Assembly: GCA_963565915.1 (NCBI GenBank) | Contig: OY751490.1 | Coordinates: 3,100,001-3,164,000 of the forward strand | Reading direction: 5' to 3' | Length of the DNA stretch: 64,000 nucleotides | Source of the DNA: Entoloma clypeatum | Taxonomy: Eukaryota > Basidiomycota > Agaricomycetes > Agaricales > Entolomataceae | Shown: in pieces, positions 1-64,000 of the stretch | Position numbering within the stretch: position 1 is the stretch's first letter | Layout of the letters: every line of letters starts with the position of its first letter | Translations under genes and position numbers: made by a program | The notes under the pieces: model-generated | Database searches by the model: none | What the model was told of the DNA's origin: nothing | Seen by the model: only the letters and a program-made list of their open reading frames with translations

Positions 1-651
1 TCGGCATCTCATCAACGTTTGATCTCCGACTTGCGCGTCGATGTTAGAGCAATACTGACACAGAAAATCCAAGCTGCCGAGTTTCAGCCCCTGTTTAATC
101 CCACCAGGAATTTCAGGTTTCTCTGTAACGCGCCTCAAACGCAACTAGATCTCATGGGTGCCTCGAATGCATATGGACACAACTTCCATAATAGTTCCCA
201 AAAATTGAAGAGCGTTCGGGCCGCTCGACGTGTACCCTCAAATCAAAAGGTGCATGTATAGCGATCGTTACGATGTTCTGCCGTTCGCAACGAGTCAGCG
301 CGATTGCGCCTCTTCAGACTCATGCTGCTAACTCGATACAAACTTGAAAGTTCGTGGATGTACCCTTGCATACCCAGGGATAAGCATCGACTTCTCAGAG
401 TAACGAGCTGACCCTCCACCTTGCCCCTTACAGATCGACTTAAATCCAGTCAGCAATGCAGGCTAATAGGCCCGTGGCATAGGATCGCCGAGGCTCGTAC
501 AACCATGCCAGATCGTTTACCCAGATCGTGCGTCCAGTCTAGCATTTTGCCTAGCACTTGATGAGATAATTACTTCGGTTAGGGCCACCATACCGTCAAA
601 TACCGCCTCGCCCCGCTTTGCAGGGATTGGGTTATAACATCTCCCCTCATC
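1..651. other. no gene recognised; upstream region of the transporter gene
   Basis: No convincing coding exon, repeat or RNA gene is visible. The short open frame at 19-261 (+) has no recognisable domain and no codon pattern that stands out. The segment presumably contains the promoter of the transporter gene that starts at 652, but no clear TATA box is seen. Confidence 0.4.
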
Positions 652-3220
652 ATGTCTCTTGAGAAAGATGAAAATTTTGACAATTCTCCTTCGAGGACTA
701 TCAGCTTCGGAGGCGAAGGGAGCCTTCCCCCACCCCCAGCATTTAGCGAGGCAGAGGAGAAGAAATTATGGCGGAAGATAGATCTGAGGCTCGTGCCTAT
801 CCTCACCTTAATGTATCTACTGTCTTTCATGGACCGAGGTGATGTTGTGTGCATTGCATTCGATAAATTTCTGAAGATGGTAAACTTTACAGGCAATATC
901 GGTACCACCCTTTTCATAGCTTCAGAAAATGTTTCGCTGATTCTAACTGAAGCAAATGCCAGATTGCAAGGTCTGGGAACACAGCTTCATCTCACAGGGA
1001 ACCGATACAACGTTGCCCTCGTGAGTTTTGCACTTCTGTCATCAACCCCAGAACTTTATGCATTTCCCAAGATGGTGACTATCATTGTATGTTGAGAGAT
1101 CTTCTGGTTGTTCACTCCAAGTTGATCGTGACGCGGACAGCCTTATTGTTTATGTGAACTTCCGGCGAAGTACGTGTGCTACCGTTTCGACGTCCCGCTC
1201 CCTTGCACAGCTAACCTGATTACCTAGTCTCGTTCTCAAGAAGTTCCGTCCTTCACGGTATGTATTCAGTGACTGCCGGGATGGATGGTTCTTCTCATCT
1301 ATTTTCCGGCTCTGCAGGTGGCTTCCAGGAATCACAGTACTTATGCTTTATGGGTCGTCTTTTTTGGGCAACCGCTGAACTTTTCTGGCAGTTCGTCTGG
1401 GGAATGGTCATGTACGTGTCATTAGATGCACAACATTTAGGTCAAGTTAACATGTTTCCCATCAGAACATTAATGGGATTGGTTAAGACGTAAGCTATGG
1501 TACAATGGATGGTGACGCCAGACTGATTCTCTTAGCTATCACCAGCTTCTTGTTGTCCGTGCCCTCCTGGGAATTTTCGAAGCAGGTCTATTTCCTGGAG
1601 TGGTGTACTAGTACGTCAGCAGCTGTTGTGCTTCATGCCCCTCGACATTGACCACCCTCGCGTAGCCTATCGATTTGGTACCCGCGCCATATGCTGCAGT
1701 ACCGAATTGGTATCTTCTTCGGAGCTGCATCTATGGCTGGCGCCTTTTCTGGATTTCTTGCGTATGGTGTCAGTTTCATGGATGGTATTCAAGGTCTTGA
1801 GGCTTGGTCTTGGATCTTCGTAAGTTTCAAGTCGAAATTGAATCGAATTCTGTGTCGGGAACAAATCGGTTGTGCCAAAGATTCTGGAAGGCATAATCAC
1901 TGTCGGGGTCGCTCTCATCGCGGTTCTTGGTATGTCATTGTTCCACCAATGCCCCAATATTTTCACGTTTGTGTTCCATTGCCAGTGATGGTCGATTTTC
2001 CCGGAACTGCAAAATTTCTTACGTCAGAAGAGCGCGCATACGTGATCTGGAGGAAGAGTGAGTACTATTTACATTCGTGCACCCCCGTCTAATTACCCTT
2101 TAGAATATGACAATTCGTCGGTAGGCGAGGAGGAGCACTTTGAGGTGCGCCATCTGATCGCTGCGATTACAGATTGGCAGGTATGTCCATGCGATGTTGG
2201 CCTCCTCAAGGATCTGATTAGTGCCATAGGTATATGTGCACATCCTGATACATATGTCTATCAACGCTCCTGGCCAGTGTTCTACTTTTGCCGATTCGGA
2301 ATGGCCATCGTCCTTACTGACTTTCTTTCAGCCTCCGGCATCACATTTTTCCTACCGTTAGTTTTTCAAGATGCTCCGATGACGAGTCATTAACCCTGTC
2401 ATGTTTAGAACAATCATTCACTCGTTCGTGAAGAGACTGTAATTGCGCTTCAAACTAATCTCGGCTTCCTTCTAGATTCGGTTATTCTTCTACGATCACT
2501 CAGCTCCTCAGCGTCCCCCCTTATGTTTGTGCTAGTATGTCGCTCTTCCTTTTTTTCATCTCGTCCTTGGCGTCTGATGCAGAAACATGCAGCCATTTCA
2601 ATCTTCGTTGTCGCCCACTACTCGGATAAGCTGAAGATGCGATCGCCTTTCATTTTGGGCGGGTTGACAATTAGCCTCATCGGATTCTCGATTAACATTT
2701 CCAACGCATCGAATGGTATCAAGTATTTCGGGATATTTACCTGCGTCGCTGGTACCTATGCTGCGATACCGGGTCTCATCGCATGGTGGCTACCCTCTTC
2801 ATCCTCATTGTTTTTTTGTTCATTTGTGCCGGGCTTTCGTAGGCTGGGCAACAACCTCTCCGGTCAATACAAACGCGGTAGTGGGATGGCTCTTCAAATT
2901 GGTATCGGAAATTTTGGCGGTGCAATGGCATGCAATTTCTATCGCTCAAAAGACTCTCCCCGATTTATTCTTGGCCGTGAGTCACATCCGAGCTTGAACC
3001 CTTCTTGACTGATTTGAATTTTGCAGACGCCCTAGCGTTGATGTTTATTGGGCTCGGCCTCATCATGGTCCCCATTGCCGTGCTTTCTTATATCCGAATT
3101 AATAACAAGCGAGACGCTGCGGAGCGGGCTGCTCTCAAGAGCGGGCACCCTCCAAAATACACTGCTCGTGAATTGCAGATCTTGGGGGATCGTGCGCCAG
3201 ACTTCAGATACACTCTCTGA
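652..3220 (+). CDS. Major facilitator superfamily transporter (allantoate permease / anion:cation symporter type), intron-rich
   Basis: Integral membrane transporter, probably plasma membrane, for small organic anions or vitamins; substrate not predictable. The start at 652 gives a hydrophilic N-terminus followed by KIDLRLVPILTLMYLLSFMD, the typical start of TM1 in this family. Inferred exons: 652-838, 893-901, 953-1020, 1072-1086, 1141-1169, 1228-1257, 1318-1336, 1392-1411, 1466-1489, 1536-1610, 1666-1819, 1881-1929, 1986-2057, 2104-2180, 2230 to about 2275, about 2331-2359, 2409 to about 2423, 2476-2534, 2593-2785, 2843-2976, 3027-3220. Phases add up through exon 14. Joined exons give family motifs such as WGMVITLMGLVKTYHQLLVV, GIFEAGLFPGVVYYLS and WYPRHMLQYRIGIFFGAASM. 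Introns use GT-AG and are about 50-65 bases. The donor near 2275 is unresolved (a GC donor would keep frame). The C-terminus ends APDFRYTL. The gene looks intact. Confidence 0.85.
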
Positions 3221-3880
3221 AATCTTCGAACAGGAGCGACTTTGCAGAAAGCCTTTAGGATTGGAATGCATACCAAAAGCACGACAACAAATTGCAGGGC
3301 GACTAGTATACCATGCTGTATTTGAATTCCCCGCGTATTCCCTTTATGCATAGATATTGTTCTTGTCTGCGTCATCATCATCATCATCCTTAGAGGATTG
3401 CGACGAATAGTCAATCGTCCGAAGCTCAAGAAGGCGGCCCTCATCAGGCTGCCAAATTCCACCGTCACTTGTCTCCTGATTCCCCAACTTTTAGTAGCGA
3501 ACGGCAATCACCTTCCATCTTTTATCTAGATAGGTAGATCTTGCATGACGATATGGTCAACTAGGAAGCGTTCATGCTTGTTTACTTGCCGCCGACATAG
3601 ATGGATATCGGAGGTTTTCTGACTCTACAACTTATCTCTTATCCTTAGCTACAAGCAACACTTGACACTGCCGATCATAGCTGACAATCTGGCATGGTGG
3701 GCCGATGGATGGCTGGACTCTCAAAACTGGACTCCCTGTCTAAACAGGAGGTGGGTCGACCGTCTGGCCGGGGGAACATGTCCTCGCATGCACAGGCATA
3801 TAACGTTTTCTGTCAGTTCGAAAACGTCCCGTGAGGGGTACCCCGCGTTCCTCGTCCGAGCTAGAGTTGGCTCGCGATAA
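3221..3880. other. intergenic, nothing recognised
   Basis: No exon of the transporter or of another gene is recognisable here. It separates the transporter gene from the partial copy of its 3' end. Confidence 0.4.
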
Positions 3881-4216
3881 CTTCAGATTGGAATAGGGGA
3901 CTTCAGCAGTGCAATGGCATGCAATTTCTTCGCTCAAAGACTGTCCCCAATTTTGAGTCATAATTCTCTTCGAATTCGATATCCTGAGGTTGAACCCTGT
4001 TTGTTTGATTTGATTTTTGCAGACGCTCTAGAATCGATGATTATCGGGATTGGCTTCGTCATGGTCCCCATCGCCGTCCCTTCTTATATGCGAATAAATA
4101 GCAAGCGAAGCTCTGCAGAGAGGGCTGCTGTTGAGAGCGGGCAGCCCCCAAATTATGCCGGTCGTGAATTGCGGATGATGGGGAATCGTGCACCTGACTT
4201 CAGGTACACTCTCTGA
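3881..4216 (+). pseudogene. Partial duplicate of the 3' exons of the transporter gene
   Basis: This stretch matches 2894-3220 of the upstream transporter: the end of the penultimate exon (AMACNFF against AMACNFY), the following intron with its TTTTTGCAG acceptor near 4020, and the whole last exon, ending APDFRYTL and a stop at 4214-4216 exactly as in the parent. The copy lacks all upstream exons, and the donor site corresponding to GTGAGT at 2977 is destroyed, so it cannot make a transporter. The two copies have diverged noticeably (for example KRSSAERAAVESG against KRDAAERAALKSG), so the duplication is not recent. It could be the remnant of a full tandem paralogue whose 5' part was lost. Confidence 0.8.
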
Positions 4217-4421
4217 CGAGGGCGGCATTTCGTATGGCATTACTATGACCTATTAAAACCGCGGAGCGTACTGTATATCGTGTAATGAGGTTTGGGATAT
4301 CAGTTGGGGAAAAGGGATCAACATCAGGATTCATAGAACCGATATTTCTGCTCCCAAGTTTGAGTATTGACACCTGCGCCAAACTTCGCCAACGAAATCT
4401 GCCATGATGCGATTAGTTTCT

Positions 4422-5674
4422 TTAGACGGGTGGCTGCGAAAGCGATCTATTATTGAAAAATGCCATGGACTGAATATCGTTGTAGACGTACCCAGGGATC
4501 CAATAAAAGTAATGTTCTGGGTCCGAACACGCTCCGATGGTAGAACATCCATGCTCCGCCGTACATTGTGTGCATGAATCAGCGCTCACATAGCCAAAAG
4601 CAGCATCTCCAGGATTTGGACCCAGAACACCGTTCCAGATGGTGGAGAAGTCGACGTAAGAAACATCTAGTTTCGGCCCGCTGGTCCTCGTATGCAGGTT
4701 GTACAATTCATTGAAGACGGTTTGTTTGAATGCCTCGCCTGAAGGGGTAGTAGTCCCACGACCGTAAACATCAAGAACCAAGAAGGAGCGGGCGTTCGTT
4801 GGTGGACTGGCTAATATTTCGATTTGATTCAGTAGAGCATGGGCAGCTCCTTGCATGTGATCACCATCGACTAGAAGAAGGGTATGTAAGATGAGCAGTA
4901 TACTGTGAGTCCTGCAGCGTCATTTACTAACCGAGAGATGCGAGGTAATCACTGTATATTCAAGTTAAAAAGCATTTCATGAAGCATTGGAACCACCGAC
5001 TTTATGCCAAAGAAGATGCTATACAACGTAGTGTCGGGGTCGAGGTTGTTGCCCTGGCTCAGAAACGTCTTGACTGTTCATGACGGATCAGTATGACACC
5101 TGTGGCTCGAGCAACATCAACGACCTTGTCCAACGAAGTCAACTTTCCTCGGATTACTAGGCCACAACGATAAATCGATACATGCACCAGATTGCTTGCG
5201 TGAGTAGATGAGTGCTCGTCAGAAAAGGAAGCGAATGAGTACTAACTGCATAATTTTTCAACGTTATATTGCCCAGGTCAAATGTGATGTCTTCAATCCA
5301 AGTGTATCCATTGGTAGACCGGCCGCCCGCTAGAACACTAGGAGGAACAAGGACCGGGGGGTCCAACGGAGATCCATCCCCTCTCCCACCATCTGTGTAG
5401 CTGTCCTGTGAGTCGCATGCAATGTTAGTCGGGGTCCGTTTGGTTTTGTGAGTGAAGATCCAGCAAAGCGCACACCAAAAGATACAATCGTCTTGAACTT
5501 TTCGGGACGGATACCTGCGTTCACATCGGATGTATTGCCGCCGAGTTGCCCACATCGAGGTCCGACAGCAAGGTGGATTCCATCGTTATAGTTCGGGTCT
5601 ATCTGGATAGGGTATTGGTGGAGGGCGTGGGCATACGCAACCACTACAGTGAGAATAAAGAACGGTGTCAACAT
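4422..5674 (-). CDS. Secreted GDSL/SGNH-type esterase-lipase (carbohydrate esterase 16-like)
   Basis: Predicted secreted serine hydrolase, acting on ester bonds of carbohydrates or lipids outside the cell. Six exons on the minus strand: 5674-5474, 5405-5247, 5194-5125, 5073-5001, 4951-4932, 4870-4422; phases agree and give 323 residues, the usual size of the family. Residues 1-17 (MLTPFFILTVVVAYAHA) are a signal peptide. Block I reads SFGDSYTDGG across the first intron and holds the catalytic serine. FFGINDYLASL supplies the Asn block and DPEHYFYWIPG near the C-terminus is the Asp-x-x-His block. Eight or more cysteines suggest disulfides in the last 60 residues. All introns are 49-69 bases with GT-AG ends. 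No frameshift is seen. It is transcribed convergently with the transporter gene. Substrate is inference. Confidence 0.87.
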
Positions 5675-6232
5675 GCTGTAGGTATTCAGGTGGAACCTGC
5701 CTTGTTATAGACCTGTTTACAGCCATTATTTTCCATGACGATAGAGAAAATAAACACTACACGTGTTGCATATGAACGAAAATCGTACCAAGCTTGTTTG
5801 TACTCTGGGTGACCATGTGTTTAAAACTTTTTCAGAGAAGCTTGAATATCTCCATGCAGGCTTCGTGAATGTACGGAATCGATCGGGAAATGATTCGGCT
5901 ATAACCTAACTTTACAGGAAGAATTCTCTGTACGTTGCAGTAGATCATATTTGCCACGCCTCTCAAACTACTTTGAACGGGATCTGATTGGCTGCTCGCC
6001 CTTTCAAAGTCACTTTGAGAGGGGGTGCAAATATGCTCTATTAGAGGCTTCCCGGTGAGGGAGAGTCGAAAATTCGGGGTGTTTGAAATTTTGGTCACCC
6101 TCGGGTCACAATCGGCAGTTTGATTTCCGACTGACAGCACCCCTGAAAGCCCCTTGTGATGCCCAGTCAAAACCGAACCTGGCAGGGAACCGAAATAATC
6201 GGCACTGGATAACTTTCCGTAACGTTTAGAAT
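5675..6232. other. intergenic, nothing recognised
   Basis: Promoter side of the hydrolase gene. An open frame at 5832-6170 (-) shows no domain and is probably chance. Confidence 0.35.
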
Positions 6233-6420
6233 CATCAGCAAACTGGGGGCCCGTTCTGGAGCGGTTGAGACCGGTCTATAGCATGTCATAGTGCCATAGC
6301 GCCATAGAGAAGGATATTAGGTTTATAACACTCTGGAGCGCCCACTGTGAGGTATGGAGTGTTCCATAGCATCACGTGCAAACTCTAGAGCACTCTATAG
6401 CATTCCATAGCAACCCCTCA
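6233..6420 (+). repeat. Family X repeat, fragment with terminal motif CATCAGCAAAC
   Basis: Starts with CATCAGCAAAC at 6233-6243 and continues into degenerate GCCATAG/TCCATAGC words (6275-6410). The same terminus plus the same kind of words recurs at 21436-21446, 42541-42550, 56251-56260 and 61547-61557. No coding capacity. Confidence 0.55.
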
Positions 6421-7115
6421 GCTCTTGAGATCCCCATACCACCATAGTACACGAGCAGTACAGAGTGCTCCGGAGCCTTCAGGAGGAATGAATGAATGTA
6501 TATTTGCTCCGTTCCTCGCACGCACACAAAAATTTCGTTGCAAAAAAAAAAAACATTATCATTGGAATGACATTTCAGTGTCGAGCTACAGTACTGATTC
6601 AAATCAATGGTAATTCTGAGTCACCCCGAGTATCATCATGACCATGGTCATGATTCCCTCAGCCAAAAACTCTCCCCCAGTAGCTATGGTCGCTCATGGA
6701 ATCCTCGAAAAGCTGTTACACGTTCCCCATGGCAGGGCAATGGTGAGAGACAAGGGGGGGTGCAGGAGCGAGCGACTCACAGGAAATGGCCACGGAGGCC
6801 TTCGGCATGCGCCGAATCCCCACACCACCTCATTGCCGCCTCCCGCTGTCTCCTTCTCGTTGCCGGTCTGTCGTTCGTTACCGCTGTCAGCCTGTTCGTA
6901 GCCTGGTCTTGTGGTCTTTGCGTGCCCGCTGTCTTCGCTGTGGTCCCGCGTCTTTTTTTTTGTCACTGTCACTCGTCGTTTCCCGTGCGTCCCGCTCGTC
7001 GTCGTCGTCACCGCCTTGATGTGGTGCATGGCTTGGGGGCATTGGGCCGTTGTGGGTTGGTCCGTGTGTTGTCGTCACTGGCCTGTTCGTCACTTGTTTG
7101 TTACTCGTCTGTCTG
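6421..7115. other. non-coding, GC-rich degenerate repeat; left flank of element A
   Basis: The stretch 6830-7115 is rich in CCTGT/CGTC words and resembles the tandem repeat found on the other side of element A (from 19883), which fits one ancestral repeat split by the insertion. Overlapping open frames in several phases look like by-products of the repeat. Confidence 0.4.
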
Positions 7116-7120
7116 CCTGC

Positions 7121-7409
7121 TGTTGAGGCGACGCTAAGTCAAACGACGTCGCGAGCCCAAACTTAGGAACGAAGTGGAAAGATGGTACGAGAACTGTATT
7201 GCCAAGAGACCCAGCGGGAATCTCAAGAGAACAAGCTATCGAATACAAGTGAAAGTACTCTACTTATATATGTAAATTCCATGAGGCTGCGTTGTGGCAG
7301 CGTCATGCTGCGCGATAATGATAAGATGTCCTCATGTACGATATGATGTAGATAAGATAAGATCGAGATAAGATAGGATAAAGTGAAAAGTGAAAATACG
7401 ATCATAACA
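7121..7409 (-). repeat. 3' LTR of element A
   Basis: 289 bases, TG...CA ends, near-identical to 19594-19882. The purine tract AGAAAGGGGG (minus strand, 7412-7421) directly before it is the polypurine tract and overlaps the end of pol. Confidence 0.93.
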
Positions 7410-7420
7410 TTACCCCCTTT

Positions 7421-9913
7421 CTAGATCTCGACTTCCAGGCGAGATATGATGTCGTCCGGGGTGTCCGTGAAATTTTCATATGGTTTAAATTCCAATCCTT
7501 CAAAGATGTTTGCGCGTAAGTGCCGGGGTGCATTCGGGTTTAATTTAAAGAAGTCCTCCACCGCTTCCTTGGCATGTTCTAGGTGATCCTCGGGTTCCCA
7601 CGTGTTGTGGTCCTGAGTCAGACCCTCCCATTGCACTAAATATTCCAGCTTTCCTCTCTTCAACCTTGAGTCAATAACTTTTGCGACATCATACTCCTCT
7701 TCGCCATTGATAACTATCGGATTTGGTGCCTGCACCCTTTGTGATATAAATAGTGGTTCCTTAAATAATCGGACTCGTGATACATTGATGACCGGGTGGA
7801 TTTTCCAAGTTTTCGGTAATTTAAGTTCTACAGCGTGTGACGAAATGATTTTGGTTATGGTATAGGGTCCAATCCATCGTTCGGCAAGTTTCTTTAAGGG
7901 TCGGTTCAACTTCAGGTCTTTAGTCGATAACCAAACTTTGTCGCCAACTTTGTAAACTGGTGCATCACCCCGTTTCAGGTTCGCATACCGTTCCATCTCT
8001 TCTCGTGCTTTTACTAGCGCCGCTTCTGCCTCCTCATGAATCTTCTTCATTCGCTCTGCGAATTCTTTTGCCGGTTCTGACTTTTCTGCCCTCCGAGGTT
8101 CTACGCCCATCCTAGGGTTAAACCCATAATTTACATAGAACGGCGAAAACTGAGTTGCCGTGTGAATTTTATTATTATAGGCGAACTCCGCGGTTGCCAT
8201 CCATTCGGGCCAATCTGTTTGCCGATGGGAAATAAATGATCTTAGATATTGTTCCAACTCCTGGTTGATGCGTTCCGTCTGTCCGTCTGTTTGCGGATGA
8301 TACACTGTTGATAATTTAGTTGTGATCCCCAATATTTTATTTAGTTCCTTCATAAATATTGCCGCAAATTGTGGTCCTCGGTCTGACGTTAATGATTCTG
8401 GCAGTCCATGAAGTTTCCAGACTTCGTCCCGATATAGTTTAGCTAATCCTTCTGCTGAGACTTCATCGCGTGTTTTGATAAAGTGTGATTGCTTTGTTGA
8501 TCTGCAAGCCACAACTAATACTGCGTTGTACCCCTGAGCTTCTGGGAGTCCTACGATAAAATCTGCTGTAACATGTTTCCATGGTCCTGCATGTTCCGTG
8601 TTTGCTTTTAATTTACCGGCTAGCGGTTGAGGCACGTTTTTTGATCGTTGACATCTGTCGCAGCCCTCGACGTATGCTTTGACCATGTTTGTAATACTAG
8701 GCCACCAATAATTACGTGTAACCAATTCCAGGGTCTTCCACTGCCCTGGGTGTCCTGCAACTGGGTTGTCGTGGTGTAATTTAATTATTTCCTCCCTGAG
8801 TTCCTGACTTTTCGGAACATAAACCTTTCCTCTATGTAACCAGATTCCCTGCTCTTCATGCCATTCATCTGCGCGCAATGTTTTGGTATTTGTTTTCTTT
8901 AACTCTTCCACTGCTTTCAAGACTTGTTCGTCAAACTCCTTGGCATCCCTGATGCGTTTTAATAGTTTACTTTCTTCTCCATCAATAAGTATGTGACCGC
9001 GATCCATTGCTCGCAGGTGGAAGTATTCCGGTTTTAATAATGTTACGTCTTCGTTGTCATTTTCCACCCCCTTTCTATGATCGACCCTTCTCGAAAGAGC
9101 ATCCGCCTTTCCCATTGAGGTGCCAGCTTTGTGTATTAATTTAGAGTTGAAGCGTGTTAGATACAACGCCCAGCGTGCTTGTCTGCGATTAAGCTTTCGT
9201 CCCTGCATGAAGTACTCGAGGTTTTTATGATCGGTCCAGATCTCGACCTCGTGTTTGGCTCCTTCAAGGTGGTGTCTCCATGCTTCCAGCGCTCGAATTA
9301 TGCCCAGCATTTCTTTATCGTGTACGTCGTAATTTCGTTCTACGTCATTCAATCCTTTCGATAGAAAGGCACATGGCCTCCATTTCTCATCCTCGCATTC
9401 CATAGATAGAATTGCTCCTGTAGCAAAGTCCGATGCATCTGATTCTACTCTTAACTTCCGATCTGGATCGGGAGATACTAATATAGGTGCTTCCGTAAAT
9501 AATTTCTTTAGCATATCGAACGCTTCCTCCTGTTCCTCTTTCCAATTCCAGATTGTTTCTTTTCTTGTTAATTTATGTAATGGTCCTGCCACTTTAGAGA
9601 AGTCTTTGACAAATCTTCGATAGAAATTGGCCAATCCTAGAAACGACTGGACTTCTTTGACTTTCGTTGGTTTCGGCCATTGTTTGATGGCGTCTACTTT
9701 TGAAGGATCCATTCGAATTCCGTCTTTCCCAATAATTAACCCTAAGAACTCTATTTCGTCTCTGTCAAAGAAACATTTTCCCGGTTTTAAGAATAAGTCG
9801 TTTTCCCATAATCTTTTTAGAATTTCCTCCACGATTTCACTGTGTCCTTTTCCTCCTTCAGTTGCTACCAATATATCATCGATATAGATAACTACGTCTC
9901 CTTGATCAATCAA
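7421..9913 (-). CDS. pol: Element A pol, second part: RT catalytic core, RNase H, integrase, chromodomain
   Basis: Continuation of the polyprotein started at 17880-16486; the two meet as FRD|LIDQGD once element B and one target copy are removed. The RT catalytic box is YIDD (VVIYIDDILV, residues 8-17). Next come the RT thumb (FLGLANFYRRFVKDFSK), RNase H ([31 protein letters not shown]), the integrase zinc-binding HHCC (HPGQWKTLE...CDRCQRSK), the integrase core ([36 protein letters not shown]) and a C-terminal chromodomain (EEYDVAKVIDSRLKRGKLEY, LVQWEGL, TWEPEDHL). The frame is fully open over 830 codons, so the only visible defect is the insertion of B just upstream of the catalytic box. The chromodomain suggests targeting to modified chromatin. 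The stop codon lies in the polypurine tract. Confidence 0.93.
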   Translation of the reverse strand: MIDQGDVVIYIDDILVATEGGKGHSEIVEEILKRLWENDLFLKPGKCFFDRDEIEFLGLIIGKDGIRMDPSKVDAIKQWPKPTKVKEVQSFLGLANFYRRFVKDFSKVAGPLHKLTRKETIWNWKEEQEEAFDMLKKLFTEAPILVSPDPDRKLRVESDASDFATGAILSMECEDEKWRPCAFLSKGLNDVERNYDVHDKEMLGIIRALEAWRHHLEGAKHEVEIWTDHKNLEYFMQGRKLNRRQARWALYLTRFNSKLIHKAGTSMGKADALSRRVDHRKGVENDNEDVTLLKPEYFHLRAMDRGHILIDGEESKLLKRIRDAKEFDEQVLKAVEELKKTNTKTLRADEWHEEQGIWLHRGKVYVPKSQELREEIIKLHHDNPVAGHPGQWKTLELVTRNYWWPSITNMVKAYVEGCDRCQRSKNVPQPLAGKLKANTEHAGPWKHVTADFIVGLPEAQGYNAVLVVACRSTKQSHFIKTRDEVSAEGLAKLYRDEVWKLHGLPESLTSDRGPQFAAIFMKELNKILGITTKLSTVYHPQTDGQTERINQELEQYLRSFISHRQTDWPEWMATAEFAYNNKIHTATQFSPFYVNYGFNPRMGVEPRRAEKSEPAKEFAERMKKIHEEAEAALVKAREEMERYANLKRGDAPVYKVGDKVWLSTKDLKLNRPLKKLAERWIGPYTITKIISSHAVELKLPKTWKIHPVINVSRVRLFKEPLFISQRVQAPNPIVINGEEEYDVAKVIDSRLKRGKLEYLVQWEGLTQDHNTWEPEDHLEHAKEAVEDFFKLNPNAPRHLRANIFEGLEFKPYENFTDTPDDIISRLEVEI

Positions 9914-9918
9914 GTCTC

Positions 9919-10286
9919 TGTTACGGACTAACGACTACGGACGTATACGCTTACTTTTTCACTTTTACTCATCGGCCCCCGCTTACACATATCGTATTAT
10001 ACTTTATTTCCTTTAGTATACTTCGCTCCCGCGCTGACTCGCTTTCCGCAGCGGTCTGACTCATTCCGCAGTCGTCTTACTCAGACGCACTGCCTTCCGC
10101 AGTTATCTTACTCAGATACACTGCCTTGCGCAGCACTGACTCATATGCTATCGCCTATAGTCAGTACCTATATAAACCCTTTGTACTATAGCTAGATTCC
10201 TTAGATTTAGCAATCACATTGCTCTTCGCCTTTCCATCTTCCTGCATACTCTGCCCGAACCTTGGAACGGTTTGTTACGCATAACA
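9919..10286 (+). repeat. 5' LTR of element B
   Basis: 368 bases, begins TGTTACGG and ends GCATAACA. U3 contains imperfect tandem units of about 31 bases built on CTTCCGCAG and CTTACTCAGA (10060-10140). Confidence 0.95.
10035..10213 (+). promoter_or_regulatory. Element B promoter: TGACTCA boxes, TATA box and inferred transcription start
   Basis: TATATAAA at 10169-10176 lies 34 bases before 10203, where the word AGATTTAGCAA (10203-10213) begins; this word is complementary to the primer site at 10289-10299, so 10203 is the inferred first base of the RNA. Upstream are TGACTCG (10035), TGACTCA (10057 and 10137) and TTACTCA (10077 and 10108), which match the Gcn4/AP-1 type bZIP site or close variants. 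The 3' LTR carries the same sites. Start and factor are inference. Confidence 0.7.
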
Positions 10287-10288
10287 AG

Positions 10289-10299
10289 TTGCTAAATCT
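10289..10299 (+). other. Self-primer binding site of element B
   Basis: TTGCTAAATCT starts two bases after the LTR end and is an exact 11-base complement of AGATTTAGCAA at 10203-10213 in the LTR. No match to a tRNA 3' end (TGG start) is present. This is the arrangement known for the Tf1/sushi group, where the first 11 bases of the RNA fold back as primer. Confidence 0.8.
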
Positions 10300-11077
10300 C
10301 ATTAGGTTCGCCCAGAGCGAAGAGAGCAACTACCAGACGAGTCAAGACGTCGCGCTTCTTTGAAGACTTCACCAGTAACCCATTCGCCTCACCAGAAGCC
10401 CGACAGGAGGAGCTAAGTCCTCGAGACAGTATCGATTTTACACTCATCCAGCAGTACATCGAATCGGAGATCCGTCGCATCCTACAGCAGGTGCTTGACG
10501 AAGAACTAGACAACGACGAGCATCGCCCCCACGGCGAGATAGCAGAGAGCATCCATCTTGCTCGGCAACACCAGATCGCGCGTTACAACGCCCGACAGAA
10601 CGAACTCGAAAGCCTTCGCGTTCAAGAAGGACCTCAGACAGGTCGGATCACAGAGATCAGAGAGTTTATCGGTGTCCAGACAACCGTTATCAGAAGATTG
10701 ATTAGGACGCTCACATTGAGACGTCCCAGAGCCGCATCACCACGTCTTACTCGAAGCAGCAGATCTACGCCCACTTCACCACCAACGAGCAACAGACCGA
10801 GTACAACCGTTGGGCACGAAACGAGAGACTTGACCCCTTCTCGCGACCAACAGACGCGCAGGAACAGAGATTCCTTAGAGATCTACAGAGGAAATACCCC
10901 GAACGTTTTGCCACCGATTCCGCCGACGAGTCCCCTGACGAATTTACTTTTGACTCCGCGCAGTCAGATACCGAACAGACGCCTAGAACAGGGACTAATT
11001 TTCAACCCCTACCTGTATCCCGAACCCCATCTTCATCCCAACAACCCGACACCTCTCCTACTCCGCAGGTTCTAGAC
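10300..11077 (+). other. Long leader of element B with two overlapping open frames and no ATG
   Basis: From 10203 to the gag ATG at 11078 there is no ATG in any forward frame. One frame is open from the primer site to a stop at 11073-11075 and reads protein-like (RFFEDFTSNPFA, LIQQYIE, ARQHQIARYNARQNELES); it begins at ACG (10347) where element C has ATG. From 10706 the gag frame is also open upstream of the gag ATG (QQIYAHFTTNEQQTEYNRWA, FLRDLQRKYPERFA). Changes between B and C in the last third are mostly silent in the gag frame, so that part may once have been, or still be, an N-terminal extension of Gag reached by a frame change. Whether any of it is translated cannot be told from sequence. 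Confidence 0.5.
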
Positions 11078-11944
11078 ATGGCAGAAACACCGACAGTGCA
11101 AACGATGGATACATCCAAGATCATCAAAGATCCTGGGATGTTCAAAGACAGACACACCTTTGACGAGTGGTGGAAAGCCACCAAACTATACATCAGGTTC
11201 CAGAAGGGCCTGTCCGACGATCAGAAGATCCTGGCGGTGTTATCCCGCATGATGGAAGGGTCCGGTAAACACTGGGCCAGCAACAAGTTAGACGATCTTG
11301 CCACCGATGGCGAGAACATCACCTGGTTAGGATTCTCAGACGACATCGCTACGCGATTCTCTATTGCCAACAAGTCGGCAGCGGCCAAGGCGAGACTCGA
11401 AGTCCTGAAACAGGAGAAACGCACCATCGACGAATTCTTGGACGAATTCGAAGAGCTCTTGAAACTGTCAAACCTTGGCGAAGAAACTGGGAAATACATC
11501 CTGGAAAAGAACGTCAACCGCAGAATTTCTGAACAAGTGGCTAGCGATGGCAAGACGTACACCGATTACGCAAAGGAGATCCGAAACAAGGGACGACAGA
11601 TGGAGGGACATGCATTAGTCATCCGAGGGGGTGGCGACACACGCACCGGATCGGGCACCACTTATGGTGGTCAAGGCAAAGCCATGGAGATCGACAAAGC
11701 AGGAGTAGCCCGTTGCTACAACTGTCAGCGCTTTGGTCACCTTGCCAAAGACTGCAAAGCCCCAAAGAAGAAAGATGGTCGTAAGTGTTTCAACTGCGAC
11801 CAAGAAGGACATATCGCGCGCAACTGCCGCAAGCCGAAGAAGAACTCTGGAAAGATTAGGAAGGTGTCTGATGGAGATACCGATGATGATGAAACCATCA
11901 CCATAGAGACCGATGAGAAGGATTTTCCCGAAGGGTCCGATTAA
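11078..11944 (+). CDS. gag: Element B Gag (capsid/nucleocapsid)
   Basis: 288 residues. The start at 11078 is the first ATG of the inferred transcript. Residues 20-130 resemble the retrotransposon Gag capsid domain ([37 protein letters not shown]). Two CCHC zinc knuckles follow near residues 212-245: [14 protein letters not shown] and [14 protein letters not shown], which bind the element RNA. The tail is acidic ([18 protein letters not shown]). It would assemble cytoplasmic virus-like particles. The pol frame overlaps the gag end from about 11917 in the -1 phase, so pol is probably made by -1 frameshifting; I see no classical slippery heptamer. No defects. Confidence 0.93.
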
Positions 11945-11985
11945 ACGACGCTAAGTCGCGACCCTTATCCATTAAACGAACTCGC

Positions 11986-14900
11986 TTGCCTGGTGCAGTT
12001 ACAGACAATATAACTTATGTTATCCCTGCAAAGCGAGCCGTTGCGTCAACTAAGATTGTCAAGGGAGATAAACCTCCAAAACGACGAGAGATCAAGCTGC
12101 AAGCTCAGATCAAAACACGACGAGGACCAAAGGCCATTCGACCCGAGGTCGATAGCGGATGTGAACGCACATGTATCCATCCCAGAATAGTACGTGAACA
12201 GAACCTTCCCACACGTGGAATAAAGCCCATATCAATCCTAAATGCGGATGGATCGCCGAACCGACAACAGAAAGCAGAAAAACTTGCCGAAGTCAAGCTG
12301 GACTTAGGAACACACCAGGAAACCATGGAAGCAATGGTATTGGACATTGGGAGAACAGATATGCTTTTGGGACATGACTGGTTGGTGCACCACAACCCTA
12401 CAATCAATTGGACGACCGGCGCCGTAACATTTAACCGGTGCCCATCAACATGTCAAACCAAACACTCGGATTTCAGGGTTAACCTTAATGGTCGCAAACA
12501 TCGGGTTCGCATGGTGGAAGTACGAGACAAGGACGCACCCAAGAAATCAGATCAGAAATGGAAGCCCGGAGACCCCATATTGGAAGCAGTTACTCCCACA
12601 CCACCTCCCACAACCAAACGACCCTCATACGTTGAACGTTTTGCCCATCTTTTTGAAAAAGAAAACTTTGACAAGATCCCAAGGGAAAGGGAATGGGACC
12701 ACGGCATCGAACTTACACCGGACGCACCAAAGGAGCTAGGGGGAAACACGTACCCTATGACCCAAAAGGAGCAAGAAGAACTGGACGAATTCATCGATGA
12801 AGGCCTGGCAACCGGAAAGATCCGACCGTCCAAATCCCCTTATGCATCACCCTGCTTCTTCATTAACAAGAAAGACGGTTCCAAACGATTGGTACAGGAC
12901 TATCGCACGGTTAACAAATTCACGGTTAAGGACAAATTCCCACTCCCACGCATCAACGACCTCTTGGATGTATTGAAGGACGCAGTCTACTTCAACAAAA
13001 TGGACATCATGTGGGGATACAATAATGTGCGGATCAAAAAGGGTGACGAATGGAAAGCCGCCTTCTTGACCAGCCGAGGATTGTTTGAACCATTGGTCAT
13101 GTTTTTCGGTCTCTGCAATTCCCCGGGAACGTTCTCTCGGATGATGGCCAGCCTATTCAGGGATCAGATCCGTCGGCGCATCTGTGTGATTTACATGGAT
13201 GACATAGTGGTTATTGGTAAAACCAAGGAAGAACTCGCCCGGAATACCGAAGAGATCTTGCAGATCCTGTCGGACAATGACTTGTTCCTAAAGGAGAAGA
13301 AGTGTCTTTGGGAAGTAACGAAATGCCCCATATTGGGATATGTCGTTGGTGAAGGACGTGTCGAGATGGAAACTGAAAAGGTGGACACAATCAGGAACTG
13401 GCGAGTACCCACATCAAAAAAGGAAGTCCAGAGGTTCCTGGGATTTGCCAACTTTTATCGACGCTTCATTGAAGGATACTCAAACATCGCAAAGCCACTC
13501 ACGACACTTACGGGAAATACAGCATTCACATGGGGACCAGCGGCGCAAGAAGCATTTGAAGGTCTCATACGGGCAATCACGACAGCACCAGTCTTGGCAT
13601 TGCCCAAACCAGACGGACAGTTCAGGGTTGAAACCGATGCATCGGGTTATGCGATTGGAGCGGTACTCTCACAGAAACAAGACGACAAGTGGCATCCTAT
13701 CGCGTTCTTGTCGCGGACCATGTCCGCGGCCGAACAGAATTACGAGATCTATGACAAGGAACTCTTGGCAGTCATGGAAGCACTGAAGGACTGGCGACAT
13801 TATCTACTTGAAGCCAAGGAACGTTTCGAGATCTTAACCGATCACAAAAACCTGGAGTATTTCCGGCGTCCTCAGGACCTAAACCAACGACAGAGGCGCT
13901 GGAAGATGAAGCTACAAGACTATGACTTCGAATTGCGACATGTACCTGGGAAGACAAACGCGAAAGCAGACATCCTGTCACGTTTACCCTGGTATGAGAC
14001 GGAACTCGAGCCGCAGGACAGCGACCAAATGCTCAAGGAGGGGCTATTTTTGAAACGATTGGAATCAGAAGATGTGATACAAATGGAGATGTTCACGGAG
14101 GAACAATTCTTTGAAGGGGGTGAAACATCTGATTCCATCAAAATCGGAAACATCACAACCATCGAAAACCCATGGATCGTACGCATCAAGGCCTCGAATC
14201 GCATGGAGACAGAAGTAGCCCAGGGTCTGAAGAAGAATCCTCACTGGTACCAGCAGGAAAATGGCATCACCTACGCAGGAGAACGAGTCTATGTTCCACC
14301 AGACCCACAATTGCGCCAAGAACTGATGTTTGAAGCGCACGACGCACCAGTGGCAGGACATCCAGGACAGTATCGAACACATGAACTTCTCACTCGCACC
14401 TACTGGTGGCCCACCATCCTACATGACGTAAAGAAGTATGTGAAAGGTTGTGACACCTGTCAACGCAACAAGATCAGCCGCCAAAGGAGACACGCCCCTC
14501 TGCACCCTAACGCCGCGCCAAGTCAACCATGGGAAGACATAGGGATTGACGTCGTGGGACCGATACCAGAATCTGATGGGAAGAACGCAATTCTGGTCAT
14601 CACGGACAGACATTCAAAGATGCTTCATCTCATCCCGACAACCGTGGAACTATCGGCTGAAGGATTAGCCAAGATCTATCGGGACCAGATATGGAAACTT
14701 CATGGAATTCCCAAGAAGATCATCAGCGATAGGGGACCGCAGTTCGCCGCGAAGTTTATGGAGATACTTTGCCGCATGTTAGGGATCAAAAGAAATCTGT
14801 CCACTGCGTACCATCCACAGACTGATGGACAGGCCGAACGATCGCATCAGGAAACTGAGGTGTTCTTACAAAACTTTGTCAACCATCTACAAGATGATTG

Positions 14901-15594
14901 GGCGGAATGGATCGCAATCGCAGAATTCCAGTACAATGACAAAGAACATCAAGCGACAAAGTACACACCATTCTATCTCAACTACGGTCTGCATCCTTGG
15001 AAGGGAGAACTTGTGTTGGAAGACACCAATCCGGCAGCAAACGACTTCTTGAAAAAACTCAAACAGGCACGAGAAGAAGCCAACGCAGCACTGAAACAGG
15101 CACAGGATCAGATGAAGAAGACAGTTGACACACGACGAAGCCCGTCTCGGGATTACCGCATCGGAGACAAGGTGTGGCTGGAAGGGACTAACATCAGGAC
15201 TGATCGTCCCTCAAAGAAACTTGACGCCCTCCGACACGGACCGTTCAAAGTCCTAGAGAAGAAAGGAGCTAGCGCATACCGTCTTGATCTTCCCAAAACC
15301 TGGAAAATGATCCACCCTGTGTTCAACGAAACCCTGTTATCGCCATACGAAACCCCGAAGTATGCCATTCAGAAAAAGAAGCCAGCCCCTGATCCGATCA
15401 TCGTTGAAGGACGAGAAGAATACCATGTCTCCACGATCCTGGACTCTCGAAAATTCCGCGGAAAGATCCAGTACCTTGTCCAATGGGAAGGGTATGGCCC
15501 AGAAGAGAACACGTGGGAACCTCGGACTAATGTTCAGAACGCTCAAGACTTGATCCGAGATTTTCATCGGCAAAATCCATCGCGTCCACGATAA
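11986..15594 (+). CDS. pol: Element B pol: protease, RT, RNase H, integrase, chromodomain
   Basis: About 1200 codons without a stop; the frame is open from about 11917, so the ORF start at TTG 11986 is only nominal and expression as a Gag-Pol fusion is likely. Protease motif [13 protein letters not shown] near residue 55 has DSG followed by Cys instead of the usual Ala. RT runs about residues 260-450 with YMDD at 402-405 (13189-13200 region). RNase [18 protein letters not shown] near 549, [20 protein letters not shown]. Integrase: HHCC with [17 protein letters not shown] and CDTCQRNK, core with [21 protein letters not shown] and [18 protein letters not shown]-terminal chromodomain [36 protein letters not shown]. 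All catalytic residues are present, so this copy could be active. Confidence 0.95.
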
Positions 15595-15711
15595 AAGAAC
15601 AAACTCTGAGAGCCTTTTCCCATATCGACTTCTGTCACATCGAGTTCCCCGCTCCAACTCTTCTCGCCCAACACGCCGTTCTTCTTATACCTTTCAAACA
15701 TCATTTCCGCC

Positions 15712-16080
15712 ATGTCCAACATCACCGCCGCCTCCACCGCTACCTCCGATCTCAACCCCACCATCACCACCCTCATTGGCGAAGCGCTCTCTATGCGCGA
15801 TCAAATCCATGCGCTCGAAACCTCCGTTGCCGACATTCTCCACAGGCAGATGCATATCCGCCTCCATACCCTATCCGATTTGCCAACCACCCCCACTGCC
15901 GAGGAAAAACTTATCCTCAAAACTTATACCAACACCCTTGCCGTCGAGAATCGACGCCTTCGCCTCGCCGTTCGAGGTTTAGAGTTTGCCACAGCGGTAA
16001 ACGATGAGCTGGTAAAGGACTGGGGCAACCGAGCTGACCCTACCTGGGCCGATCCAAATGGCAACGACGGATGGGAATAG
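15712..16080 (+). CDS. Element B third ORF downstream of pol, unknown function
   Basis: 122 residues, start MSNITAAST, 117 bases after the pol stop and ending 37 bases before the 3' LTR. No signal peptide or membrane segment, so it is not an envelope protein of the usual type. Residues 30-50 and 65-100 look helical with regular Leu/Ile/Val spacing (LILKTYTNTLAVENRRLRLA), suggesting a small coiled coil; the C-terminus is Trp-rich (KDWGN, PTWADPNGNDGWE). The copy in element C (35055-35422) is intact too and differs at 8 residues but at about 25 synonymous codons, so the ORF has been selected as protein. Function unknown; roles in particle assembly or regulation are guesses. Confidence 0.75.
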   Translation: MSNITAASTATSDLNPTITTLIGEALSMRDQIHALETSVADILHRQMHIRLHTLSDLPTTPTAEEKLILKTYTNTLAVENRRLRLAVRGLEFATAVNDELVKDWGNRADPTWADPNGNDGWE

Positions 16081-16117
16081 GTAGTCTGTGAGGACACAGA
16101 CCTTGAGGAGAGGAACA

Positions 16118-16485
16118 TGTTACGGACTAACGACTACGGACGTATACGCTTACTTTTTCACTTTTACTCATCGGCCCCCGCTTACACATATCGTATTATA
16201 CTTTATTTCCTTTAGTATACTTCGCTCCCGCGCTGACTCGCTTTCCGCAGCGGTCTGACTCATTCCGCAGTCGTCTTACTCAGACGCACTGCCTTCCGCA
16301 GTTATCTTACTCAGATACACTGCCTTGCGCAGCACTGACTCATATGCTATCGCCTATAGTCAGTACCTATATAAACCCTTTGTACTATAGCTAGATTCCT
16401 TAGATTTAGCAATCACATTGCTCTTCGCCTTTCCATCTTCCTGCATACTCTGCCCGAACCTTGGAACGGTTTGTTACGCATAACA
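16118..16485 (+). repeat. 3' LTR of element B
   Basis: 368 bases, identical by eye to 9919-10286. Preceded by the purine tract GAGGAGAGGAACA (16105-16117). Confidence 0.95.
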
Positions 16486-17880
16486 GTCTCTAAATATGTC
16501 GTTCATCATAGTTTGAAACGTGCTTGGGGAATTATTTAATCCGAAGAACATCACTGTTGGTTCGAAGGCTCCATCTGGGGTTGTAAATGCCGCTTTCCAC
16601 TCGTCTCCTTCTTTGATGCGTACATTGTTATACCCCCATCTGAGGTCCATTTTGGTAAACCTTTTCTTTCCCTTTAATTTATCGATCAATTCCGGAATCA
16701 ACAGGAGTGGATAATTATTGCGAACGGTCCAGCTGTTAATGTGTCGGTAATCCTGTACCATTCGTTTCTTTCCGTCTTTTTTGGGTATAAAGAATACTGG
16801 CGAAGTTTGTGGTGACTTGGTAGGTCGAATATATCCTTTGCGTAATTGATCGTTTACAAATTCGGATACTTCTTTCCTTTCATCCGGTGACAGGGGATAG
16901 ACTTTGGCCTTCTTTGGTACGAAATCCGGTTTTAAGTCTATAGCGTGGTCCCATGGTTTCCTGACTGGTAATCTCTCCGATGCTTTCTTTTCAAAGACTG
17001 ATAGATATTTGTGATATTTCCGGGGGACAACCTGTTCTGCCGGTACTTCATCTGAGGGTTCTCCTTTAGCTGCCCTGAGCATGTGGATTACTTCCTCCTC
17101 CATTTCTTCCTCATTTCCTTCTACTGCTTCTTCCATTCTTCCGCCCCATCTGGTTCTTGCAGTTTTATTTAAATAACGTGTTCGACGCATGCCACATTCT
17201 TCTGGACATCTTGATAGTTTAATTTCCGCTTTTTCCCAATCGATTTCTGGATTATGGCGTTTCAGCCAGGTATGTCCAACAATAATTTTAGCTTTCCCTA
17301 GGTTGCATGCCTCAAACACGGCTATCTCCACATGTCCTTTATACCACATAGCCATGACTGCTTCATGCATGATCGAACCTCCTTGGTTAAGCGTGCCATC
17401 AACGTTGTAGACCCGAATGGGGAAAGGTAGTTCCCTTAATTTAATGTTGTTCCTTTTGGCGAAGTCCAGATCTATGAACATCCCTGTCGCCCCTGAGTCT
17501 AATAATGCTTCAACATCAAATGTGCGTTTGTCCTGCAACGTTTCCAGCGTGATTTTCATCATAAGCTCCTTTTCCAAAGAAGCGGATCGAATAAAAGATG
17601 GTTCCCCCATAGAGTCCGTTTGCCTAGTTAAATTATCTGATTCTTTGCAACAGGGAATTAAGCATTCATCCGTAGGGGACAAACCAAGCCTCGTTGCCGA
17701 GGGCTCCCCAATGATATAGTTTACAAGTGTATCTAAGTCCGATTCATCTGTGCTATTTTTTTGGGTTTTTACCTTTTTGGGTTTGTCCAGTAGTATTTTA
17801 TTGTATGTAACTGCTGCGTCCGTAAGCTTTTGAAACCAAGAATTTACAGTGTCTTTATGTATGTAAGAGTCTATCGGCAA
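16486..17880 (-). CDS. pol: Element A pol, first part: protease and N-terminal RT
   Basis: Retropepsin motif [18 protein letters not shown] near residue 125 from the nominal start is canonical. After a Glu-rich linker comes the RT palm: [60 protein letters not shown]. The frame is broken at 16490, after FRD, by element B; the catalytic YIDD lies in the other part (9913-7421). The nominal start at 17880 is TTG; the frame is open further upstream into the gag end, in the -1 phase relative to gag, so synthesis by -1 frameshift is likely. No stop codon other than the insertion is seen. Confidence 0.92.
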
Positions 17881-17915
17881 TTGTTCATATCGATTTGTCA
17901 GAGCCAGCGGGGGAA

Positions 17916-19016
17916 TTACTGGTTGACGTTTACAAAATCCTGCTGCGCTGCAGCCTGTCCGTTGTTCTGAGCCGGTTGGCCCTGCTGTCCATTATTAGCT
18001 TGGCGCGCTTGACGCCTTGCGTTGATCTGTCTCAAAATTTCCTCCTCCTCATGTTCGTCGATCTGTTCGATCATTGCCGCTTGTACCCTTCGCTGGGGCC
18101 GTCTGCAGTCTCGGGCAAAATGCCCCTGTCCGCCGCAGTTGTAACAATTCCCAGGAGCGCGTCTCTGGTTCCTATCGACGTCCATTGCATTTGGATCCCG
18201 TCGTGGTTGCTGCTGTTGTTGTTGACCGTTTTGTTGTTGAGGACGGTACCCCCCGTTCTGTTGTTGCCCAAAGGGCCTCTGTTGTTGCTGCTGCTGTTGT
18301 CCATATGCGGGCCGATTGCCCCATGTGTTACGTTGTTGTCCAAAGTTATTGCCAGTCCTCATGCCTGGTCTTGCTGCGAAAGTCTCTTCCGCTCTGCCGA
18401 TTGCCAAAATTTCTTCACAGGTGCCCTGCACCGTGGACTTTCTCCTTCCTTGCTGGAAGAGTTGTTGCATGATAGATTCCTTGGCGTTCCTTTCCAAAAG
18501 GGTTACACCGTGCCTTTCCTCAATCTTGCCCTTGATCACCAGGGTCCCGAATTGCGTAATCCAATCATCGGTCTTCATTGAACCTTGCTTAAAGCTCTCG
18601 ATTTTGGATCGGGCCCATTCGATCTCAGTGGTGGGACGAAACCTCGTTGTGATTTCGCTAACTAGCTCTCGGTACGTTGGCCAGTCTTCTGATTCCATAC
18701 ATTGGTTCAAACGGGTTTCCCCGTAGACTCCTGCCGTGGGTCCGTCCAAACGCGACCACACTGCAATGCATACTTCTTCTTCTCCATTAAATAGCTCTCG
18801 GTTTACCCTGAGCCATGCAAGCATCTTGGTCCACCATACTGTGAACGTTGCTTTGGATCCATTGTATTTGCCGGGATCCGCGGCGACTTCTAATTTCCTT
18901 CCGTGGTTGTTATTTTGTGGGGGGGGGTGATTGAACAACGGTAACGGAGGTAGGGGTGATGGTGCGTGGTGTTGTTCAAACTCTTTGTCGAATTGGGCAT
19001 TGGTGCCTTCGGCCAT
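17916..19016 (-). CDS. gag: Element A Gag
   Basis: 366 residues. N-terminal Pro-rich stretch, then capsid-like region ([47 protein letters not shown]), a long Gln/Asn-rich linker made of repeated CAA/CAG codons (about residues 235-285), and one CCHC knuckle [14 protein letters not shown], followed by an acidic and Gln/Ala-rich tail. It would form the particle shell and bind RNA. Complete, no stops. The gag stop at 17916-17918 overlaps the pol frame in the -1 phase. Confidence 0.92.
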
Positions 19017-19593
19017 GATGGTGCGATGAGGGGGAGTGGTTGTTTTTTGAACAGTAGTACCTTGCGTCGGGCGCGCGACCCTGTTCTAACGCTTAGGCGA
19101 GAAAAAAATCTAAAAGAAAAAACCCAAAGAGCGATCTGTTTACCCAGGTAGCCGATTTACCCTGGCAAAGGAAGATCTAGGAAAGATGAAGTCCACGCGG
19201 TCAGATCCCCCACGCGCGCTGGACTGGTCGATATCCTGAAATGGGGTCGGGGGTTGGAACACCTTTTGCGATCTAGACGTGTACGGTCTGCTCTCTCCAA
19301 CTGTCACACGCGCCAGCAGCTTTCCCGAAGGTTAGTTGCGTCGGCCTTTGGTCACCTCGACACGGGACGGGCTCAACGTTTCCCTATGTGTCTCAAACGG
19401 CAACGCTAGATATGGTGGGTGCACCAAGCGTTTCTCTTCTTATCCCTGAAGTCCGGGAGATCCCCCTTAACGCTAGGGTCCGCGTGTAATAACGAAGTGC
19501 GACTTTTAACGCAAAAGTGCGAAACGGCGGGGATAGTGATGATGGAGTGGGGAGTGTGTGTTTGGGCGGGCGAGTAGAAAGAGCTTGTTCTTC
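19017..19593 (-). other. Leader of element A with self-primer site at 19582-19591
   Basis: Non-coding leader between the 5' LTR and gag. AGAACAAGCT on the minus strand (19591-19582), two bases inside the LTR end, is complementary to AGCTTGTTCT in the LTR (19710-19701). That LTR word begins 33 bases after TATATAAG (19743-19736). This is the same self-priming arrangement as in B but with a different word of 10 bases. Confidence 0.72.
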
Positions 19594-19882
19594 TGTTGAG
19601 GCGACGCTAAGTCAAACGACGTCGCGAGCCCAAACTTAGGAACGAAGTGGAAAGATGGTACGAGAACTGTATTGCCAAGAGACCCAGCGGGAATCTCAAG
19701 AGAACAAGCTATCAAATACAAGTGAAAGTACTCTACTTATATATGTAAATTCCATGAGGCTGCGTTGTGGCAGTGTCATGCTGCGCGATAATGATAAGAT
19801 GTCCTCATGTACGATATGATGTAGATAAGATAAGATCGAGATAAGATAGGATAAAGTGAAAAGTGAAAATACGATCATAACA
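19594..19882 (-). repeat. 5' LTR of element A
   Basis: 289 bases; differs from the 3' LTR by two CpG transitions (CGAATAC/CAAATAC and GCGTC/GTGTC). Contains the TATA box and the inferred start described under the leader. Confidence 0.93.
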
Positions 19883-20272
19883 CCTGCCGCCAGGTTGTTC
19901 CGTCAGTGGAGACCAAAGGTTGGGCAGTTGGGGCTTACCGTCCGTGTTCCTCGGGGCTACTGGCCTGTTGTCGATTGTCAGCCCCGCCTGTCGCTTCCTT
20001 CCCGCCATCGCTGATGTCATGGTTTCCTACCCTGCCTGTCCTGTCAGTCGCTTGTCTGTGGCCCTCATCCGCCTGCCGCTTGGTTGTTCTGTCAGTGGAG
20101 ACCAGATGTTGGGCGGATTGGGGCTTACTGTCCATGTTCCTCGTGTGGTGCTGGCCCATCGTCGTTTCCCACCTCACCTGTCGCCTGTCGTTCCCGGCCT
20201 GACGTCGCTGATGCTGTCGTGGTTAGTTACTTGCCTGTCCCGTCCGTTGCTTGCCTGTGGTCTTCATCGCTG
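19883..20272 (+). repeat. Two tandem units of about 190 bases
   Basis: Unit 1 starts CCTGCCGCCAGGTTGTTCCG at 19883 and unit 2 CCTGCCGCTTGGTTGTTCTG at 20072; both continue with CAGTGGAGACCA and GGGGCTTAC. Element A landed at the edge of the first unit. No coding signal. Confidence 0.7.
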
Positions 20273-20375
20273 TCTCTTCTGCCTGTCGTGTTTCCCGCGG
20301 CCTTGGTCTTTGTCATATTTGGTGCGTTCTGCCCACGTTGTTGGGCATGCTGTGCTGAGTTGTGGTCTTGAGTTG

Positions 20376-20630
20376 GCTTTGGGGGAGAGGGGAAGCGGAA
20401 GCGGGGCGTGGGAGAGGAAAGAAGGAAGATCAAGTGTCACGTAGCGGTTGATAAACCCCCGGGGTTTGCCGACGACACACAAACAAATACAGGACTTGTC
20501 GAAAAAAATCGACAAGTCCATTGCCGATGTTTGTTTGTTTGTTTGGCAGTTGACGTGGCCTCTTTCTCTCCCTCTCCCTCTCCCCGCTTCCCCCTCCCCT
20601 CTTCCCTCTCCCCTCTCCCAACACCTCACC
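20376..20630. repeat. Fold-back repeat with a perfect 11-bp hairpin at its centre
   Basis: GGACTTGTCGA, six A, TCGACAAGTCC at about 20493-20520 forms a perfect hairpin. Outside it a purine-rich left arm (GGGGAGAGGGGAAGCGG) faces a pyrimidine-rich right arm (CCCCGCTTCCCCCTCCCCTC), so the unit is an imperfect long inverted repeat, probably a fold-back MITE. Confidence 0.5.
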
Positions 20631-20639
20631 ACCGCCAAA

Positions 20640-21109
20640 GCCCACCACGCTTAACGCTGAATCAAGACCATGACCCGCCCTCAATGCCAAATGCAACGTA
20701 CCACGCCCAACGACACATGTCAACGACTAGATGGGAATACATTCAGGACACGAAGCGACATGAGGCCGGAAGGAAGGTAACGACGCTCGCCGACCACAAG
20801 GCCAACTCACCACTCCCAATGACACGCGGGGAGAACACACGACAACGACGACGCGCGGCAGGCAGGATGGTTGGATAGAAAATGACGACAGCGACAACAG
20901 GAAGCGGGGCGACACCGCCAGAGATGGTGGAGAGCAAGACCATAACCGATAGGCAATGGCAGTGGGCGGGAAATGGGACGGACGAGCGAGAGGGCAGGGG
21001 GGATGACATTGAGCAGACACCAACCGACGGCAGGGGCAGGGCGTGTCCTGTCGTATGCGAACACGTAGGGTGTATTAGTATTTCCGCTGCGACATTATAA
21101 TGTTACTAC
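20640..21109. other. nothing recognised
   Basis: No gene, known repeat or RNA gene could be identified. Overlapping open frames on both strands have no domain. Confidence 0.3.
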
Positions 21110-21446
21110 TTTTGTCTCTATGTTATAATATAATTCATTCTGAGTCCCCCACATTATGATGCACATCTCTTGTGTATGAGAAAGACATGACCAAAACATT
21201 ATAATACTACTGGGGCTGTTATAGTATCAGGCTATGTCATGCTATGACAGTACAGTATACTACAAAATGCTATATGACTATGAAATGTTATGTGACTATG
21301 GAATGCTATTTAGCTACAACGGTACCACACTATGGAATGCTATGGAATGCTATAGGACGGTATGGCGCTCCGCGATGCTATGTGGTGCTATGACTTTGAG
21401 TGTGTTTGCTATAGTTTGGTTTGATCAAAATCACAGTTTGCTGATG
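21110..21446 (+). repeat. Family X repeat (GCTATGG words) ending GTTTGCTGATG
   Basis: About 20 degenerate GCTATG/ACTATGG words between 21185 and 21410, then TTGAGTGTGTTTGCTATAG and the terminal GTTTGCTGATG at 21436-21446, as in the copy at 42330-42550. The flanking dinucleotide is TG where TA would be expected. Confidence 0.55.
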
Positions 21447-21757
21447 TGATCACTCTTGGCATGTTCTGAAATGTTGAATCTGGTCAACTCAGTTATTATC
21501 AAATAAATACTTAAATATTTATAAAGATTAAACAAATCTATATGAATATGATGTCAATAAGCCTGGTAACAACAGGCATACTTTGTTTGCATGTCAATCA
21601 ATTGGGATTGGAACAAGCTGCTTAGTTCTGTGGTATTCTGATAACTTTGGATGGTTTATCACAGTCCTCCTACTGTATTATACAGCCACTACAGTTGCAT
21701 CAAGAATGTATGTTATTCTTTTTTCCCGGGCCCTTTTTGCGACCTTGATTGAGGCTA

Positions 21758-22573
21758 CAGTCAACTCCCTCCTAACCCATAGCGATCGGTGGACACCCCA
21801 AGCTATGGGTTATGAGAGAGTATGGGGTACCAGGAAGGACCAATAAATCAAGGTCAAACTTGAAAATTCATTAAAGTACCTGTCTGTGGATGTATTACTA
21901 TGCTACCCGAAGTATTTATGATGACTTGCGAGCGAAATAGTCCGTAATTTCGGTTGGGGTCAAATTCTGAAACTCAACAAGGTGTGTCTGGCGGCCAAAG
22001 GAAGATAATACTGCCTCTAACTTGTGGACAAAGGGATCATCAAGATCCTGAATATACCCTTGAATGATGAGGGCCGCCTGAAGTGCATTGGTGCGTGTGG
22101 GCCGAGTTTCGGCAGCCGTATCATCCTTGTCACTGTCACCCTCGTCACATTCGTTTCTCACGTCCATCACGGCCTCCTCGTCAACGAGATTGCCTGCTCC
22201 ATCTAACCACTCCTCGTCACTTTCTGTGAGTTTTCTGTGGGCCTTCAGGTCTGCCTCGAGCCTTGATTTCCGCTCTAGAACCTGGTTTCGCAAGATCTGC
22301 AAACCCTTCTTTAAAGAACCAAGAGGATTTGTCATGAAAGAATGTTCTGGGTGACCTCATCCAGCACTTCACATCGAAAATTATTATTATATAAGCGGAT
22401 TCCCACCCACATATGTATGGGTTTTGGCCCCAAAAAGGTATGGGTTACGGGGTATCAGAGAGTTATGGGTTTTGGGTCTGATTTTCCTGCGAACCAACTT
22501 GGTGGATCGAAAATTCTATGGGTTTCCACGGTTTATGGGTTACCGGAGCTATGGGTTAGGAGGGAGTTGACTG
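21758..22573 (-). mobile_element. Internally deleted pogo/Tc1-type DNA transposon with TA duplication
   Basis: Perfect terminal inverted repeats of about 26 bases begin CAGTCAACTCCCTCCTAACC at 21758 and end as the complement at 22573, flanked by TA on both sides (21756-21757, 22574-22575). CAGT ends and TA targets are typical of pogo/Tc1-mariner. Subterminal TATGGGTT words occur in several copies at 22405-22560. Only 816 bases long, with the C-terminal part of a transposase left inside. Confidence 0.85.
21916..22335 (-). pseudogene. C-terminal remnant of a pogo-like transposase
   Basis: 139-codon open frame inside the TIR element. The start region (MTNPLGSLKKGLQILRNQV) and the end (DPFVHKLEAVLSSFGRQT, LTPTEITDYFARKSS) resemble the C-terminal tail of fungal pogo/Tigger transposases as I recall them. 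The CENP-B-type DNA-binding domain and the DDE catalytic core are absent, consistent with an internal deletion. It cannot transpose by itself; whether the tail is still expressed is unknown. Confidence 0.6.
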
Positions 22574-22579
22574 TATCTA

Positions 22580-23929
22580 TCTATCTATGTATGATACAGT
22601 CCCACTCTGCACCGAACAATCAATCCAATGCTTCCTTCCCTAAACCCTAGTATATATGTGATGGCCCTGCGCTCTCCTACACGCTGTCCCACCTTGAAAT
22701 GGCAAGCATGGCATTCTATTTACACCGCATACTCTTGTCAATGGATGTGTTTATCCTGCCTAAGATAACATCAATGGCGAGGGGATAATGAAAAAATGTG
22801 CGGGCTTTCGTTGGTATCTTCGAGGTGCACAGTGGCGTTGCTTCATTTTCATTTTGGTAAGATGGACAAATTACGTACCTGCATCAGACTGGAGCTAGCA
22901 CGTGCCATGAATTGATATGGTGAATCATACATATCATCAGGCCCTTGGGGACGGAGAGGGCCGATTCCATTCGAAGGAGCATCAAATAATCCTCTGTCAC
23001 CACCATACCCAATAATAATACCTGCGCCACGGCCACCTCTGTCTGGCAAGGATACCAGAGCCAGGAAGCTAAAACAAGGCAGTGAACTACCCGAATCCTC
23101 CACCTCACCCATGTCATCTCGGAAGCCCTGCGCGCAAGCGTGATGACATCAGAGGGTGTGACAGGGGAGCCTGGAAGGGGGACAAAGATGTGTAGACAAC
23201 AGTGGGAGTGGTGGGGAGGGGATGGCGGCAGGAGGAGGAGCAGTGGTGCTAGTACATACTATGGTTGGCTTTGCCCATGTTTCGTCGGTTTTCCGCAACC
23301 ACCACCACCTCACCTCCGCCACGATGCTCAACTCCCGCCCAGCCTCGATGTCCACCTGCCCTCTTTCGCCCCACTCACAACCCCGCCAGCCCAACACACA
23401 AACCCACCTCATTGACATCATCAACGCCCGCATCCTCTGCATCGCTGGCATCCGTGGCCGTCTCAGGCATCAACAACTTTTTTACGACTCCCGCACTCAA
23501 GAATGTCTCCTGTGTCTGTGTCTGGGCCTCTGTGTCTGTGCCTTACAAAAACCATCCACGGAGTTCTCTGTAGCCTTGTGGTCTTTGGCGTCCACACCCC
23601 ACCAGGGCTCCCAGCCTCCGTGAGAGGGGACTTGGGTCCTTCCGTGGTTGTCGTTGCTTCTGAAGAGGTGTTGGCCATCAGGAGGGGGAATGAGGAGAGG
23701 AGGGATATTGACAGTAGAGCAGATGACCTGGGGGGGATGTGTCTGGGGCGAGAAGATAGCTGTGCGAGATGGGTACATGGTGAGGTGGGGAAGGGTGCAG
23801 TTGCTGATGCGGTTGAGGCCTCCAGCCTCGAGGAAGCCAAAGTCACCGGTGTAGGCCTTGACATTGTGTTGCCCTCCGATCACTGAAGCCACCTCCCCAG
23901 CCACCACTAAAGCCACCACAGAAACCGCC
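22580..23929. other. GC-rich region, possible decayed exons, nothing firm
   Basis: Several overlapping open frames on both strands between 22849 and 23890, none with a domain. On the minus strand the segment could hold the 3' end of the pseudogene at 23930-24904 (Pro/Thr-rich tail) but frames are broken. Confidence 0.3.
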
Positions 23930-24904
23930 TCACACAGAATGCTGGGCGTCGGTGGCCGTGGCAGTGTCTGTGGCTGTTGCAGTGTCTGTGGCCATCCGGG
24001 TGTCTGTGGCCATTCCAATGGGGCTAGTAGCAGAAAGAGTTGTGGTCAAATCTCCAGTGTCATTGTTGTTGTCTCCCCTCCCGTTGGAATCGGGAAGAGG
24101 TTGGTTGGCCATTGTCGGGTGACGGTGAACTGGAAGAAAAGAACATTGTTAGTATGGGGACTGCCTGGGCATCACAGAATGAAATGAAAGACACACATAG
24201 ATCACATTGTCGAGTGCACCGTGCTGAGCAATAGGAACAATTGCAGGCTGGTGGTTGTTAGCAGCAGTGCTAATGGAGGACAACCTGTAAAACCATGATG
24301 GGGAGCCTGTTCATGACATTGGACGTGAGCTGCCCCCCTTGCACTGCAGCATTCAGACCCTTGAAAAAAGCAAACTTTCTGGGGTCGGTTGAGTCCGCTT
24401 AATCAAGTGACGTGAGCTGTTCCACAACGATGTGTGAGTGCCCGATGATCTATCTGGCCTTCCTTGTTTATTTAGCTGCTGCGGAGGTGAAAAGTAATCC
24501 TGCTGTGTGTTGACAAAGGCGCTGGTCTGCCTGTTCTGGATGTTCATCTTGATCCTGAAGGCGGTGTTTGCCTTGATGGTGCCAAAGTTGGCGGGGAAGG
24601 CAAATCTGGTGGAGGGCATGTTGTCGGTGGAGGGCATGGCGCCAATCGGTGGCATGTTACAGGAGCCTGTGAGGATTTGTTTGCCATTGGTGAGGGGGAG
24701 GTTAGGCACAGTGAGGCAGAAGTTGATAAAGTTGTTCATGGATGTGAGAGATGCGACTTGGCCTTCTGTGGGGACGTTTTGACATGACAGAGTTTCCAGC
24801 CTCAGCAGCATTCTACGTCTACAAGAATTATTCTCCCATGATGTGTAAATCATCAGATTCCTTGTAAGCTGCTGGATGGCTTTTTCTCGGTGAGAACCAG
24901 GCAA
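23930..24904 (-). pseudogene. Decayed copy of a conserved fungal protein of unknown function
   Basis: Minus-strand pieces in two frames: VASLTSMNNFINFCLTVP, LTNGKQILTGSCNMPPIGAM and NMPSTRFAFPANFGTIKANT (24780-24520), then IIGHSHIVVEQLTSLD and DPRKFAFFKGLNAAVQGGQL (24450-24320), then AQHGALDNVIYV before a short intron and FTVTRQ (to about 24100). I recognise this as a family common in mushroom genomes, sometimes labelled ribosomal protein S17 by error. A small frameshift near 24455 and an in-frame TAA near 24400 make it non-functional. Followed by a Thr/Asp-repeat tail (MATDTATATDTATATD). Function of the family unknown; it is probably secreted. Confidence 0.55.
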
Positions 24905-25254
24905 TGCGGGGAAAAAGAGTGAATGTCCTGCTCATGTTCATTCATATACGACAAAAGCATCCTGCCCTTTTTGTTGTGGACGATTGATCCTGATATGCTC
25001 TATGGTGCCATAACTTTCAAACCCACGGCGAAGGTTGGGTTCCTTGGCTCCCGTATGCTGCCAGAGAACAAGTCAGGTCAAGACGTCAGGAGCAAGGAGT
25101 GAAGTTGTGTAATGTACCAAGCGGGAAGTAAATAGTGTTTTGTACGGATCTCTAACTGCCTCGGAATCTTCAGAGTGTTTTTCTGGGAGGAGGTAAGGTT
25201 AGGCACAGCAGGAAGAGAACAAATGGTACAGTGAAAATGCACAAGTATTGAGGT
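24905..25254. other. nothing recognised
   Basis: No gene or repeat could be identified. Confidence 0.3.
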
Positions 25255-25690
25255 CTTTGCACTCCCCCACATCCTCTGGCAGAATCCAATAGGAATCCGA
25301 TCGGATTCCTATCAGAATTTCAGCCATATATTTGAGAGAAAATGGCTGAGCCCGGGATTCTAAGTGAGGGGGAGTGTTGAACATATCGCCAGATATGTCA
25401 CATCATGTGTTTAGTCACAGTAAGTGACTATAAGTCACTATTACCATATGTGTGAGTTTATGGTACAGCCACAGAAACAGGACTCTGTTTATACATTGTT
25501 TGTACATGGTCCGTGCACATTATAGATTTGTATAAATACCCATGTATTTCTACCACTAGAATCTTAACTCTTGAACCCCATCTGATAGGAATTCTCTTTC
25601 GGAATGCTCAAATTCCTATAGAAATTCCTATGGAATTTCATAGGAATGCCATCGGAATGCACCCCTCAGGAGTTCCCGAGGGCCATCACA
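25255..25690. repeat. End fragment of the GGATTCC-type TIR element with an embedded LTR-like piece
   Basis: GGTCTTTGCACTCCCCCACA at 25251-25270 matches the left end of the element at 37122. It is followed by the palindrome AGGAATCCGATCGGATTCCT (about 25289-25308) and, from 25560, by more GGAATTCC/GGAATGCC words. In between, a purine tract GTGAGGGGGAG precedes TGTTGAACATATCGCC (from 25374) with TATAAATA near 25530, looking like the 3' LTR of a copia-type element. No coding sequence. Confidence 0.45.
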
Positions 25691-25859
25691 AATAACAAAC
25701 CAAACAACACACCACCCTTTCCTCTCATCCACCACCTCACATGCATCCAGGATGATGCCTGCCAACCACCACACCCAGCGTCGTTGGCTGTGATTGGTAA
25801 GCCCACCTCAACCCTCGTTCCCCATGCACTGACAGACCAAACAACTACTGCCAACGGCT

Positions 25860-26341
25860 GCCACGTCGCCCAGCTGCCCTCGCCATTCCATGTCACAGAA
25901 ACATGATGAGCGAGGCCGCCCCCCGCGTGCAGCCCCCTCCCGACCCACCCCAGCTGCCCTCGCCCTGACACGTCACCAAACCACCATGCGCCGCCACAAC
26001 CACCCTCCCCGCTGTGCCACGTCACAGAACGTGGCCAACAACACCCCCCAGCCACCGTCCAGCCGCCTCCCACCACCTCCACCCACCCTCCACTGCCCTC
26101 TTCCTGCCTCCCCACCTACGTGCACCACCCCCCAGACCCCACCCACCCCTCCTCCTTGCTCCAGGCACGCCACCCAACCCGCCCTGCCGTCCCACGTCAG
26201 GGAAGGCGACCAGCGACACCCCCCAGACGTGTCGGCCACACGCCTGGCCCTGACAGCTGCTGTGTCCCCACGGGAACGCCCGTGCCGCACCCTGCATGCC
26301 CCAGCCGCCGTCCAATCACCCTCCCCGTCGTGCCACGTCAC
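25860..26341. repeat. GC-rich minisatellite with CCACGTCAC words
   Basis: Degenerate units containing CCCTCGCC and CCACGTCAC or CATGTCACAG recur at about 25861, 25950, 26010, 26200 and 26330. No gene. Confidence 0.45.
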
Positions 26342-26579
26342 TAGTGTTTGAGGGTTCGGTTCGGTTCGGTTTTTTGCCTCCGAAAGGCATGGACCAAGAC
26401 CGAGACCGGTCTTTCAAAACCGCAGAACGGCAAAAGACCAGACCGGACCACAAAGGACTGGTCCATTGGACTCACAGAGGGTGGACCGAACCGGTCTGCA
26501 CCGGTCAGAACCGATTTTGTATAATACATTTGATCTAAATATATACTGAGGTCGTACATAATGTCAGTGGGCATGAATA

Positions 26580-27140
26580 GAGGCCGTTGGCTGCCAGTGG
26601 ACGGCCGTGAGAGGGCGTTGCGTGCGAGAAGGGGTGGTTGGACTTGAAGAAAGGGCATTGCGTGCAAAGGGAGGGCGGTGCACACGAAGGAAGGGCGTTG
26701 AGCGCCAGTGGACGCCGTTGGGCGCTAGAGGGGGTCGTTGGGCTTGAAGGAAGGGCGTTGCATGCGAAAGGAGGCCGTTGGCGCAAGTTGGAGGGTGGTG
26801 CACGCGAAGGGAGGGCGTTGCACATGAAAGGAGGGCGTTGGCGCAAGTTGGAGGGCGGTGCGCGCGAAGGAAGGGCGTTGGGCGCTAGAGGGGGCCGTTG
26901 GGCAGGAGAGGGGGCCATTGGGTGCGAAGGGATGCCGTTGGGCGTGAAATGGGGTGTTAGACACGGGTCGTGGCAGTTGGGCATGAGGGGCAGCTGTTGG
27001 GCTCAAATGGAGGGTGTTGGGCACAACTGGACGCCGTTTGGCATGAAAGGGGGCCGTTGGGCGCTAGAGGGGCCCATGTGGCATGAATGGTGGCCGTTGG
27101 GCATGAGTGGTGGCTGTTGGGCGGAAGTGGTGGCCAGATG
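26580..27140 (+). repeat. Minisatellite inside repeat Y
   Basis: More than 25 degenerate units of about 17-20 bases based on GGGCGTTGGGCGCNNGAGG / GGCCGTTGGGCATGA. The inverted copy of Y carries the complementary array at 40720-41180. The long open frames here are artefacts of the repeat. Confidence 0.75.
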
Positions 27141-28581
27141 GAGTGGGAGGGGGGATAAAAGAAGTGTGGGAACATTTCGTTGGCTGTCTGTCGAATTATG
27201 GTTCGAGTTTCGGCGATTGCCGAAAGTGCTCGGCAGTCGATGCTGAGCGATGAACATCAATGAAACATAAGGCCTCGATGCCCAAACCGTGGCATCACAG
27301 GCCTCAAGATAGCTTTGAACTTATGGATAGATGTATATAGAGTCATAAAAAGTATATATATAGTTGGGAACTCAAGCTATGTATACTAGAGAATCTGTAT
27401 TCTAAAATGATGCATCAAAACACACTGTAAATCGTGATGAACAGTGCATCATCATGGGTTTTCTCAAAAACAAAAACAACCTTTTCTTACTTCCTCCCTT
27501 CCACAACCACTGTAGTCTATATGTACTGTATATATACCATGTAACATTGTATGTAAATCTACTCAGACCATTCAAATCAAGCCCAAGGACTTAATAAGGT
27601 GAATAGAAGCAAAATAGGTCGAAAATTTGACCAAAAAATTTTGTTTCAGCTTTGGATTCTCCTCATTCAGGGGACCTCACAGCACATCTGTTTTTCAAAT
27701 TTGGTGCATTCATTATGGAGATATAACACTTTTACTGAAATATGCACATTTCATCATTTCTATCTTATCTAGAGATCTAAAAATTATACAAGGTGTTTCA
27801 GAAGGTGAATACATATATATTGATGAGTTCTATCATGTTAAAATATTATTAGATCATGAGGAAGGCACCGCGTGCGCCTGCATGAGGCATTTGCACATTG
27901 TTTACTGTTGTTTGGTGTAAAGCGTCGCATCGCTATATGCTCAAATCTGTGGCGAAAATTCATAAAATAAATACATATTTATTGACATATGATACTCTGG
28001 TACATAATTGATATAGTCTGTAAGCTTACTTCCTCATGTGTAGCCATATTAAGGAGAAATGCGATGTTTTTTGAGTTTGTTTACATATATTTGACACATT
28101 TGATGCACGCGTGTCGCGCATCATCCAACATTGAATCGACACATCCACCCATTGCTCGCTCCGCGATGAGAGGCAGATATAACAAAACTAACACAGTAAT
28201 AATAGTACAGATACAAAAAAAATAACACTGTAATCATATGTTTTAGCTATGTTTTCACCATGTTTCACTTAGTTCTTAACCTTTGTGACTCTGAGCAAGA
28301 GTTTATATACAAGCTAGAAATGTATTCCACTCAGTTGTAGCTTCAAAACAAGCCTTAGACCAATGAAATAGGACTATAAATATCTAAAATATTATGCAGA
28401 TTACTGAAAAATCTCCAAAAATTGTAGAATATTAGGGGGGGGTTGGAGGTGTATCCCAAAGGGCAAAAAGACCGGTATAGACCTGTTTAGACCGGTCTTT
28501 TTGCGGTCTAAGTCAAAAAAAAAATCTAGACTGAACTGCAGTCTAAATTTTCTAAAACGTATAGACCTTAGACTGCGGTTC

Positions 28582-28949
28582 TGTTACGGACTAACGACTA
28601 CGGACGTATACGCTTACTTTTTCACTTTTACTCATCGGCCCCCGCTTACACATATCGTATTATACTTTATTTCCTTTAGTATACTTCGCTCCCGCGCTGA
28701 CTCGCTTTCCGCAGCGGTCTGACTCATTCCGCAGTCGTCTTACTCAGACGCACTGCCTTCCGCAGTTATCTTACTCAGATACACTGCCTTGCGCAGCACT
28801 GACTCATATGCTATCGCCTATAGTCAGTACCTATATAAACCCTTTGTACTATAGCTAGATTCCTTAGATTTAGCAATCACATTGCTCTTCGCCTTTCCAT
28901 CTTCCTGCATACTCTGCCCGAACCTTGGAACGGTTTGTTACGCATAACA
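28582..28949 (+). mobile_element. Solo LTR of family B
   Basis: 368 bases with the same ends and, by eye, the same sequence as the LTRs of element B, flanked by GGTTC on both sides (28577-28581, 28950-28954). It results from recombination between the LTRs of a complete insertion in repeat Y. Confidence 0.95.
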
Positions 28950-29027
28950 GGTTCAGTCCAACGTGGTCTATTTTTCAGTTCAGTTCAGTCCAGTTCAGGT
29001 CTATGTAGACTGAACCTTTGAACACTA

Positions 29028-29329
29028 CGATGAGGTGGCCGCTGCGCAAGGCGCATCGGGCAAGGGATCGGGGGAGCCGCAGGCGGAAAAGAAGAAGAGG
29101 GCGACAAAGAAGAGGAAGGTGGAGGAGGTGTCGGCGATGGTTGGAGAGGGGTCGGGAGTCGGGGTCGGGGTCAGGGTCGGCGCCTGCGATAGGTACATTG
29201 TGAAGGGTGTCGAGTGTGAACATGATGAGTGAGTTCTTCTTTTGGTTTGTCTTTTCTGTTTTAACCTTTTGTTTTAGGAATAAGTCGTCCTGCAAGGGTT
29301 GTATCAAAGACAAGAAGAAGTGCGAGGTC
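29028..29329 (+). pseudogene. Zn2Cys6 coiled-coil gene fragment, left part (interrupted by element C)
   Basis: Matches the accessory gene of element D (49046-48150) from residue DEVAAAQG on: GSGEPQAEKKKRATKKRKVE, CDRYIVKGVECEHDE, then an intron (about 29229-29278, GTGAGT...TTTTAG) and NKSSCKGCIKDKKKCEV. The second cysteine of the cluster is Tyr here, so metal binding is probably lost. The 5' part is missing; the fragment begins right after the end of repeat Y. Element C sits inside it with the target duplication AGGTC, and the gene goes on at 35813. Confidence 0.75.
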
Positions 29330-29677
29330 TGTTACGGACTAACGACTACGGACGTATACGCTTACTTTTTCATTCTTACTCATCGGGCCCCGCTTACCTA
29401 TATTCTATGACACTCTACTTCCATTAGTATACTTCGCTCCCGCGCTGACTCGCTTCCCGCAGTCGTCTTACTCAGACACACTGCCTTCCGCAGTTATCTT
29501 ACTCAGATACACTGCCTTGCGCAGCACTGACTCATATGCTATCGCCTATAGTCAGTACCTATATAAACCCTTTGTATTGTAGCTAGATTCCTTAGATTTA
29601 GCAATCACATTGCTCTTCGCCTTTCCATCTTCCTGCATACTCTGCCCGAACCTTGGAACGGTTTGTTACGCATAACA
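29330..29677 (+). repeat. 5' LTR of element C
   Basis: 348 bases, TGTTACGG...GCATAACA. Compared with B it lacks 20 bases carrying one TGACTCA box, and differs in a block of about 60 bases near the start. Confidence 0.93.
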
Positions 29678-29737
29678 AGTTGCTAAATCTCATTAGGTTC
29701 GCCCAGAGCGAAGAGAGCAACTACCAGACGTGTTAAG

Positions 29738-30466
29738 ATGTCGCGCTTCTTTGAAGACTTCACCAGTAACCCATTCGCCACGCCAGAAGCCCGACAGGAG
29801 GAGCTAAGTCCTCGAGACAGTATCGATTTTACACTCATCCAGCAGTACATCGAATTGGAGATCCGTCGCATCCTACAGCAGGTGCTTGACGAAGAACTAG
29901 ACAACGACGAGCATCGCCCCCACAGCGAGATAGCAGAGAGCATCCATCTTGCTCGACAACACCAGATCGCGCGCTACAACGCCCGACAGAACGAACTCGA
30001 AAGCTTTCGCGTTCAAGAAGGACCTCAGACAGGTCGGATCACAGAGATCAGAGAGTTTATCGGTGTCCAGACAACCGTTATCAGAAGATTGATTAGGACG
30101 CTCACATCGAGACGTCCCAGAGCCGCATCACCACGTCTTACTCGAAGCAGCAGATCTACGCCCACTTCACCACCAATGAGCAACAGACCGAGTACAACCG
30201 TTGGGCACGAAACGAGAGACTTGACCCCTTCTCGCGACCAACAGACGCGCAGGAACAGAGATTCCTTAGAGATCTACAGAGGAAATACCCCGAACGTTTT
30301 GCCACCGATTCCGCCGACGAGTCCCCTGACGAATTTACTTTTGACTCCGCGCAGTGAGATACTGAACAGACGCCTAGAACAGGGACCAATCCTCAACCCC
30401 TACCTGTATCCCGAACCCCATCTTCATCCCAACAACCCGACACCTCTCCTACTCCGCAGGCTCTAG
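29738..30466 (+). other. Upstream open frame in the leader of element C
   Basis: 242 codons, start MSRFFEDFTSNPFATPEARQ; stop two bases before the gag ATG. In the presumably less decayed element B the start codon is ACG and the frame has no ATG, and both ATG codons in C (29738 and near 30175) arose at positions that are ACG in B. Residues 1-120 read protein-like and helical; the last third is Pro/Arg-rich and probably a shadow of the gag frame. A C-to-G change makes TGA at 30355 in the gag frame. Confidence 0.4.
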
Positions 30467-30468
30467 AC

Positions 30469-31335
30469 ATGGCAGAAGCACCGACAGTGCAAACGATGGA
30501 TACATCCAAGATCATCAAAGATCCTGGGATGTTCAAAGACAGACACACCTTTGACGAGTGGTGGAAAGCCACCAAACTATACATCAGGTTCCAGAAGGGC
30601 CTGTCCGACGATCAGAAGATCCTGGCGGTGTTATCCCGCATGATGGAAGGGTCCGGTAAACACTGGGCCAGCAACAAGTTAGACGATCTTGCCACCGATG
30701 GCGAGAACATCACCTGGTTAGGGTTCTCAGACGACATCGCTACACGATTCTCTATTGCCAACAAGTCAGCAGCGGCTAAGGTGAGACTCGAAGTCCTGAA
30801 ACAGGAGAAACGCACCATTGACGAATTCTTGGACGAATTCGAAGAGCTCTTGAAGCTGTCAAACCTTGGCGAAGAAACTGGGAAATACATCCTGGAAAAG
30901 AACGTCAACCGCAGAATTTCTGAACAAGTGGCTAGCGATGGCAAGACATACACCGATTACGCAAAGGAGATCCGAAACAAGGGACGACAGATGGAGGGAC
31001 ATGCATTAGTCATCCGAGGGGGTGGCGACACACGCACCGGATCGGGCACCACTTATGGTGGTCAAGGCAAAGCCATGGAGATCGACAAAGCAGGAGTAGC
31101 CCGTTGCTACAACTGTCAGCACTTTGGTCACCTTGCCAAAGACTGCAAAGCCCCAAAGAAGAAAGATGGTCGTAAGTGTTTCAACTGCGACCAAGAAGGA
31201 CATATCGCGCGCAACTGCCGCAAGCCGAAGAAGAACTCTGGAAAGATTAGGAAGGTGTCTGATGGAGATACCGATGATGATGAAACCATCACCATAGAGA
31301 CCGATGAGAAGGATTTTCCCGAAGGGTCCGATTAA
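30469..31335 (+). CDS. gag: Element C Gag
   Basis: 288 residues, nearly identical to the Gag of B, with the same capsid region and two knuckles; the first reads [14 protein letters not shown] (Arg to His outside the metal ligands). No stop codon. The upstream open frame with its own ATG could lower translation of this Gag compared with B. Possibly still able to make protein although pol of this copy is dead. Confidence 0.9.
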   Translation: MAEAPTVQTMDTSKIIKDPGMFKDRHTFDEWWKATKLYIRFQKGLSDDQKILAVLSRMMEGSGKHWASNKLDDLATDGENITWLGFSDDIATRFSIANKSAAAKVRLEVLKQEKRTIDEFLDEFEELLKLSNLGEETGKYILEKNVNRRISEQVASDGKTYTDYAKEIRNKGRQMEGHALVIRGGGDTRTGSGTTYGGQGKAMEIDKAGVARCYNCQHFGHLAKDCKAPKKKDGRKCFNCDQEGHIARNCRKPKKNSGKIRKVSDGDTDDDETITIETDEKDFPEGSD

Positions 31336-31376
31336 ACGACGCTAAGTCGCGACCCTTATCCATTAAACGAACTCGC

Positions 31377-34300
31377 TTGCCTGGTGCAGTTACAGACAAT
31401 ATAACTTATGTTATCCCTGCAAAGCGAGCCGTTGCGTCAACTAAGATTGTCAAGGGAGATAAACCTCCGAAACGACGAGAGATCAAGCTGCAAGCTCAGA
31501 TCAAAACACGACGAGGACCAAAGGCCATTCGACCCGAGGTCGATAGCGGATGTGAACGCACATGTATCCATCCCAGAATAGTACGTGAACAGAACCTTCC
31601 CACACGTGGAATAAAGCCCATATCAATCCTAAATGCGGATGGATCGCCGAACCGACAACAGAAAGCAGAAAAACTTGCCGAAGTCAAGCTGGACTTAGGA
31701 ACACACCAGGAAACCATGGAAGCAATGGTATTGGACATTGGGAGAACGGATATGCTTTTGGGACATGACTGGTTGGTGCACCACAACCCTACAATCAATT
31801 GGACGACCGGCGCCGTAACATTCAACCGGTGCCCATCAACGTGTCAAACCAAACACTCGGATTTCAGGGTTAACCTTAATGGTCACAAACATCGGGTTCG
31901 CATGGTGGAAGTACGAGACAAGGACGCACCCAGGAAATCGGATCAGAAATGGAAGCCCGGAGACCCCATATTGGAAGCAATTACTCCCACACCACCTCCC
32001 ACAACCAAACGACCCTCATACGTTGAACGTTTTGCCCATCTTTTTGAAAAAGAAAACTTTGACAAGATCCCAAAGGAAAGGGAATGGGACCACGGCATTG
32101 AACTTACATCGGACGCACCAAAGGAGCTAGGGGGAAACACATACCCTATGACCCAAAAGGAGCAAGAAGAACTGGATGAATTCATCGATGAAGGCCTGGC
32201 AACCGGAAAGATCCGACCGTCCAAATCCCCTTATGCATCACCCTGCTTCTTCATTAACAAGAAAGACGGTTCCAAACGATTGGTACAGGACTATCGCACG
32301 GTTAACAAATTCACGGTTAAGGACAAATTCCCACTCCCACGCATCAACGACCTCTTGGATGTATTGAAGGACGCAGTCTACTTCAACAAAATGGACATCA
32401 TGTGGGGATACAATAATGTGCGGATCAAAAAGGGTGACGAATGGAAAGCCGCCTTCTTGACCAGCCGAGGATTGTTTGAACCATTGGTCATGTTTTTCGG
32501 TCTCTGCAATTCCCCGGGAACGTTCTCTCGGATGATGGCCAGCCTATTCAGGGATCAGATCCGTCGGCGCATCTGTGTGATTTACATGGATGACATAGTG
32601 GTTATTGGTAAAACCAAGGAAGAACTCGCCCGGAATACCGAAGAGATCTTGCAGATCCTGTCGGACAATGACTTGTTCCTAAAGGAGAAGAAGTGTCTTT
32701 GGGAAGTAACGAAATGCCCCATATTGGGATATGTCGTTAGAGAAGGACGTGTTGAGATGGAAACTGAAAAGGTGGACACAATCCGGAACTGGCGATTTAT
32801 CGATGCTTCATTGAAGGATACTCAAACATCGCAAAGCCACTCACGACACTTACGGGAAATACAGCATTCACATGGGGACCAGCGGCGCAAGAAGCATTTG
32901 AAGGTCTCATACGGGCAATCACGACAGCACCAGTCTTGGCATTGCCCAAACCGGACGGACAGTTCAGGGTTGAAACCGATGCATCGGGTTATGCGATTGG
33001 AGCGGTACTCTCACAGAAACAAGACGACAAGTGGCATCCTATCGCGTTCTTGTCGCGGACCATGTCCGCGGCCAAACAGAATTACGAGATCTATGACAAG
33101 GAACTCTTGGCAGTCATGGAAGCACTGAAGGACTGGCGACATTATCTACTTGAAGCCAAGGAACGTTTCGAGATCTTAACCGATCACAAAAACCTGGAGT
33201 ATTTCCGGCGTCCTCAGGACCTAAACCAACGACAGAGGCGATGGAAGATGAAGTTACAAGACTATGACTTCGAATTGCGACATGTACCTGGGAAGACAAA
33301 CGCGAAAGCAGACATCCTATCACGTTTACCCTGGTATGAGACGGAACTCGAGCCGCAGGACAGCGACCAAATGCTCAAGGAAGGGCTATTTTTGAAACGA
33401 TTGGAATCAGAAGATGTGATACAAATGGAGATGTTCACGGAGGAACAAGTCTTTGAAGGGGGTGAAACATCTGATTCCATCAAAATCGGAAACATCACAA
33501 CCATCGAAAACCCATGGATTGTACGCATCAAGGCCTCAAATCGCATGGAGACAGAAGTAGCCCAGGGTCTGAAGAAGAATCCTCACTGGTACCAGCAGGA
33601 AAATGGCATCACCTACGCAGGGGAACGAGTCTATGTTCCACCAGACCCACAATTGCGCCAAGAACTAATGTTTGAAGCGCACGACGCACCAGTGGCAGGA
33701 CATCCAGGACAGTATCGAACACATGAACTCCTCACTCGCACCTACTGGTGGCCCACCATCCTACATGACGTAAAGAAGTATGTGAAAGGTTGTGACACCT
33801 GTCAACGCAACAAGATCAGCCGCCAAAGGAGACACGCCCCTCTGCACCCTAATGCCGCGCCAAGTCAACCATGGGAAGACATAGGGATTGACGTCGTGGG
33901 ACCGATACCAGAATCTGATGGGAAGAACGCAATTCTGGTCATCACGGACAGACATTCAAAGATGCTTCATCTCATCCCGACAACCGTGGAACTATCGGCT
34001 GAAGGATTAGCCAAGATCTATCGGGACCAGATATGGAAACTTCATGGAATTCCCAAAAAGATCATCAGCGATAGGGGACCGCAGTTCGCCGCGAAGTTTA
34101 TGGAGATACTTTGCCGCATGTTAGGGATCAAAAGAAATCTGTCCACTGCATACCATCCACAGACTGATGGACAGGCCGAACGATCGCATCAGGAAACTGA
34201 GGTGTTCTTACAAAACTTTGTCAACCATCTACAAGATGATTGGGCGGAATGGATCGCAATCGCAGAATTCCAGTACAATGACAAAGAACATCAAGCGACA

Positions 34301-34936
34301 AAGTACACACCATTCTATCTCAACTACGGTCTGCATCCTTGGAAGGGAGAACTTGTGTTGGAAGACACCAATCCGGCAGCAAACGACTTCTTGAAAAAAC
34401 TCAAACAGGCATGAGAAGAAGCCAACGCAGCACTGAAACAGGCATAGGATCAGATGAAGAAGCCAGTTGACACACGACGAAGCCCGTCTCGGAATTACCG
34501 CATCGGAGACAAGGTGTGGCTGGAAGGGACTAACATCAGGACTGATCGTCCCTCAAAGAAACTTGACACCCTCCGACACGGACCGTTCAAAGTCCTAGAG
34601 AAGAAAGGAGCTAGCGCATACCGTCTTGATCTTCCCAAAACCTGGAAAATGATCCACCCTGTGTTCAACGAAACCCTGTTATCGCCATATGAAACCCCGA
34701 AGTATGCCATTCAGAAAAAGAAGCCAGCCCCTGATCCGATCATCGTCGAAGGACGAGAAGAATACCATGTCTCCACGATCCTGGACTCTCGGAAATTCCG
34801 CGGAAAGATCCAGTACCTTGTCCAATGGGAAGGGTATGGCCCAGAAGAGAACACGTGGGAACCTCGGACTAATGTTCAGAACGCTCAAGACTTGATCCGA
34901 GACTTTCATCGGCAAAATCCATCGTGTCCACAATAA
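31377..34936 (+). pseudogene. pol: Element C pol, inactivated
   Basis: Same domain order as pol of B: protease (VDSGCE), RT with YMDD near 32586, RNase H, integrase and chromodomain. Three lesions. A 49-base deletion at 32795/32796 removes the start of the RT thumb (the bases at 13405-13453 in B) and shifts the frame. TGA at 34412-34414 replaces an Arg codon (CGA) and TAG at 34445-34447 replaces a Gln codon (CAG), both C-to-T changes, at the end of the integrase. The parts before and after are intact frames. Not functional without complementation. Confidence 0.92.
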
Positions 34937-35054
34937 AAGAACAAACCTTGAGAGCCATTTTCCACATCGACTTCCGTCACATTGAGTTCCCCGCTCCAAC
35001 TCTTCTCGCCCAACACGCCGTTCTTCTTATACCTTTCAAACATCATCTCTGCCA

Positions 35055-35422
35055 TGTCCAACATCACCGCCGCCTCCACCGATGCTTCCGATATCAACCC
35101 CACCATCACCACCCTCATCGGCGAAGCGCTCTCCATGCGCGACCAGATCCATGCGCTCGAAACCTCCGTCGCCGACATCCTTCACCGGCAGATGCATATC
35201 CGCCTTCATACCCTTTCCGATTTACCAACCGCCCCCACCGCTGAGGAGAAACTCATCCTCAAAAACTATACCAACACCCTTGCTGTCGAGAACCGACGCC
35301 TTCGCCTTGCCGTTCGAGGTTTAGAGTTTGCCACGGCGGTAAATGATGAACTGATAAAGGATTGGGGTAACCGAGTTGACCCTGCCTGGGCCGATCCAAA
35401 TGGCAACGATGGATGGGAGTAG
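35055..35422 (+). CDS. Element C third ORF downstream of pol, unknown function
   Basis: 122 residues, intact although pol of this copy is dead. Differs from the B version at A10D, T11A, L14I, T60A, T71N, V101I, A108V and T111A (positions approximate), with about 25 further silent codon differences. No recognised domain; helical, with LAVENRRLRLAVRGLE suggestive of a coiled coil, and a Trp-containing tail. This region and the LTR are far more diverged from B than gag and pol are, so C and B have different 3' ends by descent. Confidence 0.72.
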
Positions 35423-35459
35423 GTAGTCTGTGAGGACACAGACCTTGAGGAGGGGAACA

Positions 35460-35807
35460 TGTTACGGACTAACGACTACGGATGTATACGCTTACTTTTT
35501 CATTCTTACTCATCGGGCCCCGCTTACCTATATTCTATGACACTCTACTTCCATTAGTATACTTCGCTCCCGCGCTGACTCGCTTCCCGCAGTCGTCTTA
35601 CTCAGACGCACTGCCTTCCGCAGTTATCTTACTCAGATACACTGCCTTGCGCAGCACTGACTCATATGCTATCGCCTATAGTCAGTACCTATATAAACCC
35701 TTTGTATTGTAGCTAGATTCCTTAGATTTAGCAATCACATTGCTCTTCGCCTTTCCATCTTCCTGCATACTCTGCCCGAACCTTGGAACGGTTTGTTACG
35801 CATAACA
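35460..35807 (+). repeat. 3' LTR of element C
   Basis: 348 bases; differs from the 5' LTR by GACGTA to GATGTA and GACGCAC against GACACAC. Preceded by the purine tract GAGGAGGGGAACA. Confidence 0.93.
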
Positions 35808-35812
35808 AGGTC

Positions 35813-35925
35813 GGAGTGTCGGAGGGAAAGTCGGAGGTAAAGGAGGTGAAGAAAATGGTGAAGATGAATAAGGGGAAGAAAAAGGCGTCGGAGATGCCAT
35901 CGGAGAGTGGGTTGGAGGACATCGT
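35813..35925 (+). pseudogene. Zn2Cys6 coiled-coil gene fragment, right part
   Basis: Continues the frame broken by element C: GVSEGKSEVKEVKKMVKMNK, GKKKASEMPSESGLED, matching element D's gene at 48600-48510. Homology ends near ACATCGTCT at about 35925, where the fold-back repeat begins. Confidence 0.7.
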
Positions 35926-35929
35926 CTCA

Positions 35930-36840
35930 CCCTTAGGTGCATACAAAAGCCTAAGTGTCTGGTACTAGCCACAAGAATTGAAGCATTTATCCCCAATGCT
36001 AGCCACCAGTGGCTAGAGCCACAACTCGTATTATACAGTCAGTCACCCTGCCTGTGGCTCTAGCCATGGGTGTAACTGTGTTTATGTGAACAAATAATGG
36101 AATAAATCATTATTAATTCAGTAACTACTAATAATACAGGTGCACCATGCCATTACAGCACGTCCCCCACCTTGCTAGCATGCAACCTGCCATTCCTGCG
36201 TGCACCCCACTGTTCCCACGCGCATCCTGTTGTTCCTGGGTGCATTCTGCCTTTCCCGCGTGTCCTGTGCCGCTTCTCGTGTGCCTCCCGCCTCCCCCCA
36301 CGTGTCCCATGCCCCCAATCGCGTGCCCCGCCGTTCTCACGTGTTGTGCGCCATTTGTCGCGTGTTGCTCGTGTGCCCTGCCATTTCTTGCATGTCCGAC
36401 TGTTCCTCCCGCGTATCTGGTCTTTCCTGTGTGCCCTGTGCATACTGAAGCGGGACGGGACACACGGCAACGGCGGGAGGTGCACGAGAAACGGCAAGGC
36501 ACGCAACAAACGGCGCAGGACACGCGAGCAAGCGGCGGGGGTGGGGGCGCATGGATCCATGCGGGAAAGGCAGGATGCGCGCTGGCACGACGGGGGACGC
36601 TCTGTAATGGCGGGATGCACCTGTATTATTCGTAGTTACCGAATTAATAATGTTTTATTTCATTATTTGTTCATATAAACACAATTACACACATGGCTAA
36701 AGCAACAGGCAGGGTTATTGCCTGTGTGATATGAGTTGTGGCTCTAGCCACCAGTGGCTAGCGTCGGGGATAAATGATTCAATTCTTGTGGCTAGAGCCA
36801 GGATACAGAAGGCTATATTGTACCGCTAAGGCTCCTGGCC
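35930..36840. repeat. Fold-back element with long inverted repeats and a GC-rich centre
   Basis: Left arm about 35933-36170 and right arm about 36600-36836 are inverted copies: both carry TAGCCACAAGAATTGAA, GGGGATAAAT, the palindrome-like GCCACCAGTGGCTAG, an AT-rich stretch and GGTGCA(T)C...TAATGG. The centre (36170-36600) is a degenerate minisatellite with CGTGTCCC/GCCGTTCTC words that itself switches strand near 36450. No coding capacity; a MITE-like or snap-back transposon. Confidence 0.6.
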
Positions 36841-37121
36841 ATGCCCAACACTGACCACGACCCATGTTGATGCCTCACCACCACCATGGCTGCCGCTGTA
36901 CATGAAGCCATGCCCCGCCTCTCGATGCCTTGCCACCACCCTCGGCTACCAGTGCCCGACGAGTCGGAAAACGGGCCCCACGGTAAGCCCAACTCACCAC
37001 AGTCAACCCCCAATGACTGACCACCCCCGATGTTCACACTGGGGCCCACAATGCCACACCTAGGTGTCACAACGCCACGCCTGGGTGCCACGTCACCTCC
37101 TGCCTCGCCACCACCACGCCA
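36841..37121. other. nothing recognised
   Basis: GC-rich, with CACCACC and CACGCC words, no gene seen. Confidence 0.3.
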
Positions 37122-37149
37122 GAGGTCTTTACACTCCCCCACATCCTCC

Positions 37150-37375
37150 AGAGGATTCCGCTCGGATTCCGACGTTCCTGAGAGGATTCCGCCCAAAATC
37201 CGGGCAGAATCCGAGAGGAATTTGAACCGTCTTTTTGGCTGAAAACAGCCTTACAATTGCCAAATTATTCTGATGGGATTCCGAGCGGATTCCGGGCGGA
37301 TTCCGATCAGAATTGAATTCCGATTGGAACGGCAGTTCAGGAATGATCAAATTCTGGACAGGATTCCGAGCAGAC
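37150..37375. repeat. Left subterminal GGATTCC array
   Basis: At least 12 copies of GGATTCC or its complement, often as palindromic pairs separated by G/C-rich spacers (GGATTCCGCTCGGATTCC, GGATTCCGGGCGGATTCC). The right array at 39300-39492 is similar. Likely transposase binding sites, by analogy with subterminal repeats of other DNA transposons. Confidence 0.6.
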
Positions 37376-37647
37376 TCCTTTCGGCCATCAAATGGAATTT
37401 GCAACTGTTGTTACGATAAAAATGACAACACGGGCGAGAGTTGAACCTGGCGCCTACTATCATTTCACGACATTACAAATATGTTCCATACCACTCAACC
37501 ACGGCGGCTTTCTCAATACACCTCACAAAGCGACCAAGACCCCCCTACTTCGGATCGGGTCTCGGAAGTTGATCATCAATGATCGATTGCCAGCAACCCT
37601 CAACCCTCAACCTTCAACCACCACTTCCAAACAACCAGCACCCAACA

Positions 37648-38713
37648 ATGCCCCCCCGTTCAACCCGCTCCAACGCCGCCAACGCCGTCGATGATTCGGA
37701 GGCGAAGACGACCCGCAGCAGCCACATTCGCGCCCCCACCTCAACGGGACCCCCCCCTTCCAAGACATCAGGCCGCAAGCGTGCCACGTCCGCAGCAGAA
37801 GACGACGATGCGGGCCGCAAGCGTCGCAAGGCAGACGCGTCGGGTGTGACCCCTGGATGCACCAAGGGAGGAGCGAAAGGAGCGAGGTCCGTCGCCGCCT
37901 CGCCTCTATGACTGTGTGCTAACGACCCCACCCCCTCCCAGCACGACCCGCCTCAAGACAGCAGCAAAAGAAGCGAGGTGCATAGCCGCCTCGCCCTTCC
38001 CTGGATGTGTACTAACGACCCCACCCCTCCCAGCACGGGCGCAACCCGTGCCAGGACAGTAACAAAAGAAGCGAGGTGCATAGCCGCCTCACCCTTCCCC
38101 GGATGTGTACTAATGACCCCTCACCCCCTCCCCAGCACGAAGAAAAAGGCTGCCAGGAACCTGAAAATTGGAAAAAACACCACCCCTGGCCCCAATGAGC
38201 CCCAGCTCACCAGGTCAGGCATTTTTATTTTATTTTTACTCTCTCATATTCATTATACATGAATGCTGCAGGACGGAGTGCGAGCTCGAGGCCCGCAGGA
38301 TCCCCATCGCGCCCCCATCGCGCCCCCAAACCAGCACCCTCCAGCCACAGGGCCCCAAGAAGAACAAGCAAGCACGCCGCCGCCTCGCCGACCTCCCCGA
38401 GGCCAAAAGCGATGGCTCCGACTGGGAGGATGCCAGCCAGGACGATGGGGGTAGTGCCAACGGAGACGATAGCAGCAGCAACAAAGGCGGCGACGACGAG
38501 GAAGACGCCAACACCAAAGACGACGAAGATGACAATGAAGATGACAACAACAACAACAAAGAAGACGGAGACGACGACGACGACGACAGTGACAACAACA
38601 ACAACAACAGTGACAACAATGACAGTGACAACGACAACAATGACAGTGACGACAACAACAACAATGATGCCGACAACGACAATGACAATGACGGCAAGGG
38701 CGAGGGCGAGGGC

Positions 38714-38747
<34 letters not shown>

Positions 38748-39274
38748 ACAAGTGCGACCCCAATGGGAATGGCAATGATGGTGATGGGAACCACAAGAAC
38801 GACAACAATGCTGATGGAAACCACAACAACGCCAATGACGGAGGTGCCCAGACACCCCCTGCATCTAGTGTATCTGGGGAGGCTTTACCCCCATTGTCTG
38901 TTGTTGGGGAGGCTTTACCCTTGTCTGTTCTCGGGGAGGCTCTATCCCCATTGTCTGTTATTAAGGATGTGTTAGCTCTATCTTCTGTCTGTGGAGAGGC
39001 CATTGCCCCACCTGCTAGTGTAGATCCTGTCTGTACTCCTCCATGTCGTAGCATTGACATTGAAATGAAGACCCCTGGTGCTACATCCTCTGATGTTCTG
39101 ATGTCAAGTCCTCCACATCATTTGCCTCGAATGTCTTTGCAGGGTGCATCTCGTATCACTGGTGGTGTGGTTCGAGGTCAAGCAATGGGAAATACACCAA
39201 ACCATGCTGACTTCGAGTCAGTAAATGCATTGCCAATATATAGTATTTATCAAAACATATATTATATTGTTTGA
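37648..39274 (+). CDS. Asp/Asn-rich nuclear-type protein of unknown function, five exons, inside a TIR element
   Basis: Exons 37648-37886, 37942-37977, 38034-38075, 38136-38213, 38272-39274 join in frame to 465 residues. Exons 2 and 3 are micro-exons of 36 and 42 bases; each of the first three introns has a TACTAAC-like or GCTAAC branch site and a CCTCCCAG acceptor, and exon plus intron are clearly tandem duplicates. N-terminal part is basic with an NLS-like GRKRAT...GRKRRKAD. Next LADLPEAKSDGSDWEDA, a long Asp/Asn/Glu microsatellite-coded stretch (about residues 190-310), and a tail with three repeats of the type SGEALPPLSV. The start at 37648 is the first ATG of the open frame. No known domain. 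It may be cargo of the element or a host gene captured by it. Confidence 0.6.
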
Positions 39275-39299
39275 AATTCAGTTTTGAAAGTAAAAAGTG

Positions 39300-39492
39300 A
39301 TTGAAATTCTGATAGGAATCCTATCAGAATTTGGACTTGAATAAATTTTGATAGGATTCCTCTGATTCCTGTTGGAATATTGAATTCTGATAGGAATCCG
39401 TGTGGATTCCGCCCAGATTCCGATAGGAATTTTAGTATGTTTTTGACAGATTGTATTCCTATGGTATTCCTATCGGATTCCGGGCGGAATCC
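39300..39492. repeat. Right subterminal GGATTCC array
   Basis: Copies of GATAGGAATCC, GGATTCCGCCC and ATTCCTAT, some palindromic (GATAGGAATCCTATC). Mirror partner of the array at 37150-37375. Confidence 0.6.
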
Positions 39493-39529
39493 TCTAGGCC
39501 ATGTGGGGGAGTGTAAAGTACTGCAATCA

Positions 39530-41462
39530 CTCTACATACATCCCATTTTCCCACTTACTAAATAAGCACATGCCAGTTGTTTTTGACAAAAGGTGCGCGT
39601 GTGCACTCCCTCCTGCCTCAATCGCAAGTAGACAGGTTATATGTATAATCTATAAATATATTCTGGCCTTTTCACCACCTGTGCCCCTCATTGCAAGGTC
39701 AGCAATAGGTGGATGTGTTGTTTCGACGTTGGATGACGCGCACATCAAACATGCCAAATACATGTAAACAAATGTCCAAAAAACATCGCACATCTGGTTA
39801 TTATGTCTATACAGGAACAAGTAAAGTCTTCTACTATATTGATTAGGTAGGATGGCATTCTATATCATCAAATATGTACTTATTTCATCAAATTGGGCCA
39901 CGGAATGTGAGTTATAGAGGTGCGATGTTGGTAACCAAACAGTAGTAAACAATGCGCAAAATGCATCGCGCAGGCGCACGCGGCCCCTTCCTCATGGTCT
40001 AACAATAGTTTGAAGTAATAGAACTATGTATTGGGTATGTATTCACCTTCTGAAACACCTTGAATAATTTTTAGAAGTCCAGATAAGATACAGTAGAAAT
40101 AACCAAATGTGCAGATTTCAGAAAAAGTGTTATATCTTCTTAATGAATGAACCAAATTTGAAAAATGAAGGTGCTGGGAGGTCCCCTGGATGAAGAGGAT
40201 CCAAGGCTGAAATAAAAATTTTGGACAAAAATTCGACTTATTTTACTCATATTGACCTTATGAAGTCCTTTAATTTTATTTGAAGTGTCTCAATAGGTTC
40301 CCATACAATGGTTCAATAGCATATATATATTACATGTAGTTTCAAGTGGTTGTGGAAAGGAGGAAGCAAGAAAATACTGGTTTTTGTGTTTGAGGGAACC
40401 CATGATGCACTGTTTATCACAATTTACAGTGTGTTTCAATGCATCATTTTGGAGTACAGACTCTCTACCTACATAGCTCATGTATCTAACTGGTTATATG
40501 CTTACTATTAGCTTTTAAGTATCTCTACATAAGTTACAAACTAATTTTAGCACTTACAATGCCACGGATTGGGACTCGACGATGTGAGTTTCAACAACAC
40601 GCGTCGCTCGGCATTGATGCCAAGCACTCTCGGCAATTGCCGAGAGTCGAACCATACATAAGTCGACAGCCAGTGAAACCTTCCCACACTTTTTTTATCC
40701 CCCACCTTCACTCCACCCAGCCACTTTGCACCCAACGACCCCTCACGTGCCCAATGGCCCTCTAACGCCCAACGGCCCCCTCGCGTGCCCACGCCGTCGA
40801 CTCACACCCAGCACACGTCCTTCACGCGCAATTCCCGCCCCTCGTGCCCAACGGCCCCCCTTCGCACCCAACGACCCCTCACATGCCCAATGGCCCTCTA
40901 ACGCCCAACGGCCCCCTCACGTCCCCAACGCCATTGACTCACGCCCAGCACACGTCCTTTGCGCGCAACTCCCGCCCAGCACACGTCCTTTGCGCGCAAC
41001 TCCCGCCCCTCATGCCCAACTGCCACCAGTCGTGCCAAACGGCCACCTCGCATTCCCAACACCGTCGAATGATGACCAGCGCCCTTGCTTTGTGCGCAAC
41101 AGCCTCTCTTCGCGCTGAACGGCACCCGCTCATGCGCAACTGCCACGGCACGTCCCCGACGGCCTCTCTTTGCGCACAATGGCATCTACTCATGCCCAAG
41201 AGCAGATGGGGCCGGACTGGTCCCACGGAGGACCAATGGAAGGAGTACGATGCGCGCACATCCTTAGTTTTATTTACCTTGTAATATATTGGTTTGAACT
41301 GGTCTAAACCAGTTCGGTCTCAATTTCTTGAGGTAAACGGAACCGATGCACCGGTCTTGCATCGGTCCAGTTCGGTTTTCTTGGTTTCATGTGAACCGAT
41401 TTTTCGGTCTCGGTCTCGGTCTCAATATTTTGAGGGTCAAAAACCGGACCGAATCGGACCTT
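39530..41462 (-). mobile_element. hAT-like repeat Y, minus-strand copy
   Basis: Inverted homologue of 26342-28260. On the minus strand it starts TAGTGTTTAAAGGTCCG at 41462, has the same GACCGAGACCG words, the GGGCGTTGG minisatellite (41180-40720), CTCGGCAATTGCCGAGAG near 40640, and the AT-rich part. It is inserted at the edge of the X copy starting at 41463, whose homologue elsewhere reads TTTCGCGCG at this point. No ORF. Confidence 0.6.
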
Positions 41463-42550
41463 TAAACACTATTCGCACGTGCCCCGCCGTTCTCGCGTGT
41501 TCTGCACCGTTCCCCCGCCGGGTCTCGTCTGCCGTAGTCCCGTGTCCCATGTCGTTTCTGCGGCGTTCTCGTCTCTCCCATGGCGTTGCTCGCGTGTCTC
41601 CTGTGTCCCGCCATTGCTCGCGTGTCCCCTGCCATGCCTGTGTGTTTTCCGCCGTTTCTCGTGTGTTTCATCAGTGGTCTGGCGCCATGTGAATGGCAGG
41701 TGCTTACTTATACAGCCTCTGTGGCCCTCGTGTGAATGAAGGGAGGAGGCATTGATGGAGGGGGAGGGACAAACGGAGGAGGCGAGAGTGGAGGGAGGTG
41801 ATTGGGGGAGGCAAGAGACGTGACATGGTGAGGCTCTATTGAGAAATATTCAGCAACAGCCGAAAGTCAAAAAATATCCTAAGTCCCACATCGTCTATCT
41901 TGCCTCCCCCCATCTCCATCCACTCCCTCCTCATCCCTCCCTCCCTCCCTTCCCCTCTGTCAATGCCTCCTCCCTTTGTTCACATGAGGGCCACAGAGGC
42001 CGTATGGGTAAGCACCCACCATTCACCTGGCGCCAGACCACTGACAAAAAACATGAGAAACGGCGGGGGACATGCGGGGATGAGAGCTGAGGGACATGAG
42101 AGGCAAGAGGCTGCATGTGGGGGCCATGTTGGGCTGGACACGAGGAGCAGGGGTGATGAGAGAGACCTCACATGGTGAGGGATGTACGGAGACACGGGGC
42201 ATTTTTGTATATTTTCAGTGTAGCACAATATCTAATACATATTTTTACATGATAACCAGCTGTGAGTATTTCTTAGGAATGAAAAAAAAACACCCCTGTG
42301 ACATGCAAGAGTGTCAACCAACCTAGAGAAATATTGAGTACTACACCAGGCTATGAGACTACAATACTATGGTGCTACCAGGTTTCTATACTACACTGCT
42401 ATGGGTACTATGATGTTACAATGCTATCATGCTTTAGTGCTACATTGCTATGCCTGCCAGTGAGTTGCTACAGACAGAGTGCTCTGGCTGCTATGGATGT
42501 GAGTGTGTTTGCTATGAATTGCTACCAGCCCTGGGACCACTTTGCTGATG
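41463..42550 (+). mobile_element. Repeat X, left copy
   Basis: Contains a degenerate minisatellite with CGTGTCCC and GCCGTTCTC words (41470-41680), a TC-rich/AG-rich inverted part (41740-41990), an AT-rich part and GCTATGG words (42330-42520), and ends ACCACTTTGCTGATG at 42550 followed by TA. The sequence 41470-42400 recurs inverted at 60930-59635. No gene: the open frame shared by both copies (42096-42326 and 59916-59686) has no domain. Confidence 0.65.
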
Positions 42551-42857
42551 TATAATCATCTGAATTTGCATACACAGCATCAGCATATCCGTAAAAGGTG
42601 TTTTCTCCTTGTAACTGGAGATAAACTTTACTTTTGCGGTATATTATGCCATATGCCATATTGTTTTGTTCCTGCAAGGTATTGTAAAATTCATTTTGCT
42701 GCATTATGATGTGTCATGCTGGGATTTGCGGTATACGCACTAAGTCGATTTATCGCATAGGTAATGTCTGGGTGAGTGGCGGTTGATAGGTATTGCAATG
42801 ATCCCATCAAACAGGCATATGTGTTTCGTCGATCGCCTTCTTCGCCTTCCGGATTTG
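42551..42857 (-). pseudogene. Copia element F: RT end and N-terminal half of RNase H
   Basis: Minus strand reads NPEGEEGDRRNTYACLMGSL, THPDITYAINRLSAY, then RNase H GENTFYGYADAVYANSDDYT. It has a nonsense TGA after HHNAAK and a frameshift explained by a 7-base tandem duplication of ATGGCAT near 42655. The codon series stops at the TA target of repeat X (42551-42552); the following part of RNase H, beginning TTGYVYLGSGG, lies at 61558 on the other strand. On the right it is cut by the truncated 5' LTR of element D. Confidence 0.8.
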
Positions 42858-43169
42858 ACTCGTTATCCGACTCCGACGAAGCCACACGTCCTCCGACATA
42901 GTATTTAAATTTATGTAGAATCGTGTATTAGCTTCAGTTTGAATATCAACTTAGATTTGACATCACACCTCCCATCCTCTTTCCGACTCTTAACTTGAGT
43001 CTGACCTCCGATCCTTCGATCCTTCCGAAATAAGGACACCGACATATTAGCGAGGGCGCAACACACAAGTTGAAGCCAAGTCCTTGCCCCTACGTTGCAC
43101 ACGCTCCGACCCTCCGACCTTCCGACGCGTCCGACGTAGCTCCGACGTTTTGTCGATCAGTTCTTAACA
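42858..43169 (+). repeat. 5' LTR of element D, truncated
   Basis: Matches 49363-49656 with an 18-base insertion (ACTCTTAACTTGAGT region near 42990). TATTTAAA at 42902-42909 lies 33 bases before CAGTTTGAATAT (42935-42946), the inferred RNA start. The primer site ATATTCAAACTG follows at 43172-43183, two bases after the LTR, an exact 12-base complement. Confidence 0.85.
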
Positions 43170-43215
43170 GTATATTCAAACTGCCACTTGCTTATCCGTA
43201 TTTCAAATTCCAGTT

Positions 43216-44430
43216 ATGGCAGCCCGCAACACACAGAACTCCCGCGCAGCAGCAGCCGCAGCGGAAGCTTCAAACCTGCAGGACACCAGGGCGACATTTC
43301 TACATACGTTCCAAGATATTCCCGCAGAAGAATCTGCACCCAAACCTGACCCCATATCTCCAACACCTCGTCTCTGAACACCTCAGACACAAGGACCTCC
43401 AATTCCTGGTCCTTTTAAATCTCCGACCTCTTCTTTTGACGATAACAATCCTTTCCGTCGCGAGCAAACTCCAAACCTCGCCAAAGCAATTATGCTTATG
43501 ACGCAGGAGCTCCGACATAGAGAGACTCCGAAGACTCCGAAAAAGAAATCAAAGGAACCTGACACTTTTGACAGTTCCGACTCTCGGAAACTTACTAGTT
43601 TCCTCGCTCAATGCACACTATATTTCCGAAACAACCCCGCCTTTGACGACGATGATAACAAAGTCAGTTTCGCTCTGTTGTACCTCCGAGGAACCGCGCT
43701 TGAATGGTTTGAGTCCACCCTCTTGGGAGAGTCCGACAACGACTCTGTCTGGTTGGACAACTGGTCCGCCTTTGTGCACATCCTCCGATCCGAATTCGGA
43801 CCTATCAATCCGACCGGAGAAGCAGAGGATAGTCTGGATCACCTTCAGATGCACGACAATCAGAAGATCCTACGTTACAACGTGGACTTCAAACATCTTT
43901 CCGCTCGCACACAGTGGGATGATGGCGCGCTCCAATATCGGTACTATACCGGTTTAGCGGAACATATCAAAGATGTTTTAGGAACCTACCCCAAACCTAA
44001 GACTCTGGCCGAGTTGAAGATAATAGCCCATAACATTGATGCCCGCTACTGGGAACGTCAACGCAAGAAATCACGCTCCTCCAACAAATCTACTCCGAAA
44101 TCCGACAAATCCGACAAATCCGACAAGAAACAGACCCCCGCTTCATCATCCTCCAATAACAACTCGTCGTCTAAACCCAACTCGCAACAACAACAAAAAT
44201 CGTCATCCACCTCTCTGAAATCCGCCTTCTCCAACAAACTTGGCAAAGATGGGAAATTAACTCCCCAAGAATGCCAACGACGATTTGACAATAATTTATG
44301 CATGTTTTGCGGCAACGTTGGTCATCGGGCTTCCAACTGCTCGAAGAAATCGTCTTCTAACGCCAAAGCAAAGGCCCGCGCGGCCCAAGCTGAGGACAAA
44401 TCGGAGAAGACGACCGAGTCAAAAAAATAG
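43216..44430 (+). pseudogene. gag: Element D Gag, one nonsense codon
   Basis: The frame starts MAARNTQNSRAAAAAAEASN at 43216, has an in-frame TGA at 43375-43377 (codon 54), then continues open to 44430. Capsid-like part: KLTSFLAQCTLYFRNNPAFD, VSFALLYLRGTALEWFE, FGPINPTGEAEDSLDHLQMH. A Ser/Asn/Gln-rich linker leads to one zinc knuckle CMFCGNVGHRASNC near the end. From 43492 the rest is intact over 312 codons. A restart at ATG 43492 could give a shortened Gag. Related to the Gag of element E by lineage (E is cut by the window edge). Confidence 0.82.
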
Positions 44431-44549
44431 TAAGCAGTCCTCAGATTCCAGCACGTACTGGGGATTGCATTGACTCCTTTCGTGCACCTTTGGAAACCCT
44501 CTGACTCAATGCATCCGCTCTCTCAAATCCGAACTCTCTATGTATTGAT

Positions 44550-47500
44550 TTGATATCTCTGACCTTTTCCGATTCTCTTCCGATAAAGACTCTTATTGAT
44601 TCTCGTTCTACACATTGCTTCGCAGATACCAGATTTATTTCTTCTTTAAACTTATCTCCGACTCCGATTCCTTCACCTATGGTTTTGAAACTTTTTGACG
44701 GTTCTTCAAATACTTATATCACGCAATCTATCGATCTTCCTCTCCAATTCCCTTCCGGTGAACTTCTGACCGTCGCGTTTTACATGACAACCCTCGATTC
44801 GTCTTGTAATTTGGTTCTAGGACACAACTGGCTCACCCGCTACAATCTGTTGATTGACTGGGTATTGGGCAGTATCTTATTCTGTTCTACATTACCCGAC
44901 ACTCCGAGTCCGACTCCGACGTCGACTGCTGAGGCAGCTCCGCCACCTCTGCAGTATCCGCCCTCTCCGATGGGCATCTCCGATCCGCTCACTCCAAATA
45001 CCTCTGACCTGCCACAGATTACCATGGTCAATGCAGCCGCATATCTCCATGCATGTAAAGCTCCTGGGGCATACACTTTCCGCGTTCACCTCTCCGACAT
45101 CTCCGCCAATTCCGCGTCTGTCTCCGACGATGCTCCCGACCTCTCTGGCATACCTGAGGAATACCACAATTTTGCTGATGTATTCAGTAAGAAAAAAAGC
45201 CGACACCCTTGCACCCCACCGACCTTATGACCTCAAGATCAATTTGGAGGAAGGTACTTCCCCTCCGATTGGTCCAATGTACTCACTCTCGCAATCCAAA
45301 CTTGGATCCCTCTGAGACTTCATCGACGAGCATCTCAATATCGGTTTTATTAAACCTTCAAGTTCACCTCACGGCGCTCCAATCCTCTTCGTCCGAAAGA
45401 AAGATGGATCACTCCGACTATGCGTCGACTACCGAGGCCTGAACAAAATCACGAAGAAGGACCGATACCCACTTCCGCTCATCTCCAACCTCTTAGCCAC
45501 TGCCGGAAAAGCACGTGTTTATACCACCATAGACCTCCGACATGCATACCACCTAGTCCGCATCGCTGAAGGTGACGAATGGAAAACTGCATTCCGCACT
45601 TGCTATGGATCGTTTGAATGGTTAGTCATGCCATTTGGATTGTCTAACACACCTGCAGCCTTTCAACGTTTTATGAACGACATCTTCTCCGACCTTCTGG
45701 GCAACTGTGTTACCGTTTACCTCGACGACATCCTGATCTACTCCGACAACCCCGAGGAACACAAAAAACATGTCTGAGAAGTCCTCCAATGACTCCGACA
45801 ACATGGTCTTTACGCCCGCGCCGACAAGTGCGACTTCTCTGCCGAAACTGTAGAATATCTTGGATTTATCCTTTCTCCCAATGGACTCAAAATGTCGGAA
45901 GCGAAAGTCAAGATCATTCAGGATTGGCCTGAACCGCGCAGAGTGAAGGACGTCCAGTCCTTTTTAGGTTTTGCAAACTTTTATCGATGTTTCATTCCAT
46001 TCTATTCCAACATCACTATTCCACTCACTCGTTTAACCAGGAAACATGCCACTTGGCAATGCTCGAACCGCTTTTAATGACCTGAAAAAGGCATTTACCA
46101 CCGCTCCGATCCTGACACACTGGATCCCCGACTCTCCGATAATTGTCGAAACCGATGCATCCGACTATGCCCTAGTGGCTATTCTGTCAATAGTCACCTC
46201 CGACAATGAAGTCCACCCTGTCGCATTCCATTTCCGCACCTTCACGGCCCCCAAAGTAAACTATGACACCCACGATAAGGAACTTCTTGCCATCTACGAA
46301 GCGTTTAAAATTTGGCGCCATTATCTCGAAGGCTCCGGTACTCCGATTGACATCGTTACCGACCACAAAAACCTCGAATATTTTGCCACCACCAAAGTTC
46401 TTTCACGCCGACAAGTCCGATGGTTGGAATACCTTTCCCAGTTCAACCTCGTCATCCGATTCCGCCCCGGCTGATTGGGAACTAAACCCGACTCTCTAAC
46501 TAGACGTTGGGATGTCTACCCTAAAGGGGGAAATAGCGACTACGTTGACATCAATCCGACCAACCTCCGACCAGTCTTTTCGCAAGAACAGCTCTCCACT
46601 TCAGTTTGCGCGACTCAACTCCTTGAGCCCGTCCTCCGTGCAACCATTATCATGGACACAGAGAAGCTCCACCATGACATACTCACAGCACTCCCTTCCG
46701 ACACTCTTTACAACACTCTTTCTAAAGATCCTAAACCCCGCTGGTCTCTCGACCCCAATGGTTTCCTCCGACATGACGATCGGATATACGTTCCCGACTC
46801 CGACAACCTCCGACTCCAAGTCCTACAGCACAAGCACAATCATATGCTTGCTGGACACCCAGGTCAGAACAAGACACTCAGTCTCATTCAGCGTGATTAC
46901 ACCTGGCCCGGAATACGAGATTTCGTTAAACACTATTGCAAGTCATGTACCACTTGCATGCGATCGAAGCCACAAAGACACAAGCCTTATGGCCTACTCA
47001 AACAGCTTCCGATCCCTGAATGTCCTTGGAATTCTATCTCAATGGATTTCATCGAGACCCTTCCGACCTCCGACAACTTTGATTCAATCCTCGTTATCGT
47101 TGACCGATTAATGAAACAAAGTATTTTCATTCCGACAACAATTCACTGCACCTCCGAAAACCTTGCTGTACTCTTCGTATTACACGTCTTCTCTAAACAC
47201 GGTGTCCCCGAACATATCACCTCCGACCGTGGCCCCGAATTCGTCTCCCGATTCTTCCGATCTCTCGGAAAGGCTCTAAACATGACCCTCCACTTCACCT
47301 CTGGTTACCACCCCGAAGGCGATGGCCAAACCAAACGCACTAACCAGACCCTCGAACAGTACTTGCGGATATTCTGCAACTATCAACAGGACAACTGGTC
47401 CGCTCTCCTTCCGATTGCGGAGTTCGTGTACAACAACGCACCAAGTGCTACCACTGGCATATCTCCCTTCTTTGCTAACAAGGGTTACCATCCGAACATT

Positions 47501-48121
47501 ACTGTTCACCCGGAACGAGACCTCGCCTCTTCCCGAGCCCGATCCTTCGTGACCGACTTAGACGAACTTCACCAAGAACTGAAAGCCACCATCTCCGACG
47601 CTCAACGATGTTACCAGAAGTCCTCCAACAATAATTGGATCGCACCTCCGACATTTTCTGTTGGACAACAGGTTTTCGTCAAAGCACAGTTCTTCCGCAC
47701 AACACGCCCATCCAAGAAACTCTCAGAAAAGTACTTGGGACCATACGAGATCATTGCACAACCCGGCACACACTCCTTTATCCTCCGACTCCCCGACACA
47801 TTCTGCGGTGTTCACCCCATCTACCACGTCTCCATGCTTGAACCCGCAACTCCGAACACCATTCCAAATCGGACCCAACCTCCGCCTCCTCTGATTGACA
47901 TTGACGGAGAACTTGAGTACGAGATCGCTGAAATAGTCGACTCAAAGATCGACCGACGACGTAGCTGCAAGCTACTATATTTCGTCCGTTGGTTAGGATA
48001 TGAAAACACTGATGAAGAATTCTCTTGGCTACCAGCCAATGAATTGGAAAACGCCCCCGAGCTTGTCTCCGACTTTCACTCTGCTCATCCCGACAAACCA
48101 GGTCTGCTCACATCGCTCTGA
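44550..48121 (+). pseudogene. pol: Element D pol, multiply broken
   Basis: Protease with KTLIDSRSTHCFAD, where the catalytic Asp-Ser-Gly reads Asp-Ser-Arg. RT includes [33 protein letters not shown] and the catalytic YLDD ([13 protein letters not shown] near 45718). RNase H ([19 protein letters not shown]), integrase (HPGQNKTLSLIQRDYTWPG, CTTCMRSK, SMDFIETLP, TSDRGPEFV, YHPEGDGQTKRTNQTLEQYL) and a chromodomain (GELEYEIAEIVDSKIDRRRS, LYFVRWLGY) follow. Lesions: frameshift near 45200, TGA near 45315, TGA near 45775, frameshift near 46060, TGA at 46472-46474. From 46475 to 48121 the frame is intact. Its closest relative in the window is pol of element E. Confidence 0.9.
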
Positions 48122-48149
48122 AACAAGAAAAAACAAGTACTATTTCTAT

Positions 48150-49046
48150 CTACTTAGTACGTTGTTTCTTGTTTGACGGACCCTCCTCCTTGTCCGACTC
48201 CTCCTTGTCCGACGGCTCCGAAATCGACATGTCGGAATTCTCCGACAGCTCCGGCAACTCCAACCTTTTCCTATTCACCATGTCCTTCCTAATCCTTCTC
48301 GCGATCCTCTTCTCCAGTCTCAACTTGTGCGTCTCCTCCGCCGTATCCATCTCCAACTCCGACCCTTCCTCCGACACCTCCGGCGACTTGGGTTGATACT
48401 CGATGTTCACTGAGCCTTCGACTGCTGTTAGCAGACGCCTCACCTGCCTCGTCTCTGCCAGTATCATCTTGAGGACACCCAAGACGGTGTCCTGCGACCC
48501 ACTCTCCGATGGCATCTCCGACGCCTTCTTCTTCCCCTTATTCACCTTCACCGTTTTCTTCACCTCCGACTTTCCCTCCGACGCTCCGACCTCGCACTTC
48601 TTCTTGTCTTTGATACAACCCTTGCAGGACGACTTATTCCTAAAACAAAAGGTTAAAACAGAAAAAACGAACCAAAGAAGAACTCACTCGTCGTGTTCGC
48701 ACTCGACACCCTTCACAATGCACCTATCGCAGGTGCCAACCCCAACCTCAACTCCCGACCCCTCTCCGACCATCGCCGACACCTCCTCCACCTTCCTCTT
48801 CTTCATCGCCCTCTTCTTCTTCTCCGCCTGCGGCTCCCCCGACCCCTTGCCCGACGTGCCTTGTGCAGCGGCCACCTCATCGGCCCTCTTCTGAGCCGCC
48901 AGCTCCGACGCCCTCTCTTCCTCTGCTCTCCACTCCTCCTCAGCCTTCTTGGCAGCCTCCTCCTCCGCCGCTCGCTTCTTAGCCTCCACCTCCGCAAGTT
49001 TGGCCTGCAGCGCCTCCAATTCTTTCTGGAAATCAGTTGCCGACAT
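48150..49046 (-). CDS. Antisense accessory gene of element D: coiled coil plus Zn(II)2Cys6 cluster
   Basis: Two exons, 49046-48688 and 48639-48150, with a 48-base GT-AG intron; 282 residues. Residues 5-55 are a Lys/Glu/Ala-rich coiled coil (LEALQAKLAEVEAKKRAAEE). A basic patch (EKKKRAMKKRKVEE) precedes CDRC-x6-C, eight residues, CKGC-x6-C, which fits the fungal Zn2Cys6 pattern C-x2-C-x6-C-x5-12-C-x2-C-x6-8-C; the intron falls in the eight-residue linker. The C-terminal half is acidic (SEEGSELEMDTAEETHKL) and ends NKKQRTK, NLS-like. It is tail-to-tail with pol, 28 bases apart. All six cysteines are kept although gag and pol are broken. A DNA-binding regulator is likely by family; target and role are inference. 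Confidence 0.8.
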
Positions 49047-49215
49047 TTTGAGGATTTATCGGAAGAGTTTTTTCAAGCGGAAAGATAATGGGGGGGAACA
49101 AGAAGAAAGAACCACTCAGACGGTATTTTCAACCAATGCATCACATGACACAGTTCATGCGCACCGACCACCTAGGTCCTTAAGCCTCATGGGTTCGGCC
49201 CTAAGGAGGAAATAC

Positions 49216-49656
49216 TGTTACATTCCGATCAGCTCCGACAATTTCTGACCAATTCTGACACCTCCGACACCTCCGACATTTTGACTAATACTTATTATGC
49301 ATACTTACTGTTATGAAACGTACATTACTTACATCCGACCATGTTAAGCATCTCCAACAGCCACTCGTTATCCGACTCCGACAAAGCCACACGTCCTCCG
49401 ACATAGTATTTAAACTTATGTAGAATTGTGTATTAGCTTCAGTTTGAATATCAACTTAGATTTGACATCACACCTCCCGTCCTCTTTCCGACCTCCGATC
49501 CTCCGATCCTTCCGAAATAAGGACACCAACGTATTAGTGAGGGCGCAACACACAAGTTGAAGCCAAGTCCTTGCCCCTACATTGCACGCGCTCCGACCCT
49601 CCGACCTTCCGACGTGTCTGACGTAGCTCCGACGTTTTGTTGATCAGTTCTTAACA
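49216..49656 (+). repeat. 3' LTR of element D
   Basis: 441 bases, preceded by CTAAGGAGGAAATAC, which matches the polypurine side of element E (CTAAGAGGGGAATAC). U3 contains CTCCGACAC direct repeats near 49255-49280. Carries the same TATTTAAA and CAGTTTGAATAT signals as the 5' LTR. Confidence 0.85.
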
Positions 49657-52600
49657 CGTCGGATATATGTACATGGGTCGGATTTCAATGGTTTAAATCC
49701 AATTAATTGGAGTTGTTGGTCAAGTACTTTATTCCACTCTCTTCCAGCTTGTTTTAAGCCGTAAATGGTCTTTACCAAACAGCATACACAATTTGTTCCA
49801 TCGTGATATTCATCTGGTTGACACATATAAACATGTTCACATAATAATCTGTTTAAATAAGCACCCTTGACGTCCATCTGTTGGACCCTTAGGTCCTTTG
49901 CAGGGACAAGCACGAGAATTGCTCGTATAGTTTCGAGCCTGATCACGGGTGAAAATGTTTCATTATAATATTGTCCGGGCCTTTGTGAAAATCCTCTCGT
50001 GACTAATCTTGCTTTGTATTTCACAAGTTCCCCAGCTTTATTGAACTTTTTGATGAGTACCCATTTGTTTGTAATGGGAGTAATGTTTGTTGGTTTGTCG
50101 ACAAGCTCCCATGTTCCCATTTGATTCAATTGATTGAGTTCAATATTAATAGCCTTTTCCCATTCAGGCCATTCAGAAGATTGCTTGACGTCTTTTAAGC
50201 TTTTCGGTTCCTCATTTCCCAGAGGATGTTCCGAAAAAACTGCGTAAATTATTTCTGCAGATGTGAGTGAGGTTTTTTGAACCTCTTCCTCTTCATCTGT
50301 AAATGGATCATTTAGCCATTGATAATCGATCTTAGGCCTTTTTTGTAAGTTTCTTTTTTCAGGGTTTATTTTTAATTCATCATGTTTCCTTTTACAGTGC
50401 GGTTCTTGGACGGTCGATCCAGTTACGTCTGATTTCGACGCACTTCCACTTGGCTCCCCCTCGCGGAGTATATCAGGCGCTATTTCAACTTTGATACCAT
50501 CGATTTGTGAAGGGGGGTGATTGGTTAGAGTAAGGAAACAAAAATTCCTCGAGGTAAGTATTTTTCTTATTTCACTGTAATAATATTTTACAGCTTTCGA
50601 ATCATCGTCAAATCCTACAAAGGTTTTTTGACATGATTTGAGTTCGGGTTTATGTCCCTTTGCTTGGCCTTGTTGGAGAATCCAAATGGGAGCTCCAAAA
50701 TCTCGTAGATTTTTTACATTTGGTTTTTCTCCTGTCCAAGCTTCATAGGGTGTTTTATCAGTTAATGCTTTGGTGTATGCTCGATTTCAAAGATAGATGG
50801 CATGTCGAACTGCATATTCCCATAAAAAGATAGGGAGATTGCACACATTAATCATTGCACATGCAAGTTCAACTAAAGTTCTATTCATCCGTTTGGCAAC
50901 ACCATTTTGTGAAGGTGAATAAGGTGCAGTAGATTGTATTGTTATTCCTTCCTTGTGAAACCAATCAGTAAGATCTTTATTAATAAATTCCCCACCTTTA
51001 TCGAAGGGTATTGCTTCGGAAACCATACCGCAGATTTTAAGGTTAGAAATATAGTTTTTGAGTTTTTCCGTTGCTTCAGTTTTGGACTTTAAACCTTGTA
51101 CGGTAGTAAAATGTGAATAGTCGTCAATAAAACTTAAAAAATACTGATAACCATTGATTGATACTACTGGAAATTTCCCCCACACGTCAACATGTGTGAG
51201 TTTTCCAGGTTTTGTGCTTCGATGTTCAGTTTGATGCGGAAATGGATTGATTGATTGTTTTGCCTCCATACAGGCTTGACAATTGGGTTTAGCAGAATTT
51301 TTATCAACATCAAAACCATCTACAAGATTTTTGTCAAGTAGATGTTGTAAGCCCGTATATCCAATATGACCAAAACGTCGGTGCCATGTTTCCCATGATT
51401 GGGTATTTTTGTGTGCATCATAAACATGGTTTTTTAATGGTTCTGTGCGTTGATCGGTTATTTTATAGACTTGCACATTCATTTTATATAGATTAGTATT
51501 CAAATGTTTCCCTGTTGTGGTGACTAAACCATTTTTGTTAATCAGGGAAAGAATTCCGTGGTTGACTTCAATACGTCCTCCATATTTATCCCAATGTCCC
51601 AACGCAAGTAGATTATTGCGGTTAGTTGGTATATATAGGACATCTTTCAGGGTTGAAACATATGTTTTCCCATTGACTTTTGATTGAATTTTGATGGTTC
51701 CATGGCCTTCCGCTCCAACAGCAGAACCTCCGACACCTTGTACTTGAGCTTTATCGAAGGGATAGAATCTGATAAAAATATCATGCTGGTTGGTTATATG
51801 TGACGAAGCACATGTATCTCCCAACCAATCATAATAAGAAATAGTTTCGTCAGTCTCGCTATCATAATACATTTCATCTTTTTCATTGTTAACAACCTCT
51901 TCAACCTTTGATGATGTAGCAACGTGAGTTTGATCGAGTTTTGATGTCTGAGCAACGATGTCTGTGTTCATAGCAATGTGCGTTTGCTCAGTGTTCATCA
52001 TTTTATTCCCCTTCTTACCATCATTTTTGTCTCCCGCGAACCTTTTCTTTCCATATTTCCAAATTCCTTTGGGTCGCCTACAATTGTTGGCGTTATGCCC
52101 AAATAGGTGACAGTTTCAACACTTTGGTTTCAGGAACCAACAATCTTTGATAAGGTGGCCATCTCGGTGGCAATTGGTACATTTCTTGAAATGGCTGATG
52201 CAATTGATGAAGGGACATTTATTTTGGGACAGATCATGATTCCCAAAAGCTTCAGTGTGATGGCGCTTGCCCGATTTGGGTGTGTTGGACGCCTGTGGAT
52301 AGAAAGCTTGCGCAATTTCTTTGTCCTCAGGGTCAACTATTCCCTGTCGTCGCCTGTATTCCTCTTTTACCAATCCAATAAAATCTTGTGCGTCAATATC
52401 AAGTTTAACATCTTTGGCTTTATTCCCGACCCGTTTCGCAACATAGGGTTGAACATACATGTCCCATGAAGGAGGTAAGGAAGCAGCGACGGCACCTTAA
52501 AATAATTCATTTGAGATTAGAAACGCTTTGACATTAAAGTCGTTAAGAAGTTTCCAATATTCCATTAACTTATGCACATGGGTTGCGATACCATCACCCT

Positions 52601-52985
52601 CCACGGCACGTGTTTGGAATAAAGCGCGCTGTATTGCAAGCACTGTTTGATGCCCCTTTTCCTCATGTGTAGCTTTAAGAGCCCTCCACATTCCATGGGA
52701 ACTATTCATGTGAGAAATATTACAAAACTGATCCTTACGGATATTCTTCCAGATTAAACACCGGGTAAATTTGTTGTTGTATTGCCATATTCCCCAATCA
52801 TCGGGTCTGGTTACTTTATCGGGTTCCACAAGGGTCCCATCAACAATGGATAGAAGTTCACCAAAGTCAAACACTCCAGTGATTTCCTCTTTCCATGTAG
52901 CCCAGTTATTCTCAGCAAGTTTTTCGTCTAACTGGGATACAGAATGCAAACTTTTTGTGTCAACACGAGTAAGAGTGTGATCCAT
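49657..52985 (-). pseudogene. Copia element F Gag-Pol (Gag, protease, integrase, RT), with three in-frame stops
   Basis: One continuous frame of about 1110 codons on the minus strand starting MDHTLTRVDTKSLH at 52985. Gag ends with CTNCHRDGHLIKDC and a second knuckle NCHLFGHNANNC. Protease WLGDTCASSHI has Cys for the Gly of DTG. Integrase: HRRFGHIGYTGLQHL with CQACMEAKQ, core DVWGKF, SFIDDYSHF, FDKGGEF, YSPSQNGVAKRMNRTLVELA. RT: WELVDKP, KYKARLVTRGFSQRPGQYY, QMDVKGAYLNRLL, IYGLKQAGREW. Stops: TAA at 52497-52499, TGA at 52116-52118 (Trp of the second knuckle), and a stop at 50787-50789. The frame is cut at 49657 by element D before the YVDD box, which was lost. Confidence 0.9.
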
Positions 52986-53018
52986 CAGATAGACGTAGCA
53001 TATATTTAGTAATGGGCG

Positions 53019-53030
53019 GGGCCCATAACC
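53019..53030 (-). other. Copia-type primer site for half of initiator tRNA-Met
   Basis: GGTTATGGGCCC on the minus strand, between the LTR-like segment and the gag start. It matches the complement of the anticodon arm of initiator tRNA-Met, the primer site used by Drosophila copia and many relatives. Confidence 0.7.
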
Positions 53031-53040
53031 TTTTAGCAGT

Positions 53041-53179
53041 TGCGCAGATTGTCGCCGAGAGATGGGGAAGCAAGAAAGGTTAATTCTCCGCTAATCGGAG
53101 TGAGTATATATATATATTACATTGTATGTCTCAGTTGTATGTCATATTGCCTGTATTCGGCTTGTATGGAATCCTAACA
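53041..53179 (-). repeat. Probable 5' LTR of copia element F
   Basis: Minus strand starts TGTTAGGATTCC at 53179 and ends CTGCGCA at 53041, with a TATATATATATA box inside. 139 bases is short for an LTR, and the partner LTR is outside the window, so the limits are provisional. Confidence 0.4.
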
Positions 53180-53562
53180 ACAAGTGCTAGAGATGGATTC
53201 TTGAAGGGTTTGAACTTACAGGGAGATGCATCACCTGTCACAATTGAGTCACAAACATCATGATGCTGCTTCGGCACTGATCACAATGAGATGGCAGGGC
53301 GACAATGCAATGGTGTGCAGACAAAAAAGTACTGTAATTCAAATTAATGGTAATCACAAGTTGGATCATTAGTGTAGAGGATTATAATGGTATGAGTTAG
53401 GTGGTATATGTAGGTTTTGAAAGGGTAAATAGAAAGTGACTGGACAGAGAGGGATCAAGGCCAAGGGAAGATGAAGGCCTCATAAGAAAAATTCAGGAGA
53501 GCAAGGACTGGGACATGGGGGTTGGAAAAGGTGAGAGCTGGGTGGTCCTGCTACATTGCCTG
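53180..53562. other. nothing recognised
   Basis: No gene or repeat identified between copia F and the following fragment. Confidence 0.3.
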
Positions 53563-53800
53563 TCATGTGGTTGTATCCTGCTGGACACAACACTGTCCAT
53601 GAACACCATACAAACCAGCAAACCAGGTGTTTGCCTTCAGCTGTTTGGCATGGGCTTCTAGGTGCATCCAGATTGACTCGATAAAGCTGTTTTTGAATGG
53701 ACCCTTGTTGCTCATTGACAAGACATCCAGCCCAAGTGTGTTAACGATCTCATTCAAGTCATCCTTGTTCCTTGATGTGAGTGCACCTGAAAAGACTGTG
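53563..53800 (-). pseudogene. Fragment resembling a SAP-like motif protein
   Basis: The minus strand reads SRNKDDLNEIVNTLGLDVLS followed by SFIESIWMHLEAHAKQLKAN and WFAGLYG. The pattern (S-R-x-K-D-D-L, then LGLD, then a helix) resembles SAP-like helix-turn-helix segments I know from mushroom hypothetical proteins. It is interrupted upstream by an X-type repeat end (CATCAGCAAAC at 53807). No complete gene can be built; the call is tentative. Confidence 0.3.
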
Positions 53801-53806
53801 GTTGGG

Positions 53807-54010
53807 CATCAGCAAACCCTGGATGGGCTATGCAGCCCTGTGCAGGTCTATGCAGATTCTTGCAGGGCTGAAGTTCCAAAGACAAGGTATATGCTACATG
53901 TAGCTCTGCAAAAGCTCTGTGCAGCTTCACTACCATCTTTTGCAGCTCTTCACACTTTCACTCCATTCTTTCAGGCCTCCACAGATTCGGTGCAGACGTG
54001 TTGCGGGCAG
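53807..54010 (+). repeat. X-type repeat with TGCAG words
   Basis: Begins CATCAGCAAAC (53807-53817) like the X family but contains TGCAGCTC/GTGCAG words instead of GCTATGG. A similar start occurs at 55799-55809 with TGCAGCTTG words after it. Confidence 0.4.
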
Positions 54011-54149
54011 TGAGGGCAAGAGCAACACGGTTGGAGTTGCAGTTGTTGACAGCAGTGGCGGTGCAGCAGAGCCAAGGGAAGGCCACAGAGAAATGTCCGG
54101 CATAGAATTCATGGTATTTGAAACAACCCTCATGGAGGCTGAGAAGATC

Positions 54150-55811
54150 TCATTGTTCTTGGGTTAGGTGTGGAATGGGGAGGAAAACATCATCGGGGTG
54201 AGGAATACCTGAAAGGGCAGGGCGGGTAGTGTTGGGGGGACATAAGCTAGCAGGTGTTGGAGCAGTGACAGAGGAGGTGGGGAGCTGGGAGGAAAGGGCA
54301 GTGGAAGCTGCATGAATTTTCTGTGTGAGTGAGTCAGATGCGGCATTGATTTGGAGCATGGCAGTAAGCCATTGTTGACTCCTAGTGTGACATGTTCATC
54401 AATTACGTGGGCAGTGTGGATCCAGATGCTGAGGTCTGGGATCATGGAGTATACTTGTTGGCTGTTGCCGATAGTGTTTGAAAGTCCAGTCCAGTCCGGT
54501 TTTTTGCCCAAAAAAATAAGAACCTAGAACCAAGACTGGTTGAGTGGTTTCTCCAAAAAACTGAAACCAGGACTGGACTGGTCAAAGACTGGTGAACCAG
54601 TCTTTTCTTTTTCAACAAAGTAAACCAGGACTGGTTCGAACTAGTTTAAACTGGTTATTTCCAATTTATTAAAACTGTTTCAAAATATCATTTATAATAT
54701 ATTTCAAAACATTTTATAGAAGCTTTGATGGACAAAATCTATGTGAACCTATATGAACCTATGTGAACCTATGACCAGTTTACATTCTTTGAGTCTCAAA
54801 TCAAGACTGGTGTTGAACCAGTCTTTTTTTTCTTTCAAAATTTGAAGAATCTGAGACTGGTCAATCCTCAAAAATCTGAAACTTGAGTGCAGTCCAGTCT
54901 CTCACCAGTCTTTACCAGTCTGGTTCTAGTCCAGTTCTAGGTCTTTGAGACTGGACTTCAAAACACTAGTCACCAAGGCGGTATTCATCACAGAGCAAGG
55001 GGGTCATGCACATGACAATATAGTCACAGAGGATATCATCCTTGACATGGTGGGGGCTGGCAATGAGAAGTGAGTTGGCGTGACAAAGGTTGGAGACCCA
55101 TTCCATGAAGAGATGGTTTCCTTGAAGGCCAATAACCTGATCAACAATGCCATCTTCCCAGTCAAGAGGTAAAAATTATTTCTTGAGTTGATCCATGAAG
55201 TCAGAGAATGAAAGGGCGACGAGCAAGGTGTACAATGCATTAACCCATGCTTGGATGGAGGGGTTGTCAAAGTTATAGATGATATGAGAGACTTGGGTGT
55301 TGGCGGCAATTTTCTTAGTATTGAAGAATCGTTTGGTGGCATGCTCAAATTCAGCAAGAATCTTGTAATTGAGTTTTCCAGTGCCAAGAATCAGAGCATC
55401 ATGGGGAGAGTTCTGTGAGACGAGGGCAAGAGCAGGTGCAGATGTGGGCTTGTTTGTCATGGTGCGACATTGTGATATGCTGGGTTCAGAGTCATAATTG
55501 GAGTCAGAGCTAGGAGTTGAGGAACGGGAATCTGTAGGGGAAGGAACAGAGTTGTCAGTGTCAGGATCTGATTTTGTGGCTATATGCGTGGAAGAAGTGA
55601 CTGTATATGCAATATTGGAAGTGGACGGGCGTGGGGTTATAGGCAGAGGCTTGTTCAGGGTTCTTGAGGTGTTCGAGCTGGGGGGCAGGAAGACAGAGAG
55701 GATGTTTGTGACAAGTTCAGGGAGGGAGGTGGAGGAGATGACAGCCGAGAAGGTGGCTAAGGCGGGGATTTCAGGTGAAGGTGTCAGGGAGGAGAGTGCA
55801 TCAGCAAACAC
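54150..55811 (-). pseudogene. Retrotransposon Gag-like remnant, split by a MITE
   Basis: One minus-strand frame from MFADALSSLTPSPE at 55811 through KLNYKILAEFEHATKRFFNT, NPSIQAWVNALYTLLV, an in-frame TAA after MDQLKK (55176), then FLPLDWEDGIVDQVIGLQGN and CDEYRLGD. Here a 497-base MITE (54472-54968) is inserted; taking it and one 8-base target out, the frame goes on SQQVYSMIPDLSIWIHTAHV. The pattern matches a Gag family widespread in Agaricomycetes. No zinc knuckle or pol follows in the window. Non-functional. Confidence 0.6.
54472..54968. mobile_element. hAT-like MITE with 8-bp target duplication
   Basis: Ends TAGTGTTTGAAAGTCCAGTC and ...GACTGGACTTCAAAACACTA; many GACTGGTC/AACCAGT words in both halves. 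Flanks GTTGCCGA (54464-54471) and GTCACCAA (54969-54976) agree at five of eight positions and differ only by transitions. No ORF. Shares its terminal motif with repeat Y. Confidence 0.75.
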
Positions 55812-56250
55812 TGATTTTTGCCAAAGATGTTGCAGCTTGTTGCAGCTTGGCCTATATGCTGTGAAGCTCTTTGCAGCACTGTGGAGCGTAAATTTGATGG
55901 TCTTTGTAGAGCTGGTAGGTGATATAGTTTCTATAAAGTAATATATAGATTTTGAGGGAATCTGTAAAGATAATTGGAAACTTTGTGTAAGTCTTCATAG
56001 AAACATTCCAATATAGTGCTATAGCAATTCACAAATAACAGATTGGAAAAATTGATTGAGTTGGAGTGCTATGACACAAGAATGTACAATTTATATCAAT
56101 ATGCTCCTCATGCCCCCCAGTGCATCGTCCCTCACACACTTGTCTCTGCCAGGGCATGTCCCACTGTTCCTCGTGTGTCCCGCCGTTTTCGTGTATCCCA
56201 TGTAATGTCTCATGTCTGCCTTGCCGTTTCTTGCATCTGCTGCTGTTCTC
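55812..56250. other. TGCAG-word repeat, AT-rich stretch and X-like minisatellite
   Basis: 55815-55870 has TGCAGCTTG words; 55930-56040 is AT-rich; 56110-56250 has CGTGTGTCCCGCCG words like the minisatellite of repeat X. No gene. Confidence 0.35.
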
Positions 56251-56502
56251 CATCAGCAAAGTGGTCCCAGGGCTGGTAGCAATCCATAGCAAACACACTC
56301 ACATCCATAGCAGCCAGAGCACTCTGTAGCAACTCACTGGCAGGCATAGCAATGTAGCACTAAAGCATGATAGCATTGTAACATCATAGTACCCATAGCA
56401 GTGTAGTATATATATATATTTTTTTTGGGTCAACAATTTGTATAGCGGTATACTAGGGGTACAGTCCGCTTGACGTAGAGTAAACTACATCGATCCTAGG
56501 AT

Positions 56503-58590
56503 CTACGTACGCATGAAGAACAAGCGGCACAAAGCTCCGTCAAGCTGATAAGTCCTCGCGCCAGGACGGGGGAGTTTGTTATAAACAAATGCGTTAGTAT
56601 GCGCACCCGAATATTCGGCCGAGCGATACAGGAGCACTCCAACCTTGCGAGGTTGGCTGATGACGGCGCTGGGGGGTGTCTGTGCCCTACCCACCAAAGA
56701 AGCACCTGAGCGGTTCTTACCCTTCGATCGTGTTCGCTTGCCAGAGGGGGCTGCACCCCTTTGAACCCAGCGCGCTACCACATGACTACCGCCAACGGTT
56801 GTGTTGGGCGTTGGACAATCCCGGAAGGCAAAAGCCCCTGGGTTGTCCATGATGAATTTCCCGAAGACGTCCCAGACGGGAGTGTTCCTTGAGAAGGTGG
56901 GCATGTCTGGCGGCCTGGTGGGGTGGTGCAGACATTTGTAGAAAACGTGGGCGAAGTCCTCGACGGACCCCGATCCACAGTCGCATTGTTCAACTTTGTC
57001 ACCAATGTTGAACCTATGTCTATAGTGGCCAATTGGGGCGTGGCTGGTGAGGCCGCGGACCATTTGAGCCGTGAGGGATTGGGAGTGACCCACATCCTTA
57101 AGCCATGTACCGCCCTTGAGGTGGGACGGTTTCATTCATTTAGCCCGAGCGTGGTCTTGGCATCTGACGCACGATCTCGGGAATTGGTAGTGCCGGCCAA
57201 CATACTTGGGGGACTGGTACAGATTGTTCCAGTCACCGAGCATGTCGTCCGTGAATTGTTTCGTGTTGAAGTCGAGGGATCTGGAGGCCGACTCACCACA
57301 CTCAATGTGAATTGAGGAGGCGAAGTCGTGCACTGCACGGTGGGGTTTGAAACCATGGTCCGAGCAGTCGGGGACATGGTAGAAGACCTTGGAATTCAGT
57401 CCGGGTTCCTCAAACCAAGGAATCAGGTTACTGATGATAGCGAGCGCAGTTGCCTGCAAGGAGTGGAGGTCTGGATCTGTGGCACACCGAATGGTGTTGA
57501 CAGAGTCGGTGAAGATGTGGATTTCTTCCAGTTGAGAGAGACCCCCTAGAAGGCTGACCAGGTTCGAGAACCCGTGTCCGATAGCTAAGGTTTCCGTGTC
57601 ATCAGAGACTGCGAGGCCGCCCGCCGCCCAGTCTTTGTTGATGGAGTACCCCATGTGCCAGGTTTCCCAAGCTGCAACAGCTTGGTGGCCCGACGCGAGG
57701 GAGGGAACAGCTGTGTCAGTGACAATGACGGCGGACTTGTTGGAACAGATGTTGGCGTCAAACACCTTGTTGAGGGTGATGAGGCGCGACTTTCTGGCTT
57801 CGGCACGGTCCTTAGCGGTCTTGCCGCGAATAAGGGTGATGTCGTGGATGACACGTTCAGGGAATCGGTCTAGGACCCGTTTTCCTGGCTCGTTGTAATT
57901 ATTGAATGGTGATAGGGGGACGGTCACATTTGCACGGTATGCCCAGATATCGACGAGGGGGGATTTAAGATTGTACATAAATTCCGGGGAGTACCACGGT
58001 CGCTTAGAGGGGTCGTCCTCGTCGCAGACCATGACGGTCATGTGTCTAGGTGCAAGGAAATGCATGCGGACATGATTTCTGCAGGAGAGCTTCTTGAGGT
58101 GCAAGTGCACCGGAGGCAGGCCAGCAAGTGATTCAACCGCCCCTGAGGGGGTGGTGCGGAAGGCTCCCAATATCCATAGCGCTGCGCGCCTTTGGACTTT
58201 GGAGATAGACTTGACTACGCCTTTGTTACGGGCGCCGTCGAAGTTCCAGAGATTCACACCGTATAACGCGATCGGCAGAATACACGATCGGTATAGGGTG
58301 CGTTTGTGCTTGGGTGTGAGTCCACAGACTGAGTTTCCCAGAGATAATAAGGCTCCCGTTGCGGAGAAGGCCTTAGTGGCATACCGTTTTGCATGTTCCG
58401 TGAAGAGCAGCTTTCGGTTGAAGAAGAAGCCCAAATACCTCCAGAAGGTCTTGGGGACGAGAGGGGAGTCGCTGGTGAAGGGCGCATATCCCAGGTCAAC
58501 CGGGGGGTTATCGTCACCATTCTTCCTGGAAAAATGGAACACCTCCGATTTGGAGTGCTCAAGGACAAGCCCTAAGGCAGCGAGATTTAG
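56503..58590 (-). pseudogene. LINE ORF2, C-terminal part (RT end, RNase H, zinc-finger tail)
   Basis: The frame begins inside the RT (LAALGLVLEHSKSEVFHFSR) and carries the RT C-terminus (FWRYLGFFFNRKLLFTEHA, YGVNLWNFDGARNKGVV, RRAALWILGAFRTTP), an RNase H-like domain (IVTDTAVPS, WETWHMGYSINKDWAAGGLA, IHIFTDSVNTIRC, FYHVPDCSDHG), and a C-terminal cysteine region (CDCGSGSVEDFAHVFYKC). One in-frame TGA at 57136-57138 separates the two open parts. Catalytic RT motifs and the endonuclease are missing, so it is 5'-truncated. The layout fits Tad-like LINEs of fungi. Ends at 56503. Confidence 0.8.
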
Positions 58591-59524
58591 GGCCCCCCTT
58601 GTGGGGGACCCTAGTATGTCACGGTTGGTCGCCGAGGGGGTGATACCCTCGGACTTATCCCAAGCTCGCCCATCCCGGAACCAACTTAGATTCGAACCTG
58701 AGCTTATTAATCTCAGGCAGACCGACAGAGGATTTAGTACTCTCGAGCCGGATCAGGGGATTGCCCTGAGCTGCTACAGCCCACTGCCCAACTTCGCCCG
58801 GACCGTTTCCCGTTGTCAGGCAGATGGTTCGCTGATGCCAATTGGCGTGGATCCCCATTTGTCCCAACTCTCTGTCTTGCCACAGGGTCAACCGGTTGTG
58901 TGCTTTCAGGCCTAGGCCTTACTACCGGAGTTATTGTTACATGCCCATGACTAACGACCAGCTTGACCCTAGAGGTCGATCATCAGATCTCGCCATTGTC
59001 CCCCAAAAGTTATTTATAGCAAGACCCGATCTGACACCCAGGGGAGTCCCGGGAGTCCGACTGGGGGAGGTGACCTGATGAGTAACCCGGCTGAGATTGG
59101 TATCTTGCAACCATCCCTCGGCATCACTCTCGGCTTGTTATTACCCTAATACCTCCTCTTATCGTCCCTTATCCTTTCGGTCCCTTTCGGGCAATGCCCC
59201 TAATCACTAGGTCACCATTTAAGGCATTACCAGCAACTTTGGAACTCGCCGGCAAGCCGGCTACTTGGGGGCTTAGTCATCATACTGGGGCGGTTTTTTA
59301 GACTGGTTCTCATCCAGGGTCTCCCAAAGTCAGCAATCATGTGACCCATTGCCATCGGCGCCGGTAGCCCAGCGGCTGCCCAACTTTACTAAGGTTGGAC
59401 CAATGTTATGTGGTAACATGTTCCATCATGTGATATTATGTAACGACACATGACTACTCCGTGCACCCCCAACTTTGTGCTATCATAGGAGACATTCCCA
59501 CGATAGACTTACCAGGTATTGGGA

Positions 59525-59605
59525 TCAGCCGGATTCGAACCGGCGACCTTTCCCTAGGCAGCACTAGCCTAAGATGCAGACAGCATGACTGTTACGCCAG
59601 ACTGC
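59525..59605 (-). promoter_or_regulatory. tRNA-like internal pol III promoter (SINE head)
   Basis: Minus strand: A-box-like TGGCGTAACAG (59599-59589), 47 bases later a perfect B box GGTTCGAATCC (59541-59531) inside a T-arm with stem GCCGG/CCGGC. The acceptor stem does not close, so it is not a functional tRNA gene. A second B-box-like GGTTCGAATCT lies at 58698-58688. Confidence 0.65.
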
Positions 59606-61557
59606 CGCTCTAGCAGTGTAGTATAGAAACCTGGTAGCACCATAGTATTGTAGTCTCATAGCCTGGTGTAGTACTCAATATTTCTCTAGGTTGGTTGACA
59701 CTCTTGCATGTCACAGGGGTGTTTTTTTTTCATTCCTAAGAAATACTCACAGCTGGTTATCATGTAAAAATATGTATTAGATATTGTGCTACACTGAAAA
59801 TATACAAAAATGCCCCGTGTCTCCGTACATCCCTCACCATGTGAGGTCTCTCTCATCACCCCTGCTCCTCGTGTCCAGCCCAACATGGCCCCCACATGCA
59901 GCCTCTTGCCTCTCATGTCCCTCAGCTCTCATCCCCGCATGTTGTCCCACCATTTTTGTGTGTCCCGTGTCATTTTGCACCATTGTTCATGCGCCTCCCA
60001 CCGTTCCTGCATGTTCTTGCATGTCCCCGCCATTTCTTGTGTGTTTCGTCAGTGGTCTGACATGACATGAATGGCAGGGTGCTTACCTATACGGGGCCCC
60101 CCGCACCCGTTGTGTCCCTCAGCTCTCATGCGTGCTTGTCACCCGCGTCCCGTATGCCCCTGGTGTGTGCTCAAAACCTGTGTCCCATACGCGCCTCGCC
60201 TGCGCTTCGTGCACTGGTGCGTTTGGCCCATGGTGTTTGGGTGTCCTGCATCCTGTGTTGTTTCTGCACCGTTCTCGTCTCTCCCGTGCCGTTGCTTGCA
60301 TGTCTCCCATGTCCCGCCGTTGCTCGCATGTCCCCCGCCGTTTCTCGTGTTTTTTGTCAGTGGTCTGGCGCCAGGTGAATGGTGGGTGCTTACCCATACG
60401 GCCTCTGTGGCCCTCATGTGAACAAAGGGAGGAGGCATTGACAGAGGGGAAGGGAGGGAGGGATGAGGAGGGAGTGGATGGAGATGGGGGGAGGCAAGAT
60501 AGACGATGTGGGACTTAGGATATTTTTTGACTTTCGGCTGTTGCCGAATATTTCTCAATAGAGCCTCACCATGTCACGTCTCTTGCCTCCCCCAATCACC
60601 TCCCTCCACTCTCGCCTCCTCCGTTTGTCCCTCCCCCTCCATCAATGCCTCCTCCCTTCATTCACACGAGGGCCACAGAGGCTGTATAAGTAAGCACCTG
60701 CCATTCACATGGCGCCAGACCACTGACGAAACACACGAGAAACGGCGGGAAACACACAGGCATGGCAGGGGACACGCGAGCAATGGCGGGACACAGGAGA
60801 CACGCGAGCAACGCCATGGGAGAGACGAGAACGCCGCAGAAATGACACGGGACACGGGACTACGGCAGACAAGACCCGGCAGGGAACGGTGTGGAACACA
60901 CGAGAACGGCGGGGCACGCGCGAAAGGCGGGCAGCAGCATGGCGCAAAAAATGGTACACGAGAATGGCGACAGGTGCACTGGGCATGCGTGGGAGGCAAG
61001 ACAGGGCGGGAAACCGCTGTTAGACACGCATGGCGCATACTTGTCAGGTAAGCACCCTGACACATCACCTGCGTGAGCCCCCTGACGCACCAAAGAACAG
61101 GCCAATGTCAGGGACACACACACAAACACAGGGGGATGCACCAGTCCACGATGAACTGCAGGCGGAGGTGCAAAGAGGTGGGGGCAATGTATACCATACT
61201 TCATTAATTTTGTAATTATGTATATCCTGCAATGAATTGGTTAATTGGTTTAATCATTTTTCTTTGGATTTATGGTTTGTGAGTTTAGTAGTAGCAAGAG
61301 AGCAATACTAATGGTATGTAAGATATGCCTTGCTATGGAGCGCTATGGAGTGCTTTGTAGCAAATTGCTATGGAGTCCTATGTAGCATGAGTATGTGATT
61401 CTGTAGCACTTTGTAGCATGAGTATGTGACTCTGTAGCACTTTGTAACATGAGTATGTGACTATATAGTGCTACAAATGAAATAATGTATGTTACAGTGC
61501 TATACCACTATGGAGTGCTATCAAGTGCTACCTAGCACACGTCTCGTTTGCTGATGT

Positions 61558-61883
61558 AGATCAACAACTGGATATGTATACCTTGGAAGTGGAGGTGCAA
61601 TAATGTGGGGTTCACGAAAACAAACTTTAATTACCCTATCATCGACGGAAGCCGAATACATTGCGTTATCAGAAGCTACATGTGATGCAAAATGGCTAAA
61701 ATCTGTATGATGAATTAGGTTTCTATCAACAGGGTCCAATACTCCTTTTAGGGGATAACAATGGATCACTGGCAATGGCGAATAATCCGCAATATCATAA
61801 ACGATCAAAACACATCGATATTCGATGGCATTGGATTCGAGAACAAATACAAAATGGACTGATATATCTCGAAGACTGCTGTG
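61558..61883 (+). pseudogene. Copia RNase H, C-terminal half (other half of element F)
   Basis: Plus strand TTGYVYLGSGGAIMWGSRKQ, TLITLSSTEAEYIALSEATC, DAKWLKSV, a frameshift, then LGDNNGSLAMANNPQYHKRS, KHIDIRWHWIREQIQNGLIY. It begins exactly where the minus-strand copia half at 42551 stops, with the shared target TA. It is cut at 61883 by element E. A frameshift near 61705 and a changed codon near its start (TAGATC for TACATC) show decay. Confidence 0.8.
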
Positions 61884-62596
61884 TGTTAAGTAGGTGAAAC
61901 GTCGGAGCTTCGTCGGAGTCCGTCGGAGGTCGGACGTAAGACTGAGACTGGAGCGGAACTCCGGAAATGCGGAGGAACGACGAAGGGGAGGGACGTGGCT
62001 TCAACGTATGTGTTGCGCCGCCGTTTGTTGGATAAGGTGTCCCAATTTCAAGAGGTCAGAGGAGGGGTCGGAGGTGTGGAGGTCCTCGGAGAGATCTTGG
62101 TGAGAGACACATTGACGTGGAAATGGTCGGACGACGTCGGAGTTGTGACTCGGACACAGTACTGAGCTCGTCAAAGGGTAACGATGGAGGAAGAGCAGTA
62201 GATGAGGATGTCGTCGGCGTATTGTACCATGGCGAGGATCTCTGGCATGGACTGAGAGTAGAGGAGTGAACTTGGTTGATATTCAAACTGAGGAACTACA
62301 GGTATGGTACGAGCTTAAATACCTAGATGTGATTACTTTACGGAGATGGTCGGAGTAGGTCCGGAGTTGTGGCGTAAGTTGCCAGCGACTGTAACAAACA
62401 TCGGAGATGTCGGTCAACGGACCATGCGGAAAAGGCGATGCATAAGTAAACGGGAATATGGATATGAAATGCATAAAGGCATGGAGTTATGAATATGAAA
62501 TGCACAATGGCAACGTGCGGAGATGCAGAGGTAACGGATGTCCGGAATGTTGGAGGACTATCGGAGTGGATCAGAGATTCGGAGACGGATATAACA
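61884..62596 (-). repeat. 3' LTR of element E
   Basis: 713 bases; minus strand starts TGTTATATCC at 62596 and ends ACTTAACA at 61884. TATTTAAG (62321-62314) lies 31 bases before CAGTTTGAATAT (62290-62279), the same start word as in element D. Confidence 0.8.
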
Positions 62597-62715
62597 GTAT
62601 TCCCCTCTTAGGTCTGACACCCATGGAAGACCGCGAGAAAATAAACAAGGTCATGTGGTCTCGGTTATTTAACGGAGATGAGCGGCTTCAAGGGTTTCTT
62701 CCAGTTACCACCAAC

Positions 62716-63574
62716 ATGCCCCAAGGCTCGAGCACGCAGCCCACCTGATCCAGCGCCAACCTAGACGACTCCGAAGAGGAGCTCCTGTGCCGTCTGGCAC
62801 AGATACGCAAGGAGAAAGAGGAGGCAGAGGCAAGGAAGAAGGCGGAGGCCGAGAGGAGGGCGAGGGAGGCAGAGGCGAAGAAGAAGGCAGAGGCGGAGGC
62901 GAAGGCGGAGAGGAAGAAAACAACGAAAATGGGGAAGCAGAGGGCAGAGAGCGGAGCGGAGGAGTCGGAGGTCCGGGGGGAGGCGTGTCAGGCCTGTGCG
63001 CAGGCGAAGGTGGAATGCAAGTGGGCGTTGTGAGTACCCACTTCTCCATTTTCTTTTTCTTACTGACAATCTCCTTAGGCAGGGAAAGGGCACCGCATGC
63101 CAGCGGTGCAAGGACGGCAAACGGGTATGCCTGAAGGCCGGCGAGACGCGGGCGAAGCGGAAACGGGGAAGGATGGAGGAAGCCGTTGCGGAGGTTGCGG
63201 GCCCGAGCGGGGCGAAAAACTGCTGCGGCGCAGGGGTCGCGGAGGAGCTCCGGGGGCTCCGGGAGGCTCTGGAAGAGAGGGAGGAGCAGTCGGCGAGGGT
63301 CGGTTGGGTGCTGCTCCGGCAGCTACAAATTATGAACAACCACCTCGCCTACCGGAATTTCCTTCTGGAGGCGGCGGCTCCGGAGTCGGAGACGGAGGAC
63401 GGAGAAGAGGAAGAAGGAGAGGAAGAGGACAAGGAAAAAGACGAGGGGGAGGACGAGGGGTTGGCGGACGGGGAGCTTGCGGAGCTGCAAGCAGAGAAAC
63501 AGGAGGTGGAGGGAGAAACGGAGGATGAGTCGGAGGATGACGGTCCGCCGGCCAAGAAGGCCAAAACCCAGTAG
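62716..63574 (+). CDS. Antisense accessory gene of element E: coiled coil plus Zn(II)2Cys6 cluster
   Basis: Exons 62716-63029 and 63079-63574, intron 49 bases, 269 codons. Same plan as the gene of element D: Glu/Lys/Ala coiled coil (RKEKEEAEARKKAEAERRAR), then CQAC-x6-C, ten residues, CQRC-x6-C, with the intron again in the linker and in the same phase; acidic C-terminus (EEEEGEEEDKEKDEGEDEG) ending PPAKKAKTQ. An in-frame TGA at 62746-62748 (codon 11) interrupts the frame after MPQGSSTQPT; either this copy is dead, or translation starts elsewhere. No other ATG precedes the coiled coil in frame. The stop is 58 bases from the pol stop on the other strand. Confidence 0.75.
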
Positions 63575-63632
63575 CCCCTCCCCCTCTAGTTTCTTTTTAT
63601 TATTTTTTGCAATATGAGAGTCTTGCGCGGTT

Positions 63633-64000
63633 CTATAGGCATGATAAGGGGCCCGGTTTCTCTGGATACGCGGAGTGGAAGTCCGCGACTAAGTCCGTTG
63701 CGTGTTCGAGTTCCGTGGCGGGTAGCCAGGACTGTTCCTCATCGGTTCCTTCATAGCCCAGCCAACGGACTAGGTAGAGCAGTTTGCAAGAACGCCGCCG
63801 ATCCAATTTAGTGTCGAGGATTTCGGTGATTTCGTACTCCAGTTCTCCTTCAACATCGATCGGAGGAGGCGGAGTTACTGTCCGGTTCAGAATGTCGTTC
63901 GGAACAGATGGCTCTAGCATGGAGATGTGGAATACGGGGTGAACACCGTGGATGGTGTCCGGAAGTTGGAGGGTATAAGAGTGTGTACCATTCCTGGCAA
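63633..64000 (-). CDS. pol: Element E pol, C-terminal end with chromodomain (cut by window edge)
   Basis: Open from the window edge on the minus strand: LQLPDTIHGVHPVFHISMLE, then the chromodomain VEGELEYEITEILDTKLDRR, LLYLVRWLGYEGTDEEQSWL, and ELEHATDLVADFHSAYPEKP to the stop at 63633-63635. Very close to the pol end of element D (GELEYEIAEIVDSKIDRRRS). No defect in the visible part; most of pol lies outside the window. The chromodomain suggests heterochromatin targeting. Confidence 0.88.
   Translation of the reverse strand, partial: ARNGTHSYTLQLPDTIHGVHPVFHISMLEPSVPNDILNRTVTPPPPIDVEGELEYEITEILDTKLDRRRSCKLLYLVRWLGYEGTDEEQSWLPATELEHATDLVADFHSAYPEKPGPLSCL

What the first reader, a model, noticed from the sequence alone, without database searches (positions are those of the whole stretch)
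48150..49046. Ty3/gypsy elements carrying an antisense, spliced Zn(II)2Cys6 regulator tail-to-tail with pol
In D (48150-49046) and E (62716-63574) a two-exon gene on the strand opposite to pol lies between pol and the 3' LTR. Both have an N-terminal coiled coil, a basic patch, the full six-cysteine spacing (C-x2-C-x6-C-x8/x10-C-x2-C-x6-C), a phase-2 intron in the same linker, an acidic tail and a terminal NLS-like KK-x-R/K-TK motif. In D all cysteines are intact while gag and pol have several lesions. Zn2Cys6 clusters are the hallmark of fungal transcription factors; I know of no described gypsy lineage with such a gene. An intron in an antisense gene can survive retrotransposition because the genomic RNA carries its complement.
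Basis: partly seen in the sequence, partly recalled or inferred. Interest (0 to 1): 0.9.

Follow-up and report, generated by a model that had tools for sequence, protein, structure and literature searches.

The report
Antisense spliced zinc-cluster gene in retrotransposons
Several families of jumping genes in this fungal genome carry, on the strand opposite to their replication genes, a small intron-containing gene for a probable DNA-binding protein that evolution has kept intact, which suggests that the parasites encode their own regulator.

Summary
In element D (a Ty3/gypsy chromovirus) a two-exon gene lies antisense between pol and 3' LTR (exon 1 48688-49046, 48-nt intron, exon 2 48150-48639; 282 aa). 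It is a family trait: three diverged gene types (D, E, F), each in tens of copies. Of 37 pol ends fetched, 34 have a near-complete gene, always antisense; three keep remnants. The coding frame is conserved in each type (pooled pN/pS 0.27, 0.33, 0.32); the six cysteines are kept in 98.5-100% of cells, other codons in 86-90%, and splice sites nearly always. The cluster is Zn2Cys6-like but not accepted by Pfam. New here: D, D2, E and F elements are packed with a motif, CTCCGA[C], mostly on the gag-pol strand, over-represented even inside pol codons of D and E. The gene-less family G carries the motif too, on both strands, so motif and gene are not proven partners. Antisense genes in this slot are known in plants and in Botrytis Boty elements; the protein type and its conserved intron look new, the architecture does not.

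The parts
42858..43169 (+). Element D, 5' LTR, the part that aligns to the 3' LTR (its beginning is missing or replaced)
43378..44430 (+). Element D gag (Retrotrans_gag; CCHC knuckle below cut-off)
44505..46474 (+). Element D protease and reverse transcriptase, and a piece that I name RNase H from recall, in several open pieces (interrupted copy)
   Evidence: RNase H not searched
46475..48121 (+). Element D integrase (H2C2; core domain 29.2 bits, cut-off 32.6), SH3_Tf2-1 and chromodomain: end of pol
48688..49046 (-). Antisense gene of D, exon 1: charged helix, basic patch, Gly-rich linker, first three cysteines
48640..48687 (-). Intron of the antisense gene, 48 nt, GTGAGT...TTTTAG, phase 2
48150..48639 (-). 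Antisense gene of D, exon 2: last three cysteines, basic stretch, acidic tail, C-terminal GPSNKKQRTK
48594..48731 (-). Six-cysteine cluster, C-x2-C-x6-C-x8-C-x2-C-x6-C, split by the intron
49216..49656 (+). Element D 3' LTR (starts TGTTACA after a purine-rich tract, ends TTAACA); 12 TCCGAC on the + strand, none on the -, counted over 49214-49656
42858..49656 (+). TCCGAC motif spread over element D: 66 on the gag-pol strand, 2 on the other
62716..63029 (+). Antisense gene of element E, exon 1 (in-frame stop at 62746-62748 in this copy)
63030..63078 (+). Intron of the E gene, 49 nt, GTGAGT...CTTAG
63079..63574 (+). Antisense gene of element E, exon 2
63636..64000 (-). End of pol (SH3/chromodomain region) of element E, tail-to-tail with its antisense gene
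61880..62420 (-). Approximate 3' LTR region of element E; 8 TCCGAC/GTCGGA in 541 bp
   Evidence: boundaries not determined

Best explanation
A lineage of Ty3/gypsy chromoviruses in this fungus carries a true accessory gene on the strand opposite to gag-pol. It is transcribed from the 3' LTR side, spliced, and encodes a nuclear coiled-coil protein with a Zn2Cys6-like cluster that binds nucleic acid and regulates the element's own expression. Because the genomic RNA holds only the complement of the intron, splicing does not remove it during transposition. Shown by sequence: position, orientation, intron, conserved reading frame, conserved cysteines, a predicted N-terminal helix, presence in three gene types. 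Inferred: transcription, zinc binding, nuclear location, and the regulatory role on its own LTR or chromatin, possibly through the CTCCGA[C] motif packed into these elements.
For: Antisense and near-complete in 34 of 37 loci taken from the pol list, remnants in the other 3. pN/pS in the coding frame 0.27 (D), 0.33 (E), 0.32 (F), pooled over chosen pairs with open frames, against 0.83-2.02 in the four frames that do not share third positions. In sets not filtered for cysteines, cysteines kept in 193/196, 227/228 and 70/70 cells of D, E and F against 86.0, 88.1 and 89.6% for other codons; GT kept in 32/32, 38/38 and 12/12, AG in 28/32, 38/38 and 11/12. Among 71 copies with an open spliced frame the intron is phase 2 in 71, and in 0 of 71 would the frame go on if the intron were kept; lengths of 46-64 nt include poly-T slips that leave the spliced frame untouched. 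The cluster resembles host Zn2Cys6 proteins more than Cys-preserving shuffles do (as good: E 1 and 1 of 300, D 4 and 11, D2 3 and 2; hhalign 89.4% probability, 1 of 100 column permutations as good). C-terminal KK in all five aligned proteins. Recent activity: one D copy has LTRs identical over 480 bp, one E copy 99.6% over 688 bp.
Against: No expression data. Pfam does not accept the cluster and prefers ADD_DNMT3, also below cut-off, for E. The PDB profile search found no zinc-cluster relative. AlphaFold gave mean pLDDT 46, confident only for the N-terminal helix, on a sequence with the intron read through. F's likeness to host clusters barely exceeds shuffles (30 and 38 of 300). Between types dS is above 1 and the ratio (0.44-0.87) says little. 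The motif also occurs, on both strands, in family G, which has no such gene, and in the antisense frames of E and F it hardly exceeds synonymous shuffles (43 and 40 of 500 as many).
Confidence: 0.6

Rival explanations
1. The gene product is an RNA-level accessory factor (packaging, export or translation of genomic RNA) rather than a DNA-binding regulator; the one-sided UCCGAC motif in genomic RNA would be its binding site.
For: In the D, E, D2 and F elements examined (two D, one of each other) the motif lies mostly on the gag-pol strand, hence in the genomic RNA (66:2, 85:4, 42:0, 33:7, 30:4), also inside D's antisense gene (11:1), so the gene's own mRNA would nearly lack it.
Against: Zn2Cys6 clusters are known as DNA binders (general knowledge); family G has the motif on both strands and no gene; motif density is highest in the D LTR (27 per kb), which fits a promoter as well.
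Confidence: 0.15
2. The antisense protein curbs its own element (copy-number control), or the antisense RNA itself does, through double-stranded RNA.
For: An antisense RNA from this gene would overlap the 3' part of the genomic RNA (inference from gene order); PMC7264820 (passages read) proposes such roles for plant antisense ORFs.
Against: Conservation acts on protein-coding positions and on cysteines, which an RNA-only effect does not need; many equal-scoring copies and young LTR pairs point to recent amplification.
Confidence: 0.15
3. A captured passenger gene, or a reading frame that is open by composition only.
For: Low-complexity, charged sequence; long open stretches also on the sense strand (median 206 aa); no relative in the protein database searched.
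Against: Conserved frame, splice sites and cysteines in three diverged types, and presence at nearly all sampled pol ends.
Confidence: 0.04

Closest known systems
Plant antisense additional ORFs between pol and 3' LTR (Grande gene23, RIRE2, Retand with TRP28/PF04195)
   Same: Gypsy element, gene antisense between pol and 3' LTR, kept in most copies or clusters, predicted DNA binding (Retand TRP28), nuclear protein (Grande) (PMC7264820 and PMC11963269, passages read)
   Different: Different protein; the word 'intron' does not occur in either main text; Retand is described as non-chromovirus; here fungal chromoviruses, one short intron, a six-cysteine cluster
Boty-like elements of Botrytis cinerea with the antisense gene brtn (Zhao et al. 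2011, title seen in reference lists only)
   Same: Fungal gag-pol element with chromodomain (PMC4227169, passage read) and one extra antisense gene
   Different: Not compared: the paper is not in the library and no brtn sequence was at hand; whether brtn has a cysteine cluster or an intron is unknown to me
HBZ of HTLV-1
   Same: Works-like comparison only: antisense gene transcribed from the 3' LTR, spliced, nuclear, acts on viral transcription (PMC9822710 and PMC11963269, passages read)
   Different: bZIP protein of a retrovirus; no homology tested or expected
VANC anti-silencing proteins of Arabidopsis VANDAL transposons
   Same: Works-like comparison only: element-encoded binder plus a short motif accumulated in its own element (PMC5735166, passages read)
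   Different: VANC21 motifs sit in non-coding repeats of a DNA transposon; here the motif is also inside coding sequence, one-sided, and also in gene-less family G; binding is untested
Fungal Zn2Cys6 transcription factors (PF00172)
   Same: Six-cysteine spacing; some likeness beyond the cysteines for D, D2, E
   Different: Below the Pfam cut-off and no fungal_trans domain in the scans; the cluster follows a long helix instead of lying near the N-terminus

Membership tests
Fungal Zn(II)2Cys6 cluster proteins | Six cysteines spaced C-x2-C-x6-C-x5-12-C-x2-C-x6-8-C (spacing rule recalled) | tested here: met
   x8 or x10 in D, D2, E, x11 in F. Of 34 D, 39 E and 12 F comparisons made without asking for cysteines, 33, 38 and 12 were alignable; cysteines kept in 193/196, 227/228, 70/70 cells
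Fungal Zn(II)2Cys6 cluster proteins | Pfam PF00172 score over the curated cut-off (21 bits) | tested here: not met
   D and E no hit, D2 12.7 bits, F 9.5 bits
Fungal Zn(II)2Cys6 cluster proteins | Sequence likeness beyond the cysteines | tested here: inconclusive
   E, D and D2 beat nearly all Cys-preserving shuffles, F does not (30 and 38 of 300 as good); host profile from only 8 of 18 fetched host stretches
Fungal Zn(II)2Cys6 cluster proteins | The known two-zinc fold | tested here: inconclusive
   AlphaFold model not confident there, and it carried the intron read-through
Fungal Zn(II)2Cys6 cluster proteins | Zinc and DNA binding | not testable with these tools
   needs purified protein
Ty3/gypsy chromovirus | gag, PR, RT, IN in this order with a chromodomain after IN, flanked by LTRs | tested here: met
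   Pfam hits in D (integrase core slightly below cut-off in this copy), LTRs
Antisense additional ORF between pol and 3' LTR (aORF-3R) | Position and orientation, present in most copies | tested here: met
   34 of 37 sampled loci near-complete, 3 remnants
Boty brtn family | Homology to BRTN | not tested
   sequence and paper not available
VANC-type self-targeting system | Motif accumulated in elements that encode the protein and not in others | tested here: not met
   motif enriched in D, D2, E, F, not in A, B, C, but also enriched in gene-less G and G2

The most novel reading that the evidence does not exclude
Probability: 0.2. Interest if true: 0.92.

Novelty: new variant of a known kind. 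Interest (0 to 1): 0.75.

Why it matters
It would show that fungal retrotransposons, like HTLV-1 and some plant gypsy elements, evolved a second, antisense regulatory gene, here kept together with an intron that only transcription of the other strand could splice out. The strand-biased motif that overrides codon choice gives a concrete target for binding assays and could show how transposons address themselves against host control.

Tried and rejected
Protein database: D (residues 88-260) and E (40-310) found no relative at E <= 0.001 among 326 and 7,994 candidates; the collection may hold few fungi. Viral contigs: none. PDB profile: no zinc-cluster relative. AlphaFold: uninformative for the cluster. 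Motif as an exclusive mark of gene-bearing elements: rejected, because G and G2 have it. L082 as an intron-less copy: rejected, the intron is there. My first reading of L116 as G's own LTR-gag junction (in a note) was wrong; L063 is the evidence. Three-in-a-row motif pattern over the whole genome: not completed, so motif clusters in host genes are unknown. Literature: of ten answered searches, seven bear on this; their listings showed no fungal gypsy element with a Zn2Cys6 gene. Subscription papers and preprints are not held.

Full report
The window is G000:C9:3100001-3164000, part of a 60-Mb assembly in 20 contigs. Short introns, 29 matches to the fungal Zn_clus family and many chromoviruses point to a fungus, probably a basidiomycete; this is my inference, no tool named it.

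Observation. Element D is a Ty3/gypsy chromovirus: gag, protease, RT, integrase with H2C2, SH3_Tf2-1 and chromodomain. Between the pol stop (48121) and the 3' LTR (about 49216) a gene runs the other way. Splicing one 48-nt intron gives 282 aa: a long charged helix (AlphaFold helix 3-61, pLDDT 81-87 over residues 1-40), a basic patch, a Gly-rich linker, six cysteines, a basic stretch, an acidic tail and ...NKKQRTK. Element E repeats the plan, although the window's E copy has an early in-frame stop.

It is a family trait. DNA search with D's gene gave 41 matches (40 of 188 candidates scored), with E's gene 41 (40 of 147); protein searches gave 240 (D, 138 of 307), 166 (E cluster, 150 of 269) and 133 matches (F, 125 of 302), exons counted apart. 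Starting from pol, 150 of 2,451 candidates were scored. I fetched 37 of those 150, picked by hand for spread with the gene lists already in view. 34 of 37 have the gene at 90% coverage or more, on the opposite strand, 25-78 nt after the last aligned pol codon. L073 has an internal deletion; L058 and L063 keep only the gene's 3' end, L063 because a family G element sits there, L058 for a reason not resolved. 32 of 37 have an open spliced frame over the cluster, 25 of these at least 260 aa. A third, strongly different type, F, came up this way (L066; its pol was seen in this one locus). D, E and F types share 27-37% aa identity, the six cysteines, the place of the intron and the C-terminal KK.

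Selection. Pooled over chosen pairs with open frames, pN/pS in the coding frame is 0.27 (D), 0.33 (E), 0.32 (F). The other five frames give 0.83-2.02, except the mirror frame, which shares third positions (0.36, 0.40, 0.40). Single pairs within families (D with D2 included) range 0.14-0.47; between types dS exceeds 1 and the ratio (0.44-0.87) is not informative. In sets not filtered for cysteines, cysteine codons are kept in 193/196, 227/228 and 70/70 cells, other codons in 86.0, 88.1 and 89.6%; GT is kept in 32/32, 38/38, 12/12 and AG in 28/32, 38/38, 11/12. Copies L001-L038 in these sets had been found by likeness to the gene, so they lean towards conserved ones. 71 of 90 loci gave an open spliced frame of more than 150 aa, 61 of at least 260 aa; ten are shorter, the window's E among them. 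That search asked for six cysteines, an intron inside the cluster and a GT[AG]NG donor, so these are no evidence; but phase was free and is 2 in 71 of 71, 68 have a [CT]T[AG]AC branch-like site, and in none would the frame go on if the intron were kept.

Mosaics. L039, L044 and L074 match D in exon 1 and the cluster (98.2-98.6% nt) but D2 after it (94.2-94.5%, against 74.2-74.4% to D), with a D-type pol. The swap point is just after the cluster, as recombination during reverse transcription could produce.

What the protein is. In Pfam, Zn_clus appears for D2 (12.7 bits) and F (9.5), below its cut-off of 21, and not for D or E. E's best hit is ADD_DNMT3, a GATA1-like zinc finger (14.9 bits, cut-off 26), also below cut-off. 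Against a profile of 8 host Zn2Cys6 stretches (8 of 18 fetched gave the full pattern), real clusters scored better than nearly all Cys-preserving shuffles in E (1 and 1 of 300 as good), D (4 and 11) and D2 (3 and 2), not in F (30 and 38); hhalign gave 89.4% and 1 of 100 column permutations did as well. I call it Zn2Cys6-like, not a proven member.

A motif nobody asked about. Element D has 68 TCCGAC/GTCGGA in 6.8 kb (10.0 per kb; other stretches of the window outside E 0-0.87 per kb), 66 of them on the gag-pol strand. A young D copy has 85:4, E 42:0, D2 33:7, F 30:4 plus 41 TCCGCT (these four stretches include some flanking DNA, one element of each). In the pol frame of the young D copy CTCCGA occurs 42 times against 8.3 in synonymous shuffles (maximum of 200: 15), in all three codon frames, and is the most over-represented hexamer; in E 23 against 8.6 (maximum 15), again the top one. 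In F's 449-aa frame the excess is small (TCCGAC 5 against 1.4, maximum 4; CTCCGA 4 against 1.7, maximum 5). In the antisense frames it is clear in D (12 against 5.4, 0 of 500) but not in E or F (43 and 40 of 500). Between D and E pol, TCCG is the best kept of 48 frequent tetramers (0.62, median 0.29). At identical amino acids the same codon is kept 65/92 inside the motif and 111/249 outside (stratified z 3.0; reverse comparison 4.4; D against D2 3.0; young D against the window's D 0.7, no difference). So the motif is held by selection or by continued spread.

The test that went against me. Elements A, B and C of the window show no excess (0, 5 and 5 sites) and no gene by tblastn with all four types; a copia-like stretch has 3 sites against 0.7 expected. 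But the abundant family G (pol 1356 aa) also has the motif, on both strands (16:9 in L113; pol TCCGAC 12 against 3.7, GTCGGA 8 against 1.6), and so has G2 (L115, 17:12). G has no antisense gene: none by tblastn in L113-L117 or L063, its LTR follows pol closely, and its gag frame opens directly after the LTR (L063). The motif is therefore not a private mark of gene-bearing elements. Either G borrows the protein, or another factor reads the motif. In this small sample strand bias, not presence, sets D, E and F apart.

Mechanism. I think the gene is expressed from the 3' LTR side and its nuclear protein regulates its own element. Transcription, zinc, nuclear location and target are inferred. Works like: HBZ of HTLV-1 (PMC9822710, passages) and perhaps VANC (PMC5735166, passages). 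Is a member of: antisense additional ORFs of gypsy elements (PMC7264820, PMC11963269, passages), as a new protein type; relation to Boty brtn untested (named in PMC8365987, PMC4227169, PMC5987419, passages; the 2011 paper itself not seen).

Noticed in passing
window 29023-29356 and 35810-36049: Pieces of another D-type antisense gene on the + strand, interrupted by the LTR element C (29328-35807).
   Followed up: partly
window 9917-16485 and 29328-35807: Two copies of one gypsy family, 96.4% alike; element A (LTRs 7117-7409 and 19590-19882) is interrupted by the first. None has the antisense gene by tblastn.
   Followed up: partly
G000 family G, e.g. L113, L114, L117: Very abundant chromovirus (pol frame 1356 aa, dozens of equal-scoring copies) with TCCGAC and AGCGGA on both strands but no antisense gene.
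   Followed up: partly
L039, L044, L074 (tested); L040, L046, L048, L072, L075, L076 match the same type best: Mosaic antisense genes: N-terminal part and cluster of D, C-terminal part of D2, with D-type pol.
   Followed up: partly
introns of L041, L042, L045 and L059-L065: Poly-T runs in the intron vary in length between closely related copies.
   Followed up: partly
window 49644-53090 and 61521-61880: Coding pieces that look copia-type (recalled, not searched) flank D and E, so both may sit in such elements.
   Followed up: no
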